Made by a program: the position numbers and the translations under genes | Notes under the pieces: model-generated | Seen by the model: the letters and a program-made list of their open reading frames with translations, nothing else | Told to the model about the DNA's origin: nothing | The model's database searches: none | NCBI GenBank assembly: GCA_014871385.1 | Contig: CM026428.1 | Span: 2,676,776 to 2,740,775, forward strand | DNA length: 64,000 bases | From: Ceratodon purpureus | Lineage: Eukaryota; Streptophyta; Bryopsida; Pseudoditrichales; Ditrichaceae | Reading direction: 5' to 3' | Shown here: positions 1 to 64,000 of the stretch, piece after piece | Position numbering within the stretch: position 1 is the stretch's first letter | Layout of the letters: each line of letters opens with the position of its first letter

Positions 1-1055
1 CCAATGTAAAAAGCATGAATGACTAAAAATATATTTTTTTCTAACTCTAACCGTTATATCTTCAACTACATTATTGTAATAGAAAGCTCAATTTTTTTTT
101 AGTGTAATTGACCGTAGAGATTAGAAGATTATAGCAATTGAAATTTGAAAACAAACTTTTTTGACAAGATTTTTGACTAGGTTGGTACACTCTAACTTTT
201 TTTTTCTTAGGTTTTTTGCATTATGGATTTTGGAGGTTTTGATGCACGTCAAAGAAGACTAAGTTAGCTAATTGTATTAAAAAATTTACATTTAAAAGTC
301 AAGTGTAGCATCTTGAAAAAAATATTTTTATTAAGTTGAATACACCGGAATTCTAAATCTTATTACTTTCCTAAAAATTCAATTATTCAATAAAGTCCTA
401 ATCCAAACAGTCAAAGTAAAGATTGATGTCCATCCTTTCACTGTAAAAAAGAAAAGACCTAAAATAATACTTTTTCTAACTTTTATGAAGGAAAGAAGAA
501 GTTTTTTTAGTACACTGTCCGAAATGGTGAGAAAACTTTGATAATTTGTGGAGTGAACATTATGTAGTCAAAGTCGTTTTTTTTTAAAACCTCAAAGATG
601 ACATCATGAAGTATTTATAAAAATATTTTTAGAGGTAATTGATGTATTTAGCATGGCTGCCCGAATAACCTATCAAACAACTTTTTCCACTTCGGGTACC
701 ATAGCTATTTTTATAAATGTCCAATTGAAGTCACATGTACATGCCCAAATTCTAAAAAAGCCCATTCTAGGATAATTGTCCTTTAGGGATTAATAAATCT
801 TATAGTGAAGTTTTTGGAACAATCCACGAGTTTTATGTTTCTTTTTTCCTTCAATTATAACATGTATTGAAAAGTCAACTTACCTTCTTTATAGTGCATG
901 GCTACTCTTCCTTGTCCAAGTTTAATTTATACATACGGAAAGATTTAAGGGCTTTAAATTTTATAATTTTTTGAAGTGTAACCATAGAAACAATCTCTAG
1001 TTAAAACTCTTGGTATGTAGTTTGAAGCCCATTACAGCATCCTCGGCGTGGACAT
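1..1055. other. AT-rich intergenic DNA
   Basis: No gene, RNA or clear repeat boundary is visible. Homopolymer A and T runs dominate and all reading frames are short. Confidence 0.6.
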
Positions 1056-1336
1056 GACATCCCCCAGGCTGGGACTTACCTAGTGCTACGAGCGTTTTTA
1101 GGAGCCACTCCCATTGGTTGGCTTTTTTCTTCCAAAACCCTGAAATTTTCAATTTGGACTCCCCTGAGGCCATTTTTGGTAATTTTGAATTCAAAAATGG
1201 GGCCTGCGGCTCCTAATTATTCTTGAGGGACACCCTTAGGAATTTTAAAATAAAAAACCAAAAATTAAGGGCTCATCAACCCTGCTCGTCCGAAAAACGC
1301 TCGTAGCACTTGGTAAGTCCCAGCCTGGGGGATGTC
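1056..1336. mobile_element. Small TIR element with 44-bp inverted ends
   Basis: Bases 1056-1099 and 1293-1336 are inverted copies over 44 bp with one mismatch that I can see. The outer end reads GACATCCCCCAGGCTGGGAC on the left and its complement on the right. The 281-bp unit has no coding capacity. A second inverted pair just inside (AGGAGCCA near 1101, GGCTCCT near 1207) extends the fold-back. No target duplication is certain, so the superfamily is left open; a long perfect TIR on a short body fits a Mutator-like or fold-back MITE. Confidence 0.75.
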
Positions 1337-1454
1337 CTACCCAAGTGAGCATCCTCAATCCTCCCGTCATTACCTTCCAACATAGGTGCTTGACGGGACC
1401 TTGGGCTCATACATGGAGGGTATGCTTGGACATGGGTCCGACGGGCTTTTGTTA
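1337..1454. other. Short unassigned stretch
   Basis: Moderately GC-rich DNA between the TIR element and a dispersed TATA-containing repeat. Nothing recognisable. Confidence 0.4.
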
Positions 1455-1640
1455 AACCGGTTGTCCGGATATATAAAGCAGGGACAGACTCTCACCATTC
1501 CGAACCCTATTCTTGTGAGGCCTCTCCATCTCTCTCGGAGCTCTCGAGGAACCTGAGCCCTACCTCAAGATACTTTCACTTGGAAGTTAGAAAGGGGGAG
1601 GTAACCTCGGGAGTGAGCCATGGACTTCCGCTGTAAAAGG
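1455..1640 (+). repeat. Dispersed TATA-box-bearing repeat, copy 1
   Basis: This stretch is a diverged direct copy of about 6968-7150. Both contain TATATAAAGCAGGGAC (TATA at 1470-1477), then a CTCTCCAYCTCTC.CGGAGCTCTC block and GAGGTAACCTC. A TATA box followed by conserved transcribed-looking sequence in dispersed copies suggests the promoter part of a retroelement end or a mobilised promoter. No coding part is recognisable between the copies, so the family is unassigned. Confidence 0.5.
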
Positions 1641-2441
1641 TCCCATGCTCGACCCCTCTTGACCTTGTGGCGTGTTGGAAGTGGCCTACGTCTCCTCATT
1701 ATGACATTTGTGGGCCCAAGTCTCCCGATTTTTTCTCCTTAGTTATGAACTTGGCATACCGTAAAGACCACTTCTAACGGTAAATTGACCAGAACGAGGA
1801 GTAGTTTGGCTTACCTCGGTCATTTGACGTGAGTTTTACATAGCCTTTTGGTATAGGCCCTGCCAAGTTTTGTTACCAGGAGCTGTTGCCGTGCCCACTG
1901 TGGATGCTCTTAGTGACCCAGACAATGCATCTTGTCCTCATTTTAATGGCGAAGCGGTCCTCTTCCTTCCTCCTTTCCTCTATGTTTTGATTTTAGAGAT
2001 TATGCAGACCCCATTCAGCAATTTTGAACTTATTTTTGGAATTAAAGTCTCCAAATTAATGCAAAGAAAACCATTTAATTTAATTTGGATAACACAGTTT
2101 TTTTTAAAAATTTCCTTACCTTTTAATGTTTTTAATCAACTACGAAGTTGTAGAGGCTTTTTGCCCCACCAATGGATGCCCACTAGGAACCCTCACAAAG
2201 GAGAGGGCGAGGTGTATTACATTGACGATGGTCACAGCTGGATGCGGGCACAAAGATAGGCCAAAAGCACCCTGGTGATGATATTGCACATACTCCCAGC
2301 TCAATCTAAGTTAACATGCAGTCAGTATGTTGCAACCTTGGGAGGAGTGCTCCAAGTACACAGTTCTAGATTTTGAGATTTGAACTGATGTTCTATTGAA
2401 TAAAGTATATTTAAATTGGTGGTTGCAACAGTGGTCATAGG
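1641..2441. other. Intergenic stretch without a supported gene
   Basis: A 129-codon open frame starts at 1870, but its low-complexity hydrophobic translation matches nothing I know and I see no gene architecture. I treat it as chance. Confidence 0.45.
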
Positions 2442-2445
2442 TTAA

Positions 2446-2836
2446 CCCCTAAAAGGATATGCATACGTAGTTGCTGCAGTTGTTTACACATGTATTTATG
2501 CATTGAAGACTGGAAAATGATGTTCTGATGTTGAATTTTTTTGTGGAAGACAATGTCAGTACTATACTTGGTATATATTTTTTTCAAATTTTTTGGAGTA
2601 ATTTAGAACAACTCTGCCACCGCTCGTATATGCTGCAAATACGTGTAAATGGCCACAAAAGACTCCATAGAATACACATAGTGATTCCAATTTTTTTTTG
2701 AAGACTTCACAATTTTCCTCATCTTTGGGCCCTTCTTTTGCTTTTTGGTTGTTTCAAGTAATATGCATTGCAAGGTGCCTCAATTCATGTTACAATCCCA
2801 GCCGAGGCCATATTCCTGCCTCAAGGCCTGTAGGGG
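2446..2836. mobile_element. MITE with TTAA flank and CCCCTAAA ends, copy A
   Basis: A 391-bp element nearly collinear with 13474-13867, so it is a dispersed family. The left end is TTAA followed by CCCCTAAAAGG. The right end is CTGTAGGGG followed by TCAA, a one-base decay of TTAA. A four-base TTAA target with C-rich termini is the signature of the piggyBac superfamily. A TA target with ends beginning ACCCC would look the same, so the superfamily stays open. No coding capacity. Confidence 0.65.
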
Positions 2837-3060
2837 TCAAGCTAAGTTTGGATTTATAAGTCTTCCAAAAATCACAAACTTGAAATGTTGAAACAATGAT
2901 CATTTTTTCCCATCTACACAAATTCATCTTTAGGCAATGAAATCTTCTTTCAATGTACAATAATAATATTATCTTACCTTTATACTTTTAGGAAAGAAAA
3001 AGAATTAAGAGAAGAAACAAACATAAGTTGTGCAATGGGCATTGACACAAGGACAGGAGT

Positions 3061-3940
3061 TTAATTCCTCAGAGCATCAACTCAACAAAAACATGTTGAT
3101 TTAGGCTCCCGGTAAATCAATTTTTAGAGGATGAAGTTGTAAGTTTGGCACATTATAAGTAATTATCATATCTTTTCAACAAGACCATTCATGTTTTAAA
3201 TTCCTCATTCTTTAGGAGATATTTGAAGTCAAAGTTTGAAAACACTATTATGGCATGTTGAAATCTCCTCAAAATTGCAGTATGTGTTCAAAATCTGCCC
3301 AAAATTAATTAGATCATAGAAACTTCATAAATTCACCAAAATTTGAGAACTTCCTTCTTTTCAAGTATTATTATTATTTTTTTAATTTTCTTTAATTTTC
3401 TTTAATTTTCTTTAATTTTCTTTAATTTTCTTTAATTTTCTTTTTTTGTAATATTTAATTTATATGTAAATTAAATTTTAAGGCATGATCTCACTGATTG
3501 GATTTCCAATCCAATATTTCTCTATATGCCTTTTTTACTATCAAAGACCGGCCTTTGTATATGAATCATAGTATACCTTCATGTGAAATTCAAGCATTTT
3601 CTTTAGGTTTTATAAGTTGTATGAGGGAAGAAAAGCGCATGGACATATTTCTAACCCACCTCAGAAAAAGAATTTGAAGAGCCTACAGTCAATTTTACTT
3701 TTGAAATAGGTTTTTTTGGCTCACGAAACACTTCAAACCTGTTATGCAACAAAGGAAAAAAACTTTTTTTCAACTTTGAACATTATGATCTTACAAATGG
3801 TAAGGATTTTGAATCTAGATTTGAAGGACATGTACATGTACCAGGAAGGTAGTATATCCTATGGTTATTTTCCTCCAAAATACATTAAAAGTCAAAAACT
3901 TTCACCTAATGTTAAAAAAGGCCACTTTTGAGGGTTTGGG
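3061..3940. mobile_element. Decayed relative of the TTAA MITE family
   Basis: The left end (TTAATTCCTCAGAGCATCAACTC) resembles TTAACCCCTAAAGCATCAACTC of the element at 14138. Weaker similarity follows inside: GGCTCCC, TTTGGCACA, TATCATATCTTTT and, near 3830-3930, GTACATGTAC through AGTATATCCTATGGTTA. The right end near 3936 is uncertain. A tandem repeat has grown inside it (3381-3440). Confidence 0.4.
3381..3440 (+). repeat. Tandem repeat, 10-bp unit, six copies
   Basis: TTTAATTTTC is repeated six times without error. It is absent from the related element at 14.1-15.2 kb, so it expanded after that copy diverged. Confidence 0.9.
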
Positions 3941-4430
3941 ATCTTCATAATTTCCTATGTAAAAAAATTCCAATTTTTAAAATTATTTTTGGGCAAACCT
4001 GCTATACGAGAATGAAAAGTCACTTCTATAATTTCCCAAGTGAGGAAAAGTATCTTTCACAGTTGTTGAAAATCAAACCTGATGACCCAAACCCACACAT
4101 GGGTTGGTTATGGACATATGTTCTACACTCTATGCCCACATAGGTGATAATGTACCATATAGAGTATAGAGCCCATCATGGTAATAATTGATGTGCATGC
4201 CAACTCAAAGAGTAACACCCCAAGTAACAGCTACCATTTCACCACCCCACTAATGCCCAGGGAATCATGCTGCAGTTTCACTTTGATCTACTTATCACAT
4301 ATTACACAACTGTAGTTTGCACATTGCCAAATTATTACCAACATAAGTTTTTAATCACTCCCATATGTAAATGTCCAGTTGTATGCTGAAGTTAATAATC
4401 TGCAGTTCCAGAATCAACATGTGAAATGTG
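3941..4430. other. Intergenic stretch
   Basis: No gene or repeat end is recognised. Open frames of about 70 codons here have AT-biased, featureless translations. Confidence 0.4.
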
Positions 4431-4433
4431 TAA

Positions 4434-5251
4434 GAGCATCTCCACCCCTGCGCCCGACGCGGTCGGGCGCAGGGCCGCGGAGGTTTGTTGCGGGCCCGGA
4501 CATAAAATAGGCACCCACCGGGACTCTCCTCTCCGGCACTTGACTTGCGGGCTCATGAAAAAACCTCGCGGGCTCTTGAGTTTCACGTACTCCCCTCCTC
4601 TAAGGTTGAGCCACCCATAACCGATCACTTAAGGATTTTAGCATATGAGAATAAGGTATATAATTTGTTTAGGATTTTTCATGTGTGCAAACATAAGGTT
4701 CTTGTTGAATGCAAAAAGTCCCATAATTTTATTCCCACTATTTTAATAGTTGTAATTATTTGAAGTGAAAAGTTGCTCGGAACCCCCAACTAATATCTAG
4801 AGTACTGTATAACCGCTCACTGCTGGTGCATATAATTGTGGACAAAGAAAGTCAGAATTTCTTTAACACAAATTGTAAGAACCACCAAGAGTGAACCATC
4901 TAAGCCTATTTAGAAGCATCCACAAAAAGTAGACATGATCGGAAATGCGTCCAGCCCATGACTATTTTTGTATATCCTACATGTTGTCGATGGGTTCCTG
5001 GTTGGTAATGGGTGGCTCGACCTTATTGAGTGTCCTAATTTTGGCGTTTCCAATATCTGCGGGAGATGTGGTTGGGTGGTCGTGTGGGCGCATCAGAGGT
5101 GGAGCATCACCATTCGACGAGGGTAGATGGTGTCAGGGATTTTACCGCGGAGGAATGGCGGGGCGGCTTTTTTGCGAGACGCGGGAGACGGCAAAGGCCC
5201 TCGGTATAGGGTTTCGTGTGTCTCGCGTGGGGCGCAGGGGTAGAGATGCTC
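4434..5251. mobile_element. PIF/Harbinger-like MITE with TAA target duplication
   Basis: The ends read GAGCATCTCCACCCCTGCG at 4434 and the complement at 5231-5251 (21 bp, one mismatch). TAA flanks both sides at 4431-4433 and 5252-5254. A three-base TWA target and GAGCATCTCC ends are typical of plant PIF/Harbinger MITEs. Both terminal regions are GC-rich with many CG dinucleotides, while the middle (about 4620-4940) is AT-rich like the flanks and may be a nested insertion or captured DNA. No transposase is present. Confidence 0.75.
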
Positions 5252-5549
5252 TAAGTAGTTGTAAGGCAGCAGACACACTAACTATCAGTTTGAGCATTTT
5301 AGGGTATATTGAGGGATGTTTTTTTTTAAAAAGAAGTGCTTAAAGTTGTAGCATGTAGAATTGAAGATTCAAAAATCAAAATAAGTATTTTTGTGCTTTA
5401 TAGATAATTTTTGGTTATTTTTTTAATTTTCAAAGTGAATCACCACAAACCTCCAAAAATGTTAGTTGACAAATTCATTAGTAATTTTGTATCCCTTCAT
5501 CCTAGATTTTGCTCCTGGTTCAATCATATTGCTTACTTAACAATTGTTA
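5252..5549. other. AT-rich intergenic stretch
   Basis: No feature seen between the Harbinger-like element and the fold-back element. Confidence 0.4.
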
Positions 5550-5675
5550 TCACTAATGGAAAAGGTGTTCACGTACACCAAAGATGAACACCAAAAAATG
5601 CACTATTACACCAAAAAGTATAGTGCATTTTTTGGTGTCTATCTTTGGTATACGTGAATACCTTTTTTATTAGTG
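5550..5675. mobile_element. Fold-back hairpin element
   Basis: Almost the whole 126-bp unit is one hairpin. CACTAATGG...GGTGTTCACGTA on the left pairs with TACGTGAATACC...ATTAGTG on the right, with a stem of about 55 bp and a loop of about 12 bases near 5608-5619. TA lies just outside both ends, consistent with a Stowaway/mariner-type MITE, though the outermost base of the stem is offset by one. Confidence 0.65.
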
Positions 5676-6967
5676 TATTGATTACCATATTGTGACAAAG
5701 CATTGTCTTGGTGATTTGACTTAGAGACGTTGTGTATGTAAAGAATGGAATGATATATGTACAATGATAATATATGACACTGATTGCATATTAGAATAGG
5801 GTATGTGTTCTGTGCATTATGAGATGTGATCAAAGAAAGCAAATTATTTTCATGGTCACACTTCCAAAAAATGCAAATTTTAATCCCTAAAAATTGTTGA
5901 CCTTTTTTCACAAAAAAAAATGTATTTTAAAATTGCTATTTCCAAAGGAAAGAACAAAAGATTAAACAAAATCTTCCTTTGTATCTATTCTTGTAGGATT
6001 TTTGGTAAGATTACTAAAAGATTATGCATATAAAATTTCATAAAATCTGATAATACATATCAGAAGACTATAGAATTTGAAATAAGAAACATTTTTTTAA
6101 AAAAATAAAAAAATTTAATATTGTTCAATGAGGATCAATAAACTTTGACTTCTCATTGTCTCATATCTTTGCACTGCATAAGTTGAGGATTTTTCACTAG
6201 TATGGTATACATGATGTTAGTTATTTGTACACCAAATTTGAGAGGTTGCAAAAGCGTGTAGCATCATGAAAAGAATTGTGGAAAGAACATTGATTCATAA
6301 TAGTGCTAATACTCATTATATGTTTTTGTTAGCTCAACATATTATGGAATATGAATCCATGCGGTCAAAAAAACTGTTATTGTCAATTCTTCAATTAGAA
6401 AAAGAGAAAATAAAGAGAACAAAAGCTACACCTTATTTGACATGTACAAACAATTTATTTGGATCCTAAGTGAAAAGGGTGATAAAACATTCGCTCCTTT
6501 ATTACAAAAGTTGTTTTTTGGTTTTTTGGTTCTTCTAGAAGGGGGGAGGGGGGCCAATTTCAAATACAATCATATTAATTACTTATATGAAAAAATTCCA
6601 AAGATAGTTGAGGGATATAATCTCAACAAATAAAATTCTAATACATTTGATAGTTTAATCTTCTTTCAGTCCCCATGGTCTCCTTGGTTTGCATGCTACG
6701 ATTTTAGGTCAAAAAAAGAGAGGACTCTCTTTCTTGCTAGACCAGGAACATAATTCAATAGGTGCAAAACCGGCTGGATCAAGGTACACTTTCCACTAAG
6801 CTACTTCATAGTCATTTTTTTAATTAAAAATAAAACAAATGAACGTGCTTTATTGCACAGCAAGAACTTTACAGCCCTTAAATCATAGTCCTTTTTGGAA
6901 CCTCAACTCTTGTAGTCCTTCTCCTCTTTCCCTTTAGTTTAAACTAAAGATGTCTTGAGATGACTTT
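5676..6967. other. AT-rich intergenic DNA
   Basis: No supported gene. Open frames of 63-90 codons at 5639-5911, 6266-6469 and 6442-6633 show no family motif and match the base composition of their surroundings. Confidence 0.5.
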
Positions 6968-7150
6968 AGACCGGGAGTCCAAGTATATAAAGCAGGGACT
7001 CACTTTGCACCATTTGGAACCCTAATCGTGGAAGCCCTCTCCACCTCTCACGGAGCTCTCTACGAATCCAGGAGTAGTCAAGTCCTTTTGACCTAAGAAA
7101 CTAATAACTCTGAGGTAACCTCAGCATTGAGCGTGGATGGACTCCCAAAC
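6968..7150 (+). repeat. Dispersed TATA-box-bearing repeat, copy 2
   Basis: A direct copy of the repeat at 1455-1640. TATATAAAGCAGGGAC is at 6984-6999, followed by CCCTCTCCACCTCTC, CGGAGCTCTC and GAGGTAACCTCAGCATTGAGC in the same order and spacing. Family unassigned. Confidence 0.5.
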
Positions 7151-7860
7151 TTCCAGTTTACCCCAACTGGCTCTAATTAGTTTTTTTTTTTCTCTCTCTC
7201 TCTCAAGTTTTGCACTGGATGAAAATCCGATGAGGGTTATACTTTTCTTTCTCCAATGAAGTTTGTTCATTTGCCTCAAAAACAAACTTCCAATTTAATA
7301 CGCTAATCACACATTTTAGAGCCCTTGGTCATAGGTCTTCATCCCTAAGGTATGAACACCTATTTTTGTACATTTAAGGTATGAACACCTATGTGTCAAC
7401 TGGCCCAGCTCAGCGTGCTTCTGCCTTCCAATCTGAACAATTTCGAGTAAGAAGTTTTGATTTGTCCATGATGCTGTATCAGTAATGGCCCCCATTATGG
7501 GTGATTTCATGCCACTGAGCAGCAAATTCTGATGCAACAGGTAGAGTAACTCAGTAGGTTCCTAATTCATTGACTTGAAGAAACTCTGATCAAGGTTGAA
7601 GCAATTAAGTTAGATACTGGCAATCTCAACATTCCAAAGTTGATTCTCTATTTCTCAGACCAGGCTGGGCACCAGCATGTGCCATGTTGGCCTAGCTGCA
7701 GCAGTCAAAACCCATCCAACAGGTCGTTCCTGCACAGAGGACTTGGAAAAACTGGATTAGAAACTCAGACCCTACTGCAGCTCCAAACAGTCCACCGGCC
7801 TCTTTCCATGAGGTCAGGTAGTGAGTTGTATTCCTGATTGAATTTCAGATTTGCATACTT
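7151..7860. other. Intergenic stretch with a pyrimidine tract
   Basis: A T-rich then CT-rich run lies near 7178-7204. AGGTATGAACACCTAT occurs twice in tandem near 7346-7393. No gene recognised. Confidence 0.4.
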
Positions 7861-7861
7861 A

Positions 7862-8304
7862 GGGGCGGTTTACACTACGGACCATGAAGATATCCCAAGA
7901 GAATTAAAAAGATTTCATGGTCACGGCTCTTGGTCTAGAGCCGTGACCATGAAAAAAAAAAAAACATTTTTTAAATGTCTTGGTCACTTGTCATGGTGTA
8001 AAGTGGATTTGGACCGGGACGACTTTGGGCTGAATTTTTTCAGATTTTGGCCAATCACTGATTTTGTGCCCAACGGTCCCCTTGTTTTTTGACTTTTTAC
8101 CTCGACTCAACTAAAAACCCGTTGGACCATGAAACATTATCCACTAAGTAGAAAATAGCACATTTTGGTAACCTCAAACTATGTGGACAATCTCCTTTTT
8201 TCAAGGTAGTGTAAAGCGAAGTCGGACCGGGACAACTTCCTTGGCCAATCACAGATTTTAGAGGGCCGTGGTCAATGTCCACGGTCCATAGTGTAAACCG
8301 CCCC
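7862..8304. mobile_element. TIR element with TTA target duplication and internal palindrome
   Basis: The ends read GGGGCGGTTTACACTACGG at 7862 and the complement up to 8304 (22 bp, one mismatch), with TTA on both sides (7859-7861 and 8305-8307). This fits a PIF/Harbinger-like non-autonomous element. The interior holds a near-perfect palindrome at 7914-7951 and two direct repeats (GTGTAAAG.G near 7997 and 8210, each followed by GGACCGGGAC). No transposase. Confidence 0.75.
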
Positions 8305-8307
8305 TTA

Positions 8308-11300
8308 GACCTATGAAAGAATTTTTTTATTATTTTTTGGATACTCCACAAACTTAGTGCAAAGGCATCCCAAAAGAGACACACTTTTTTGAGCATTTTT
8401 GTAATTTTTTATGAATTTTTAAGCCTAAAAGCTTAGAGTGGCCATTAACCTTTCATAGGATTCTCGTTTTCATGAGAGGTTTGATTCTAAAGACGTAGAC
8501 CGTTTGCGCCAATTAGAAGCACTCAGTTTTCCAAGGCATGGACGTAAATAGAGCACTCTTGGACACTTTTTGAAACCAAATTTGGTGGTATCTAGGACCC
8601 AGCTCCAAAATAGTAAGGGTTGGCAATAGAACCCGCTCGGAAATGAGTCCCTCTACCTTAGCAGCATCAAAATCCACCACTTTTGGAGCCTTCTTGCTAC
8701 TTAAATGGCAGGGTTTACTTCATCCAAAGTGGCACAAAATGGCACAAATGATGTGAAAAAAACACAAAAAATTGGGTAATCTTAGAGAATATGGACCTTA
8801 AAAACAAATATTTTTTGGAGTTATATTGGGTTTTTGAGAATTTTCAAAAAATCCAAAACCAAAAGAATTAATAATTGATAGTATTGCATAGCTTTTGATG
8901 CTGTTACCTTACACTAAAAACAAAATTTGTAAATTTCTATTTTGTTTGCTCCAAATTGCACAAAGTTGTTTTGGTAGAGAAGAACATTATCTATGATTCA
9001 TATGGATGTTTTTGGCCTAGTTGTAATCTATATGTGTACGCACCCCCTAGCTACATCCATGAATCAAATATTTACTTTACATAAAGGTGGAGGCATTCAA
9101 TATTTGAAGGCAATTTGAAGAAAATATAGCTATTTTATGAGAAGGGATAAAAATTTAATACAACCTAAGGGAAGTTTACAATATGGATTTATTATTGGAA
9201 ATTAAAAATATGATTCATTTACATCATTTGTAATGCCTATTCTCCATCAATGGAAAGCATTTCTTTGCATGCACTACTATTGTATATATGCAAAAAAATG
9301 ACATGTTGGTTTAACGTTTTTGGTCTAATCAAACATGTTAAAAATCAACATCTTTAGTCTAATAAATATATTAAAAATCAACATGTTAGCTTTACAAATT
9401 GGACTAATGAAGTATAAGGATATAAACTTATCATAGCCATGATTAGGCATTGCCACATCATGTCAAATGGCCCTAATGTAGCCTTAGAGTAGAAATGTTC
9501 AAGCCATTAACAATATAATACAATGTAACTTCCTAATAGATCTAATTACTTTAAAACCTATTTGAAAAAACAATTTTCAATACACTACCATTAAAATTGG
9601 ATTTCTTTATAGACTATAGAATAGTCATAAAAAATCATGAAATAAAATTTGGAACTTTTCATAGATTTTTGAATTATTTTTAAACAAAACTTAATTTTCT
9701 ATTGACATTCTTTATAACCTCTAAATTATACGATGACCATTTTTTGATTGCACCCCATTAATTTATTCATCCTCTAAATATCCAAATTTGGTTTTTTTTA
9801 TTTTTTTATTTTTTATTTTTATTTTTTTATTTTTAAATACAACTAAGTAAAAAGTTAAGCCTATCTACTATTTCAACTTGAATCATTTTAATTGAATTAA
9901 TTGAATTAAGTTTCAAGTTTTTGTCATGAAAAGCACTTCAGCATTGTTCCAACTTTAGAAGAATTACTACATAATGAAAAGAATGATATTATTACCATTG
10001 ATCATTTTCATTTTTGTAGTCAAACAATTTTTTTAGTTTAAATCATACATATAAATTTTATGTGATATAAATAGACACCATAAATATGTAGACTTGTTGG
10101 AACTAAAATATTTTATTTTATAAAATAAATTTTTTAATTAAAAAAAAAAAAAAAAGATTGTATAATCATTCTTTTAACTATTGTTTCAATCTAAAAATCT
10201 TAATAAAGTTTCTAAAACTTACATATAATAACACATCTTTGGGCATTTACAAATCGACATTTTGAAAGTCTCATTGTTTGGTTCACCTAAAAAAAGAATC
10301 ACAGTCATTAGAAAAGGCATCTAAGATGTTGGATATTGTTAAAGAAATTCTTTTATTAAGTGTACGTAGTGAACCTTATAACCAAAACAAAATGAATTCC
10401 TAAAATCAACAATTTGCCTTGTACTTTGAAGTTATTGTAGGTATCAAAGTACCTTATATAAAGAGGTGTATCCTTGGATATAATATAATTCAATGGTTCT
10501 AAAATGGCTAATTTCAACATATTCAAAGATAAAAACTTAATGATTCTAGAAGAATGAAATTCATTGTATGATGTATTTATAAACCCAATCTATATGATAC
10601 AATTATCTTAGGAAGTTTTAGATTAGAGAGTCGTAATTATAGATCTAACATAAAAACCTTAATAATCATAGAACACAACAATAGTATTTCATTTATGTTA
10701 CTACATGAAAGAGTTTGAGCTAATAGTAACACTATTGTACATGTTGGGTCAAAGAAAAATGTAATCCTAATGCTTTATTCTGCACTATTTTATTGAAGAG
10801 GGGAAGAATATATAAACATAATAAAAAATGTCATAAGAATTTGATTTGCAATAAAGGAAAAAAGAAAAAGAAAATGAAGGGAGAGATTTTAGAAATGAAG
10901 CCCCTGGAGAAATGGTCATGCTAATAACCACAAATTTTGAAGTCTCTGCATTTTGTTGCATGCAAAGATTTTAATCTGATGTTCTACTATTGTATTGTAA
11001 TTTGTCCATAGCTTAAAATAATAAATATGATCTTAAAAATAAATTCATGATGACCTTAGTTTTTTTTTATAATGTTGACTCCGTAGAGTGTCTTTACTAT
11101 ATAAGAAACTTGTTTAGTTTTTAAATTATTTTTAGTTAGAAGATAGAAATTGTACATTTTATTGGTAAGTGATTGAAAAGGCTTTATACTAAAGAAATGA
11201 TATTTTGAATTTCATGTAGATGAACAAGGCTAGTTGATGGAGAATTTCATTCATATTGGTTGAGGGTTGTGTTTCATGGGCTTCAAAATGCCAATCAAGA

Positions 11301-11559
11301 TTGTGTTGAAGTTTGACGCCATTTTTATGAGGGATAAATGGACGTTGAAATTAGGGTCTTGAGATAAGATCTGTGATTATGTATTTGTGAATGAACTTTG
11401 ACCTCAACTTTGCAAAATCCACCTTGTTTTGAAGAGGGGCTGTTTTGAGGCAGTTTTGATGAAAAATACCCTTAGAACTTTAGGGGTTAAAGAATGGAGA
11501 AAACATTTTGGAGATCTAAAAAGTTAAGTTTATAATTTGGTATGATGAGAAAGAGAGAA
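8308..11559. other. Long AT-rich gene-free stretch
   Basis: No open frame of interest, RNA gene or clear element end was found in over 3 kb. Only homopolymer runs and short simple repeats stand out (for example an A-run near 10141-10155). Confidence 0.5.
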
Positions 11560-12003
11560 ACTTCTGTCTCTGGAGCATACCGATGTGAATTAAGTGTCTG
11601 TTCGATCCACCTCCAATCCAATGCCCACTAGACAAAGGAATGGAAGTAAAGATCTACTCCCCCCTTTCAAGAGTAGACACTTTAGTCACAAGTAACTAGT
11701 AACAACAAACAAAAATGGTTAGCTTCTTTGGAGTGATTTTAATGTGAGTTTGAACACCAAGCCACGAGCTCCGACTCATCGTTGGTTGGTGGTGAGCGTT
11801 TGTCTCATATAACTCGTCCGGGAACTTGTCCGGATTTGAACCCTGATGAACTCGTTTGAACAGATGTGGGAGATGAAGTGGCTTAATGCAGCTAAGTGAA
11901 CAGTCATAGGTAGGAAATGAGTTGTCCCAACCAACAGCCCATCGTGCGAGACAATCAACTTTAAACCCGTTGCTAGCATTAAATAAAGTAACTCTAGCTC
12001 CTT

Positions 12004-12006
<3 letters not shown>

Positions 12007-12063
<57 letters not shown>
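12007..12063. repeat. (AT)n microsatellite
   Basis: About 27 uninterrupted AT dinucleotides followed by impure AT-rich sequence. It interrupts the 3' region of the retroelement fragment. Confidence 0.95.
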
Positions 12064-12066
<3 letters not shown>

Positions 12067-13473
12067 ATATATATATTTTAAACTATTATTTTTTGTTTTA
12101 AATTATTATTATTATTTTATATTATTTTATATTTATATTTTAATTTATAAAATTTAATATTTTATATTTATATACATATTTAAATATCAATTTTTGGGTT
12201 GAAAGACTAATGAAATTGCACGCCCAAGATTACACTTTCAAACATTTAGCAACTATATTTAAAGTTTTGACTATGGAGGGGTTAAATGTTTTGGGTAGTG
12301 GTTGATGATTTTCTATTCTTCTTTTGGGGACGAGGATAAACATTGCATATTGTAGGGCAATAGTATTTTTATTTTTAAAGGCATTTTTGATGGTGGGCAT
12401 AGGTATTTTGAAGTTTTCTTCAAATGATTTCATAGATGGAATGTGTGTAGTGGCTTTGGCGCCTGTTGTAATGGCAATAAGGGGGTCAATTTTCCATTAT
12501 CAAAGAATAATACTAGCAATTAATGGATTGTACTTTTTAGTTTTACCTTCAAGTGTTTATGCGGAGAATCTCTCATTGCAATATGTGAATTCAACAAATT
12601 GTATGGTAAGATTGAAGTCTCTCTCTATATGGGGGTCACTTTGGTATGGTAAACCTTTGACAAATAGAATGTCTGGTCTAAATCTTAAGTTACAATGGCA
12701 ATTTTTGTGCGCCGCATGTGCAAAAAAGTACCAATTAGGAACGGTATTCTCTGGAGGTTTATCATTGAAGCTGCTAGCATTCATAAGAATAAAACAACGA
12801 GATTAATAATTTTCAAATTTTTCAAACTGCTTTGTTGTATCTTTTGACTCGGAGAGAATGTATATGTTGTTGTTAGCATATGAGTAATACATGTAACATG
12901 TATCCAGTTCATATGAATTGCAAATGGGGCATGTAATAGATAGAAATCTTTGTCTTCAGAAAAACATTTGTTATCTAGCATGTCCTATGTAAGTTCCCTT
13001 ACGGAATTTTATGAGGCATGATTTTTGTTTGTCTGTGATAGCTGGGTTGTTTCAGAATTCATTAGAGAGTTTGTTGTCTATGTCTACATTTCCCATCCAT
13101 TTGCAAATGTTGGAGGTTTGTAGGCTCATGATTTCTAAATTATTTTCTTTGTCATATTCTGTGATTTATTTTTCTAGAATTCTAACTTGTCTTTTGTTTG
13201 GGACATCCATCATGAATGGCAAATTGTCTTTTTGTTAGTAGTACGGGGTAGCATGGCCATGTTTGTATGTATGTTCAACATTTCTATGTCCTAGGAGTAG
13301 CCCTTGTTTTGCTAATTTATCTGCCTCTTGGTTGCCATCGATGTTAATGTGTGCTCTGACTTTGTATAGTGTAATTGGTTGTATTCTTTTTTGAAGTACT
13401 TCTACGATGAAGGAAAATATGACTTGATTAGAGTGGCTATTATATAATGCGGGATGTTTTATTTGTGTGTTAA

Positions 13474-13867
13474 CCTCTAAAAGAATATGCATACGTAGTT
13501 GGTGCAGTGGTTTACACATGTATTTATGCATTGAAGACTGAAAAATGATGTTCTCATGTTGAATTTTTTTGTGGAAGACAATGTCAGTACTATACTTGGT
13601 ATACATTTTTTTTCAAATTTTTTGGAGTAATTTAGAACAACTCTGCCACCGCTCGTATATGGTGCAAATATGTGTAAATGGGCATAAAAGACTCCATAGA
13701 ATACACATAGTGATTCCAATTTTATTTTTTTAAGTTTCACAATTTACCTCATCTTTGGGCCCTTCTTTTGCTCTTTGGTTGTTTCAAGTAATATGCATTG
13801 CAAGGTGCCTCAATTCATGTTACAATCGCAGCCGAGGCCATATTCCACCCTCAGGGCCCTTTAGGGG
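13474..13867. mobile_element. MITE with TTAA flanks, copy B
   Basis: A 394-bp close relative of 2446-2836. TTAA is present on both sides (13470-13473 and 13868-13871). The ends are CCTCTAAAAG and CCCTTTAGGGG. It is inserted in the decayed retroelement and so is younger than that insertion. Confidence 0.75.
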
Positions 13868-14137
13868 TTAAGTATAATACGTTTAGACAGTCATTAGTGT
13901 AGTAGCTCATTTGAGGGTGGAATTTAAGTGGTGTATATATATATTTTTTTGCGAGTTTGTTACGGTATTGTGTATTGATAACTCTTCATGTTTTATGTAT
14001 AGCTATCATTTTTGCACGTAGTATATTTAAATGTCCGTGGAGTCTTTTGGAGATATTAAGGCCTCCGGGATCGTAAATATCGTATCCAATTCTTTCTATT
14101 AGCCATTTGTATGGGCCGATTTCTTTGGGAGGTTTAA

Positions 14138-15221
14138 CCCCTAAAGCATCAACTCAAGAGTTTTGGTATGATTTAAGATCTGGTCAGGCTCCCTATGAGT
14201 CAAATTTTACCGGATGTGGCTCTAACTTTGGCACAGCATGGGAAATTGTCATATCTTTCTAGCAAGACCAAATTTTACTTTCATCGGGTCCGTAGTTAAG
14301 AAATAATTGTTGTTTAAAGATCAAAATTCAATACAGGGCAGCTCGGGCAGGTTTGTGGTCGATGGAAGTGGTGTACCAAATCTGTGGAAGTCTAGAGTGA
14401 CTTCCAAATGATCCTTTCTGAAATCGTTTCACAATTTTTTTCTTAAACTTGATTTTGAAAAATCCAACCGTAGGATCTTGTTTAGAGCCATCCAATTAGT
14501 CTGCACACCAAGCTTTGTAAACTTTGACCGTACGGATCTCAAGATATACTTAGTCAAAGTTTCAAGTTTCATAAAAATTGTCAAGATAGATCAACAGTGA
14601 TTGGGTCACCTTCATCACCCATTTTTCCTTCACCATTTTCTCCTCCTAAACCAGAGTGTATGCTATAAATTTCATATCTATTTTGGATTTATTTATTTTT
14701 TGGATTTCTTTCCTCTATAATTTCTTTTCCATACAAATGCATGTATACACTGTTTGGATTTCCAAAAGTTGATGATCTTCTTAAGCATTTGTAGTGTGGA
14801 AAAAGAGCCAGTGTATATGCATTTCATTTGACTCTCGTCACTGGAAATGTGGTTTTCCAATGCTTATGTGTGTTGTATTGTCTCCAATTTTTTTGAGCAT
14901 ACTCCCAACTCACTTTAGAATCCAAAACTGAAGAGCCTCTACCCATGCAATCTTCAAAAATGGACTGTTTTACTCTCCGAAGTGTGACTGTCCCTGCCAG
15001 GACAAAAAAAAAACTTTTCACTCAAGTTCAAACCTTACGATCTTCCAAACATTGAGGAGTTACAGTCTAAAATTTTGTGTACACATACATGTACAAGTTA
15101 GGTACTAGATCCTACGGTTAGATTCTCCTAAATACTTTCAAGTTTGCATAATTCTACCTTGAACTAAAACAGGGCAGATTTGTAGCAAAATTTGGGATTT
15201 TATAGCCAAATGCTTTAGGGG
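14138..15221. mobile_element. MITE with TTAA flanks, long form, copy C
   Basis: The ends are perfect inverted repeats: TTTAACCCCTAAAGCAT (14133-14149) and its complement (15210-15226). Taking TTAA as the target gives an element of 1,084 bp with CCCCTAAAGCAT ends. The interior differs from copies A and B, so only the termini are shared. No transposase-like frame. It lies in the same retroelement remnant as copy B. Confidence 0.75.
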
Positions 15222-15430
15222 TTAAAGGAGCTATTAGTGTAGCAGCTCAATTGGGTGTGGAATTTAAGTGGTAGGTTTAGTTTGGTAATTTGGAAATTGT
15301 GGGATAGGTGTGTGGTTATTTGCGGGTATGATGAACTACAATTGGTACAAAGAAGTTGATGAATTTTGTTTTGGAATAAAGGAAAAATAATTGTTTGAAG
15401 TTGCTGCTTCAAAACTGGAGTTTGCAATTA

Positions 15431-16563
15431 ACATTTTTTGGGAATGTTTTTGTGTTTTGGGAATCAGATGTACATGTAAGTGATAAAATTAAAAAAAAAA
15501 TCCCCCTAACTTTCCTTAAAACCCAAAATGGATTTTTGCAATCTTGGGCACTTTAAATGGAGGGATCAAAAGTACCATTTTTTCTCAAGAGTTTTATTGG
15601 GTGATCCCTTTACATTAAATTGTATGTGGTAAATATGCAAAGCCAAATTCTAATATAGGAACCTTCATTTAGAAATTTTAGGTTTCAAGTTCAAAATGGA
15701 AAGTTTAAAATTAGGTCTTTTTCAAAAAAACTAAATTGAAGTATATTCATAACCAAATTACTACTCAAATTCCATAGTGACCCAAGTCAAAAAGTTTATC
15801 AAGTTTACAAAGGCAGCCTCCAAAATTTACAAAGACAAGCTTTGAAGTTTTTAATAATTTTTGAATTTCCCTTTAAAACTTGTCAAAATTTGAGATTTTA
15901 GAATTTTTAAAAAAAATCTCATGAAAATCACAAATTTATAAAGGCATCTACTCACCGTTCTCTTTTTCCTAGCCCACAAATTGTTTTTGTAATGTATGTT
16001 TACTATTTTGTCCTTTTTATACCTTCTTATAAAAAAATAATTTGTACGGAGGTCTAAAAAGTGTATTGAGTCCTTTAAATTTTGCATGAGCATACCTTAC
16101 CTAGTAGCTAGATGGAAAAAAATATGACCAAAATGTTTGGAGTAACAATCTTCAAGTCTCCCTTTGCACCATGGAAGTAATGCCTCTCGAGCAATGTCCT
16201 ATAAAACTTTTGCACAAAATTTGAATGTTACGATCTTGAAAACAAAAATCATCCAATGGTCAATTTTTGGAATCATGACTAAAAATAGGTTTAGATTCAA
16301 GATCTTGCGGTTGAAAGTCTTTACAAAGTTTTAAAAAAATTTTATACCCTTGGAAGTGCATAGAGGTAGAAAATGGCAGTTTTGAGGTTCCAAGCTTCCA
16401 AAAACACAAGGAAAGTTAGGGAATAAAGCATATTAGAATTCAGATAATATCTGAAGGTCAATAATGAAGCTAAGGTTGATTATTGTGCTAGATGCAGTTT
16501 AGGGCATAAGTTAAGCTACCAAGAAGTATGATTCCATCTCAACAATTAGGTTAGTAGATATTA
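15431..16563. other. AT-rich intergenic DNA
   Basis: No supported gene. The 80-codon frame at 15851-16093 is AT-driven and featureless. Confidence 0.5.
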
Positions 16564-16984
16564 AGGTAGTAATACCATAAACTGATAGAATAAGGAGTTT
16601 TGAGCAATTTGAACTATCATTTTTTCAGGGAATTATTGCAAGTACACGGACAAATTGAATACAAAATGATAGAAGTTGTTTTCATAATTTTCTGATGAAA
16701 ATACAATTTCCTAGAAATATTTTAGCTGAAAAGTTTGTCCACCCCATTTCTTGTGTTGTAGACTTCATAAGTCTGCTCTTGGCATAGGCACTATTCCAAA
16801 CGCAGCTCTACCCAAAACCGATATAAGATCTCAAGGCTTGTCAGGTATATCAACGGTTTCACAAAAAATCTGCAAGAGTATGTAACTGTACCAAAAATCA
16901 AGGATCATGATTCCTGTTGGTGCGGTTTCAGCACAGGTCTACTACACAGGTTGTGGGGGGTATTGGTTTATGGTATTACTACCT
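16564..16984. mobile_element. TIR element with TA or TTAA target
   Basis: TTAAGGTAGTAATACCATAA begins at 16561 and its complement ends at 16987, a perfect 22-bp match. With a TA target the element is 16564-16984 (421 bp, ends AGGTAGTAATACC), as in mariner/Stowaway elements. A TTAA target would also fit. Non-coding. Confidence 0.7.
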
Positions 16985-16987
16985 TAA

Positions 16988-19900
16988 CTGTTTTCAATTT
17001 GGGAGATTGTTTTGACAGAATGTAAGTGGTTTTCAAATATCTAATCACATCTTAGTAAATTTTATAACACTACTAAAATGATGGCTATTTTTTATTTAAA
17101 AATCACATAATTAAAGCTTAAGTACATTGTTCTTTTTTAAAATAGTTCACTTTAAAGGCCTTCACTCTGAAAATGCATCTTTCCAAAGAAAACTCATTAT
17201 TTTGTTCATCTCTAAAAGTCATCCAAAATAGTGCTATGATAAAAATTAAGTTGCAATGAGCTTTGGGAGTCAAAAAAGGAACAAAGGAATGGAAAAAAAT
17301 TAAAATATCATAATTTATTTTTTTGAATTTTCTTGTGTCAAGATCAATTTAATGTATCCAATTCAACAGCTCTGAGATTAAATTCTTTAAAAATTCTTGA
17401 TTTTGATGTGAAGTTTAGCCGTTAAGGTCAAAACTTTCAAAACACTACGTTTCAAAAAAAAATCCAATATGGATTGCTACAAATCTTCAACTTTGATTCG
17501 AGATGTTTTTATATATATGAACTCAACATGGTCTAGTTAACTTGGACTAGTACTCTCTATAATCATTAGTAAAAGAATTGACACATTTTCTTCTCAGTCC
17601 AAGTGCGTTCCTCTTGGTCTAACTTTGTTGTAGTGATTTTGAATTTTCTTGTCACGATTTTGACCATTTTTGGATTTTCCTCGGCAGTTGAGACTAAGAC
17701 AAATACAAAGTATCAATCAAAAGGTTTAGAGGATTTTAAAATGAGGTAAAATTTCACTATCTACACCAACGCAAGGTGCAGATTGTACATACTACCTTAC
17801 AAGTTACAACTCCTGGCGCGGGAGTGATACAGCTCTATAATTGAGAGAGATCAACCACCCTCCAATCTAGCCACTCTGAGACCCAATCCGGTTTTCTAAC
17901 CTCCTCCTGTGACAATTCAAATTGCAAGCCATGGGTATTCATAGTACTCTGCTTTTGTAGTCAAGTTTTGTTGGAGCTGCAAGATAGATGGGATTCATTG
18001 GAGTTGTTGCTGTCTTCAACAGTTGTTTGAGAATGGCAAAGTGGTATGAGCTCTTTCATGGATAGAGATTGATAGGAAATAGACAGAGACACTTTGGTTT
18101 GAATGCCCTGACCAGGCTTTGCGGATAGAGACTCTCCTTGAAATATTATTTGCAATCTCCGGAAAGTGGTTTAAGACTTGGAGGACACATGCAGATTTGG
18201 ACTTCTCCTGTAATGCAAATTTGACAAAACTTCCCATACAGTGAATAATTGTAGTACTGTTTGTTAATGGTACTAAGAAGATTTCCCAGATTCACACATA
18301 TGTGACTCTATTGTCCAGGTGTGCTGTCATTGTGCGTAAACAAAGAGAAATGTCGTAATCCATTTCTGTCCTCTTCACTTTCCCGTGAAAGAGTGAAGAC
18401 CCTAAGTGGGGACTACTAAGTCTGTTTAATTCATTCTAGTCTTCAATGAACAATCTGAATGGAGAAGTGAGCAACTTATTGTTGCCTCTCTGCAACATGG
18501 GTCCTTCATCAGAAGTGCCCATCAAGGTAGGTAGACGGTGCTTAAACTATGCACTTAAGCAATTTGAACAGCTTGAATCAAGCAAAAGTAATTGCAAAAA
18601 TACTTGTAAGAATTAGAGGAGACATTCAGCACCGTGCACAGGAGCATATCAAACCAACGCAATTTATGAACAATGTTCAAAGTGAAATCAACAAAATGCT
18701 CCATAAACATGTTCTATTGCCACTATTGATAATCAAGACCAAGGTGTGAACCGGCCATGGTGATATACAAATCCACCGACTTTGTTTCCTACATACGTCC
18801 GCCAGTGCATTCAACTTGCAAACACTACTAGGTTGGGTCTGAGTCTAGCACAACATGGTTTTTATGCTCATACCACAAGCACAGAATTAGCAAACACACG
18901 GATTGAGCACACCTACTTTGTGCTCATGACTTCAAGCTTTTGAAGTCTAACTTGAAGACTAACTTGAATCTATCTGGGGATCCAGTACTAGATGAATTCC
19001 TCGTGAGCTCCACACAAAGCATAGGAAAGAGTTCAGATGTTTAGAATTATTGGACAATGAGGGCTGAAGTTGCAAGAAGTACCTGTAGTCACTGCGTATA
19101 ATGTAGAAGATAACATAGTTACAACTCACTCAGGTCACATTCCGGTCAGGAAGCAATGAAGTGGTGCTTGTAAATTGAGATGGTTGGTAAGATAAAATCC
19201 AAGCAGGAGCTTTGAATTCAACACTCATTCCGCTAGAAGTGGTACATGCATAGGTACCAAAGCCTCCGAAACCTGAGCATGCCATGTTATTAATTCATGT
19301 TTGAGAGTGATATATTGTGCCGTCACATTATGTTAGTCAGTGATTAGCAAAGTAATTAGAGTTGATTGCGAGGAAAGAAGGTACTGTAAGGATGCTTGCA
19401 ATTAGCAATTAGCAATTTGCTATGAGTGTAAAAAGCTTAAAATTGAAGTGTACAGTAATTATGCATTTCAATGAACTCGGTTCCTATTTCTGGAATGTGT
19501 ACTAGAGAACCAGTACCTCAAATCATCAGATTTTACTAGCAACCTTACCATACTTATTTTTTTATATTACTTTGTTGCCAGTTGGTGACACTACTTGAAG
19601 CAATCTTCAGAATTTGATAAACTCACTATCAATATGGGCCACTTCAAATGGAAAATCCACATTAATCGAGCTACCTAGTGATCACACCTTTTTAGAACTT
19701 ATATTAAAGCATGAATAATTTTATAATTTAAAGAGTCACATCATTTAGATTCAAGCATGTTTACTACACGTTCTTTTAAAAGTATGTCAACACACAACGC
19801 ACAAGTGTCCACTTTGATAATGAAGACCTCTAGGCCAATAGTATGGCTTCAAAATGCTTCTAATTAGCTCTAAAATGTTGGCCGAACGATTATGGATCCA

Positions 19901-22900
19901 AGCTTACACTTTCATCAAGTTTTTTTACTCATGATTTTATAAAAAATCATTGTTCTTTTCAAGTAAAAGTGTATATCATTTTTTGATGTACTTGCAAAAT
20001 CCATCATCCGCCATATAGGATTTACTTTTCCACTAGATGGTTTGCATCTATAAGCTCGATACATGTGCCTTACAATCAAAACCTCTCTTATTTCAAACAT
20101 CCATTGTGCCTCTGATAAATCTAAGTAGACCTTTGTCAACCTTATCATTATCATGTTTCAATCAAGAATAAGATTTGCAACAAATTTTTTATTCCTCTTT
20201 GTACTCAATGTTTCATCTTTCTCATCTTAAGTACATCATTTGATTTACATGTCATCTTATAATGACATGGTCTTCATCCAAATATAATATGTCAATATTT
20301 TGTTCATCCCATTCATTGCATGTGCTATGGAGTTTGTAGCTTCTTATGGTAAAATACACATGTTCACTAGTAAAATCAATGGTATTTTCATAGTAGTCAA
20401 AATTCTATTCGGCATTGCCAATTGCAATTGATCATACTCAAAATAAAAATCACTTATTGAATAAATTACTCTCTACTTTATAATAATCCATAAACTCCTT
20501 CTCCTTGCCATAAAATCATTTGAAATGCTCATATTCTATCTTATTATCTCCTCCAAAACTCAAATCCAACAACAAATGCAAATCACTTAAAGTGGCGATA
20601 ATACATTGTTCTTCAAACATTTCCAAAGTATATTCATCTTCCAGACATATTTAAGTAATTTTGAACAAAATGTCCAATTATGGACTTTTTATCATCTGGT
20701 CAACGGGCCGCCAACCAAAATAGAAGGGTAGTAAAAACCTTTTATTTTTAATTTTAACCCAAAATATGTTGTAGAAACCATTTTTTGCTTTAAATTCATT
20801 GTTTTGACCATATTCCAACCATAAATTCAACATTTGGACATCTTTAAGTCTAATTTTTTTGTAACTTTATTGAAATATTCATTTTTAGTAGTATTTATCT
20901 TAATTTATATTTAGATTTTCAATGATTTTAAATTATTTACTACAACCAAGTTGTTGAGGGATGACCTCACTACCAATTATAGACTTTAAAAATTCCATAA
21001 TTTAGTTAAATTCGGATTATTGTATTACACCTTCTTTCTTCTACTTATATTTGATATCTTCAACAAAATGCTTCTCTACTCTCACTAAGTTATTTACAAT
21101 TTCTATTGAATATTTATATTTTTTTTCTAAACTAACAACTTCCTTAGAAATAATTTCATCTTTCCTTCTACTAGGTAGGAAGATACCATCCCTTTCACCA
21201 TTGCAATCTTGTCTTACAAGACATAAAGTAAAAAACAATTTACGCTTCAAATTTCAATACTCCTCGTGGAATCATGACAAAAGAGAATAGACTACAATCA
21301 CTAAAAAGCTACAAGGAATGCGATAAGAAGTGAAAGTTGCAAATAAATGCAATTTAGAAGGATTTTAAGACAAGATAATTAAGTTTAAGTTTCTGTATAG
21401 AGTGTGAGATTTGATTTTGTTGTATTTATTTTACTTTTTCAATCATTGGATTATAGTTTAGAGATTCAAAACTTCTCTCAAGTTTTGCAATTGGAAGTAA
21501 TATGGAAACGTTATGAAATGAAAGCCATAAGTTGTGGAATAAAAATTACTCTTTTTTAAGGGGGTTTCTTCAAGTATTTAATGACATTTATTTCATCATT
21601 GAGTGTTAAATGGTGTTTTAGTTAGTGCATGGTATGTGCAAACCTAAATTTACTTTCAATGTGACACACACGATATTTTTGACAAAGAAACAAGAGTATA
21701 ACTTCTTGTTAATTGTAAGCTCACAAGCTGAAAATTATTAGACTAATAGGCCCAAAATGATTGATCATTTAAAATTTTAAAAGACGTCTTATTAAATATA
21801 ATTTTCTAAAAATTAAAGTGTCGTAAAATATTTAGACGTAATAATACCTTCAAATTGTATTTATTGTAGAAAAAGAGCATTATTATGTATACTATCAAAA
21901 TCATTAAGGCAAAATATGATTTGGAATTATAAATACGTATGTTGATATGATATACTATTAAATTTCAATTGAATGGTGTCTAAAAACCATAATAACACAT
22001 TTTATTACTTCAATCATTTTACACACAATACATATGTATACAAATAATCATATCATATGCTCTATAAACTCAATATGTATGAAGGCTATAACAATTTTGA
22101 ATTTATGCCAATCTCATTAAAATTTATAAAAGCCATTTAAGATGATATTTATGTTTCTCTAAAAATATTTTCACATTTAAAGATGAAATTCATTCAGCAA
22201 TATTCATCATTCAAAATATGTTTATGCTCTCTTAAAAATTGTTGAAATTTTTATTTTTATGTTTATCATTTACTTAACAACAAAGACATATCATTTAGTT
22301 TTATTTTTTATTCATATTTAGAAATTTGAAACACAAGTGATTGAAAAACATGATTACATCAATATATAGTATTTAATCCCTATCATTTTATTTCTCTTCC
22401 AAAAGTTTTATTTTACATGGTATTATTGTCAGTGGATTTTTAATATTCAAATATTTTATTTTTTATTGTGGTTGAACATGGATAGTCATTATTGAATGCT
22501 TAAATGTATATTTAATGAAAATTGTCATTTTTATAGATTTAATATACACATTGAAAAGAATATCAAATCAAATTAAATCATAGCATTTTATTTAGTAATT
22601 TTTTTGTAGAAAACATCTCATATAATTTCAAAAAAACATTTATTTTATTATTTGGTGGACCAAAGAAGATATTAAATTCAATTTTTGGTGGACTAAAGAA
22701 AATCATTTAAATTTTGTAAGAACATATGATATAATAATTGAATATATATTTTAAAATTAATTTGATTAATTTAGGAACATAAGTTTATCATTATTTTAAT
22801 TTCAACAAAGTATTTTAATATAAATGTGGACTATGTAAACTATACAATGAATATATTAAATGTCAAGTTCTTCAAGGTTTGTTACTTGGTAAGATGAACT

Positions 22901-24309
22901 ATACATTTCTTCTTATATGGCGGCCTTTAGTAGTATCAAAATACTAGTGTGGTGACAAATGCTACAATCTTAGCCCTCCTAAAAGTTCATATCATCATTT
23001 ATTTTTTGTAAACCTAAGCATTAACTAGAGGCTTTTATGGTATTTTTCATGTATGTTATCATATAGATTGACCCTAAAGGCCTTTGGGACCACATTGTCG
23101 TTGCGCACTTCTGGGCATATTATTTTAAGCTCCAACATTTTCTAAATTTTTTGAAATTTATACTACACATAATTTTTATCGATAGCTTTTCAATGGCGCA
23201 AATTTCATAACAATTTGGAGTTACGATGCAAAAGTTATGAATTTTAGAAGCATATGCATTGAATCCAAGCAACCAATAACCAATCAAAATCTCCCATTTT
23301 TTGCCTAAGTTGCCCGTCATTCACAAGGGCAAAAAGTGGCAAGACAAAATTTCAAAGGATGAACACTTACAAAATGATAGGCCCAATATTTTTCCATCCA
23401 TACATGTTTATGACAATTTTCATCCGATAGACATTTTTCATCTAAGTAAAAATTTCTATCTAAAAAGGCTCTGAATTTTTTTCATCCAAATAACAATTAT
23501 CATCCAAAACTTAGTTTTCATCTAAAATTAATTTTTCAACCATATAAAATACTACATCCAATCTTCATTTTTCACCTGGACTATACATTTCTCATCTTGT
23601 ATCTATGACGTGGCAGGGGGGTCCATCCCCACAATCCATTATTTCAAAAATTGCTTGTCGAAATTTTCAGTAAAATTTACCTTGTCAACTTCAAAAATTT
23701 CTAAAAATTTGGGTTTTACTCTGTTTGCTTTCACATCTGTTTTGGTACCTTCTCTCATTGACTACAATGTCTCTATTGTTTGGATTTCCAATTGGATATG
23801 TCTAGATTGCGGCCATGATCTATACTCCACCTACTTTGATGTTGTTTTTGTAGTGTTAACCACGCATCCGTCTTTGATTAATACCTTTACAAATACCATG
23901 GAATTATCTAGTGCACATGTGTGATGTGCACTAGATACCAGTGTGAAATTGATGCAATGTAGGATTTCTGCTTGCTAGGTGTTGAGAATTACAGTAACTA
24001 GATAGCTAAGATGGATGTTTTGATTGTTTCCTTATTGTTGGATAGTGAATCTGTCAATGTAATTTATCATTATGTATTTATACAATGATTTGAGTTTGCA
24101 GATTATTACATCCCCGATGTATTGTGTGATTATTTTACTTTCTTGGACAATACATATCTCTTGTATTCTTCCAAAAACTCTTCAAAATTGATTGCTAAAG
24201 TCATTATGCTAGTATGACCTTAGAGTGATGAACTTTTAGATTTTGCAAAGTAGGTTTTTCATCTATGTGAGTATAAGAGTCATGTGAAGAACGTGAAAAG
24301 TGAAAGAAT
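16988..24309. other. Long AT-rich stretch without a supported gene
   Basis: More than 7 kb holds no convincing gene. The part at 17.8-19.3 kb has more balanced composition and two overlapping minus frames (17961-18155, 18016-18237) that could be remnants of a gene, but I recognise no family. A degenerate direct repeat (TTTGGTGGACYAAAGAARAT) occurs twice near 22,650-22,700. Confidence 0.45.
23400..23600 (+). repeat. Degenerate TTTTCATCYAA-type repeat tract
   Basis: TTTTCATC or ATTTTTCATC variants recur at intervals of about 20-35 bases, each followed by A-rich spacer. The pattern is irregular, suggesting an old decayed minisatellite. Confidence 0.4.
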
Positions 24310-25640
24310 TTTATTTTTAATATCTACAAATGGACGAGAAATGTAGATATAGACAATGAACTTTGTAATGAATTTTGAAAAAACTCGGCTATCATAGACA
24401 AACAAAAATCATGCCTCATCAAATTCCGTAAGGGAACTTACATGGACAATGCTAGAACACAAATGTTCTTCCAAAGATAAAGATTCCGTCTATTACATGC
24501 CCCATTTGCAATTCATATGAACTCGATACATGTTACATGTATTACTCACATGCCAACAAGAACATATACATTCACTCCGAGTCAAAAGTCACAACAAAGA
24601 AGTTTGAGAAATTAAGAAATTAGTGATGTCATTGGAAAAATCTCGTTGTTTTATTCTCATGAATAATTTCAATGACAAACCTTCAATGACAAACCTCCAA
24701 AGAATTCCGTTCCTAATTGGTACTTCCTTGCATATGCGGCGCACAAAAATTGCCATTGTAACTTAAGATTTAGACCAGACATTCTATGTGTCAAAGGTTT
24801 ACCATACCAAAGCGACCTCCATACAGAGATAGACCCCAATCTCACCATACAATTTATTGAATTCACATATTCCAATGACAGATTCTCCGGAGAAACACTT
24901 GAAGCTAAAACCAACAAATACAATCCATTAATTTCCAATATCATTGCTTAAGGATGGAAAGTCGACCCCCTTATAGTTATCCCAGCCAGCTTGACAGCCA
25001 TCACACACATCCCATCAATGAAACTACTTGAAGACAACTTCAAAATTCCCATGCTTACCATCAAAAACACTTTTAAAAACATAAATACTATCGCCATACA
25101 ATATGCCATGTCTATCCTCCTCCACAATAGAAGAACATAAACCACCAATCATTACCTCAAACACTAAATCCCCCATAGTTAAAACTAAAAAGTTTTTAGT
25201 AGCTAGAGCTATTTTATTTGATGTTAACAATGGGTGTAATGTCACTTGTCACGCATGATGGGCTATTGGTTGGCACAAACTTATTTTTTGCATGCATTTG
25301 CTCACTCAGTAGTATCAAGCCACTTCATCCCCGCATCTCCCACATCTGCTCAAAGGAGTCCATCGGGGTTCAAACCCAGACCGGTTATATGAGACAAACC
25401 TTCATCACCAACCAAAAATGAGCTTGTGGCTTGGTGTTCTAAATTAAAATTAAAATGACAATTAAAAGTTAACTATTATAATTCCTTGTGACTGGTACTT
25501 GTCACTAAAGAGTCTACTTTTGAAAAGAGGAGTAGATCTTTGCTTCCATACTTTTGTCATGTGAGCAATGGATTGAAGGTAGATTGAACAGACACTTAAT
25601 TCACGCTAGTCTCCCAAAGACCAAAGTTTCTCTCTCTTTT
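24310..25640 (+). mobile_element. Decayed retroelement fragment, second copy
   Basis: An inverted copy of about 11,560-13,125. On the plus strand HAPFAIHMNSIHVTCITHM is encoded near 24,500, RFRPDILCVKGLPYQSD near 24,770 and IQFIEFTYSNDRFSGE near 24,850. The 3' part contains GGGGTTCAAACCC (about 25,367) and the region up to AAGTTTCTCTCTC (25,640). The order and 3' end agree with the first copy, supporting one element family. It is broken and old. Confidence 0.6.
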
Positions 25641-27481
25641 CTTTTTAATACATAATTTGATGACGTGGCTCCAAATCAAATATGCCTTTTAATTTACATC
25701 CATGGTTCCTTCATCATCTTCTTCCTCTAACTATCTAATTACTATACATCCATTTCAATTAAAAGGTCTTAATTTGCCCTATTTCAAATGCCCTTTAACC
25801 ATAAATTGCAAATAATTTGGAAGAAATTTCATTAATTTCCTTTTTTCAACGGCGTGAATTGTAAGAAAATCATGCGTTGACGTTCTTAGAATTTCAACAA
25901 ATTCTACATTTGAAAATTAGAATTCAAACTTTTTCAATTTTGACATGATTTTAATACCCAAACCAATGAATCTTGTTCCAATTGGCTATGGAGTAGGGAA
26001 AGTTACTTCATATAGTAAGCCAAAAGAATTTGACTTACATATAACAAGAGAGAGAAGCACAGAGATGCGAGGAAGATTCACAAAATTAAGGTTTTAAATG
26101 AAAACAAGCTATCTCCGCTTTAAATGCTTGGACACCCAGTTTAATAAAATTCTCACAAAACCACCAATAACACGATGGGTTGGTTTAGTTGAGTTGGACA
26201 CATGGAGCTCAGTTGAGTTGAAATGAACTTGGCTAGTTGAGATTCTCAATCATCAGTTAAAAGTTTTCAACTGAATTATAGGCCGCATAGGCAGTTCAAC
26301 TTAATCTATCATGTTAAAAAATTTCAACCATAGTTTGAAACTTTTCCAACCTTAAACTGTACATGAGAACCAGTTGAAAATATGGAGATGGATGAGAATT
26401 CATGATCGATCAATGCACATTCAAACCTTTTATTCATAAGAATCATTGAATTACTATTATTAGTTAGTGTATGAACCTATGCTACCTTATTCTTGAATTT
26501 TTACTTGATTGAATAAATATTCAAAAGTCATATTCAAATAAACAAGATTTCATTGTTATAATTTGGCATGTCATACATTATTTTAGAATACAATGATGTG
26601 TTTAAAAATAAATCAGATTGATTTTTAAAATCATAATATTTTAATACAAATTCATCTATTATATTATAATTGGATTATTTTAAAGAATCAAATTATTATA
26701 TTACTAAAAAAATATTTAAACTATTATATATAAAAATTGGATTGTTGAGACAAAGATTATATTATTTTACATAGATTATATAATTTTGAGCCACATTGTG
26801 TTATTTTGGCATATTCTAAATTATTGACATAAATTGGAATATTTTTACATATCTGCAATTATTATGATATAAATTTAATTACTTTAAAAAAATAAACTGA
26901 ACTGAAGAGATTTTTACACAACCACCAACACAATCAAATCCAGAAAAATTACAATCCTTTGTGATTTCTGAATGCAAACTGGGAACTTGTTTTTGTTTGG
27001 CACTCTATACACAACCATCCTAAACCCTGAGCTCAAACTTTGAAAGTGCCCTCAGAGATCTATGCAAAATGGAAACTGTTCCTAAGTGGAAAGCTTGTGA
27101 AGCCTACATGATGCATCTTTGAGGTTGTTCAGGCAGACAGTCTGCATCCACACCAATTGGCTTGAATACATTCTCTTTCACAGATTACATAATATAAAAA
27201 TAATTTGGATTATTGAAAATAGTGGGAGCATTTTCTATGAGCACATGAGAAGAATCATCCAATTTTTCGTAGGCATGAGCAAAAAACTTCACTCAATGGT
27301 CGGGGGAGCACCATTGAGTTTCGTAGTGTATTTTTCAAATGTGGTGTAGGGGACTATAGTAAAGAAATTTTCTCCCATAGGGGGACCACAATTGAGTATT
27401 TTTTTTCCCAGTTCAATTGAACCTCCATGTGCGGCCTCCGGTTGAAACGAATCTCAACTGGGAAACACCTCAAATCTCAAC
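25641..27481. other. AT-rich intergenic DNA
   Basis: No gene recognised. GTTGAGTTGRA-like motifs cluster at 26,170-26,400, and an inverted weak similarity (CACATGGAG.TYARTTGA) lies near 27,410-27,440, so an old inverted-repeat element of about 1.2 kb may span this interval; I cannot establish its ends. Confidence 0.4.
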
Positions 27482-27483
27482 TA

Positions 27484-27881
27484 AGGTCGACTGTCCTAAT
27501 ACCACCACCTTCCCCATGTCTGACATGTAGACCTTTCTTTGGCCAACACAGTTGAGACCCAAAACCACCAATTTCACTATTCAAGTAAACCAATGCACAT
27601 CAAGCATTGCAAAAAAAAAGTTGGTGGTTTTGGGTATCATTATGAGTGAAATTTTGTACAACATGGTGAGAACATGGAGTAGTCTAGAGGTTTGATTTGG
27701 GTCATAGGTTACTTTGTACTTTGGAATTTTGTAGAAAATTGAGAAATGCATATTTCTTGTTGCATTTTTTTCCAATCCTTATGAAATCCTATTTCGAAGC
27801 CTCTCATATTTTTTTTCAAAATTTACCACAGCTCAAAATAGCCTAAACTGCTTAAGTTGGTGGTATTAGGACAGTCGACCT
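27484..27881. mobile_element. Mariner/Stowaway-like MITE
   Basis: The ends read AGGTCGACTGTCCTAATACC and its complement (24 bp, extending to CACCA), flanked by TA at 27482-27483 and 27882-27883. A second inverted pair, CCCAAAACCACCAA near 27,558 and TTGGTGGTTTTGGG near 27,620, gives an internal hairpin. At 398 bp it is non-coding. It marks the left edge of the GC-richer gene-bearing half of the window. Confidence 0.75.
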
Positions 27882-27883
27882 TA

Positions 27884-29133
27884 GATGGCTCTATGCCCCC
27901 CCCCAGTCAGCCTCCCAACGGGGCCGGAGTTGTTGTTCTTCTTCTTCTTCTCCTGCCAACAAGAGCAAAGAGCAAAGAGCCTACTTTTTAGTATGTCTCC
28001 TGCTGAATTTATAGGTACGCTGCTGGCAGAATGTGTGAACCAACCCAATAACACAATAAAAGAGGGACCCAACATCAACAAAATTATCAATGAGAAGTGG
28101 AGCTGTAAAGCCCCTCCTGACCAGAAACAGCGGCAAGCTGTTTCCAGCCAGACTCCACCCATCCACCCATGATCAACAATTCATCCACAGAAGAGCGGAT
28201 GAAACGCGATAGGGATGAATAATTCGGCGAAGGGGAGCGCCAGGCGCGGCGCATGAGCGGGCCAGGACGAGGTCGCAGCCAAGTGGATCCCCTGCTCGAT
28301 GGGAGGCAGCGATGATGCGCATGTGGGGCATTCAAGATGGATCCATCAACCACAAGCCTCCCGCACCCGAAATCAACCAATCTAATGAAGAATCCACCGA
28401 AATCCACCCGGAATCAACCGATATCGATAGGAACGAGCGATCAGTGGCAGTCCAGGAGGCGATGACGATGAAAGCGCTGCCAGTTTATCAGAGTGCCGTT
28501 TCGGGAAGCCTGCAATGGGAGGCTAAGTTTGGACTCTGCGAACGCGGCCTCCCTCTTCTCAGTTCGTCTCCCCGCTTCGGTTTTTCATCAGCCGCAGCTT
28601 GTTGTCGTCCGCTCAATGGATCGCTGTTCATTGCCAGGGTATGCAACGCGGTGAACCTTGTTATTTCGAGCGTGCAGCGCTCTTGGAGGTGGGTTGAAGC
28701 ATCGTGCTGCAACGTCGGAATCTGGACAGTCAGCTCCTGGACCTGCTAGCGCGGCGCTGCTGGCGGATCAGATCGGTACAGATACATTGGGTACTGGTTT
28801 AGGTCGTCTCAGTTGTCGATACAAGGCGTTCTAGATCGTCGACTGGTGCTAGTATTCCGCACGTTTTGATTTCGGTTTAGGCGATGCTGTTGATGTATGA
28901 CGGCGGTGTTATCGAGGATATTGACGATTCGGGGATGTTTTTGGTGTTGAGTGATGGTGCATTGGGCGAGTGATGGGAGTGCGGTGAGTCTGGATTAATT
29001 TCAGTGGGTTAGATTGGTGTTGAGGTTTATTAGGACAGGGCAGCTAGCATGCGCGGCAGATGAGGCGACACTGTGCAGTCTCAGCGCGGGAGTGATAATT
29101 TTGACCCACATTTTGAGGTAGAAGTTTAGAGCG
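27884..29133. other. GC-richer region upstream of a small gene
   Basis: Composition changes sharply here to about even base use. The open frames (for example 28312-28749) match nothing I recognise and overlap frames on the other strand. The stretch may hold promoter and untranslated leader of the gene at 29134, but no TATA box or splice pattern decides this. Confidence 0.4.
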
Positions 29134-29526
29134 ATGAGGAAGCGCAGGCATTACGTGAAGACCTCCAAGTGTTACCATAGGTTACCTACCATCGAGGAGG
29201 CAGAGGAGCTAGGAGCGGGACTGGCGTTGAGGGCGACCACGCAGCCGCGATCTTATGATAACATGATGATGAAGTCTCCGGAGGTCGATCTGGAGGATTG
29301 CAGCACTTGGGGGCTGGAGTCGCTCAAGGCGAAGCTGGCGAGGCTGAAGGAGCTGAAGCAGACGTTGGAGCCCCAGGCGAAGCAGATGGAGGAGAAGATA
29401 TCTTCCTCGATCAAGCAGTCGTATGAGGAGGTGATGGACTTCGTCAATGCAAAGAGCAAGCAGGTCCGCGCTGTACAGATTGTGTGGCCCAATCTTCAGT
29501 TTCGAAATGCCATCGACTCGGATTGA
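29134..29526 (+). CDS. Hypothetical 130-residue coiled-coil protein
   Basis: The frame opens at ATG 29134, with an in-frame stop shortly upstream, and ends at a TGA after ...NAIDSD. The first 15 residues are basic (MRKRRHYVKTSKCYHR). Residues about 60-105 form a charged heptad-like helix (LESLKAKLARLKELKQTLEP, then KQMEEKISSSIKQSYEEVMD), predicted to be a coiled coil. There is no signal peptide or membrane segment. Codon use is GC-rich in third positions, unlike the AT-rich flanks, which argues for a real coding sequence. I do not recognise the family and give no function. It could also be the terminal exon of a longer gene whose upstream exons lie in 27.9-29.1 kb. Confidence 0.5.
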   Translation: MRKRRHYVKTSKCYHRLPTIEEAEELGAGLALRATTQPRSYDNMMMKSPEVDLEDCSTWGLESLKAKLARLKELKQTLEPQAKQMEEKISSSIKQSYEEVMDFVNAKSKQVRAVQIVWPNLQFRNAIDSD

Positions 29527-32500
29527 TACGAGTTTCCGGTTTAACAGTTTGTCACATTGTATTATTGAGTTGCGTTCTTGACGAGGAATACTGTTTAGTA
29601 GGATTTAGACTTGATCTTGGCGTTGATCAGGTTCACCAATTTTGACCGATGATCATTGCTTAGATTTTAAACTTAAGCGACGTTCTTTCACTTTGTACCA
29701 ATTTAAATCTATGAATATCATGTTAGCATCTGTTGATGCTTAAAAGGTGCCATGTCGCAGTCGTGTCTTTATAATAAGGGATTGTTTAATTGACAGGCAA
29801 TTGTCTTCGAGAGGTTGACCATATATATTCTGTAAGATATTCAGATCTTAAAATGGTGGGCAAGAATGGTTAATGCACCTAGCTATAGTAACCCTTTCAA
29901 AACTTTAGAGGTGAGGATACAACTGTGCAATGAATGGAGGTCTCAATTGGTTTGATCGAGGCGTGCACATGTCGTGACTTTACAACTTACTTTAGGCGGA
30001 ACTCTCGTAAAGTTCATACCGAGTAACTGAGGTTGGAAATTTGGATGTCCATTGCCGTTAGACTATTCACATAACAGCCGACTACCGTTTCGACTTGCAT
30101 TTCCGAAGCAGTGAGGGCGCCTATTACACATCACAATGCAATCTGTTTCCCATCTAACCGAGCAGTACAATATTCTTGGGAATGATACGATTCTTGGTCA
30201 CAGTCTGGAAGGATCACTAATAACTTTTCTTTGGCGAAACCCGCCTCTAATTTAAGTTCCGAAAATCATCTTTTTCTAAAAAAACCTCAACTCTTTTGTG
30301 GCACTATCTGTGATGTCAAAATGTCCTGAAACGTTGTCCCTTTATTCGCAATAGTAAGAACGTCCGTTTCGGTGCACTGCGGCCACAAGGTTGTTGTAGT
30401 CTTGCAGTAGTTGAAATTAAATTGCTGTCCCCAGCCTGGTTGTTTCAGAATTTTGTCTTGTGATCAGTTTCTACTAATCAAGTTTAGTTTGAGCCTAAGT
30501 TGAGGATAACTGAGTGTTTCTCGGAACTTGGAAGGTGGGAAATTTGCTGTTGAACGTGAAAGTATGATTCGTTCTAAAAAATGACGAATTCTATGCTAGC
30601 TGTTCTGATTCCCTGGATTCCGGAGGCAGCAAATTATTCCGACAAGTGTCGTTCTGTCTGTAAGCATTGAGGATTGGAACAAGGCCTGTCCGTCTAGATA
30701 AAGAAGAATTTAAGTTGAACTTTGGAAGTAATTTGATCTTTTGGTTGTGGTTGGCAGGAGGGAACTTTGAAATTCAGTGGGGTGTAATGAAAACAAGTGG
30801 CTCTTCGCAATTGTCTCTACCCAAATGGGAAAAATACAGTTGGATCGAAGTGCATACAAACATTGTATGGTTTGCAACATCGTAACTTTCAAACATTTTC
30901 ACAACTTATTTAACCCAATGATCCAATTGTGAAGCCACCATCAATTGTTTTTAAATTTGTTTTTTTTTATAAATTCAGAGATTTGTGCTTCAACAATATC
31001 ATATACTTCTTTGTGTTATGAAAAACCTCTAAACGATACAAAAATCAAAAATGTTTTGAGAACCATCAAAAAATGAATCTGTACTAGTTTATTAAAAAAA
31101 AAGCCAAGGCCTATTTTGAGCTCTTTGGTTCCTCAGGTGTTAAGATAATGGATATGATGTATTATTGAGATGGCTAAGGTGATTCAAATGGCTAAGATCT
31201 ATAATTTGAGAAGATTTAGGATTCAATTTCATTTAATGCATTTTTTTACCTTTGAAAAAATTGATCTTGTTTATTACATTAATTGTATAGAAGAAGAAAA
31301 ACTCCGATCTTTAAGGGGTCAACGTGAATAGAGTGTTTGTTCATTCTAAGAAAAGAAGAACTCCGATCCGGAAAGGACCCTTACCATATATGGGTGGACT
31401 TTGGTCGTAGGCCCCACGCCGGTATGGAATTTGAACTTACAACCACCTCTCCTATTAGATGTATATTTTATATAATTATGTATTATTTTATAGCCTTTAA
31501 ACTTCTTGTAATAGAATTATATAGTTTAATGTTGTGATATTTAATAAAGAATATGTTAATAGAGAATTCTTTTTTAAAAAAGACTATGTAATCAAAGTGG
31601 TTACATGGTACTATAAGGGAGTGCATTGATTTGATATGATTTTGATTGAGAATGGGTTGACTTATAATGAATTTTGATAAGAAAGGTGATTAAAGTTGCT
31701 TTGTAAAGGAATGTCCTTCCTACCCGCCTTTAGGGATAAAGAAGTTTTATGGAGATAAATAAATGTAAACATTTATGACAATTTTAACTTAATAAGTATG
31801 CAAGGAACTAATTTGCAATAACCAATTTGAATATTCAAGATTTTTTATACAATAGAAAAACTTGGGCTACGCAATAAACGCACAACTGTCAACCGTTGAC
31901 GAAAATCATAATCTATCATGTTTTTTTGATACAAACTCCATATTTTTTAATCTGATTTTACATTAAATTTTTTCACAATGTGTGTCTATTGTAGCACTCG
32001 CCACAGAAGTGAGAAGTCTCACATTTAGAAAATAAATAAATAAATACATATTTCGATGTATATTTAGGAAGTTGTAAGTGAGGCTAGATTGACAACAATC
32101 ACAACCACGACCACGCCGGCGTCTACGCCTTCCAATTCACTTTGTAAATTTTTAAGGTAAAAACCCTCTTTGAATACCTTGTCAACAAAATATAAGTAAA
32201 GTTAAAAACAAAGTTACTTGATTTTTGAATGATGGTTTGCAATGTGTAAATTTGAAAATTACTTGACAACCACTTTGTGAGAAAAATTCCAAAAAAACAA
32301 GTAAGAAATGAAAGGTGTTCATATAAAAATGAAATAAAACAAAATTTACACAAAAAATAAATGAGGTTGATAATTGCTTTTGTATTTAAAATATGTCAAT
32401 TGATTTTTAAATATTGGTTGAAATAACAACCTTTTGAACGGCCATTTATATAATTTATATAACCTTCAAACAACCTTTGAGGTTTCCAATTCCACCTTCA

Positions 32501-33463
32501 ATCCCTTTTTTTTTTTAGGACCATAAAGGATCAATAATACCGAAGGACATGACAACGACAGTCACGACGTTGATTTTCTTTCATTTTTTTTTGAGGTAAA
32601 ATCTCTCCGACTTCTTCGTTGACAAAAATTGATATATATATATATATATATATATCAATTTTTTTTAATTTTAATTTTTTTTATCTTAAACAAATTAGTC
32701 ATTTAGTTTGAAATTTTTCTAATCAATAAGTTAAAATAATTTACATCCAAAACAAATATTTAAACATCTGTTTATTTAATTTATATTGTACTTAATATCA
32801 TATAAGTAAATGTCTCATCTAAACATGTAGGTTTCTTTCAAAAAAGAATTGATCGTATGAGTGCAACCGCCATAGAGAAGAGTTTAGTTAGCAATTTTGG
32901 TTATCCATCAAATATTTCAATGATTTTAAAATCCCCTCACTACATCCTAGTTCATAGAGACATTATCCATTATATTTTTTCTTAAACAATTCAACTCTTC
33001 TTAGACCTTAGATTAGATGTCTCGATTAAATTGCAAAAATCGATTAGAGTATTTAGGGCTTTAACAGTGTTACGTTGCGAAGATTAATGACCACTGTAAA
33101 ATTATTGTAAACCTGTCAATCTTCTGTTCTTGAATTTTACAACAGAAATACATTATTCTCAATTAAAAAAATCTACTAATGAAATAGATTATACATGACA
33201 AAAGTATTAACTATGGTGAAAGTATGTAATCTATAAATAAAGACTATCCAATAATTACATGATCTATTTTCATTGGACATAGGTCTATGGCCTATTTTCA
33301 TTAGTCATGAGAATTTGAAATGCGCATTTATCTACAGTGCACGTCTTTCTAGGGCATGTTGCTTACAGTAATTCCAAAGATATCCAACATGCCATATTCT
33401 TAGGCTTGATTGAAGCTGGCAAAGCTAGAGTTTATGCTCCAACAAATTAAATACCGTCATGTA
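29527..33463. other. Intergenic DNA
   Basis: About 1.1 kb of even composition, plausibly 3' flank of the preceding gene, gives way to AT-rich DNA. No gene recognised. A (TA)n palindrome bounded by AAAATTGA and TCAATTTT lies at about 32625-32662. Confidence 0.45.
32625..32662. repeat. Palindromic (TA)n tract
   Basis: AAAATTGA, a run of TA dinucleotides, then TCAATTTT form one perfect palindrome. Confidence 0.85.
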
Positions 33464-33744
33464 CTAAGTTTTTCGTAGCATATATTTATTGACTATAGAT
33501 GCAAGTGTCTCAAGCAACACTATCAAATTCAAAGTAAGACCATGAGCTTTATACAGAACAGGAACATCATTGACAGAAGTATCAACGTGCAGGTTTCTCA
33601 CCTCACCCCAGAAATGCACGCCTAAATGAATGTTATGTACATCCATTTTGCTTTGAAAGAATGAAACATCTTGCAATTCGACACCAAATTCATGATTTTT
33701 CAAGATGATCAATGCATGTTGAAGCCTACTTTTCATTGCGGTCC
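33464..33744 (-). CDS. Possible terminal exon or gene fragment, unrecognised
   Basis: A 90-codon minus frame (from M at 33736; ...HALIILKNHEFGVELQDVSF...) has balanced amino acid composition, unusual for this AT-rich neighbourhood. A plausible acceptor (TTTTGCAG) lies just upstream, so the exon could start at 33744 and read TAMKSRLQHALIIL. It ends at a stop at 33464. I do not recognise the family. No convincing partner exon was found upstream, so this may be an isolated fragment or chance. Confidence 0.25.
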
Positions 33745-36700
33745 CTGCAAAATCTAACGCTTCAAACAGCCATGGATGTTTCCCTACAAATCTTTCACTG
33801 TGTTTCCAAATACACTAATCGCTTCCTACTCTTTAAACCTGTCTAGAACCACCTAGTGGGTGGAGGGTCGTGATTTGAACAAAAATTCCTCGATGGGCAC
33901 ATCGACCTACACATCAAAAGCTTGGTACACTACAAGCATACATGTCGTTTTTCACTCATATAGTGTCGCTCTTCACTCACAGATAAGGTGGAAAAGAAGG
34001 TCACTTTTTCATGTCATATGTGACTCTATCGACTCATCAACTTGGAAATTGCTTGATACAGTAAGTGAAAAACGACATGGTTGCTAGTAGTGGAATCTCC
34101 GAAGAGCTTCCCACTTGAAGTCACAATTAAATCGAGTATAGCTGCAGATGCTGGGCTTTAAGCCCGGCCATTCCACATACCCGCCATTGTCTAGTGTCGT
34201 CTCTGGGATGACTTCGATGTTTGTCCTCGACCTGCAGCTAGCGCACTTTGATAGGCGAATCTGCTCAAGGACACGAGGTAGCTGAAAGACACGGTGACGA
34301 CGTTCATTGCGACCAAAAACACCGGGAGGAACAGAACGCCCCGCACCATGCACGACTTTGATTTTGCCGTGGCAAGTGTAGTGGCACCAAGAGAGGCCAT
34401 GATCTGCTCTTTGACAGGCAGGTCTTGAGTTTATTTAATAGATGTATTTGGAGGACATGACTCATTGCACAAACTAGACTATCTGTTAGTGGAGCATATT
34501 CGAAAGCACGAGCTCATTAAATGGGTACATGGGCAATCTTGAATGGAGCTATCATGTGGTAGACTAAGTTTCTTCAGAAGAGCATATCCATCAGCTTGTT
34601 GCTAGTTTCAACGCAAGCATGGATTGAAACTTCATGGCCCTTGGGTTGATGATCTGACAGGAAAAATACCCCTGTGATGGAGGGTTGTGACGTGATTTCC
34701 GGGTCCGTTTGTAGAACCACTTGTGCTTATGCACTAGTTTTTGTTTCATAGCTCCAGAAACTGACATTCACGGGGTTCTTAACGACATCTTGAATCTTTT
34801 ATGTGCCGACATAGAGTAACAGTGCTGTTGCACCTGAATGCTTAAGTTTCCTCCTGATTGTTCTTGTGGTGACACTGGTTATGGTGTACAAAGGTTATTT
34901 GTGAGGTTGATGCAACATTTTTGAAAGGATCCATGGACGTTGGTGAAGATAGTTGTGATGGGTACTTCTTCACGGCATGGCACTAATGAAGTGGTGGGTT
35001 GGAAATTCTTTTCTGAATCTACTGTGAGGGTCGTCTAATTCACAATCAATGGTTTTCAAGATCGAAGGCACATGCAAATTTTGTGTAGGGGAAGGCTGAG
35101 ACATAGACCCTGAGTTGCCCAACAATCATAAGTTTGGATGATCAACCCAGGATTCAAGCTTCAAGTTGAATCATGCATGCGAGCTCCAGCTTCATGAAAT
35201 TCTCTTCTGTGCCTGGTCCTCCGGCACTCAGCCAAGCTCCGTAGTTTCCTCCAGCTCCTCTGTTTCTTCTAGGGTCACTGTTTCTGACACTTCACACGGT
35301 TACAGACTCACAGAATATTCGGAAGAAAATATTAGTCTGTGGATCCGGGAAACCTGTCATGAAATCCGGAAGCCGAGTCAATGCAGTGAAGTATACCTGA
35401 GAATCATTAATGTATCTGCTACCCACTGCATAGTCTGTACAGTTGTTGTGACTCTGCTACAAAAACATCATAACATGCAAGCACGAACGATATCTCGAAA
35501 CTTCGGCTTCAAGCTTGAGACATTTGAGGCATCAAATGCTGGAAATCGTATCTCACAGTACCTGTCGGCAGCAGGGATTAAGCAAAAGTTGGTCAAATGC
35601 ATGCGCTGTTCGAGCAAAGCGGTCTGCGCATGCGTCAGTCGTACGCAATAAGCTCTCTAATATATTGATGCGGTGTTAATTCAGACTTCGCAGACACTCA
35701 TCGAAGACCTGAATCCTTTCAAGCTCCTTGATTGCGTGTACTTGTTCAACTAACCCAAACCAACACCTGCGCTCATCGTTCGACTAGGAAATTTGTAGCA
35801 CTACTTGTTCTTGATCGGATTATTACAATTTAGCTCTATACCCAGAGGATTTGTTGGTGATTTGAGAACAGAGCAGGCAGAGGATTAACCATGAGGAGGG
35901 AGGGTCAATTGCGAGGCAGGCTTGCAAACAAGAGCAGGGCGAAAGGATACTGCCGGCATCGCAAAATGTCACGAAGCCGTCTCCAGAAGTCGAAGCAGAA
36001 GAGATTAGGCGCTGGATTCATGCGGTTCGCAGGCGAAGTGCGCACCAACCCAACTGCCCTTCATCACCACTCTTCTCTTCACGGTTTTCTTCATCGCGTG
36101 TCTGACATAGTCCATGACACGGTGGGTCATGACGATGAGGGTACCGATGACGTGCAGTTGGCAGTTCTTGCCGTGACAGTTCATAGCATCATGGAAGCTG
36201 CTTTTGAGTAAATGCACAGCGGCTCTGGAGATGGCTATGACGGCCATGGCGTGGGCAGGATCTTGCAAGTGGGGCAGCAATTATGCAGTAGTTGGTGATG
36301 CATGGGTACAGAAGAAGAAATACAGACATTGCTGCCATTGAATCCCTAGATTGAATATTGGCAGAGGGATTAGGTGTAGGGAAGGGGAGCAAAGCTTATC
36401 GACAGAGTTACTAGGTTTATACTCATCAAAGCGGATTATAAGATGCATTTGGTTCAAAGTTGGCTGCGAACAAGTGCTCTTGCAAGTGCAGCGAGCTACC
36501 CATGTTTTGTGATTTACCTGTGTTGAGAAGTCTACGTCGTACATAGTGCCAGTTGCAGAGCAGGCTCTTTGGGCCGTTCGCTCTGTAGCCTGGTCATTAA
36601 AAATGTAGCAAATACTGTAAGTTGTTTTCGGCCAATAATGCGTAGCGTGGCTGTGACTCATTGTTAATATGAGTCCAGCTTCTGTGCACTTCTGTGAAGT

Positions 36701-37373
36701 GAAAAATCTGCTATTGAACGTTACCTTGACTTGCCTTATCGCTATCATTTCCTTTCTTTGGGTGCTGGTCGGTGTTTAATCCGTTTTCTCAACTCAAAGT
36801 TTCAAGTTCATGCATTGGGCTTAGGGTTTCTATATATTTTCAATGTGGAAGGAATTTATGCGGAGGGATTTGGAGCTTTTCGGTTATATACATCGATAAA
36901 ATGCTTGCAATTCACTTGTACCATATGATGTTATGATGGAGTTGAATTTTGGATAGAAAGCGGTTTGGGAATTCGAACTCGAGAAGGAGGATATGGAGAG
37001 GACTGTTTGAGATGGCTGTCCGAAGCTCAGGATTAGGATTTTTATCCTCACAGATAATTTGCGGGTTACTTTCGGGATACCGATGCATAGTTGAGTTCAA
37101 TTTCGTGTAGCAGGCAGGTAGTTGAGCTTATTGTAAGCGGCGGAAGAGCTAGTGTTTCATGGAAAAATACAGAATGTGTTGAGGCTTGTGACTGTTGTTG
37201 GTGATTTTACTCTCCTGACTTACATTTCTAATGGAGCTTCTGCATAGATTCACGGGCTCAGTTGTGTCGTCAATTTTAATTGCTAATAAGAGCTGAAATG
37301 GATCGTACTCGCTCCTGATCACTGTCGCTTAAAAACTAAAATTCTGTCGCAACGTGAAGTTACAAAGCAGTTC
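33745..37373. other. Even-composition region without a recognised gene
   Basis: Base composition is gene-like, but no family is recognised. Candidate frames include a 69-codon minus frame at 34191-34400 with a membrane-like stretch (VLFLPVFLVAMNVVTVSFSY), a 161-codon plus frame at 35166-35651 and a 91-codon minus frame at 36005-36280. They conflict across strands and show no splice logic I can defend. Untranslated or non-coding transcripts are plausible: GTACCTGTCGGCAGCAGGG at about 35,560 resembles GTATCTGTCGGCAGCCGG in the protease leader at about 44,930. Confidence 0.4.
34191..34400 (-). CDS. Possible small membrane protein, unrecognised
   Basis: A 69-residue frame begins MASLGATTLATAKSKSCM and has one hydrophobic segment at residues about 20-45 followed by a basic tail (GRGQTSKSSQRRH). 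An N-terminal signal or anchor followed by a short basic tail could be a small secreted or membrane protein. There is no known motif and no supporting context, so chance is quite possible. Confidence 0.25.
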   Translation of the reverse strand: MASLGATTLATAKSKSCMVRGVLFLPVFLVAMNVVTVSFSYLVSLSRFAYQSALAAGRGQTSKSSQRRH

Positions 37374-38745
37374 GATTTATTTCTTTCAATCAAATTATTT
37401 GTTTAGCTGATTGTGTACTTTCCACAGTAATTATACTCTTCTTGTAGACTGCTGAGCACTTGCTTAAAAGGCAATGTTTGATATCTAGGTTGTTACATTT
37501 ACCTAGGACCTGCAGATCACGGACATGGAAGCTGTAAGGCACATGAACTCTTTCTTAGAATGGGAACAGAATGTTCTGTGCCCGACGCAGTCACACATGT
37601 GCAAGGACAATGGGTTTGGAGTGGGTGAAGGACGTGCATAGCCATATCCAAGCAAGACTGGAGAAAGATGCGCTTCTGGCAAATTATGCGCTTCTATACA
37701 TGTATGCACAGTATACACTCTTTGCAAAGATGTCTTTACAGAGTATCGAGCGACCAGTATATATTGAGTACTGATGGCTCTGGAGGCATTCATCAGCATG
37801 CACCACATCTCTTGCGAGTTCTGGAATCCCGGAATTCTGCTCCTCACCATCTTGATTTGTTGCTGTTCTATATATTTTCTACTGGTGCTTCCCCCTATCA
37901 TACGGTAGTCGTGGTGTTATTGTGGCGTTGATGCTGGAGCTTGCTTCTATTCTTACTGCCATGGTTCGACTTTCTTTCACGGGCAAGCCTACTGGTACAG
38001 CAAAAATCGTGTCATATCCAGGTTCAGACTCTCAGGCCAAACTTTGCAAGTGCCAAGGAGAGGGACATGATCAGGATAACCTTGACTACAAGAGACTCAC
38101 GGGAGCAGATGCAGGCGAAGGCGATCGCGGAGAGTAAAACAGGCGCGGACACGAAAGAATTGTGGTCAATTGATCTTATCCCGCAACTGGCAACCTGGTT
38201 AACATCGTCTTTGCAATTCTGCCAACTTGGTGATTCTCGGAATCGCTGCTCTGTTCGAGTCACAATTGCATCGCTCACAGTACGATGCCAATCGCAAGTA
38301 GATAATCAGGGAAGCATGTGGGAAGCGTCAACTGGCGTCAACATGATAGTCTTAGTTCCAATTGATTCTAATTGGGTTACTGGGATGGACGTTCCTGCTC
38401 ATTTTGGACAATTAGGGTGGAGGCAGAGTTGCAAAATTCTTTTAGAGATAAAACTGATCTGTTTGGCATTGTTGTGTGCTTCAGCCTCACCAAAATTGAG
38501 TGCTTCGAAATTCCATGTGGATTCACAACCACATTATAGTAAATTCGCACATCCAGAGGCAGTGCACATCGAGGTGGGAAGCAGTAAAAGTCCCAAAAAC
38601 AACACTTCGCGAGTAAGTGAAACCGACACAGCTCTCACGTCAGGTCTTCAATTTTGACCACTGATGGCTACGAAAACCCACAGTATCAGAGCATCGCTTC
38701 CGGGTTCCGAGATTCACGGTTTCGACAATCGCCGCAGTCATGGTT
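37374..38745. other. Left-arm outer part, no recognised gene
   Basis: A 238-codon frame at 37941-38657 (repeated at 60542-61258 on the minus strand) is the longest, but its translation is unlike any family I know and an 84-codon frame overlaps it on the other strand. I do not call a gene. Confidence 0.45.
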
Positions 38746-38818
38746 GGGGATGTAGCTCAAATGGTAGAGCGCTCGATTCGCATTCGAGAGGCAGGGGGAT
38801 CGATGCCCCCCATCTCCA
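38746..38818 (+). tRNA. tRNA-Ala(CGC), left arm, first copy
   Basis: A complete 73-base cloverleaf without intron or encoded CCA. The acceptor GGGGATG pairs with CATCTCC and includes the G3:U70 wobble that is the alanine identity signal. The D-arm is GCTC/GAGC, and the anticodon stem CTCGA/TCGAG holds loop TTCGCAT, so the anticodon is CGC (codon GCG). The T-stem is GGGGG/CCCCC. The T-loop reads ATCGATG, with A in place of T at position 54, so the B box (GGATCGATGCC) departs from the general consensus. A TTTTT run lies about 58 bases downstream (38877). Confidence 0.95.
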
Positions 38819-39281
38819 CCTCCGATCATGAAACATCGATCATGTCGATCGGTGGAAACGATCAAAACTTTGTCCTCTTTTTCCGCTCCTGGAAGAGCGG
38901 TCGTCCAGGAGGGATCTCGTCCCGCTTTCCAGCCACCGTTCTTAGATGTTGGGTTCCCTCCCTGGTTGCAACTGTTCACCCTAGTTGTTCCGTCAGGTTC
39001 AACTGTCACGCTGTCAATTTTATAAGCACATCGCGTCCTCCAAAGTGTCCTCCCTGCCCAAAAAGATCCACCATACGGTTGCAATGCACACTGAGCCGTT
39101 GTGCTCGATACTAAGGTTTTGTGGCATAATCGAAAAGAGTCGGCGGCCATTTACCACCCAGGACCACTCTCTCTTTGCAATCGGTGGAAGCGTTCATTTC
39201 ATGGAAAAAATCGACTTGTGCGTCACCTTGATGGGCCGGCGAGGGATCATACATATGTCGCTCGACAAAAGAGATCCTGGC
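38819..39281. other. Spacer between convergent tRNA genes
   Basis: 463 bp of even composition separate the two tRNA-Ala genes, which point at each other. Frames through it are chance translations. Terminator candidates are TTTTT (plus strand, 38877-38881) and TTTT (minus strand, 39267-39270). Confidence 0.6.
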
Positions 39282-39354
39282 TGGAGATGGGGGGCATCGA
39301 TCCCCCTGCCTCTCGAATGCGAATCGAGCGCTCTACCATTTGAGCTACATCCCC
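39282..39354 (-). tRNA. tRNA-Ala(CGC), left arm, second copy
   Basis: Identical in sequence to the tRNA at 38746 but on the opposite strand: G3:U70, anticodon CGC, A at position 54. A TTTT terminator lies 12 bases past its 3' end (39267-39270). The flanks differ from those of the first copy, so the pair was not made by a simple local inversion. Confidence 0.95.
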
Positions 39355-40224
39355 GGGCACTGTCGATAGCAACTTGAATTCGCCGCAAGCACCGAATCTC
39401 GGAAAGACATCAACTCTTGCTCCATGAGCATCCCTGCGCGAATCCTCATACATACCTGGTTAGCTCATACTCTTGGAGGCCATCCTTAGGGTGGAAGTTC
39501 TGGTGCAGAGGTGGAGCAAAAGTAGATCCAAAGTGGTTTCATTGCCATGTGATACGAGAGAGAGAGCCGAGAATAGTGGAGAGTAGCCACTAAATTAGGG
39601 TCTAAAATGAGGAGGGATTATTTCCGCTTTGAATGGGTAGACACCTCGTTTAAAGGAAATTGAAGTTCCTTTGTGTAGTATTGGATTCGGATAATGTCAA
39701 ATTGGTTGTTGTTGAAGGTTTGAAGGAGGTGTGGTGTAAGCGTGTGTAGATTAGAGAGATGGGCTATGATTTGGAACAATACAATATCTTGCACTTATTG
39801 TGTGTTTAAATTATCATATTTACGTATGATCTTCTTGTGATACAAACTAGCAAATCTTTTTATTCACATATAACCTCACTTTTTGATACAATATCCTCCC
39901 CTATTTGTCCTCCCCTCAATCTTTCTCCCGCCTATAGCCTTCATAATTCAATGCACTTCTTTCAGATCTTAAAATTTAAATTTAATCTTTCTCATAAACA
40001 AAATCCTTCCTTTTTTTCTTCTTGACATCTCTCACCACAGTTCATACACAAAAACATCAAATCATCACTTCCACTAACATGCATTGCAACGCATATCCCT
40101 ATATACAACCCACCAAATAGACCATGAACAAGTAACATCCTTCTCCTCCCCCCTGACTTGACTCCTTCCCACCATACACTAATGCATAACAGACACAAAC
40201 ACACTAGATATAAATTGAAATATA
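39355..40224. other. Arm DNA without gene
   Basis: No feature beyond the tRNA upstream flank. A 70-codon minus frame at 39992-40204 is featureless. Confidence 0.5.
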
Positions 40225-41165
40225 GATCGGTTATCCAATTAGTGCCAACTATGCTTGCAATGACCGGAACCCCACAGCGAGGATCATGACTATTCTGACC
40301 AGATTATGGAAATTTGGTCAAAATGATCATGATTGTGGTCACTTCTTTTGATGATTGCAGGCATGGTTTGGACTAGTGTCTATACTTTGTAAAAATCAAT
40401 CAACCATTTAAGAAAATGCATTAGTAGATTGACAACTAACCACCAATCTAGCGCAATAATTATTTTAACACATTTTAAAGACATTAAAATGTCTGAAATA
40501 TGATTAAGACACTCTTCAATCTTAAAGAAACTTAATAGTCTATTCTATTATTTTGCTAGAATGGCCTGCCCATAAGACCAATACTACTACATACACTATG
40601 CATCCCAGTAAAAGTAATGAACCCACTCTCCACTACTGAAAAGTCTACGTCGTTTTTTGGACCTCAAAATTGTCAAAATCTTCATTGCACACAAAGTATC
40701 TTCTGATGCGTTGCATGTCTAGAAGGCGACAACCAAGGAGGGCAGGTACCTCCAAATCTCCAAAATCATCACAACACATAAGATATCTTCAGATGCGCTG
40801 CGTGCTTGGAAGGCGACAACCAAGGGGGAGGAAGATTTCTGATCACTGGAAGATCCGACAATTAATTACAAGTCAGCCCAAAAAAAGTGTTAAATTACTG
40901 ATTTGATTTTGAAGGTTTAGGATTTTTTCAGGTTTAGGATTTTTTCAGGTTTAGGATTTTTTCAGGTTCAAAACCTAAATCTTTCGTAAATATCACATTA
41001 GTATCACCCAAATATCAGCCAAGTATCAACCAAGTATCACTCAGGTATCATCCAAGTATCACATAATTATCATATAGAAATTACCAAATTATTTTACTAA
41101 AAGAAGATAATAGCTTGGCAAGAAGGCTCAGTCAATCGTGTATGCTTCTTGGTTGCCTTCACAAA
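40225..41165 (+). repeat. Old duplicate of the protease upstream region
   Basis: Collinear with about 43753-44735, the DNA just upstream of the intact protease gene. Shared landmarks include GACTATTCTGACCAGATTAT, CACATTTTAAAGACATTAAA, ACATAAGATATCTTCAGATG and the CAAGTATCAYC series. Divergence and small indels are obvious, so it is much older than the inverted duplication. Together with the exon at 42,020 it represents a partial tandem copy of the protease locus. Confidence 0.85.
40914..40964 (+). repeat. Tandem repeat, 17-bp unit, three copies
   Basis: GGTTTAGGATTTTTTCA occurs three times. The related site near 44552 has a single copy, so the expansion is specific to this duplicate. Confidence 0.9.
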
Positions 41166-42019
41166 ATATATGTCAATCAATAACATTCAATTTGAAGGAA
41201 ATTCTTTTAGTGCTTGATTCATTTGCTTGAATTGATCTTAAAATGAGAATTTTAAATTTTTTTAAAAAAAAAAAAAAAAAAAAAAACTTAAAAATTGATA
41301 TGATTTAAGAGACAGAAGTTAGAATTGATATGATTTAAGAGATAGAAGTTAGAATTTATATGATTTAAGAGACATAAGTCAGAATTGATCCGTGAACATT
41401 AGAATATGACTTAGTGGTAAAGACAGAGTGTTTTAGGACAAACATTATTTAAAATCATATTTGCCGTCACTTTCCGGTAAATGATTCTAATGATCATTTT
41501 AAGAACATTCCAAAGCAAGACATCACATTCGTGAAAGGTTGAAGACGGAGATTCATTTTTATAGTATTGATCCATTCTACAATGTCCAGGTCACTCAATT
41601 TGTTGCTCTGAATAGTGACACTACAACAACGCATCGCACTTCTGGAAGAAATAAATGTTGAAGATTCCATTTAGGAATATGATCCACTCAAGGACGTCAA
41701 GGATGTCATGGTCACCTCAATTTGTTGCTCTAAATAGTGACACCATTATAAGAACATTGCATTTATGGAAAAAAAGATGAAGATTCTATTTAAGAATTTG
41801 ATCTACTCTAGGACGTGAAGGTCGGTCAACCCGTCACATTGAATATTGACAACAAAACAAAGATTAAGGAGTTTTGTTCTTTAAAAGGTAGGTATAAAAA
41901 ATGAAGAAAATATCTAGATTTTGGGATTTAAACAAAGACCAATTTTCTTGTTCAATATTTATTAGTGAATATTATGTTATAGATATTTATTAAAACATCT
42001 GTTTTTATGACATTTGAAG
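41166..42019. other. Non-coding DNA replacing exons 1-2 of the protease copy
   Basis: Between the promoter-like block and the exon fragment there is no match to protease exons 1 or 2. An A-run (41263-41286) and a 30-bp tandem repeat lie here. Confidence 0.6.
41297..41386 (+). repeat. Tandem repeat, 30-bp unit, three copies
   Basis: Three units of GATATGATTTAAGAGACAGA plus AGTTAGAATT with two or three substitutions in the later copies, directly after the poly(A) run. Confidence 0.9.
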
Positions 42020-42240
42020 GCCTATGTGTGTGCACAAGTCCATCAAGGAGGTTCATATGAGTGTAATGGAGGCGTCAAGCAGTGTGACTACGATGTGGAC
42101 TATGCTGATGGTAGCACCACGATGGGGGTGTTGATGGAAGACACCGTCACACTGTTTCTCACAAACGGAAGTCGAAGTCAAACAAAGGCTATCATTAGGT
42201 AATATCTCGTAAAAATTTGTTATGGTAGTAATTATCAATA
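42020..42240 (+). pseudogene. Exon 3 fragment of a partial protease gene copy
   Basis: From about 42025 to 42202 the sequence matches exon 3 of the intact gene (46573-46749). By my count there are about 20 substitutions and no indel in roughly 178 bases (near 89% identity). The frame stays open (GGSYECNGGVKQCDYDVDYA... against GGAYECNGGVKQCDYDVEYA...). A GTAATATC donor-like sequence follows, and weak intron similarity continues to about 42240. The 5' end of exon 3, exons 1-2 and exons 4-8 are missing, so it cannot encode a protease. Confidence 0.9.
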
Positions 42241-43752
42241 CAAGGATTATCATTAAGTTTGCTTTTGGAAGTGTCTTTCATTGTAAAGTAGGTAAATTGC
42301 ATTTGGTAAAGACCGAATTTGCTATTTGGTCCTACCTCATTCGGAATTCTTAATTTGGTGACAAAGTTGCTATTGAATGAATAATTTTTTTAAAATATGT
42401 AAAAGATTTAGCTTTTAGGATTTAGACAAAGACAATTTATTCTTTTTTATTTATTTTGAACTATAGTAATGTGAGTGATTTGTTTAATGCTCAGATTAGA
42501 AATATGATGTTCAAATGACTTGATAGTATTTATGTTTATGAATCTTTGTTTTTTATAAGTCCTTTATAGTGATAAATTTGCTTGCAAGACTTACTTCCAA
42601 TATGTTTCTTTCAATGGTTATTGATGTAATAATCTAAGCAATTTGTTTAATGCTCACATTCAAGAGATGATGGTCAATTGACTTGATAGTGTTTGACTCT
42701 ATGAATCTTAACCTTTTTATATGTCCTTTATAGTGACACATTTGCCTATAAGACTTACTTCTAATATGTTTCTTCTTGTGACTATTTATGCCTTTCAAAA
42801 TCAATTTTGGAATGTAAATATTTTTCCTTAGTCATTCTTTGAACCGGTTAGATTCCTAAACTACAAACTCTTGGACAACTTCTAATATTTTGACCTTCCA
42901 ATTGAGGACTTTTGGATGGAATAGGTAAAAACTTTAAAAGTAAAAAAATAAGCCATGCCCCGCAATCTGAAATCATGTGCTTTAATTTTCCCAACTCACA
43001 AATAAGACCCAGTTGGCTCCATGATCCATCTCAGACTCAATCCCCCAAGCACCTGGGACCCCACTCCTCGTGCCACACCCCGCCTATTCCTGAATTATTT
43101 ACAGTGCCCCACAACCCAAATTATATACTCTGATCTAGGGACACCCAAAACAACAGGGACCCAAAATTAACATCACCATTGCAACAAAGACACTCTGTGA
43201 CTCTGCTGAAAACAACATGCAAAGACAAGTCTGCTCAAATTCAAAATCATCGACAATGTGCTCACACTGATGTATCATATTTAATTGGGAGGGGGCCATT
43301 TCAGATACAGAGCTTCTGGATAAAGTGTTGGAAGTTGGTGTCCTGACTCTAAATTCTACAAATTCTATGACAAGACAAATTTCATTCAGAAGTAATGAGT
43401 CCAGGCATGAGGGCTGTGACGGTATGCAGGGAATGAGGGGGTGCCACGTGGCAGGCAACCCGAGGAAACTCAAGGAGAGTCAACATAGTCTTGGCCACTT
43501 CCCCACTGAAGATTCCCCTCCTCTCTCCAAGTCCCTTCCATACCATACCTCTCCCCCATCTGCCCACTTCCGATTGCCAGTACTGTAAAAAAAGAACGCT
43601 GGTTAGGACACTCTTTTGTGACCGCATTCGGCGATTATTTTGTTGGACAATTAATTAGAAATTTGTGTTTGCTTAAAGAAACCAATTTTTGAAAAAACAT
43701 AATTAATAACGCTTCTAAAATACTAAAAATAATTATTAAAAAGTCATATAGA
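42241..43752. other. Spacer upstream of the protease locus
   Basis: AT-rich to about 42,900, then more even. A diverged direct repeat (TTTGTTTAATGCTCA.ATT... to ...GACTTACTTCYAATATGTTTCTT) occurs near 42,480-42,610 and 42,645-42,775. No gene recognised. Confidence 0.5.
43443..43452. promoter_or_regulatory. G-box palindrome GCCACGTGGC
   Basis: A perfect 10-base palindrome with the CACGTG core bound by plant bZIP and bHLH factors. It is 1.9 kb upstream of the protease start, so a role in that gene's regulation is only a possibility. Confidence 0.3.
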
Positions 43753-44735
43753 TCAATTGTTTATCCCACTAGTGCAAACTATGCTTCAGAACCGGGTGAC
43801 GAGGATCTTGACTATTCTGACCAGATTATGGAAATTTGGTCAAAATGATTATGATTGTGGTCACCTCTTTTGGTGATTGTAGGCATGGTTTCCACTAGTG
43901 TCTATACTTTGTAAAAACCAATTAACCACTTGAGAAAATGCATTAGTAGATCAACAACTAACCACCAATCTAGCGCAATAACTATTTTAACACATTTTAA
44001 AGACATTAAAATGTCTGAAATATGATTAAGACACTCTTCAATCTTAAATAAACTTAATAGTCTATTCTATTACTATACTAGAATGGCCAACCCATAAGAC
44101 CAATACTACTACATACACTATGCATCCTAATAAAAGCAATAAATCCACGCGCCACTATTGAAAAGCCTGCGTTGTTTTCTAAATCTCCAAATCCCTTAAA
44201 TCTTCATTGCACCAAAGGTATCTTTCATTGTGCTGCATGCCAGGAAGGCGACAGCTAAAGAAGGCATGTACCTCCAAATCCCCAAAATCATCACAACACA
44301 TAAGATATCTTCAGATGCGCTGCATGCTTAGAAGGTGACATCAAAGGGGGGCGGGATTCCTGATCAGAGAGATACGACAATTAAATTACCTCCAAATCCC
44401 CAAAAATCTTCACAACACTTAGGATATCTTCAGATGCACTGCATGCCTGGAAGGCAACACCCAATTGGAGCCTAAATTCTTACTCGTGGAGATCCAAAAA
44501 TTATTTACAAGTCAGCCAAAAAGAAGTGCCAAATTCCAATCTCATTTTGAAGATCTAGGATTTTTCCAATTTCAAAACCTAAATCTTACCAAAATATCGC
44601 ATAAATATCACCCAAGTATCATCCAAGTATCACATAATTATCATACATAAATTATCAAATTATTTTAGTGAAAAGAGGATCATGCCTGGATGCTCGGTCA
44701 AGCGTGCATGGCGCTTGTTGGTTGCCTTCCCGGAG
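43753..44735 (+). repeat. Upstream region of the protease gene, source of the older duplicate
   Basis: Collinear with 40225-41165 (see that entry). It contains its own internal repeats: GATATCTTCAGATGC occurs twice, near 44305 and 44425. Similarity between the two blocks ends near TTGGTTGCCTTC (about 44730), shortly before the likely transcribed region. Confidence 0.8.
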
Positions 44736-45100
44736 GGGCTACATAAGCAGACCATCGATGGACGCTGTTGCCGAAGGTCCGACTCTCCGAAGCGTATTTC
44801 ATTCTAGCACAATCCGCCATCCGTCTAGATGATCACCATCTTAGGCTCCTGGACTGCGAGAGAGATTCTAGAAACCAAACTGTTGGATCTGTGACCGTGA
44901 TAAAGTTGTGTGTTCGTAGACTGGGGTGGTATCTGTCGGCAGCCGGTTTAAGCAGCTCCGGTTCCAAGGTGAACTTGCTTCGCTCCGGTTTATGTACTGT
45001 ACAGACTGAGAATTGTTTGTCCTGGGCCTGGGGTTGAGTGTCTGTGGAGAACACTGCACCTTGGTTTTCCGATTGGGTGCCTTATCGGTGAGATATTCAC

Positions 45101-45116
45101 AGTGTTTATAAACACT
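45101..45116. promoter_or_regulatory. TATA-containing palindrome upstream of the protease gene
   Basis: AGTGTTTATAAACACT is a perfect 16-base palindrome with a TTTATAAA core, 252 bases before the chosen ATG. Its position would suit a core promoter, but transcription could also begin further upstream. Confidence 0.3.
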
Positions 45117-45367
45117 ACTTGCTGGAGTTTTGCAGACTGCAACTTGAGTTGTTCTAGCTAGCGATCAGCGCTATCTAAGTGGGTGACTTGGTTTCTGCAT
45201 GGGTTGAAGGTGTGAGTTTCGGCGTTGGAGGTTTTACGAGCTACTGTTGGAGCTCGTTGGTTGTGTGGATTTGGCTAGTGAGGTCATGCATTGAGGTTTT
45301 GGTGTAGTGGTGTTGAGGGATATCAGTGGTACTAGCATTAGCTAACGGGAGAGGTTGGGTAGTAGCG

Positions 45368-48300
45368 ATGGCGGGGCGGCAGAATGCGCAGAGTCCTTAC
45401 TATGAGAGGATTAGTAATCCGCAGGGGTCAGGGGAGATGCGGGGGGTGACCGTGTTGATATCGATGCCGTCGGATGGGGACTCGAAGACGGTGTGTGCAG
45501 CTGCGGTGTGGCGTCAGCAGGATCCGGCGCCGCAGACTCATCAGGTGGGGCTGCCGACGCACATGCCGGCGCAGCCAGCAGCAGCGGGAGCGGGAGCGGG
45601 TGCGGGAGCGCGGTCAGTGAGGCGTGGGAAGAAGTTGCGGAAGTGGATTGGGCTTTTCATCTGTCTCGTGTTCGCAATTGTGCTGGGATTGAAGGCGCCG
45701 GACCTTCTCACTTCGGAGCATCAGCAGGACGACGAGGACAAGCGTGTCCATGTGTATACGCTGTACCCCAAGTACACCTCTGTGCCCATCAAGATGACGC
45801 AAATTCGGCGGACGCTTCTAGAGCGCGACCTCAAGAGGTTGGGTAAAGCATCGGTAATGGGATCATCTGGCCGGCAAAACCTTTCCGCCTCGTTTGCTGT
45901 CCATGGCAACATATATCCCGACGGGTACTAACTCGTCCGCCCTTTAATTGTGGTTTGCGAAGACCGTGTAGTTGTCAGGGTTTGGTTCCAGAGAGCAGAT
46001 TTGAGAGGTTTCTCGGTTTTGCAGTGGTTATGGTTTTGGAGTTTGATTGCAATTCTCCAGGTTAGAGAATGGTGCTCGCAGTTTGATACATTCTTCGGGG
46101 GTTTTGGGAAGTGGCGTGTTGTCCAAGGCCATAGATTCTGTACCCGTGGGTGGACGAGGTTTTGAAATTAATGGCAATGGTTGACGTACTGTGCAGGTTG
46201 TATTATATGACGCTTCTTCTCGGTAGTCCTCCTAAATTATACTTCCTGGATATGGACACGGGCAGCGATCTTACATGGTTGCAATGTGATGCTCCATGTC
46301 GGAACTGTGCCATTGTGAGTTCCTTGAACCTATTTTTCATGAGCGTCTCGTCTGGTTGAGGATTTTGGTTGTTTTCCTTGTAGAAGATGATACACCATAC
46401 TTTCTACCTAGTGTGTTTGATGTTTGTGAAAATAAAATTCTCTGGCTGGTGTTTTGTGTAAGGATGATGGGTTGGTTGTTTGATCGTAAGCGATGTGGTC
46501 AAATGCTCTGCGTGTTCAGGGGCCACACGGACTTTACAACCCTAGGAAAGCCAAAATGGTGGACTGCCGCACCCCTGTGTGTGCACGAGTCCAGCAAGGA
46601 GGTGCATACGAATGCAATGGAGGCGTCAAGCAGTGTGATTACGATGTCGAATATGCTGATGGGAGCGCCACGATGGGGGTGTTGATGGAAGACACCCTCA
46701 CTGTGTTTCTCTCAAACGGCAGTCGAAGTCAAACGAAGGCCATCATCGGGTAAGTTATTGTAGCAATTATCGTCTTGATTTTCTATTTGAATAATTCTGT
46801 AACTGAGGTTGTACATGAAAAGCATAAGGCGATGCTTCAGTAGTTCACGACATAATTTGTGGTTTTGTGACAGGTGTGGTTATGACCAGCAGGGAACGTT
46901 AGCAAAGTCACCTGCTAGCGTTGATGGCGTTATTGGTCTGAGCAGTTCCAAAGTAGCACTTCCTGCCCAGCTTGCCGAGAAGGGAATCATCAAAAACGTT
47001 ATAGGTCACTGTCTTGCTGGCGGGAGCAATTCAGGGGGTTACCTTTTCTTCGGCGATGAACTTGTCCCATCGTGGGGCATGACTTGGACCCCTATGATGG
47101 GAAAGCCGGAGATGTAAGTGTTTCTCTTGCTCAGAGTATTTGGGAAGATGACATTCATGTTCTTTGCACTTGTTTCGTTTGTGATTAGCATGTAAGAGTC
47201 GTACATAGAGTAGCTAAGTTCTTATCGAAAGCGTGGTACATGCTTGAAATTCTAGTCTGGATCAGGTCGGCTACTTACTGAGTAGTTGTTTTTGAAATTT
47301 TGAGATATCGCATTATATTGCTGGCAGGTTGGGTTATCAGGCTAGTCTACAAAGTATAAGATATGGAGGAGAGGCTCTGATGCTTAACGTCGATGACACT
47401 GATTTGATGAAAAGCACCAGCAGTATCATGTTCGACAGCGGGACCTCGTTCACTTACTTAGTTCCACAGGCGTATGCTTCTGTTCTTTCTGCGGTTGAGA
47501 TGCAAGCCAAAAAGAGCGGACTCTTACGGATCAAGTCTGACACCACGTTACCTTACTGTTGGCGAGGCCCATCTCCATTTCAGTAAGCTTTCTGATGATG
47601 CCATCCTTGTACAGCTTCTGTTTACAGCAACTTGGGGAATGTGACTCGTGCAATGAGTGCTTATATGCTTACAAGCATACAACATGCAATTTGATACTGA
47701 TACGTTTTTGGCCGTGGTGGACAGGTCCGTGACTGATGTTCACAAATATTTCAAAACGTTAACACTTGACTTTGGTGGACGGAATTGGTTTGCAACAGGC
47801 AGCACGTTAGACCTCAGTCCTGAGGGCTATCTAATTGTCTCGGTAAACTATGCCCTAAACTTGCACGCTAGCTTAATGGCTTGAAATTTTATTATCTTGT
47901 TCACTGTGCAGACTTTCTCTGTGCGTTTGAGATGTAGCATTGGACTGTTTGTTTCACAACGAGAGGGTATGATCTCTGAAGTGATTCAGTTTTTCTTACA
48001 TGGGTTGCAGACGCAAGGCAACGTGTGTCTTGGAATTCTGGATGCGAGCGGTGCAAGTCTTGAGGTCAAGAACATTATTGGCGGTAAATATGCTATCACA
48101 CACTGTCTTGTGCTTGAAATGTAGTCTACAAGGCCAATGATTAAATGATTTGGTGGATGTATGCGCAACATTACATTCGTTTTATTTGTGCAAGGTCTAT
48201 TCCCTGTTGAGACCTCACACTCTGTAGTTGCTGTGTATCTGTTATTTTTTCAGATATATCAATGCAGGGCTATTTGGTTGTATACGACAACGTTCGAGAC

Positions 48301-48390
48301 CGGATAGGATGGATACGCAGAAATTGCCACATCCGCCCAACAAAACCTTCATCCCCAGTTCTATCTAAAGCGACCTCTCTGTTCGCGTAG
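45368..48390 (+). CDS. Membrane-anchored pepsin-like aspartic protease (APCB1-like), 8 exons
   Basis: Exons by GT-AG junctions and family similarity: 45368-45924, 46197-46314, 46520-46749, 46874-47113, 47328-47582, 47725-47842, 48011-48083, 48254-48390; 1,728 bases, 575 residues. The start MAGRQNAQ is preferred over the in-frame ATG at 45326 because the N-terminus then resembles plant relatives (GVTVLISMPSDGDSK). An Ala/Gly-rich segment and basic cluster precede one membrane helix at residues about 93-110 (WIGLFICLVFAIVLGLKA), suggesting a type II anchor. The catalytic motifs are DTGS at 206-209 and DSGT at 418-421. Other family blocks are NIYPDGLYY, QCDAPC, ECNGGVKQCDYDVEYADGS, GVIGLSSSKVALPAQL, GYLVVYDNVRDRIGW. 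The protein belongs to plant A1 proteases like Arabidopsis APCB1, linked to BAG6 processing; substrate here is unknown. It lies between the inverted arms. Confidence 0.9.
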
Positions 48391-49061
48391 ACTGATTAAT
48401 TTGACTCACGACATAGGAGTATTTCCTGAAAATTTAAAAAAACTCGAGATAGCTCTACTGATATGCTGCTTCAACGACCAATTCCTAGAGCTTTCACAGT
48501 CTGGACATAATTCAGTATCAATCCATTGCAATTCATGTCAAACAATGCATGTGAATAGAGACACCATTATTTTTATAGCATTGGAAATACAACAAGATAT
48601 AGCGCCAGTTATCAATCACTACTGCTTGTGGTTAATGAGACATTCGTATAGGTTGCTAGTCTTTTACACTTCTCATAGTCCTCACAGAATCCATTGCCTG
48701 GACATACTATAATTTGTAGTTCAAATGCAATAGCAACTTGTCAATCTTAGGTTGATATCTTGCGAGGATTTTAAATGAGCTCTTAGCTTCTGTATTCATA
48801 AATACAAGGTTCAGATTAATTTAAGTTCTCCAATATGTTCATTCTCCTTTCGTACAATACACGACTATTTAAGACTAGGATTCATCATTTGAGGGCCTCT
48901 TTATGCTTACAATTGAAAGGCCAAAGCCGTATGATAAAAAATATTGAAGGTTGTGATTGGCTGAAATTGAGAAGCCATAATATTTTGGCGTTATCCAATG
49001 ATAATTCAGTCCAAGGGACATAAAAGAAGAAAGTGAGGTGGCAAACTCTTTTATCCAACAT
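48391..49061. other. 3' flank of the protease gene
   Basis: AT-rich DNA from the stop codon to the right-arm edge. The 103-codon frame at 48401-48712 is not recognisable. No strong boundary to transcription is seen before the antisense exon copy at 49062. Confidence 0.5.
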
Positions 49062-49248
49062 GATATTACCTAATGATAGCCTTTGTTTGACTTCGACTTC
49101 CGTTTGTGAGAAACAGTGTGACGGTGTCTTCCATCAACACCCCCATCGTGGTGCTACCATCAGCATAGTCCACATCGTAGTCACACTGCTTGACGCCTCC
49201 ATTACACTCATATGAACCTCCTTGATGGACTTGTGCACACACATAGGC
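49062..49248 (-). pseudogene. Inverted exon 3 fragment of the protease copy
   Basis: The right-arm counterpart of 42020-42206, now antisense to the intact gene and 671 bases past its stop codon. Its strand is opposite to exon 3 at 46573-46749, with about 89% identity over roughly 178 bases by my count. Confidence 0.9.
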
Positions 49249-50102
49249 CTTCAAATGTCATAAAAACAGATGTTTTAATAAATATCTATAACATAATATT
49301 CACTAATAAATATTGAACAAGAAAATTGGTCTTTGTTTAAATCCCAAAATCTAGATATTTTCTTCATTTTTTATACCTACCTTTTAAAGAACAAAACTCC
49401 TTAATCTTTGTTTTGTTGTCAATATTCAATGTGACGGGTTGACCGACCTTCACGTCCTAGAGTAGATCAAATTCTTAAATAGAATCTTCATCTTTTTTTC
49501 CATAAATGCAATGTTCTTATAATGGTGTCACTATTTAGAGCAACAAATTGAGGTGACCATGACATCCTTGACGTCCTTGAGTGGATCATATTCCTAAATG
49601 GAATCTTCAACATTTATTTCTTCCAGAAGTGCGATGCGTTGTTGTAGTGTCACTATTCAGAGCAACAAATTGAGTGACCTGGACATTGTAGAATGGATCA
49701 ATACTATAAAAATGAATCTCCGTCTTCAACCTTTCACGAATGTGATGTCTTGCTTTGGAATGTTCTTAAAATGATCATTAGAATCATTTACCGGAAAGTG
49801 ACGGCAAATATGATTTTAAATAATGTTTGTCCTAAAACACTCTGTCTTTACCACTAAGTCATATTCTAATGTTCACGGATCAATTCTGACTTATGTCTCT
49901 TAAATCATATAAATTCTAACTTCTATCTCTTAAATCATATCAATTCTAACTTCTGTCTCTTAAATCATATCAATTTTTAAGTTTTTTTTTTTTTTTTTTT
50001 TTTTAAAAAAATTTAAAATTCTCATTTTAAGATCAATTCAAGCAAATGAATCAAGCACTAAAAGAATTTCCTTCAAATTGAATGTTATTGATTGACATAT
50101 AT

Positions 50103-51043
50103 TTTGTGAAGGCAACCAAGAAGCATACACGATTGACTGAGCCTTCTTGCCAAGCTATTATCTTCTTTTAGTAAAATAATTTGGTAATTTCTATATGATA
50201 ATTATGTGATACTTGGATGATACCTGAGTGATACTTGGTTGATACTTGGCTGATATTTGGGTGATACTAATGTGATATTTACGAAAGATTTAGGTTTTGA
50301 ACCTGAAAAAATCCTAAACCTGAAAAAATCCTAAACCTGAAAAAATCCTAAACCTTCAAAATCAAATCAGTAATTTAACACTTTTTTTGGGCTGACTTGT
50401 AATTAATTGTCGGATCTTCCAGTGATCAGAAATCTTCCTCCCCCTTGGTTGTCGCCTTCCAAGCACGCAGCGCATCTGAAGATATCTTATGTGTTGTGAT
50501 GATTTTGGAGATTTGGAGGTACCTGCCCTCCTTGGTTGTCGCCTTCTAGACATGCAACGCATCAGAAGATACTTTGTGTGCAATGAAGATTTTGACAATT
50601 TTGAGGTCCAAAAAACGACGTAGACTTTTCAGTAGTGGAGAGTGGGTTCATTACTTTTACTGGGATGCATAGTGTATGTAGTAGTATTGGTCTTATGGGC
50701 AGGCCATTCTAGCAAAATAATAGAATAGACTATTAAGTTTCTTTAAGATTGAAGAGTGTCTTAATCATATTTCAGACATTTTAATGTCTTTAAAATGTGT
50801 TAAAATAATTATTGCGCTAGATTGGTGGTTAGTTGTCAATCTACTAATGCATTTTCTTAAATGGTTGATTGATTTTTACAAAGTATAGACACTAGTCCAA
50901 ACCATGCCTGCAATCATCAAAAGAAGTGACCACAATCATGATCATTTTGACCAAATTTCCATAATCTGGTCAGAATAGTCATGATCCTCGCTGTGGGGTT
51001 CCGGTCATTGCAAGCATAGTTGGCACTAATTGGATAACCGATC
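50103..51043 (-). repeat. Right-arm copy of the old protease upstream duplicate
   Basis: Mirror image of 40225-41165, including the three-copy 17-bp repeat (about 50304-50354). The 30-bp repeat next to it is at about 49882-49971. Confidence 0.85.
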
Positions 51044-51913
51044 TATATTTCAATTTATATCTAGTGTGTTTGTGTCTGTTATGCATTAGTGTATGGTGGG
51101 AAGGAGTCAAGTCAGGGGGGAGGAGAAGGATGTTACTTGTTCATGGTCTATTTGGTGGGTTGTATATAGGGATATGCGTTGCAATGCATGTTAGTGGAAG
51201 TGATGATTTGATGTTTTTGTGTATGAACTGTGGTGAGAGATGTCAAGAAGAAAAAAAGGAAGGATTTTGTTTATGAGAAAGATTAAATTTAAATTTTAAG
51301 ATCTGAAAGAAGTGCATTGAATTATGAAGGCTATAGGCGGGAGAAAGATTGAGGGGAGGACAAATAGGGGAGGATATTGTATCAAAAAGTGAGGTTATAT
51401 GTGAATAAAAAGATTTGCTAGTTTGTATCACAAGAAGATCATACGTAAATATGATAATTTAAACACACAATAAGTGCAAGATATTGTATTGTTCCAAATC
51501 ATAGCCCATCTCTCTAATCTACACACGCTTACACCACACCTCCTTCAAACCTTCAACAACAACCAATTTGACATTATCCGAATCCAATACTACACAAAGG
51601 AACTTCAATTTCCTTTAAACGAGGTGTCTACCCATTCAAAGCGGAAATAATCCCTCCTCATTTTAGACCCTAATTTAGTGGCTACTCTCCACTATTCTCG
51701 GCTCTCTCTCTCGTATCACATGGCAATGAAACCACTTTGGATCTACTTTTGCTCCACCTCTGCACCAGAACTTCCACCCTAAGGATGGCCTCCAAGAGTA
51801 TGAGCTAACCAGGTATGTATGAGGATTCGCGCAGGGATGCTCATGGAGCAAGAGTTGATGTCTTTCCGAGATTCGGTGCTTGCGGCGAATTCAAGTTGCT
51901 ATCGACAGTGCCC

Positions 51914-51986
51914 GGGGATGTAGCTCAAATGGTAGAGCGCTCGATTCGCATTCGAGAGGCAGGGGGATCGATGCCCCCCATCTCCA
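51914..51986 (+). tRNA. tRNA-Ala(CGC), right arm, intact copy
   Basis: The counterpart of 39282-39354 and identical to it: G3:U70, anticodon CGC, T-loop ATCGATG. A TTTT terminator follows at about 51998-52001. Confidence 0.95.
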
Positions 51987-52496
51987 GCCAGGATCTCTTT
52001 TGTCGAGCGACATATGTATGATCCCTCGCCGGCCCATCAAGGTGACGCACAAGTCGATTTTTTCCATGAAATGAACGCTTCCACCGATTGCAAAGAGAGA
52101 GTGGTCCTGGGTGGTAAATGGCCGCCGACTCTTTTCGATTATGCCACAAAACCTTAGTATCGAGCACAACGGCTCAGTGTGCATTGCAACCGTATGGTGG
52201 ATCTTTTTGGGCAGGGAGGACACTTTGGAGGACGCGATGTGCTTATAAAATTGACAGCGTGACAGTTGAACCTGACGGAACAACTAGGGTGAACAGTTGC
52301 AACCAGGGAGGGAACCCAACATCTAAGAACGGTGGCTGGAAAGCGGGACGAGATCCCTCCTGGACGACCGCTCTTCCAGGAGCGGAAAAAGAGGACAAAG
52401 TTTTGATCGTTTCCACCGATCGACATGATCGATGTTTCATGATCGGAGGTGGAGATGGGGGGCATCGATCCCCCTGCCTCTCGAATGCGAATCGAG

Positions 52497-52514
52497 CGCT
52501 CTACCATTTGAGCT
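52497..52514 (-). repeat. LINE target site duplication, 3' side
   Basis: CGCTCTACCATTTGAGCT on the plus strand, identical to 60428-60445. It is the tRNA D-arm, nucleotides 9-26. Confidence 0.95.
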
Positions 52515-52520
52515 GAAAGA

Positions 52521-52532
52521 CCCGAATCCGGG
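52521..52532 (-). other. 3'-terminal hairpin of the LINE
   Basis: CCCG-AATC-CGGG on the plus strand, six bases from the 3' end of the element. LINEs without poly(A) often use a terminal stem-loop for recognition by their reverse transcriptase; that role is inferred here. Confidence 0.5.
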
Positions 52533-53031
52533 ATGAAATTAAGATGAACGGAAATTACAAACGAACGAATGACCAACCGGACATTCATCCAAAGCAACGA
52601 CCGAGGGCCCAACCCAACAAGGGGCACACAGGGCAGAGCCGCAAACATCCTGAGACATTTACAAGGGGGAATTCAACCGTACCAAAGTCCTGAACTACGA
52701 GTCAAGAACTATCACACTAGCACTAAGCCTAATGACAGACAACCCCTGAGGGCGCTGCCTAGCAAAGAACCTAAGAGATTAGCGTTTCAATCTGGTTCAC
52801 GAGGAAATCGAGATTGAGCCCCCGGAGACAACTGGGGAACCGGGGGCGGCATTTGTGAGCCTGGAAAACCAGTTCCATCCTGAGAATGGAGCTGCTGAAT
52901 GTGTGTCAAAGTAACGGGAGAGGAGCTAATCCTGAGCTCCGTTGGAGAATTGTTCTGCGAAAGTGCCCTTTGGGGACGCGGCCCGAAAGGTAGTTGGCGC
53001 TGAGTGTCAATACTGACGGGGTGAGAGGAGT

Positions 53032-56000
53032 TCAGTGGGAACTCCGGAGTCCAGGAGTCCCATGGGTCAATGGACAGGGGGTAGAGGGCCGACCTCTACC
53101 CGAGGGATCTCCAAGCCAAAAATCTGCCTGCCATTGCAGGTCTTCTTGCGTTTGTAGAGAATCGGGTAAGTCCCAGCCCTGAGCTTGGTCTTCGTCTTCG
53201 GGTACCTGGGGAGCGATGCCTGCTTCTAAGTCCGCCATAATGCGTTGCAGCATTACGTCTGCTACGGCGTCGTGATTAATTTGCGAGGGTCCTGGGCCTT
53301 GCGGGTCCTGGCTAACGAGGTTTGTTATGGGCGTGGCCGCCTGTGGGGGAGGATCCGCAGTAGTGTCATCTGTCGGAGGAGTGGGTTGCGTAAGGTTGGC
53401 CCTAAAACGCGTGTACCTGTTGGCTAGATCTCTTGTGAGAAATTCCCTATGCGGGACAAGCTGCCAGTGTATACCGTTTCTCCTTGTGCAGAAGATGTCG
53501 GCGTGGCACCAGGTATCTAAAAATTTCTGTTCCCGTTCTTGTTGGTTTCTCGATTTCGGTCCTGTTCTTCGTTTTGAGAGCCCTTGCCAAGCTCCCATCC
53601 CCGCTTGGACTGTCGTCTGCCACGCCCGGAATAAAGCAAAACCGATATGAAATTGCCCATCCCTTAAGTCATAAGCACACTTTTCGCACCATAAGAACCA
53701 GATTATACACATCCTGAGTATATTCCAGGGTGTTTCATCTGTATGTTCTTGTGCCGGTGGATGCTCACCGGGACTGGGTGGTGGTCTAGTGTCTGGAGGG
53801 ATTTCTGTCGGAGGTTGTAAACCTGACAAAGCTTCCCACCAGTTCGTGATTCCTGGTCTCAGTCCTGATAGAGTCCTGATTCTTCGTAATTTGTCCCAGA
53901 CTCCTTGAACCGAGGGACATGTAAAGAATGTATGCTCGGGAGTCTCCCATTCTGGGGGGTTGCATAGGTTGCATACTCCCTCATTTCCTGGACCTAATCG
54001 CATTCTCCAGTGGGCCAAGGGTAAGCCTCCTTGGCATGTCAGCCATACCATTGTTGAAATTTTCCTTGGCACCCACTTATGCCACAGATTCTGGTAGAAA
54101 ATCTTACAATGATAAGCATTGTATCCCTTGTAGAACATGAGTTGGGTAAAGGGAGGTGTAACGCCCTGTTTAACATTGATGATCTTATAGCCTCGTTTAG
54201 TCGTGTAATCGAAAAAATGGCCTGACTTCAGATGTCCTATAGCTTTCCAGGTCCACTCCTTGAGGTCCAGAGTCAGGTCTTTTATTCGCCCATGTTTGAC
54301 GACGTAAACTTCCCAATGGGGGAGAACATGAGGTACATATTGGGGATTGAAGCACTCCACCTTCCCCTCTGGATTTTTAAGTACGGTACGAGCTCTCGTG
54401 TAATTCCACGAAGGCAGACGTACTGCGTAAGGACCAGAGACTCTAATAAGTTTCTCCGTTTGAGCCTGTCTGCGATAAACAACCGCATCCATCTGCCCTT
54501 CCAAATACACTTTTTGTACATGAAAGAACTCCTCCGGGAGGTTTCTCTCTGGCTCATCAAACGTTAACCAATCTCCTTTCTTCCGGATGTAGTCTGTGTT
54601 GGGATTCCACAGAATTCCTGAGTGAAGCTCTGGGAGAATGGTCTCTATATTTTGCGATCGGGTAATCTGTCTGATGTCCTGATGGTGTAGCCACTGATGT
54701 CTCGGGTAATCCCACAGGTGCCCAACTGTTGAGATCCCTTTCTCTTCCCATCTGCGGAACACTCCAGGGCGGTCTTCCCCAAACATAGCGCCTTGGGGGT
54801 TAGTGATACTGGGATTGAAGAAGAGGGCTTGGCGCAGTGTTTCCTCCCGATTAGATGGTATATTCTTCTTGGTTCCTGATCGGACCTCCAACCATGCCCC
54901 CCATATGCCGTGCCATAAAGGGCTACCCTGATTTGTTACTTTTTTCCCTTTAAGTAGCCATTCAGCGTTAGCAGGCCAATCACCCTCGTGGCGAAGGCGG
55001 AGCTGGCTGACGCGGTGCTGGAGAAGAACTTTCCACGGTTCGGGGCCGGGTTCCATCCCTCTCGTTATCATCTTCGCGAGTAATGCAGAAGCTTGAGCGT
55101 ATGGGTCAAAAACTTTGATACCTCCCAGTGTAGTTGGTAAAACTGCTGATGCCCATGCCACTCTCGCCCGAGGTTTGCCTTCAACTTTCCCGCTCCAGAT
55201 GAAATTGCGAACCATTGTGCGAGCTTTGGCCAGCACGCTACGGGATAAATCCGCGCAGCTGGCTATGTACCAGATGGAGGCTAACACCACCTGGTTCGTC
55301 ACTAGAATGCGTGCTGCCATTGATAATGGCTTGTTGACCCAAAGGGCCAGCTTGCCTCTGATTTGAGATAATACCTTGGCATTTTTTTCTTTTTGGCCCA
55401 TGTTGAATCCAAGAGGGAATCCAAGACTAGTCACTGAGCTCCCCGCCGGGATCCACCTAAGTCCCTTATCCTGGCCCCAAGTCCATAACTGGGGGTTAAG
55501 TGAGGCCCAAATGGCCGCACTTTTATCCCAATTGACATTGGACCCTGTCCCTCCACAGAAGAGTTTCAGCACTGAGTCTGCTCGGTCTAGATTTTCCGGC
55601 GTTCCCTTCAAATATAGGTTGGAGTCGTCGGCAAAGAGTGCTTCCCTGAGGATGTCTCCGTTTGGTAGGACTAAACCTTCAACCCCGTTATCAGGGTCAT
55701 TCAACATATGGGCGAGAGTGTCGGCTATGAAGAGGTAGAGGTAGGGTGCCATTGGGCACCCTTGCCTCACCCCACGCTCCATCTCAAATTCTTCTCCGAC
55801 CTCTCCGTTAACAAGAATTGATGTTGTTGCTCCCTCGTAGAAGGTAGCCACCCACCGAATCCAGACCTCCGAGAATCCCATTTTTTCCATGGCTGCCTTC
55901 AAAAAAGTCCAGTTGACTTGATCATAGGCTTTTTCAAAGTCGATCATGAGTACTACTAGGTCTTGGTTCGATGATTTCGCCCATTCCATAGCCTCATAGG

Positions 56001-57798
56001 CTAGAAATACATTGTCCAGGATCTGTCTATTCCTTACAAAGGCTGCCTGAGAAGGGTGAATCCACTCGGGGAGGAGTGGTTGCATTCTATTCGCCATCGC
56101 CTTGGACATCAGTTTATAAGTACTGGTCAAAACCGATATTGGTCGGTAGTTGCGAATGTTAGTCTTTGGGCCCCCTTTGGGGATCAAAGATTTTAGACCT
56201 GTGTTGAGTCCCTTGTGTAAAGTCCCAAGCCTCAAAGCCTCCTCTAGTTGCGCTTGAATGTCTGTCCCTATGTCCTCCCAAAGGGTTTGTAATACCTCAG
56301 TGGGAATGCCGTCTAATCCTGAGGCTTTGTGTAATGGCAGGTCTTTTGCGGCTAGCTCTAGCTCCAGTTGCGTAAACGGCTTCAAAAGTTCCTCATTGTG
56401 AGCCTCAGTTACCACCCGTGGTATGCTTTTCAAACACTGAGTTCTCGCTCTGATATTAATCTCTGTTAAAGCATCCATCTTATATAGGGATTTGTAGTAA
56501 GTTTGCACATACTCCTTAATGGCTTCTGGTGTACGATGTGATCGTCCACCCTCCATCAGTTCTTGGATTCGGGTACGGGGCCTGATGGCCTTGTGGAGTT
56601 GAAAAAATTCTCTTGAGCATTTATCCCCCATCTTAGCCCAAGTGGCTCCTGTCTGGTTCTTTTTTCGTTCTATCTTCTCCATCCTAACCTCTTCCAGAAT
56701 TTCCTGAGCATGGTTTAAATCTTCCCACGCCTGTAGATCGTTCCAGTCAAGTTGGAGCCGAGCTTCTGCACTTCTCACATCCTGAAATTGCGCTTGGTAT
56801 ACCCTGCGCCAAGCCTTCTTCTCCATCTTCGAAATTTTTGTGTTCTCGTTTCTCATCGCTTGCAAGGCTTTCACCACTTGCTCTCCTTTCGGAAGAGCTC
56901 TGTTCTGGGCTACAGTGTCTTTCCAAGCCGTAATATGAGCCAGTTTGGACTCCTCCTTGTGTAGAAGTGCCGTATTGAAATGCGGTGGTCCTGGGCGGGT
57001 CCGAATCTGTTTAAGGTAAACCTGAAGAAAGATGCCCGCGTGGTCAGACAGGTGAGCCATAAACTGCCAAATCCCATGGCGTCCACCGCATTCTTGGATT
57101 TCCTGGTTTACGTAAAACCGATCCAAACGAGACCATTTGGGGACTGGTCGCTGCTTGGACCAGGTCGCTCTCTTGATTCCTATTCTTCTATACTCATCGG
57201 CGTAAAAAACATCATTGACTCCCATATGGAGTGCGAATGTATTCCAAGATGCTTGTTCGCGGTCCCCCATTGCCTTCTCCAAATAATTCTCACTTCTATC
57301 TTCTGAGAACTCTGTCATATTAAAATCTCCGGAGACGATCCAGTGGGCTTCTGGGAACTGGTACTGGCTTAATCTGTTCCAAAGCTGAGCCCGCTTGGCT
57401 GTATGGTTATGAGCGTAAATATTAAGAATTCCTATTCTCCGGTCATCCGCTTGAAAGATGACAAATTGAACTCGGCCTTCTATGAGAACGGCACTGTCTA
57501 CTATAAAGGGAGCTATCTGTTTTCCAATTATTATCCCTGTACCCGCTTTCATCCTCCCTCCGTGAGCTGAGTAAATCGCACTGTTCCATAAACTGGTCCC
57601 CCCCTTGAAATCCAGCTGGTGTGTTTGCTTCATGCAGTCTTCGTAGTGAAAATGGTGCTCTTGCAGTAGAATGACATGTGGTTGTGGATTCGCCCGTGCG
57701 AGAAAATCCTTCAGCTCCTTTCTCTTTCGTACGCCATAAACACCCTGCCCTAAGCTACGAATGTTTTGGGACGCTATATTCAGTTGGTGTAAATTCAT
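53032..57798 (-). CDS. LINE ORF2: endonuclease and reverse transcriptase, 1588 residues
   Basis: The APE-type endonuclease occupies residues about 1-260: SQNIRSLG near 11, LLQEHHF near 45, GDFNM near 158, WSRLDRFYV near 220 and LSDHAG near 251. The reverse transcriptase follows: NYRPISVLTSTYKLMSKAMA, then MIDFEKAYD near 617, RGVRQGCPMAPYLYLF and FADD at about 722-725, so the catalytic aspartates are present. Near 1250-1300 is a zf-RVT knuckle (PRKISTMVWL...CNLCNPPEWETPEHTFFTC). No RNase H domain is evident. The tail, about 1400-1588, is proline-rich and unassigned. The ATG overlaps the ORF1 stop in ATGA (57795-57798), suggesting stop-restart translation. Confidence 0.95.
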   Translation of the reverse strand: MNLHQLNIASQNIRSLGQGVYGVRKRKELKDFLARANPQPHVILLQEHHFHYEDCMKQTHQLDFKGGTSLWNSAIYSAHGGRMKAGTGIIIGKQIAPFIVDSAVLIEGRVQFVIFQADDRRIGILNIYAHNHTAKRAQLWNRLSQYQFPEAHWIVSGDFNMTEFSEDRSENYLEKAMGDREQASWNTFALHMGVNDVFYADEYRRIGIKRATWSKQRPVPKWSRLDRFYVNQEIQECGGRHGIWQFMAHLSDHAGIFLQVYLKQIRTRPGPPHFNTALLHKEESKLAHITAWKDTVAQNRALPKGEQVVKALQAMRNENTKISKMEKKAWRRVYQAQFQDVRSAEARLQLDWNDLQAWEDLNHAQEILEEVRMEKIERKKNQTGATWAKMGDKCSREFFQLHKAIRPRTRIQELMEGGRSHRTPEAIKEYVQTYYKSLYKMDALTEINIRARTQCLKSIPRVVTEAHNEELLKPFTQLELELAAKDLPLHKASGLDGIPTEVLQTLWEDIGTDIQAQLEEALRLGTLHKGLNTGLKSLIPKGGPKTNIRNYRPISVLTSTYKLMSKAMANRMQPLLPEWIHPSQAAFVRNRQILDNVFLAYEAMEWAKSSNQDLVVLMIDFEKAYDQVNWTFLKAAMEKMGFSEVWIRWVATFYEGATTSILVNGEVGEEFEMERGVRQGCPMAPYLYLFIADTLAHMLNDPDNGVEGLVLPNGDILREALFADDSNLYLKGTPENLDRADSVLKLFCGGTGSNVNWDKSAAIWASLNPQLWTWGQDKGLRWIPAGSSVTSLGFPLGFNMGQKEKNAKVLSQIRGKLALWVNKPLSMAARILVTNQVVLASIWYIASCADLSRSVLAKARTMVRNFIWSGKVEGKPRARVAWASAVLPTTLGGIKVFDPYAQASALLAKMITRGMEPGPEPWKVLLQHRVSQLRLRHEGDWPANAEWLLKGKKVTNQGSPLWHGIWGAWLEVRSGTKKNIPSNREETLRQALFFNPSITNPQGAMFGEDRPGVFRRWEEKGISTVGHLWDYPRHQWLHHQDIRQITRSQNIETILPELHSGILWNPNTDYIRKKGDWLTFDEPERNLPEEFFHVQKVYLEGQMDAVVYRRQAQTEKLIRVSGPYAVRLPSWNYTRARTVLKNPEGKVECFNPQYVPHVLPHWEVYVVKHGRIKDLTLDLKEWTWKAIGHLKSGHFFDYTTKRGYKIINVKQGVTPPFTQLMFYKGYNAYHCKIFYQNLWHKWVPRKISTMVWLTCQGGLPLAHWRMRLGPGNEGVCNLCNPPEWETPEHTFFTCPSVQGVWDKLRRIRTLSGLRPGITNWWEALSGLQPPTEIPPDTRPPPSPGEHPPAQEHTDETPWNILRMCIIWFLWCEKCAYDLRDGQFHIGFALFRAWQTTVQAGMGAWQGLSKRRTGPKSRNQQEREQKFLDTWCHADIFCTRRNGIHWQLVPHREFLTRDLANRYTRFRANLTQPTPPTDDTTADPPPQAATPITNLVSQDPQGPGPSQINHDAVADVMLQRIMADLEAGIAPQVPEDEDQAQGWDLPDSLQTQEDLQWQADFWLGDPSGRGRPSTPCPLTHGTPGLRSSH

Positions 57799-60221
57799 AT
57801 TAGATTCTCTGTAGTGGCTTCGGAGAACTGGCCCTGAGCTCGGTTCTTCTTAGAAACTGGGGGATGGGGAGACCTATCCTTTGAGAAAATTGCCTCACCC
57901 ACCACCTGTCGAAGAGTTGCTTCCGTGGTATCTGACAGCCAAAAGAGCCCTCCCATTTGAGAACAGGCTGTCAAATTCTGAGTGATAGAGTCATCTAGCT
58001 TCGTCCAAGTGAATGCGTCCGGTTTTGTCAAAGGTATATCCTTTGGCTGGACTGGGATAAAGGCTAAGCAGACGCAGTGGTTATGCTCTGAGTCAAGCTT
58101 GACCCATTGGTACAGCCATATGGCACTGGCCCAATGTTTCAGGGGGTTAACACGATTATTGGTATTAATAATGATGGTTCTGAGAGCTAACGAAGCCTCA
58201 TTAGTCAGATGCTGTAGTGTTTCCTTATGTTCCCAATCCGTGCGACCCTCTAGGACTTGTACATTCTTGTAGGCAGCTGCCGTGTTTGCAGTAGCGCCCT
58301 TCTCGCCCTTTTTCTGTAAAAACCAGAAGGTGTTGGAGCCTTCTGAGTTATGCTTCTTAACTGATGTTGTTAAGATTGGAAATACCCGACAGGAATTATG
58401 CTTAAGAAGCATGGTAGTCGTGATGTTCGCCCCTGCCCAGAAGTTATGGGGGAGATCCGATGTTAGATACCCCCTCCTCGGTAGAGGTTCTGATTCTTTG
58501 ACAACTATTTCTTCCTCTGGTGGCGCCCCTCTGTCCCAGAAGAATTTCCCTTCTGCTCTCCAGATAAATTCAAACTTCTCTTCATTCTGCTTCTCCTGAG
58601 GGGAACGAGTGTCCATAGATTTAAGCTGGTTTAAAGTAACTCCTGCATGAGTTTGCTTCGGAGGTTTGTCCTTAATCCTCGCTGCCTTCTTGGGGCGAGT
58701 GGGGGTAGGATCCGATGGATGATCAAAGGATTGAGTCTGTTTCTCTGTAGCGTGTCCTTCGTCGGAAGGCTCAGGAGTTGTATGATCCTGTTCCTCTTCT
58801 GTTGGCTTCATAGGAGTAACTTCCTGCCCTTCCTCGATTGGAACCGACATAGAGTGGTCGTCCCCATAAATGGGGACAAGCTCTGAACCAATCTGTACTA
58901 TTCCAATCTCTGGAGGTTCAGACTGGGCGTCCTGAATCTGGTCTCTCCTGAGGACAATCTCCGGTGTTTCTTTGATGACTTCTGTACTGCTCGGAGAAAG
59001 GTTTGCTTCTGTGGATTGAGAGGGTGATACTATGTCTATCTGTGGGGCCAACGGAGGTTGCTGGGCCTTCTTCTGATAGCGCATCGACGGAGTCGCTGAC
59101 GGCTTAGGGCCTGGCGTCTGAGGTGCTGTTGTCTTCTTAGCTTCTTTGGCCGGAGGTGATGTTTGCTTCGGCCTACGATCAGGGCTCCTTCCCCTGGTTG
59201 GGGGGCTCTCCTGAGCGTGGGGGCGCGAAACTTGCTGATGGGTTACCGTCGGAGACGCTTGAGGTCTGGTCCCTTGAGGTCTAGGTCCTCTTAGAGAACG
59301 GGAGGGCTGTCGCGGTCTGGAAGCGTTCCTCCGTTGCTTCTCCTGTGCTCCTCCCTTGCCTCGAGTCTGGGTGCAGCTCTTAACCAGGTGACCTAATGCC
59401 TTGCATCGAAGGCATTGGTCAGGTCGGCCCTGGTAGATCACCTTATGTTCCATGAAAGTCCCTCGGTCTGTTGGGATACGAATGCTATTGGGTAGATTAT
59501 CCACATCTCTCACGAGGATGCGGATTTTAGGTCCAGAGGTCTTGCCTTTGAACGTGTCTGACGCATCTATGGATAGTATCCGACCTAATCTGTTACCTAA
59601 TAGGGTTAGGCAGTCTTCGTTTCTGAGCCATCCTGGAAGACCGAGGAAGTGGGCCCAAACGGGGTATTGTGTAGAGCTGTAAGTCTCCTCATTTTCCGAA
59701 GAAAATTCGGGACTCCAAGTCGAGAATGTCACCTCCTTTCCTTCGTAGAAAAAAGTGTTACTGAGGGTGTGGTCCGCTCCATCAACCGAAGAGAAAAGAA
59801 CTTCAAAGAAGTTATTCCCTACCTGTGTAATCTCCTCACATGTGGCATGTAAGTTCTCCTTCGCCCAAATGGCCAACACCTTATAACCCGGACTCGCAGT
59901 TGGGAAGTGACCCAACACGGTCCGCTCAGCTACTGCCTCCCGGTGTGCGTTTAAGATCTGAAATTCCTCCTCCGAGAAAGTGTAAGTAAGAGTTCCTTCA
60001 TCGCTAATCGGCTGTGCTGCCTCTCGCTGCTTACTCGGTGAGTAAGGCGAACGAGGCGCTGCTGCCCGGTCAAGACTGTGTGGGCTCGTTGCGTCGCGTT
60101 TCCCCCGCTCCGATGGCGTATCCTGAGCCTCAGCCTCTCTCATGCACTCGTCTTGTGTAGGAATTTCTACACACTCGGAGTGATGAGGGTTAGCCAAGTT
60201 TCCCCCCTCAGAAGCCGCCAT
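57795..60221 (-). CDS. LINE ORF1: nucleic-acid-binding protein, about 808 residues
   Basis: The frame is open from 60278, but MAASEGGN at 60221 is the likelier start because the preceding 19 residues look like translated leader. Counting from M at 60278, residues about 100-285 form a DUF4283-like RNA-binding region (WAHFLGLPGWLRNEDCLTLL, GKTSGPKIRILVRDVDNLP), followed by a CCHC knuckle, CLRCKALGHLVKSC, near 288-301. A long Pro/Ser/Arg-rich linker follows to about 580. A further globular-looking domain of about 230 residues, from about 595 to the end (ANITTTMLLKHNSC, LRTIIINTNNRVNPLKHWAS), has no counterpart I know in plant L1 ORF1. The stop overlaps the ORF2 start. Confidence 0.9.
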   Translation of the reverse strand: MAASEGGNLANPHHSECVEIPTQDECMREAEAQDTPSERGKRDATSPHSLDRAAAPRSPYSPSKQREAAQPISDEGTLTYTFSEEEFQILNAHREAVAERTVLGHFPTASPGYKVLAIWAKENLHATCEEITQVGNNFFEVLFSSVDGADHTLSNTFFYEGKEVTFSTWSPEFSSENEETYSSTQYPVWAHFLGLPGWLRNEDCLTLLGNRLGRILSIDASDTFKGKTSGPKIRILVRDVDNLPNSIRIPTDRGTFMEHKVIYQGRPDQCLRCKALGHLVKSCTQTRGKGGAQEKQRRNASRPRQPSRSLRGPRPQGTRPQASPTVTHQQVSRPHAQESPPTRGRSPDRRPKQTSPPAKEAKKTTAPQTPGPKPSATPSMRYQKKAQQPPLAPQIDIVSPSQSTEANLSPSSTEVIKETPEIVLRRDQIQDAQSEPPEIGIVQIGSELVPIYGDDHSMSVPIEEGQEVTPMKPTEEEQDHTTPEPSDEGHATEKQTQSFDHPSDPTPTRPKKAARIKDKPPKQTHAGVTLNQLKSMDTRSPQEKQNEEKFEFIWRAEGKFFWDRGAPPEEEIVVKESEPLPRRGYLTSDLPHNFWAGANITTTMLLKHNSCRVFPILTTSVKKHNSEGSNTFWFLQKKGEKGATANTAAAYKNVQVLEGRTDWEHKETLQHLTNEASLALRTIIINTNNRVNPLKHWASAIWLYQWVKLDSEHNHCVCLAFIPVQPKDIPLTKPDAFTWTKLDDSITQNLTACSQMGGLFWLSDTTEATLRQVVGEAIFSKDRSPHPPVSKKNRAQGQFSEATTENLI

Positions 60222-60398
60222 ACTCGCTGGAAAACCTAATAAAAAATGACCCAACAATCCACACGAAAACCTCCACAAACTAAGTGCGAAGATCTACTCC
60301 TAACAACGATCGAAGGTCGAGCAAAACACGATTAGAAGAGCGTTAGGGTTAGCGCCGCCGCTCCGCCGCTCCGCTCCGCCATCGCTCCTCTCCTCTCC

Positions 60399-60424
60399 CG
60401 CTCTACCAACTGAGCTAGGACGGC
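60399..60424 (-). other. 5' half of a second tRNA at the LINE 5' end
   Basis: On the minus strand this reads GCCGTCCT then AGCTCAGTTGGTAGAGCG: a seven-base acceptor strand, TA, and a perfect D-arm with A box, exactly 26 bases. It differs from the host tRNA-Ala in the acceptor and at two D-loop positions, so it is not part of the target duplication. The isotype cannot be told from this half. Three bases (ACT) separate it from the duplication. Confidence 0.85.
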
Positions 60425-60427
60425 AGT

Positions 60428-60445
60428 CGCTCTACCATTTGAGCT
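60428..60445 (-). repeat. LINE target site duplication, 5' side
   Basis: Identical to 52497-52514 over 18 bases; beyond it the flanks differ. Confidence 0.95.
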
Positions 60446-60453
60446 ACATCCCC

Positions 60454-61536
60454 AACCATGACTGCGGCGATTGTCGAAACCGTGAATCTCGGAACCCGGA
60501 AGCGATGCTCTGATACTGTGGGTTTTCGTAGCCATCAGTGGTCAAAATTGAAGACCTGACGTGAGAGCTGTGTCGGTTTCACTTACTCGCGAAGTGTTGT
60601 TTTTGGGACTTTTACTGCTTCCCACCTCGATGTGCACTGCCTCTGGATGTGCGAATTTACTATAATGTGGTTGTGAATCCACATGGAATTTCGAAGCACT
60701 CAATTTTGGTGAGGCTGAAGCACACAACAATGCCAAACAGATCAGTTTTATCTCTAAAAGAATTTTGCAACTCTGCCTCCACCCTAATTGTCCAAAATGA
60801 GCAGGAACGTCCATCCCAGTAACCCAATTAGAATCAATTGGAACTAAGACTATCATGTTGACGCCAGTTGACGCTTCCCACATGCTTCCCTGATTATCTA
60901 CTTGCGATTGGCATCGTACTGTGAGCGATGCAATTGTGACTCGAACAGAGCAGCGATTCCGAGAATCACCAAGTTGGCAGAATTGCAAAGACGATGTTAA
61001 CCAGGTTGCCAGTTGCGGGATAAGATCAATTGACCACAATTCTTTCGTGTCCGCGCCTGTTTTACTCTCCGCGATCGCCTTCGCCTGCATCTGCTCCCGT
61101 GAGTCTCTTGTAGTCAAGGTTATCCTGATCATGTCCCTCTCCTTGGCACTTGCAAAGTTTGGCCTGAGAGTCTGAACCTGGATATGACACGATTTTTGCT
61201 GTACCAGTAGGCTTGCCCGTGAAAGAAAGTCGAACCATGGCAGTAAGAATAGAAGCAAGCTCCAGCATCAACGCCACAATAACACCACGACTACCGTATG
61301 ATAGGGGGAAGCACCAGTAGAAAATATATAGAACAGCAACAAATCAAGATGGTGAGGAGCAGAATTCCGGGATTCCAGAACTCGCAAGAGATGTGGTGCA
61401 TGCTGATGAATGCCTCCAGAGCCATCAGTACTCAATATATACTGGTCGCTCGATACTCTGTAAAGACATCTTTGCAAAGAGTGTATACTGTGCATACATG
61501 TATAGAAGCGCATAATCTGATTGAAAGAAATAAATC
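60454..61536. other. Right-arm outer part, no recognised gene
   Basis: Inverted copy of the left-arm outer part, including the 238-codon frame (60542-61258, minus) that I do not accept as a gene. The deletion junction is at about 61512-61518. Confidence 0.5.
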
Positions 61537-62968
61537 CTTTCGTCGTCTTCCCCCGTCCCTGCTCTTAAATGCCACCCCGGCTACGCGGACAATTCTCACC
61601 TTCACCTCCACGACAACGGTTCCTCAACCCACTGAATTCACGAGCTTCCAGCCCTACAGGATATCCCTGCCTCTAACCCCTTTAAATATCTCCAGAATTT
61701 TAAATCTACACTGCATCAAAACGTGCAAGTCCAACTTAAAGATCTTATTCAAAACCATGGTAATCTCCTTGTCGTTACTTCACCTGCGTCCACATTATGC
61801 AGCACAAGTTGTCAATTTACTTAAGACTAGACACACAAGCACCTCTAGTCAAGGAAGAATAGAACAATAAAAAAACCCATGTGAGCGATTCCGAGAAACG
61901 CTAGTCAATCATGTTTAACACGAGACTGATCGAGATTGCATTTGTCGGTAAGTAGTGCCAAGGTTGCGGAGGTCTGCTCCGAGAATCGTGAAGCACGAGA
62001 GACTACAGCAGTCAGACGGAGAGGAACGACATACGCAGAGATGAAGTGGGTATGATGACGAGACTGCCTGTAGGTGTGCGAGTGGGAATTTAGAAAGGAA
62101 GCGCAACCAATACAGGTGTGGAAGGACAACATGAGCAATGTCGGAGCCTTCCATAAGCCCCCGTGGAGATGCTTAGATATTACAGACTATGTTAAGCGCC
62201 AAGCCCTACGTATGTTACGCAGCGAAACCCCACAAAGGTTGACACCTCTGTCGGCTGTGTTGTCAGCCAAAACTTATGAGGTTCTTGTTGGCACGAAACA
62301 TGCACCGAGCTCGGGGCTCTTGTGGTATGCTCGGAGTGGTGAAGCTGGTGATGGTTTGGCTTGCCAAGTTGCGTCTAGAACTTGATCCCGTGCACACCTC
62401 TTCATGGCCTGACAGTCGGCGAAACTCCAATCCAATCGCTCTCCTTCATCCCGGTAAGAAGTTGATCATAGAAAGTTGACCTGGTGTGATGTCAATATCC
62501 TGGATCTACTGTAACTTGTAAGTGTTCCCTAGTTTAGATGAACCGGCGTTCTCTGAAAAGGTCACGCTTTCGATGTGAAATATGCCGAGCTCATCAGCTG
62601 AGGCCTTAAAAGCTTTATTTTGGTGTAAAACGTTATGTTCTCCTGCAAGTCAAATTTTCTTCTGACGAGAACATGAAGAGAATTATTTACTGGATGAAGA
62701 TTAGAAATGAGAGGATAAATGCAATCTTGCACAATATTTTATGTTTACCCACTGTACAAATTTGAAAGAAATGCTCTGAAGTGCTGCAATTGCTTAATTA
62801 CGAAACTGTTAGATGCAACAGATTTTTCTAATACAATAACACTTATCCCTAGCAAAACTGGCCTTTAGAGTAAAGAGTCCTAACGTCCTAACATTTCCAA
62901 TGGAGCGTCCTAACGTCCTAACGAAGTACCGTAATAATCTGTTATACATGGTTCTCTACCTTCAACGT
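61537..62968. other. Region between the right arm and TYW2
   Basis: Even composition, no recognised gene. A 103-codon plus frame at 62074-62385 and minus frames at 61905-62154 conflict and match nothing I know. GTCCTAACGTCCTAAC occurs twice in tandem fashion at about 62877-62923, just past the TYW2 stop. Much of the last 450 bases may be TYW2 3' UTR. Confidence 0.45.
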
Positions 62969-63984
62969 TTAAGAGCATTGAACATCAGCCACTAAATGCC
63001 TTATATGAGGAGCATACCACTTCACACGCTCAAGGTGAACAACCTTGACTTCCCAATGTCTATCTGCATTTATCACCAACAATTTGTATGAGAAACAAGA
63101 AATCAGCTTGCAAAGAAGTTTTACAAACTCAGGCATCAGATAGGTCAGTAGTAGATGGCTACCTCACTATATAGCATGGTGTAGAAAAATCCATAGAAGT
63201 TTAAAATAGCGAGGAAGCAGTGCCTACCATGACTAATTGATAGTGTTCTAAGGGCAGCAACAAGATAATCCAACCACTGTGATTCACTCGTATCTTTCAC
63301 ATTCTCATGTACGTGAAGAATTCCTCCCCCTGGCCTGAGAACATAAAAGAGAAACTGTAAGTTTCAAAAATCTGTAATACTGATTATTAGTACAACTAGT
63401 ATAACTGGTCACTCGCTCACAGCAGAGTACGGTCCGGAATTTGCAATACAGAACTTCTTTAATTTGTACTCTTCTGTGAGATCAGAACCAAAATACGCTT
63501 GATTATCAGTATGCTAAGATTGACTGCATAAAATTAGCGCAATCTACATGCTAATCTTTCATTTAATCATTTCTGTGTAGCTGGCAATAAAACAAAACAA
63601 CCAACCTAAGAGCCTCGATAGCAGCGCCCCAACTGCCTTCGCTGGAGGGTAGGAGCCCCAAACATACCCTATCTGCCAGACCCTGTACCCATATATAATC
63701 CCAAGTCAGGCAGGAGAATATATTTTAATATAAATCTCACTCGAATCCTACGGACAAGTCTTCCAGTGTCATGAGAATCATAAGAATAACCATTGTATAT
63801 TTCAACAGGTCCACATTGCTTTGCCAAAGAGCACAGACAAGAGCATACCTTTGGTGCTGTCAATCGATTATCTCCTTCAAGGACAATGCAACGATTTTGT
63901 ACTCCATTGACCAGTAGATTGTGGCGAAGAGCTCCAATCGCATTGGGATTCCATTCACATGCGTACACTAATTTGGCTCCTCCC
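62969..63984 (-). CDS. TYW2: TYW2 tRNA-wybutosine aminocarboxypropyl transferase, 3' exons only
   Basis: Four exons on the minus strand by GT-AG and family similarity: 63984-63849, 63682-63606, 63334-63228, 63063-62969, ending in TAA. They read GGAKLVYACEWNPNAIGALR, GDNRLTAPK, then GLADRVCLGLLPSSEGSW, PGGGILHVHENVKD and the C-terminus HLERVKWYAPHIRHLVADVQ. This is the AdoMet-binding half of TYW2, which transfers the 3-amino-3-carboxypropyl group in making wybutosine at position 37 of tRNA-Phe. In plants TYW2 is usually the C-terminal part of a TYW2/3/4 fusion; the N-terminal parts would lie beyond the window edge. The longer open frame at 63669-63995 reads through the first intron and is not the true product. 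Confidence 0.9.
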
Positions 63985-64000
63985 CTGCGATGCAAATAAT

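Follow-up and report, generated by a model that had tools for sequence, protein, structure and literature searches.

Other LINEs, and Dada DNA transposons, are already known to insert inside tRNA genes. NeSL-1_TV is a LINE whose host is Trichomonas. It is specific to tRNA-Pro genes, as the planarian elements LIN15_SM and LIN25_SM are to tRNA-Arg and tRNA-Glu genes, respectively (PMC4640811), and all three are related to the NeSL clade, which has a restriction-like endonuclease. Target specificity has also been described for Dewa (tRNA-Leu spacer), Mutsu (5S), and Keno (U2) (PMC3706591), and both Keno and the Tx1 clade are described as having an APE-type endonuclease (PMC4640811). TRE5 and TRE3 of Dictyostelium and NLTR-A and NLTR-B are tRNA-linked LINEs whose insertions lie beyond the gene, at a distance of 2 to about 150 bp, and the TREs have an APE endonuclease and poly(A) ends (PMC5006619, PMC5911963). 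Dada elements insert inside the gene, at nucleotides (nt) 8 to 13 (the A box) or around the anticodon (PMC3706591, PMC8869645). In the open-access papers searched, we found no report of a plant L1 inside tRNA genes.

The 64,000-nucleotide stretch of Ceratodon purpureus DNA analyzed here (the window) contains a full-length L1-type LINE of 7,913 bp on the minus strand (positions 52515 to 60427; 5′ end at 60427, 3′ end at 52515), which very probably belongs to a group of such elements that insert inside tRNA genes, presumably by a nick at the D-arm and target-primed reverse transcription. The element splits a tRNA-Ala gene, also on the minus strand, into a 5′ part (nt 1 to 26; positions 60428 to 60453) and a 3′ part (nt 9 to 73; positions 52450 to 52514), the latter giving an RF00005 match that begins at model position 9. 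An 18-bp duplication, AGCTCAAATGGTAGAGCG, corresponding to nt 9 to 26 of tRNA-Ala(CGC), was present on both sides of the element (5′ copy at 60428 to 60445, 3′ copy at 52497 to 52514), as an earlier note on this DNA had stated. That note had given 52450 to 60453 for the LINE, which is the interrupted tRNA gene together with the element, and had placed the insertion after the D-arm. This holds for the 5′ junction, which follows nt 26, and fails for the 3′ junction, which precedes nt 9, so that the whole D-arm is duplicated.

Three intact tRNA-Ala genes were found in the window, as had been noted (38746 to 38818, plus strand; 39282 to 39354, minus strand; 51914 to 51986, plus strand), and the first of these is the unbroken target itself. 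Comparison of the locus with itself showed that 37683 to 42206, within which this gene lies, and 49062 to 61516, the arm bearing the insertion, are inverted copies interrupted solely by the element. On one side of the element the arms matched at 100% for 3,453 bp and on its other side for 1,089 bp, with the 18-bp duplication common to both stretches, and the break points of the element are therefore exact against an identical copy with an empty site, which bears out the splitting of the tRNA-Ala gene by an L1-type LINE. Identity across approximately 4.5 kb would also be expected if the empty site were an assembly artifact, e.g., an inverted repeat produced by joining two haplotypes. We consider this very unlikely; one arm would even then be a true empty allele, and the family-wide result reported below is independent of the empty site in the window.

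ORF1 (808 amino acids; 57795 to 60221, minus strand) contained a DUF4283 domain (PF14111; 59517 to 59834) and, by eye, a CCHC knuckle. ORF2 (53032 to 57798, minus strand; first Met at 57798) overlapped the ORF1 stop codon as ATGA and encoded, all on the minus strand, an N-terminal APE-type endonuclease (57040 to 57768; PF03372, matching the LINE-1 endonuclease structures 8sp5 and 1vyb), a reverse transcriptase (RT; 55507 to 56169; PF00078, E = 4.1e-30), and a zf-RVT domain (53896 to 54102; PF13966). No match to an RNase H family, and none to a transposase family at an E value of 0.01, was obtained in the two ORFs. In these ORF1 and ORF2 domains, and in giving no RNase H family match, the element resembles plant L1-type LINEs, from which it differs in its insertion into a tRNA gene and in its 3′ end, a predicted hairpin (CCCG-GATT-CGGG) followed by TCTTTC in place of a poly(A) tail (52515 to 52532, minus strand). 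With NeSL-1_TV, LIN15_SM, and LIN25_SM it shares specificity for tRNA genes, but an APE domain was found by domain match where the NeSL clade has a restriction-like endonuclease. Target specificity together with an APE-type endonuclease (stated for Tx1 and Keno) is shared with Dewa, Mutsu, Keno, and the Tx1 clade, although the targets differ. The tie to tRNA genes is shared with TRE5, TRE3, and NLTR-A and -B, and the APE endonuclease with the TREs, which insert outside the gene at a preferred distance and end in poly(A), whereas the junctions here lie inside the gene and poly(A) is absent. Runs of T were not depleted in the element (10 observed versus 8.8 expected), the first T6 occurring at element nt 182; RNA polymerase III (Pol III) alone is thus not expected to make the full RNA, and its role as sole polymerase was unsupported.

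We assessed the flanks of other copies in the same genome, the test put forward in the earlier note. Among the 29 ORF2 relatives scored, drawn from 1,455 first-look candidates in the assembly, 25 ran into the 3′ portion of a tRNA gene, another 2 into a degenerate tRNA-like sequence (by eye), and the remaining 2 into neither; after two duplicated pairs were collapsed, 25 of 27 were tRNA or tRNA-like. A search with the 3′ untranslated region, in which the query contained the 18-nt duplication, yielded 40 places including the window copy, of which 30 were fetched; a T-arm was present at the expected distance in 21 (2 of these with a degenerate D-arm), a D-arm without a T-arm in 5, and no tRNA in the 3′ flank in 4. 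Fourteen tRNA isotypes served as targets. Most lineages had their junctions at tRNA nt 8/9 or close to it. The Leu and Met lineages used the anticodon arm instead, and RF00005 gave no match for their junctions (L041 to L044), which rest on reading by eye; isotype names and tRNA numbering throughout are likewise our reading by eye, and 63 of the 18,830 tRNA gene candidates in the genome were scored. Tandem insertions were also seen.

These results support the site-specific family that had been proposed, with 27 of the 29 ORF2 relatives at tRNA or tRNA-like sequence, but it is wider than envisaged, being spread over many isotypes and two tRNA regions rather than confined to tRNA-Ala. Dada elements use the same two regions and differ in their DDE transposase, which the window element lacks among its domain matches, in their shorter duplications, and in not being retrotransposons. 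Among 16 other L1s of the genome taken as a control sample, 12 had poly(A), and none of these 12 joined a tRNA gene; 2 others (L100 and L103) had no recognizable end and were placed in neither group, and another 2 (L093 and L096) turned out to be tRNA flanked. The probability is vanishingly small that this is an ordinary L1 with near-random insertion whose tRNA flanks arose from ascertainment or from duplication of tRNA arrays together with a few insertions. Duplicated sites common to some copies, and the 18-nt duplication in the 3′ query, point in that direction, but copies found through the ORF2 protein, for which the flank was not used as query, lie in many isotypes with different flanks, and none of the 12 sampled poly(A) L1s joined a tRNA gene.

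Target duplications in tRNA genes measured 15 to 18 bp. They were present in 16 of 27 examined pairs of ends, and in further truncated copies; none was found in the other 11 pairs, for some of which the fetched stretch may stop short of the 5′ end. Targeting is a strong preference, and a preference only, because 2 of the 29 ORF2 relatives were not in tRNA genes. Copies in non-tRNA DNA, named beforehand as evidence against a targeted family, thus exist as a small minority, and an AGCTCA-like start is common to those whose duplication was measured, at AGCTCATAGAAATAGCT, at AGCTCAAGAGTTGGATA and, with one mismatch, at AGCACAGTGAGG. It therefore seems that the element reads DNA sequence.

Every tRNA gene is transcribed by Pol III. 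Guidance by its transcription machinery (TFIIIB/TFIIIC), of the kind seen for Dictyostelium TRE5 or yeast Ty3, with the exact site secondary, would accordingly suit this choice of targets and has a parallel in the interaction of TFIIIB proteins with TRE5-A ORF1 (PMC5911963). We nevertheless regard it as quite unlikely; junctions were at a fixed nucleotide within the gene, rather than some way outside it, and the off-target copies L010 and L015 occupied AGCTCA sites that lacked a T-arm at the expected distance. In the favored mechanism, the APE endonuclease would nick the bottom strand at TGAGCT^ (AGCTC-type targets), and the RT would recognize the 3′ hairpin of its own RNA and prime at the nick. 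A second nick would be made at the opposite end of the D-arm, so that the whole D-arm would be duplicated and both ends would remain targetable, which fits the tandem insertions.

The tRNA-targeted copies were without poly(A) and had a short predicted 3′ hairpin; the terminal hairpin was predicted in 46 of 50 entries, and L015, L040, L045, and L047 folded otherwise. Restoration of the lost tRNA acceptor strand by the 3′ end of the element was rejected as a rule, the sum over 22 junctions being 101 versus a permuted mean of 105 (1,923 of 2,000 permuted-partner sets reached the observed sum). Individual pairing was 7 of 7 for L096 and 6 of 7 for L018, L020, and L052.

In an RT tree built with 8 of the 12 poly(A) L1s and no Tx1 reference set, tRNA-flanked copies were clustered (4 changes versus a shuffled mean of 15.6; none of 500 shuffles as low). 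The tRNA label requires at least 3 changes, so a single origin of targeting was not demonstrated, and Lys and Glu targets recurred at separate places. One protein in the tree, P0028, is TX1 only by the depositor's name and was on a long branch.

The second tRNA head that the earlier note had claimed for the start of the element proved real. It comprises 29 nt (60399 to 60427, minus strand), ACT followed by nt 1 to 26 of tRNA-Lys. By exact-match counts, the 26-nt head had 61 copies in the genome and 11 with ACT, and the other 10 places of the ACT-bearing 29-mer (tRNA-Lys nt −3 to 26) were all in one tRNA-Lys cluster (C8) on the same contig. Judged from these matches, the head is probably a transduced part of an earlier host tRNA-Lys gene. 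Of 15 5′ ends, 7 matched a target site over at least 13 nt immediately past the 5′ junction (for each of the 7, 0 of 300 shuffles did so), and the other 8 had no significant target-like piece; L003, L005, L006, L008, L066 (truncated), and L122 were omitted from this test. A start at tRNA nt −3 was seen in the window copy only. L123 is located in tRNA-Asp, which is followed by a D-arm piece of Glu type and, as read by eye, by a further piece.

LINE RTs are able to switch templates. The tRNA-Lys head could in this way have arisen by a switch onto a tRNA-Lys precursor and not by read-through from an earlier insertion, and a parent copy, looked for in the tRNA-Lys cluster, was not found there. We hold such a switch to be unlikely, although it deserves some weight; the piece ends at nt 26, where an insertion in tRNA-Lys would join the element, relatives are located near the nt 26 position in the cluster with the same ACT leader, and target-site pieces occupy the same place in other copies. 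Under read-through, the RNA template may begin in the tRNA gene that hosted the element before, and the next copy would then bear the 5′ fragment of that host; the fragment in the window copy would be tRNA-Lys nt −3 to 26, giving a host history of Ala now and Lys of C8 before. We tentatively extend this to the group, with somewhat less than even confidence: insertions could capture the host tRNA start, since the template is proposed to begin in that gene, the 5′ end would be a heritable log of ancestral host genes, the borrowed tRNA transcription start would serve as promoter, and, along the tree, the choice of target would change from one isotype to another and from D-arm to anticodon arm or back. 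Such transduced heads would make parent-daughter relations of LINE copies readable from sequence.

If the proposed targeting is true, an APE-type plant L1 can turn site specific and extend to numerous tRNA isotypes, in parallel to the LINEs with restriction-like endonucleases and to Dada, which chose the same two tRNA regions. As poly(A), apparently nontargeted L1s and poly(A)-less targeted L1s occur in one genome, the changes in the endonuclease and in 3′ recognition behind the targeting are directly comparable.

No relatives were found among viral contigs. A search of genome contigs returned 21 loci; a single "Trichormus" metagenome-assembled genome (MAG) accounted for 18, with L1s 25 to 40% identical. 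An RNA-family scan of these 18 (L142, L148, and L149, from other records, were outside it) gave no gathering score for any family, and many contigs may end before the element does; one of the MAG loci, L136, has a tRNA-like stretch by eye. A first protein search gave metagenome proteins (P0001 to P0010, 36 to 50% identical); in a second, metagenome proteins were again closest, and named plant proteins followed from about 30%.

The window copy, an L1-type LINE, was complete at 7,913 bp and lay on the minus strand (5' end at 60427, 3' end at 52515). Its 808-aa ORF1 (57795-60221) contained DUF4283 and a CCHC knuckle, the latter read by eye, and ORF2 (53032-57798) contained APE endonuclease, RT, and zf-RVT domains; the ORF1 stop and the ORF2 start overlapped in ATGA, and the ORF2 endonuclease matched LINE-1 structures. 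The 3' terminus read CCCG-GATT-CGGG-TCTTTC, without poly(A). The segment 49062-61516 had an inverted, 100% identical copy at 37683-42206 in which the element was the sole interruption, i.e., an empty site. The break points relative to this copy bore out the proposal of the earlier note that the 18-bp duplication is tRNA nucleotides (nt) 9 to 26 (numbering and isotypes by our own reading), and the three uninterrupted tRNA-Ala genes that it reported were present in the window. The repeat arms flanked a 6.9-kb spacer and carried two convergent tRNA-Ala genes each, one of these four being split by the element. The window contained two further repeats, one inverted (11552-13103 and 24327-25635; ~1.3 kb, 75 to 83% identity) and one direct (2441-2841 and 13469-13872; ~400 bp, 94% identity).

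The occurrence of related copies was assessed in the genome to which the window belongs (362 Mb in 151 contigs; C1 to C5 and C7 to C13 of 16.5 to 29.0 Mb, C6 of 110.5 Mb). Among 1,455 first-look candidates, 29 ORF2 relatives (45 to 100% identity, window copy included) were scored and their 3' junctions read. Of these, 25 abutted the 3' portion of a tRNA gene, two (L016 and L049) joined sequence that was by eye degenerate tRNA-like, and two (L010 and L056) had no tRNA at the 3' junction. Tabulating the flanks of other copies, as the earlier note had suggested, hence placed 27 of 29 at tRNA or tRNA-like sequence; effective numbers are smaller because several loci share duplicated sites, and with two apparent site-duplicate pairs (on C9 and C8) collapsed the count was 25 of 27. 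Isotypes were Ala, Arg, Asn, Asp, Cys, Glu, Gly, Leu, Lys, elongator Met, Pro, and Thr, with Phe added by 3'-end matches and Ile by the control sample. The 3'-end query (last 286 nt plus the 18-nt duplication) was biased toward copies at the D-arm site, since it held the duplication, a bias of which the ORF2 table is free; it found 40 places, of which 30, including the window copy, were fetched. A T-arm lay 41 to 48 nt past the junction in 21 (among them L013 and L016, though their D-arm was degenerate), a D-arm without a T-arm was present in 5 (L014, L022, L030, L035, and L037; the flanks of L022, L035, and L037 continued into another element copy), and 4 (L010, L012, L015, and L024) had no tRNA in the 3' flank; the 5' flank of L024 held a tRNA-Phe head.

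The Rfam tRNA model RF00005, scanned over junctions other than L010 to L037 and L126, scored above gathering from model position 9 or 10 at 11 junctions (window, L039, L040, L045, L047, L050, L051, L053, L054, L055, and L057) and matched over its whole length at L048 and L052 (Pro), L093 (Ile), and L096 (Cys), where the element end replaces the 5' side. No match was obtained at the Leu and Met junctions L041 to L044 or at L049, all of which were assigned by reading.

Target duplications were present in 16 of 27 examined pairs of ends: Ala (window, 18 bp), Lys (18, 17, 17, and 16 bp; the two of 17 bp, L004 and L005, being duplicated sites), Thr (16 bp), Asp (16 and 16 bp), Glu (17 and 17 bp), Pro (15 bp), Leu (18, 18, and 18 bp), Met (17 bp), and off-target L010 (17 bp). 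None was found in the other 11 (L059/L040, with only a partial match within the tRNA-Asn head; L003/L017, whose 5' side was unlike the 3' side; L064/L048, L067/L056, L069/L028, L070/L016, L119/L045, L120/L047, L125/L051, L127/L093, and L128/L096). When one mismatch was permitted at 21 additional loci, duplications of 17 bp were added at L011 (Arg), L019 (Ala), L021 (Phe), and L025 (Ala), and others at L030, L032, L035, and L036, with nothing of note at L013, L014, L016, L031, and L038. Leu copies duplicated GCGCCAG... (nt 24 to 41 in our numbering) and the Met copy AGGTCTCAT..., both spanning the anticodon arm; the other lineages had their junction at nt 8/9 or close to it. Duplication of the complete D-arm preserves the target on either side of the element. 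Tandem insertions in one D-arm were seen at L021/L022, L034/L037, and L122, the last with ~120 nt of element 3' end followed by a long copy in the same tRNA-Glu D-arm.

Three copies at non-tRNA sites duplicated AGCTCATAGAAATAGCT (L010, whose matched part shares 98% identity with the window ORF2), AGCTCAAGAGTTGGATA (L015), and AGCACAGTGAGG (L012, with one mismatch). These sites begin like the tRNA target, so that the first nick is apparently read from the DNA sequence; it would fall on the bottom strand at TGAGCT^. A terminal hairpin was predicted in 46 of 50 rows (L015, L040, L045, and L047 folded otherwise), with stems varying among CCCG/CGGG, CCTG/CAGG, TCCC/GGGA, GCC/GGC, and others, and may be the site recognized by the RT.

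As a control, grape protein P0028 was used as the query to sample other L1s, and the 16 rows absent from the ORF2 table whose open frames reached 1,236 aa or more were taken. Twelve had a poly(A) end and a junction free of tRNA, two (L093 and L096) lay in tRNA genes without poly(A), and two (L100 and L103) had no recognizable end. Seven more such rows, already in the ORF2 table, were tRNA flanked (one degenerate), giving, among 23 such L1s obtained with this unrelated query, 9 tRNA-flanked copies, 12 with poly(A), and 2 without a recognizable end. The L1-like frames of L100 and L103 (1,734 and 1,729 aa) were followed by a common 345-bp stretch (91.6% identity) with neither poly(A) nor tRNA. 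L093 (C9, Ile) and L096 (C3, Cys) formed a separate tRNA-flanked pair; the L096 end GGGGGTA pairs 7/7 with the tRNA-Cys acceptor strand, a pairing rejected as a general rule. U1 and U6 snRNA genes (L043, 133-291; L097, 664-769) lay less than ~0.5 kb from two L1 ends, probably by chance.

Eight poly(A) copies were included in an RT tree of 50 rows; seven fell in one group, and L107 branched basally on the other side. Four changes were needed to explain the tRNA-flank label (mean over shuffles, 15.6; none of 500 as low), and the starred branches required at least three; tRNA-flanked copies are clustered, though at least three changes do not establish a single origin. Unlabelled metagenome proteins and kin of L100/L103 stood among them. 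Three Leu copies grouped together, as did Pro with Gly, Asp with Glu, and the AGCTC-type copies, window included; against a simple target rule, Lys targets appeared in three places and Glu in two. L085 entered without a target label and was later read as tRNA-Arg. Eighteen contigs of the cyanobacterial MAG CAKZGI01 ('Trichormus'; L129 to L141 and L143 to L147) had L1-like ORFs, presumably plant contamination; none of the 18 scanned had a tRNA at gathering score, and L136 showed a tRNA-like stretch by eye.

Published accounts describe LINEs of the RLE type within genes for tRNA-Pro, tRNA-Arg, and tRNA-Glu (PMC4640811), the element Dewa in the spacer of tRNA-Leu (PMC3706591), and, among transposons, Dada, which targets tRNA nt 8 to 13 or the anticodon (PMC8869645). 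The window family, likewise inside tRNA genes, differs from the RLE-type LINEs in being APE type, and from TREs and NLTRs, which sit beside tRNA genes (PMC5006619 and PMC5911963), in lying within them. The open-access papers searched gave no account of a plant L1 of the APE type that inserts within tRNA genes.

The 5' end of the window copy started with ACT plus tRNA-Lys nt 1 to 26. This 26-nt head occurred 61 times in the genome (backward-read control, 0); preceded by ACT, it occurred only 11 times, in the window copy and 10 times in C8:2,951,230-3,009,329. Three relatives inserted in tRNA-Lys genes of that cluster (L004/L026, L005/L027, and L068/L018) likewise had the ACT leader, their heads lacking exact nt 25 and 26 and hence falling outside the 61. 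The template RNA of the window copy therefore most likely started in the C8 cluster, 3 nt upstream of one of its tRNA-Lys genes; a parent copy was not found. T-runs in the element were as frequent as expected. A further target-type piece of 13 to 18 nt started 7 of 15 tested 5' ends (0 of 300 shuffles each) and was absent from 8; in the 14 ends long enough, no stretch 150 nt further in matched over more than 7 nt. Where such a piece shares the isotype of the current host, as in some copies, it could come from the insertion event itself. The tRNA-Lys heads formed tandem arrays at C5:18191534-18227771 (856-bp spacing) and C8:2951230-3009329 (1,725-bp spacing); several elements have inserted into the C8 array.
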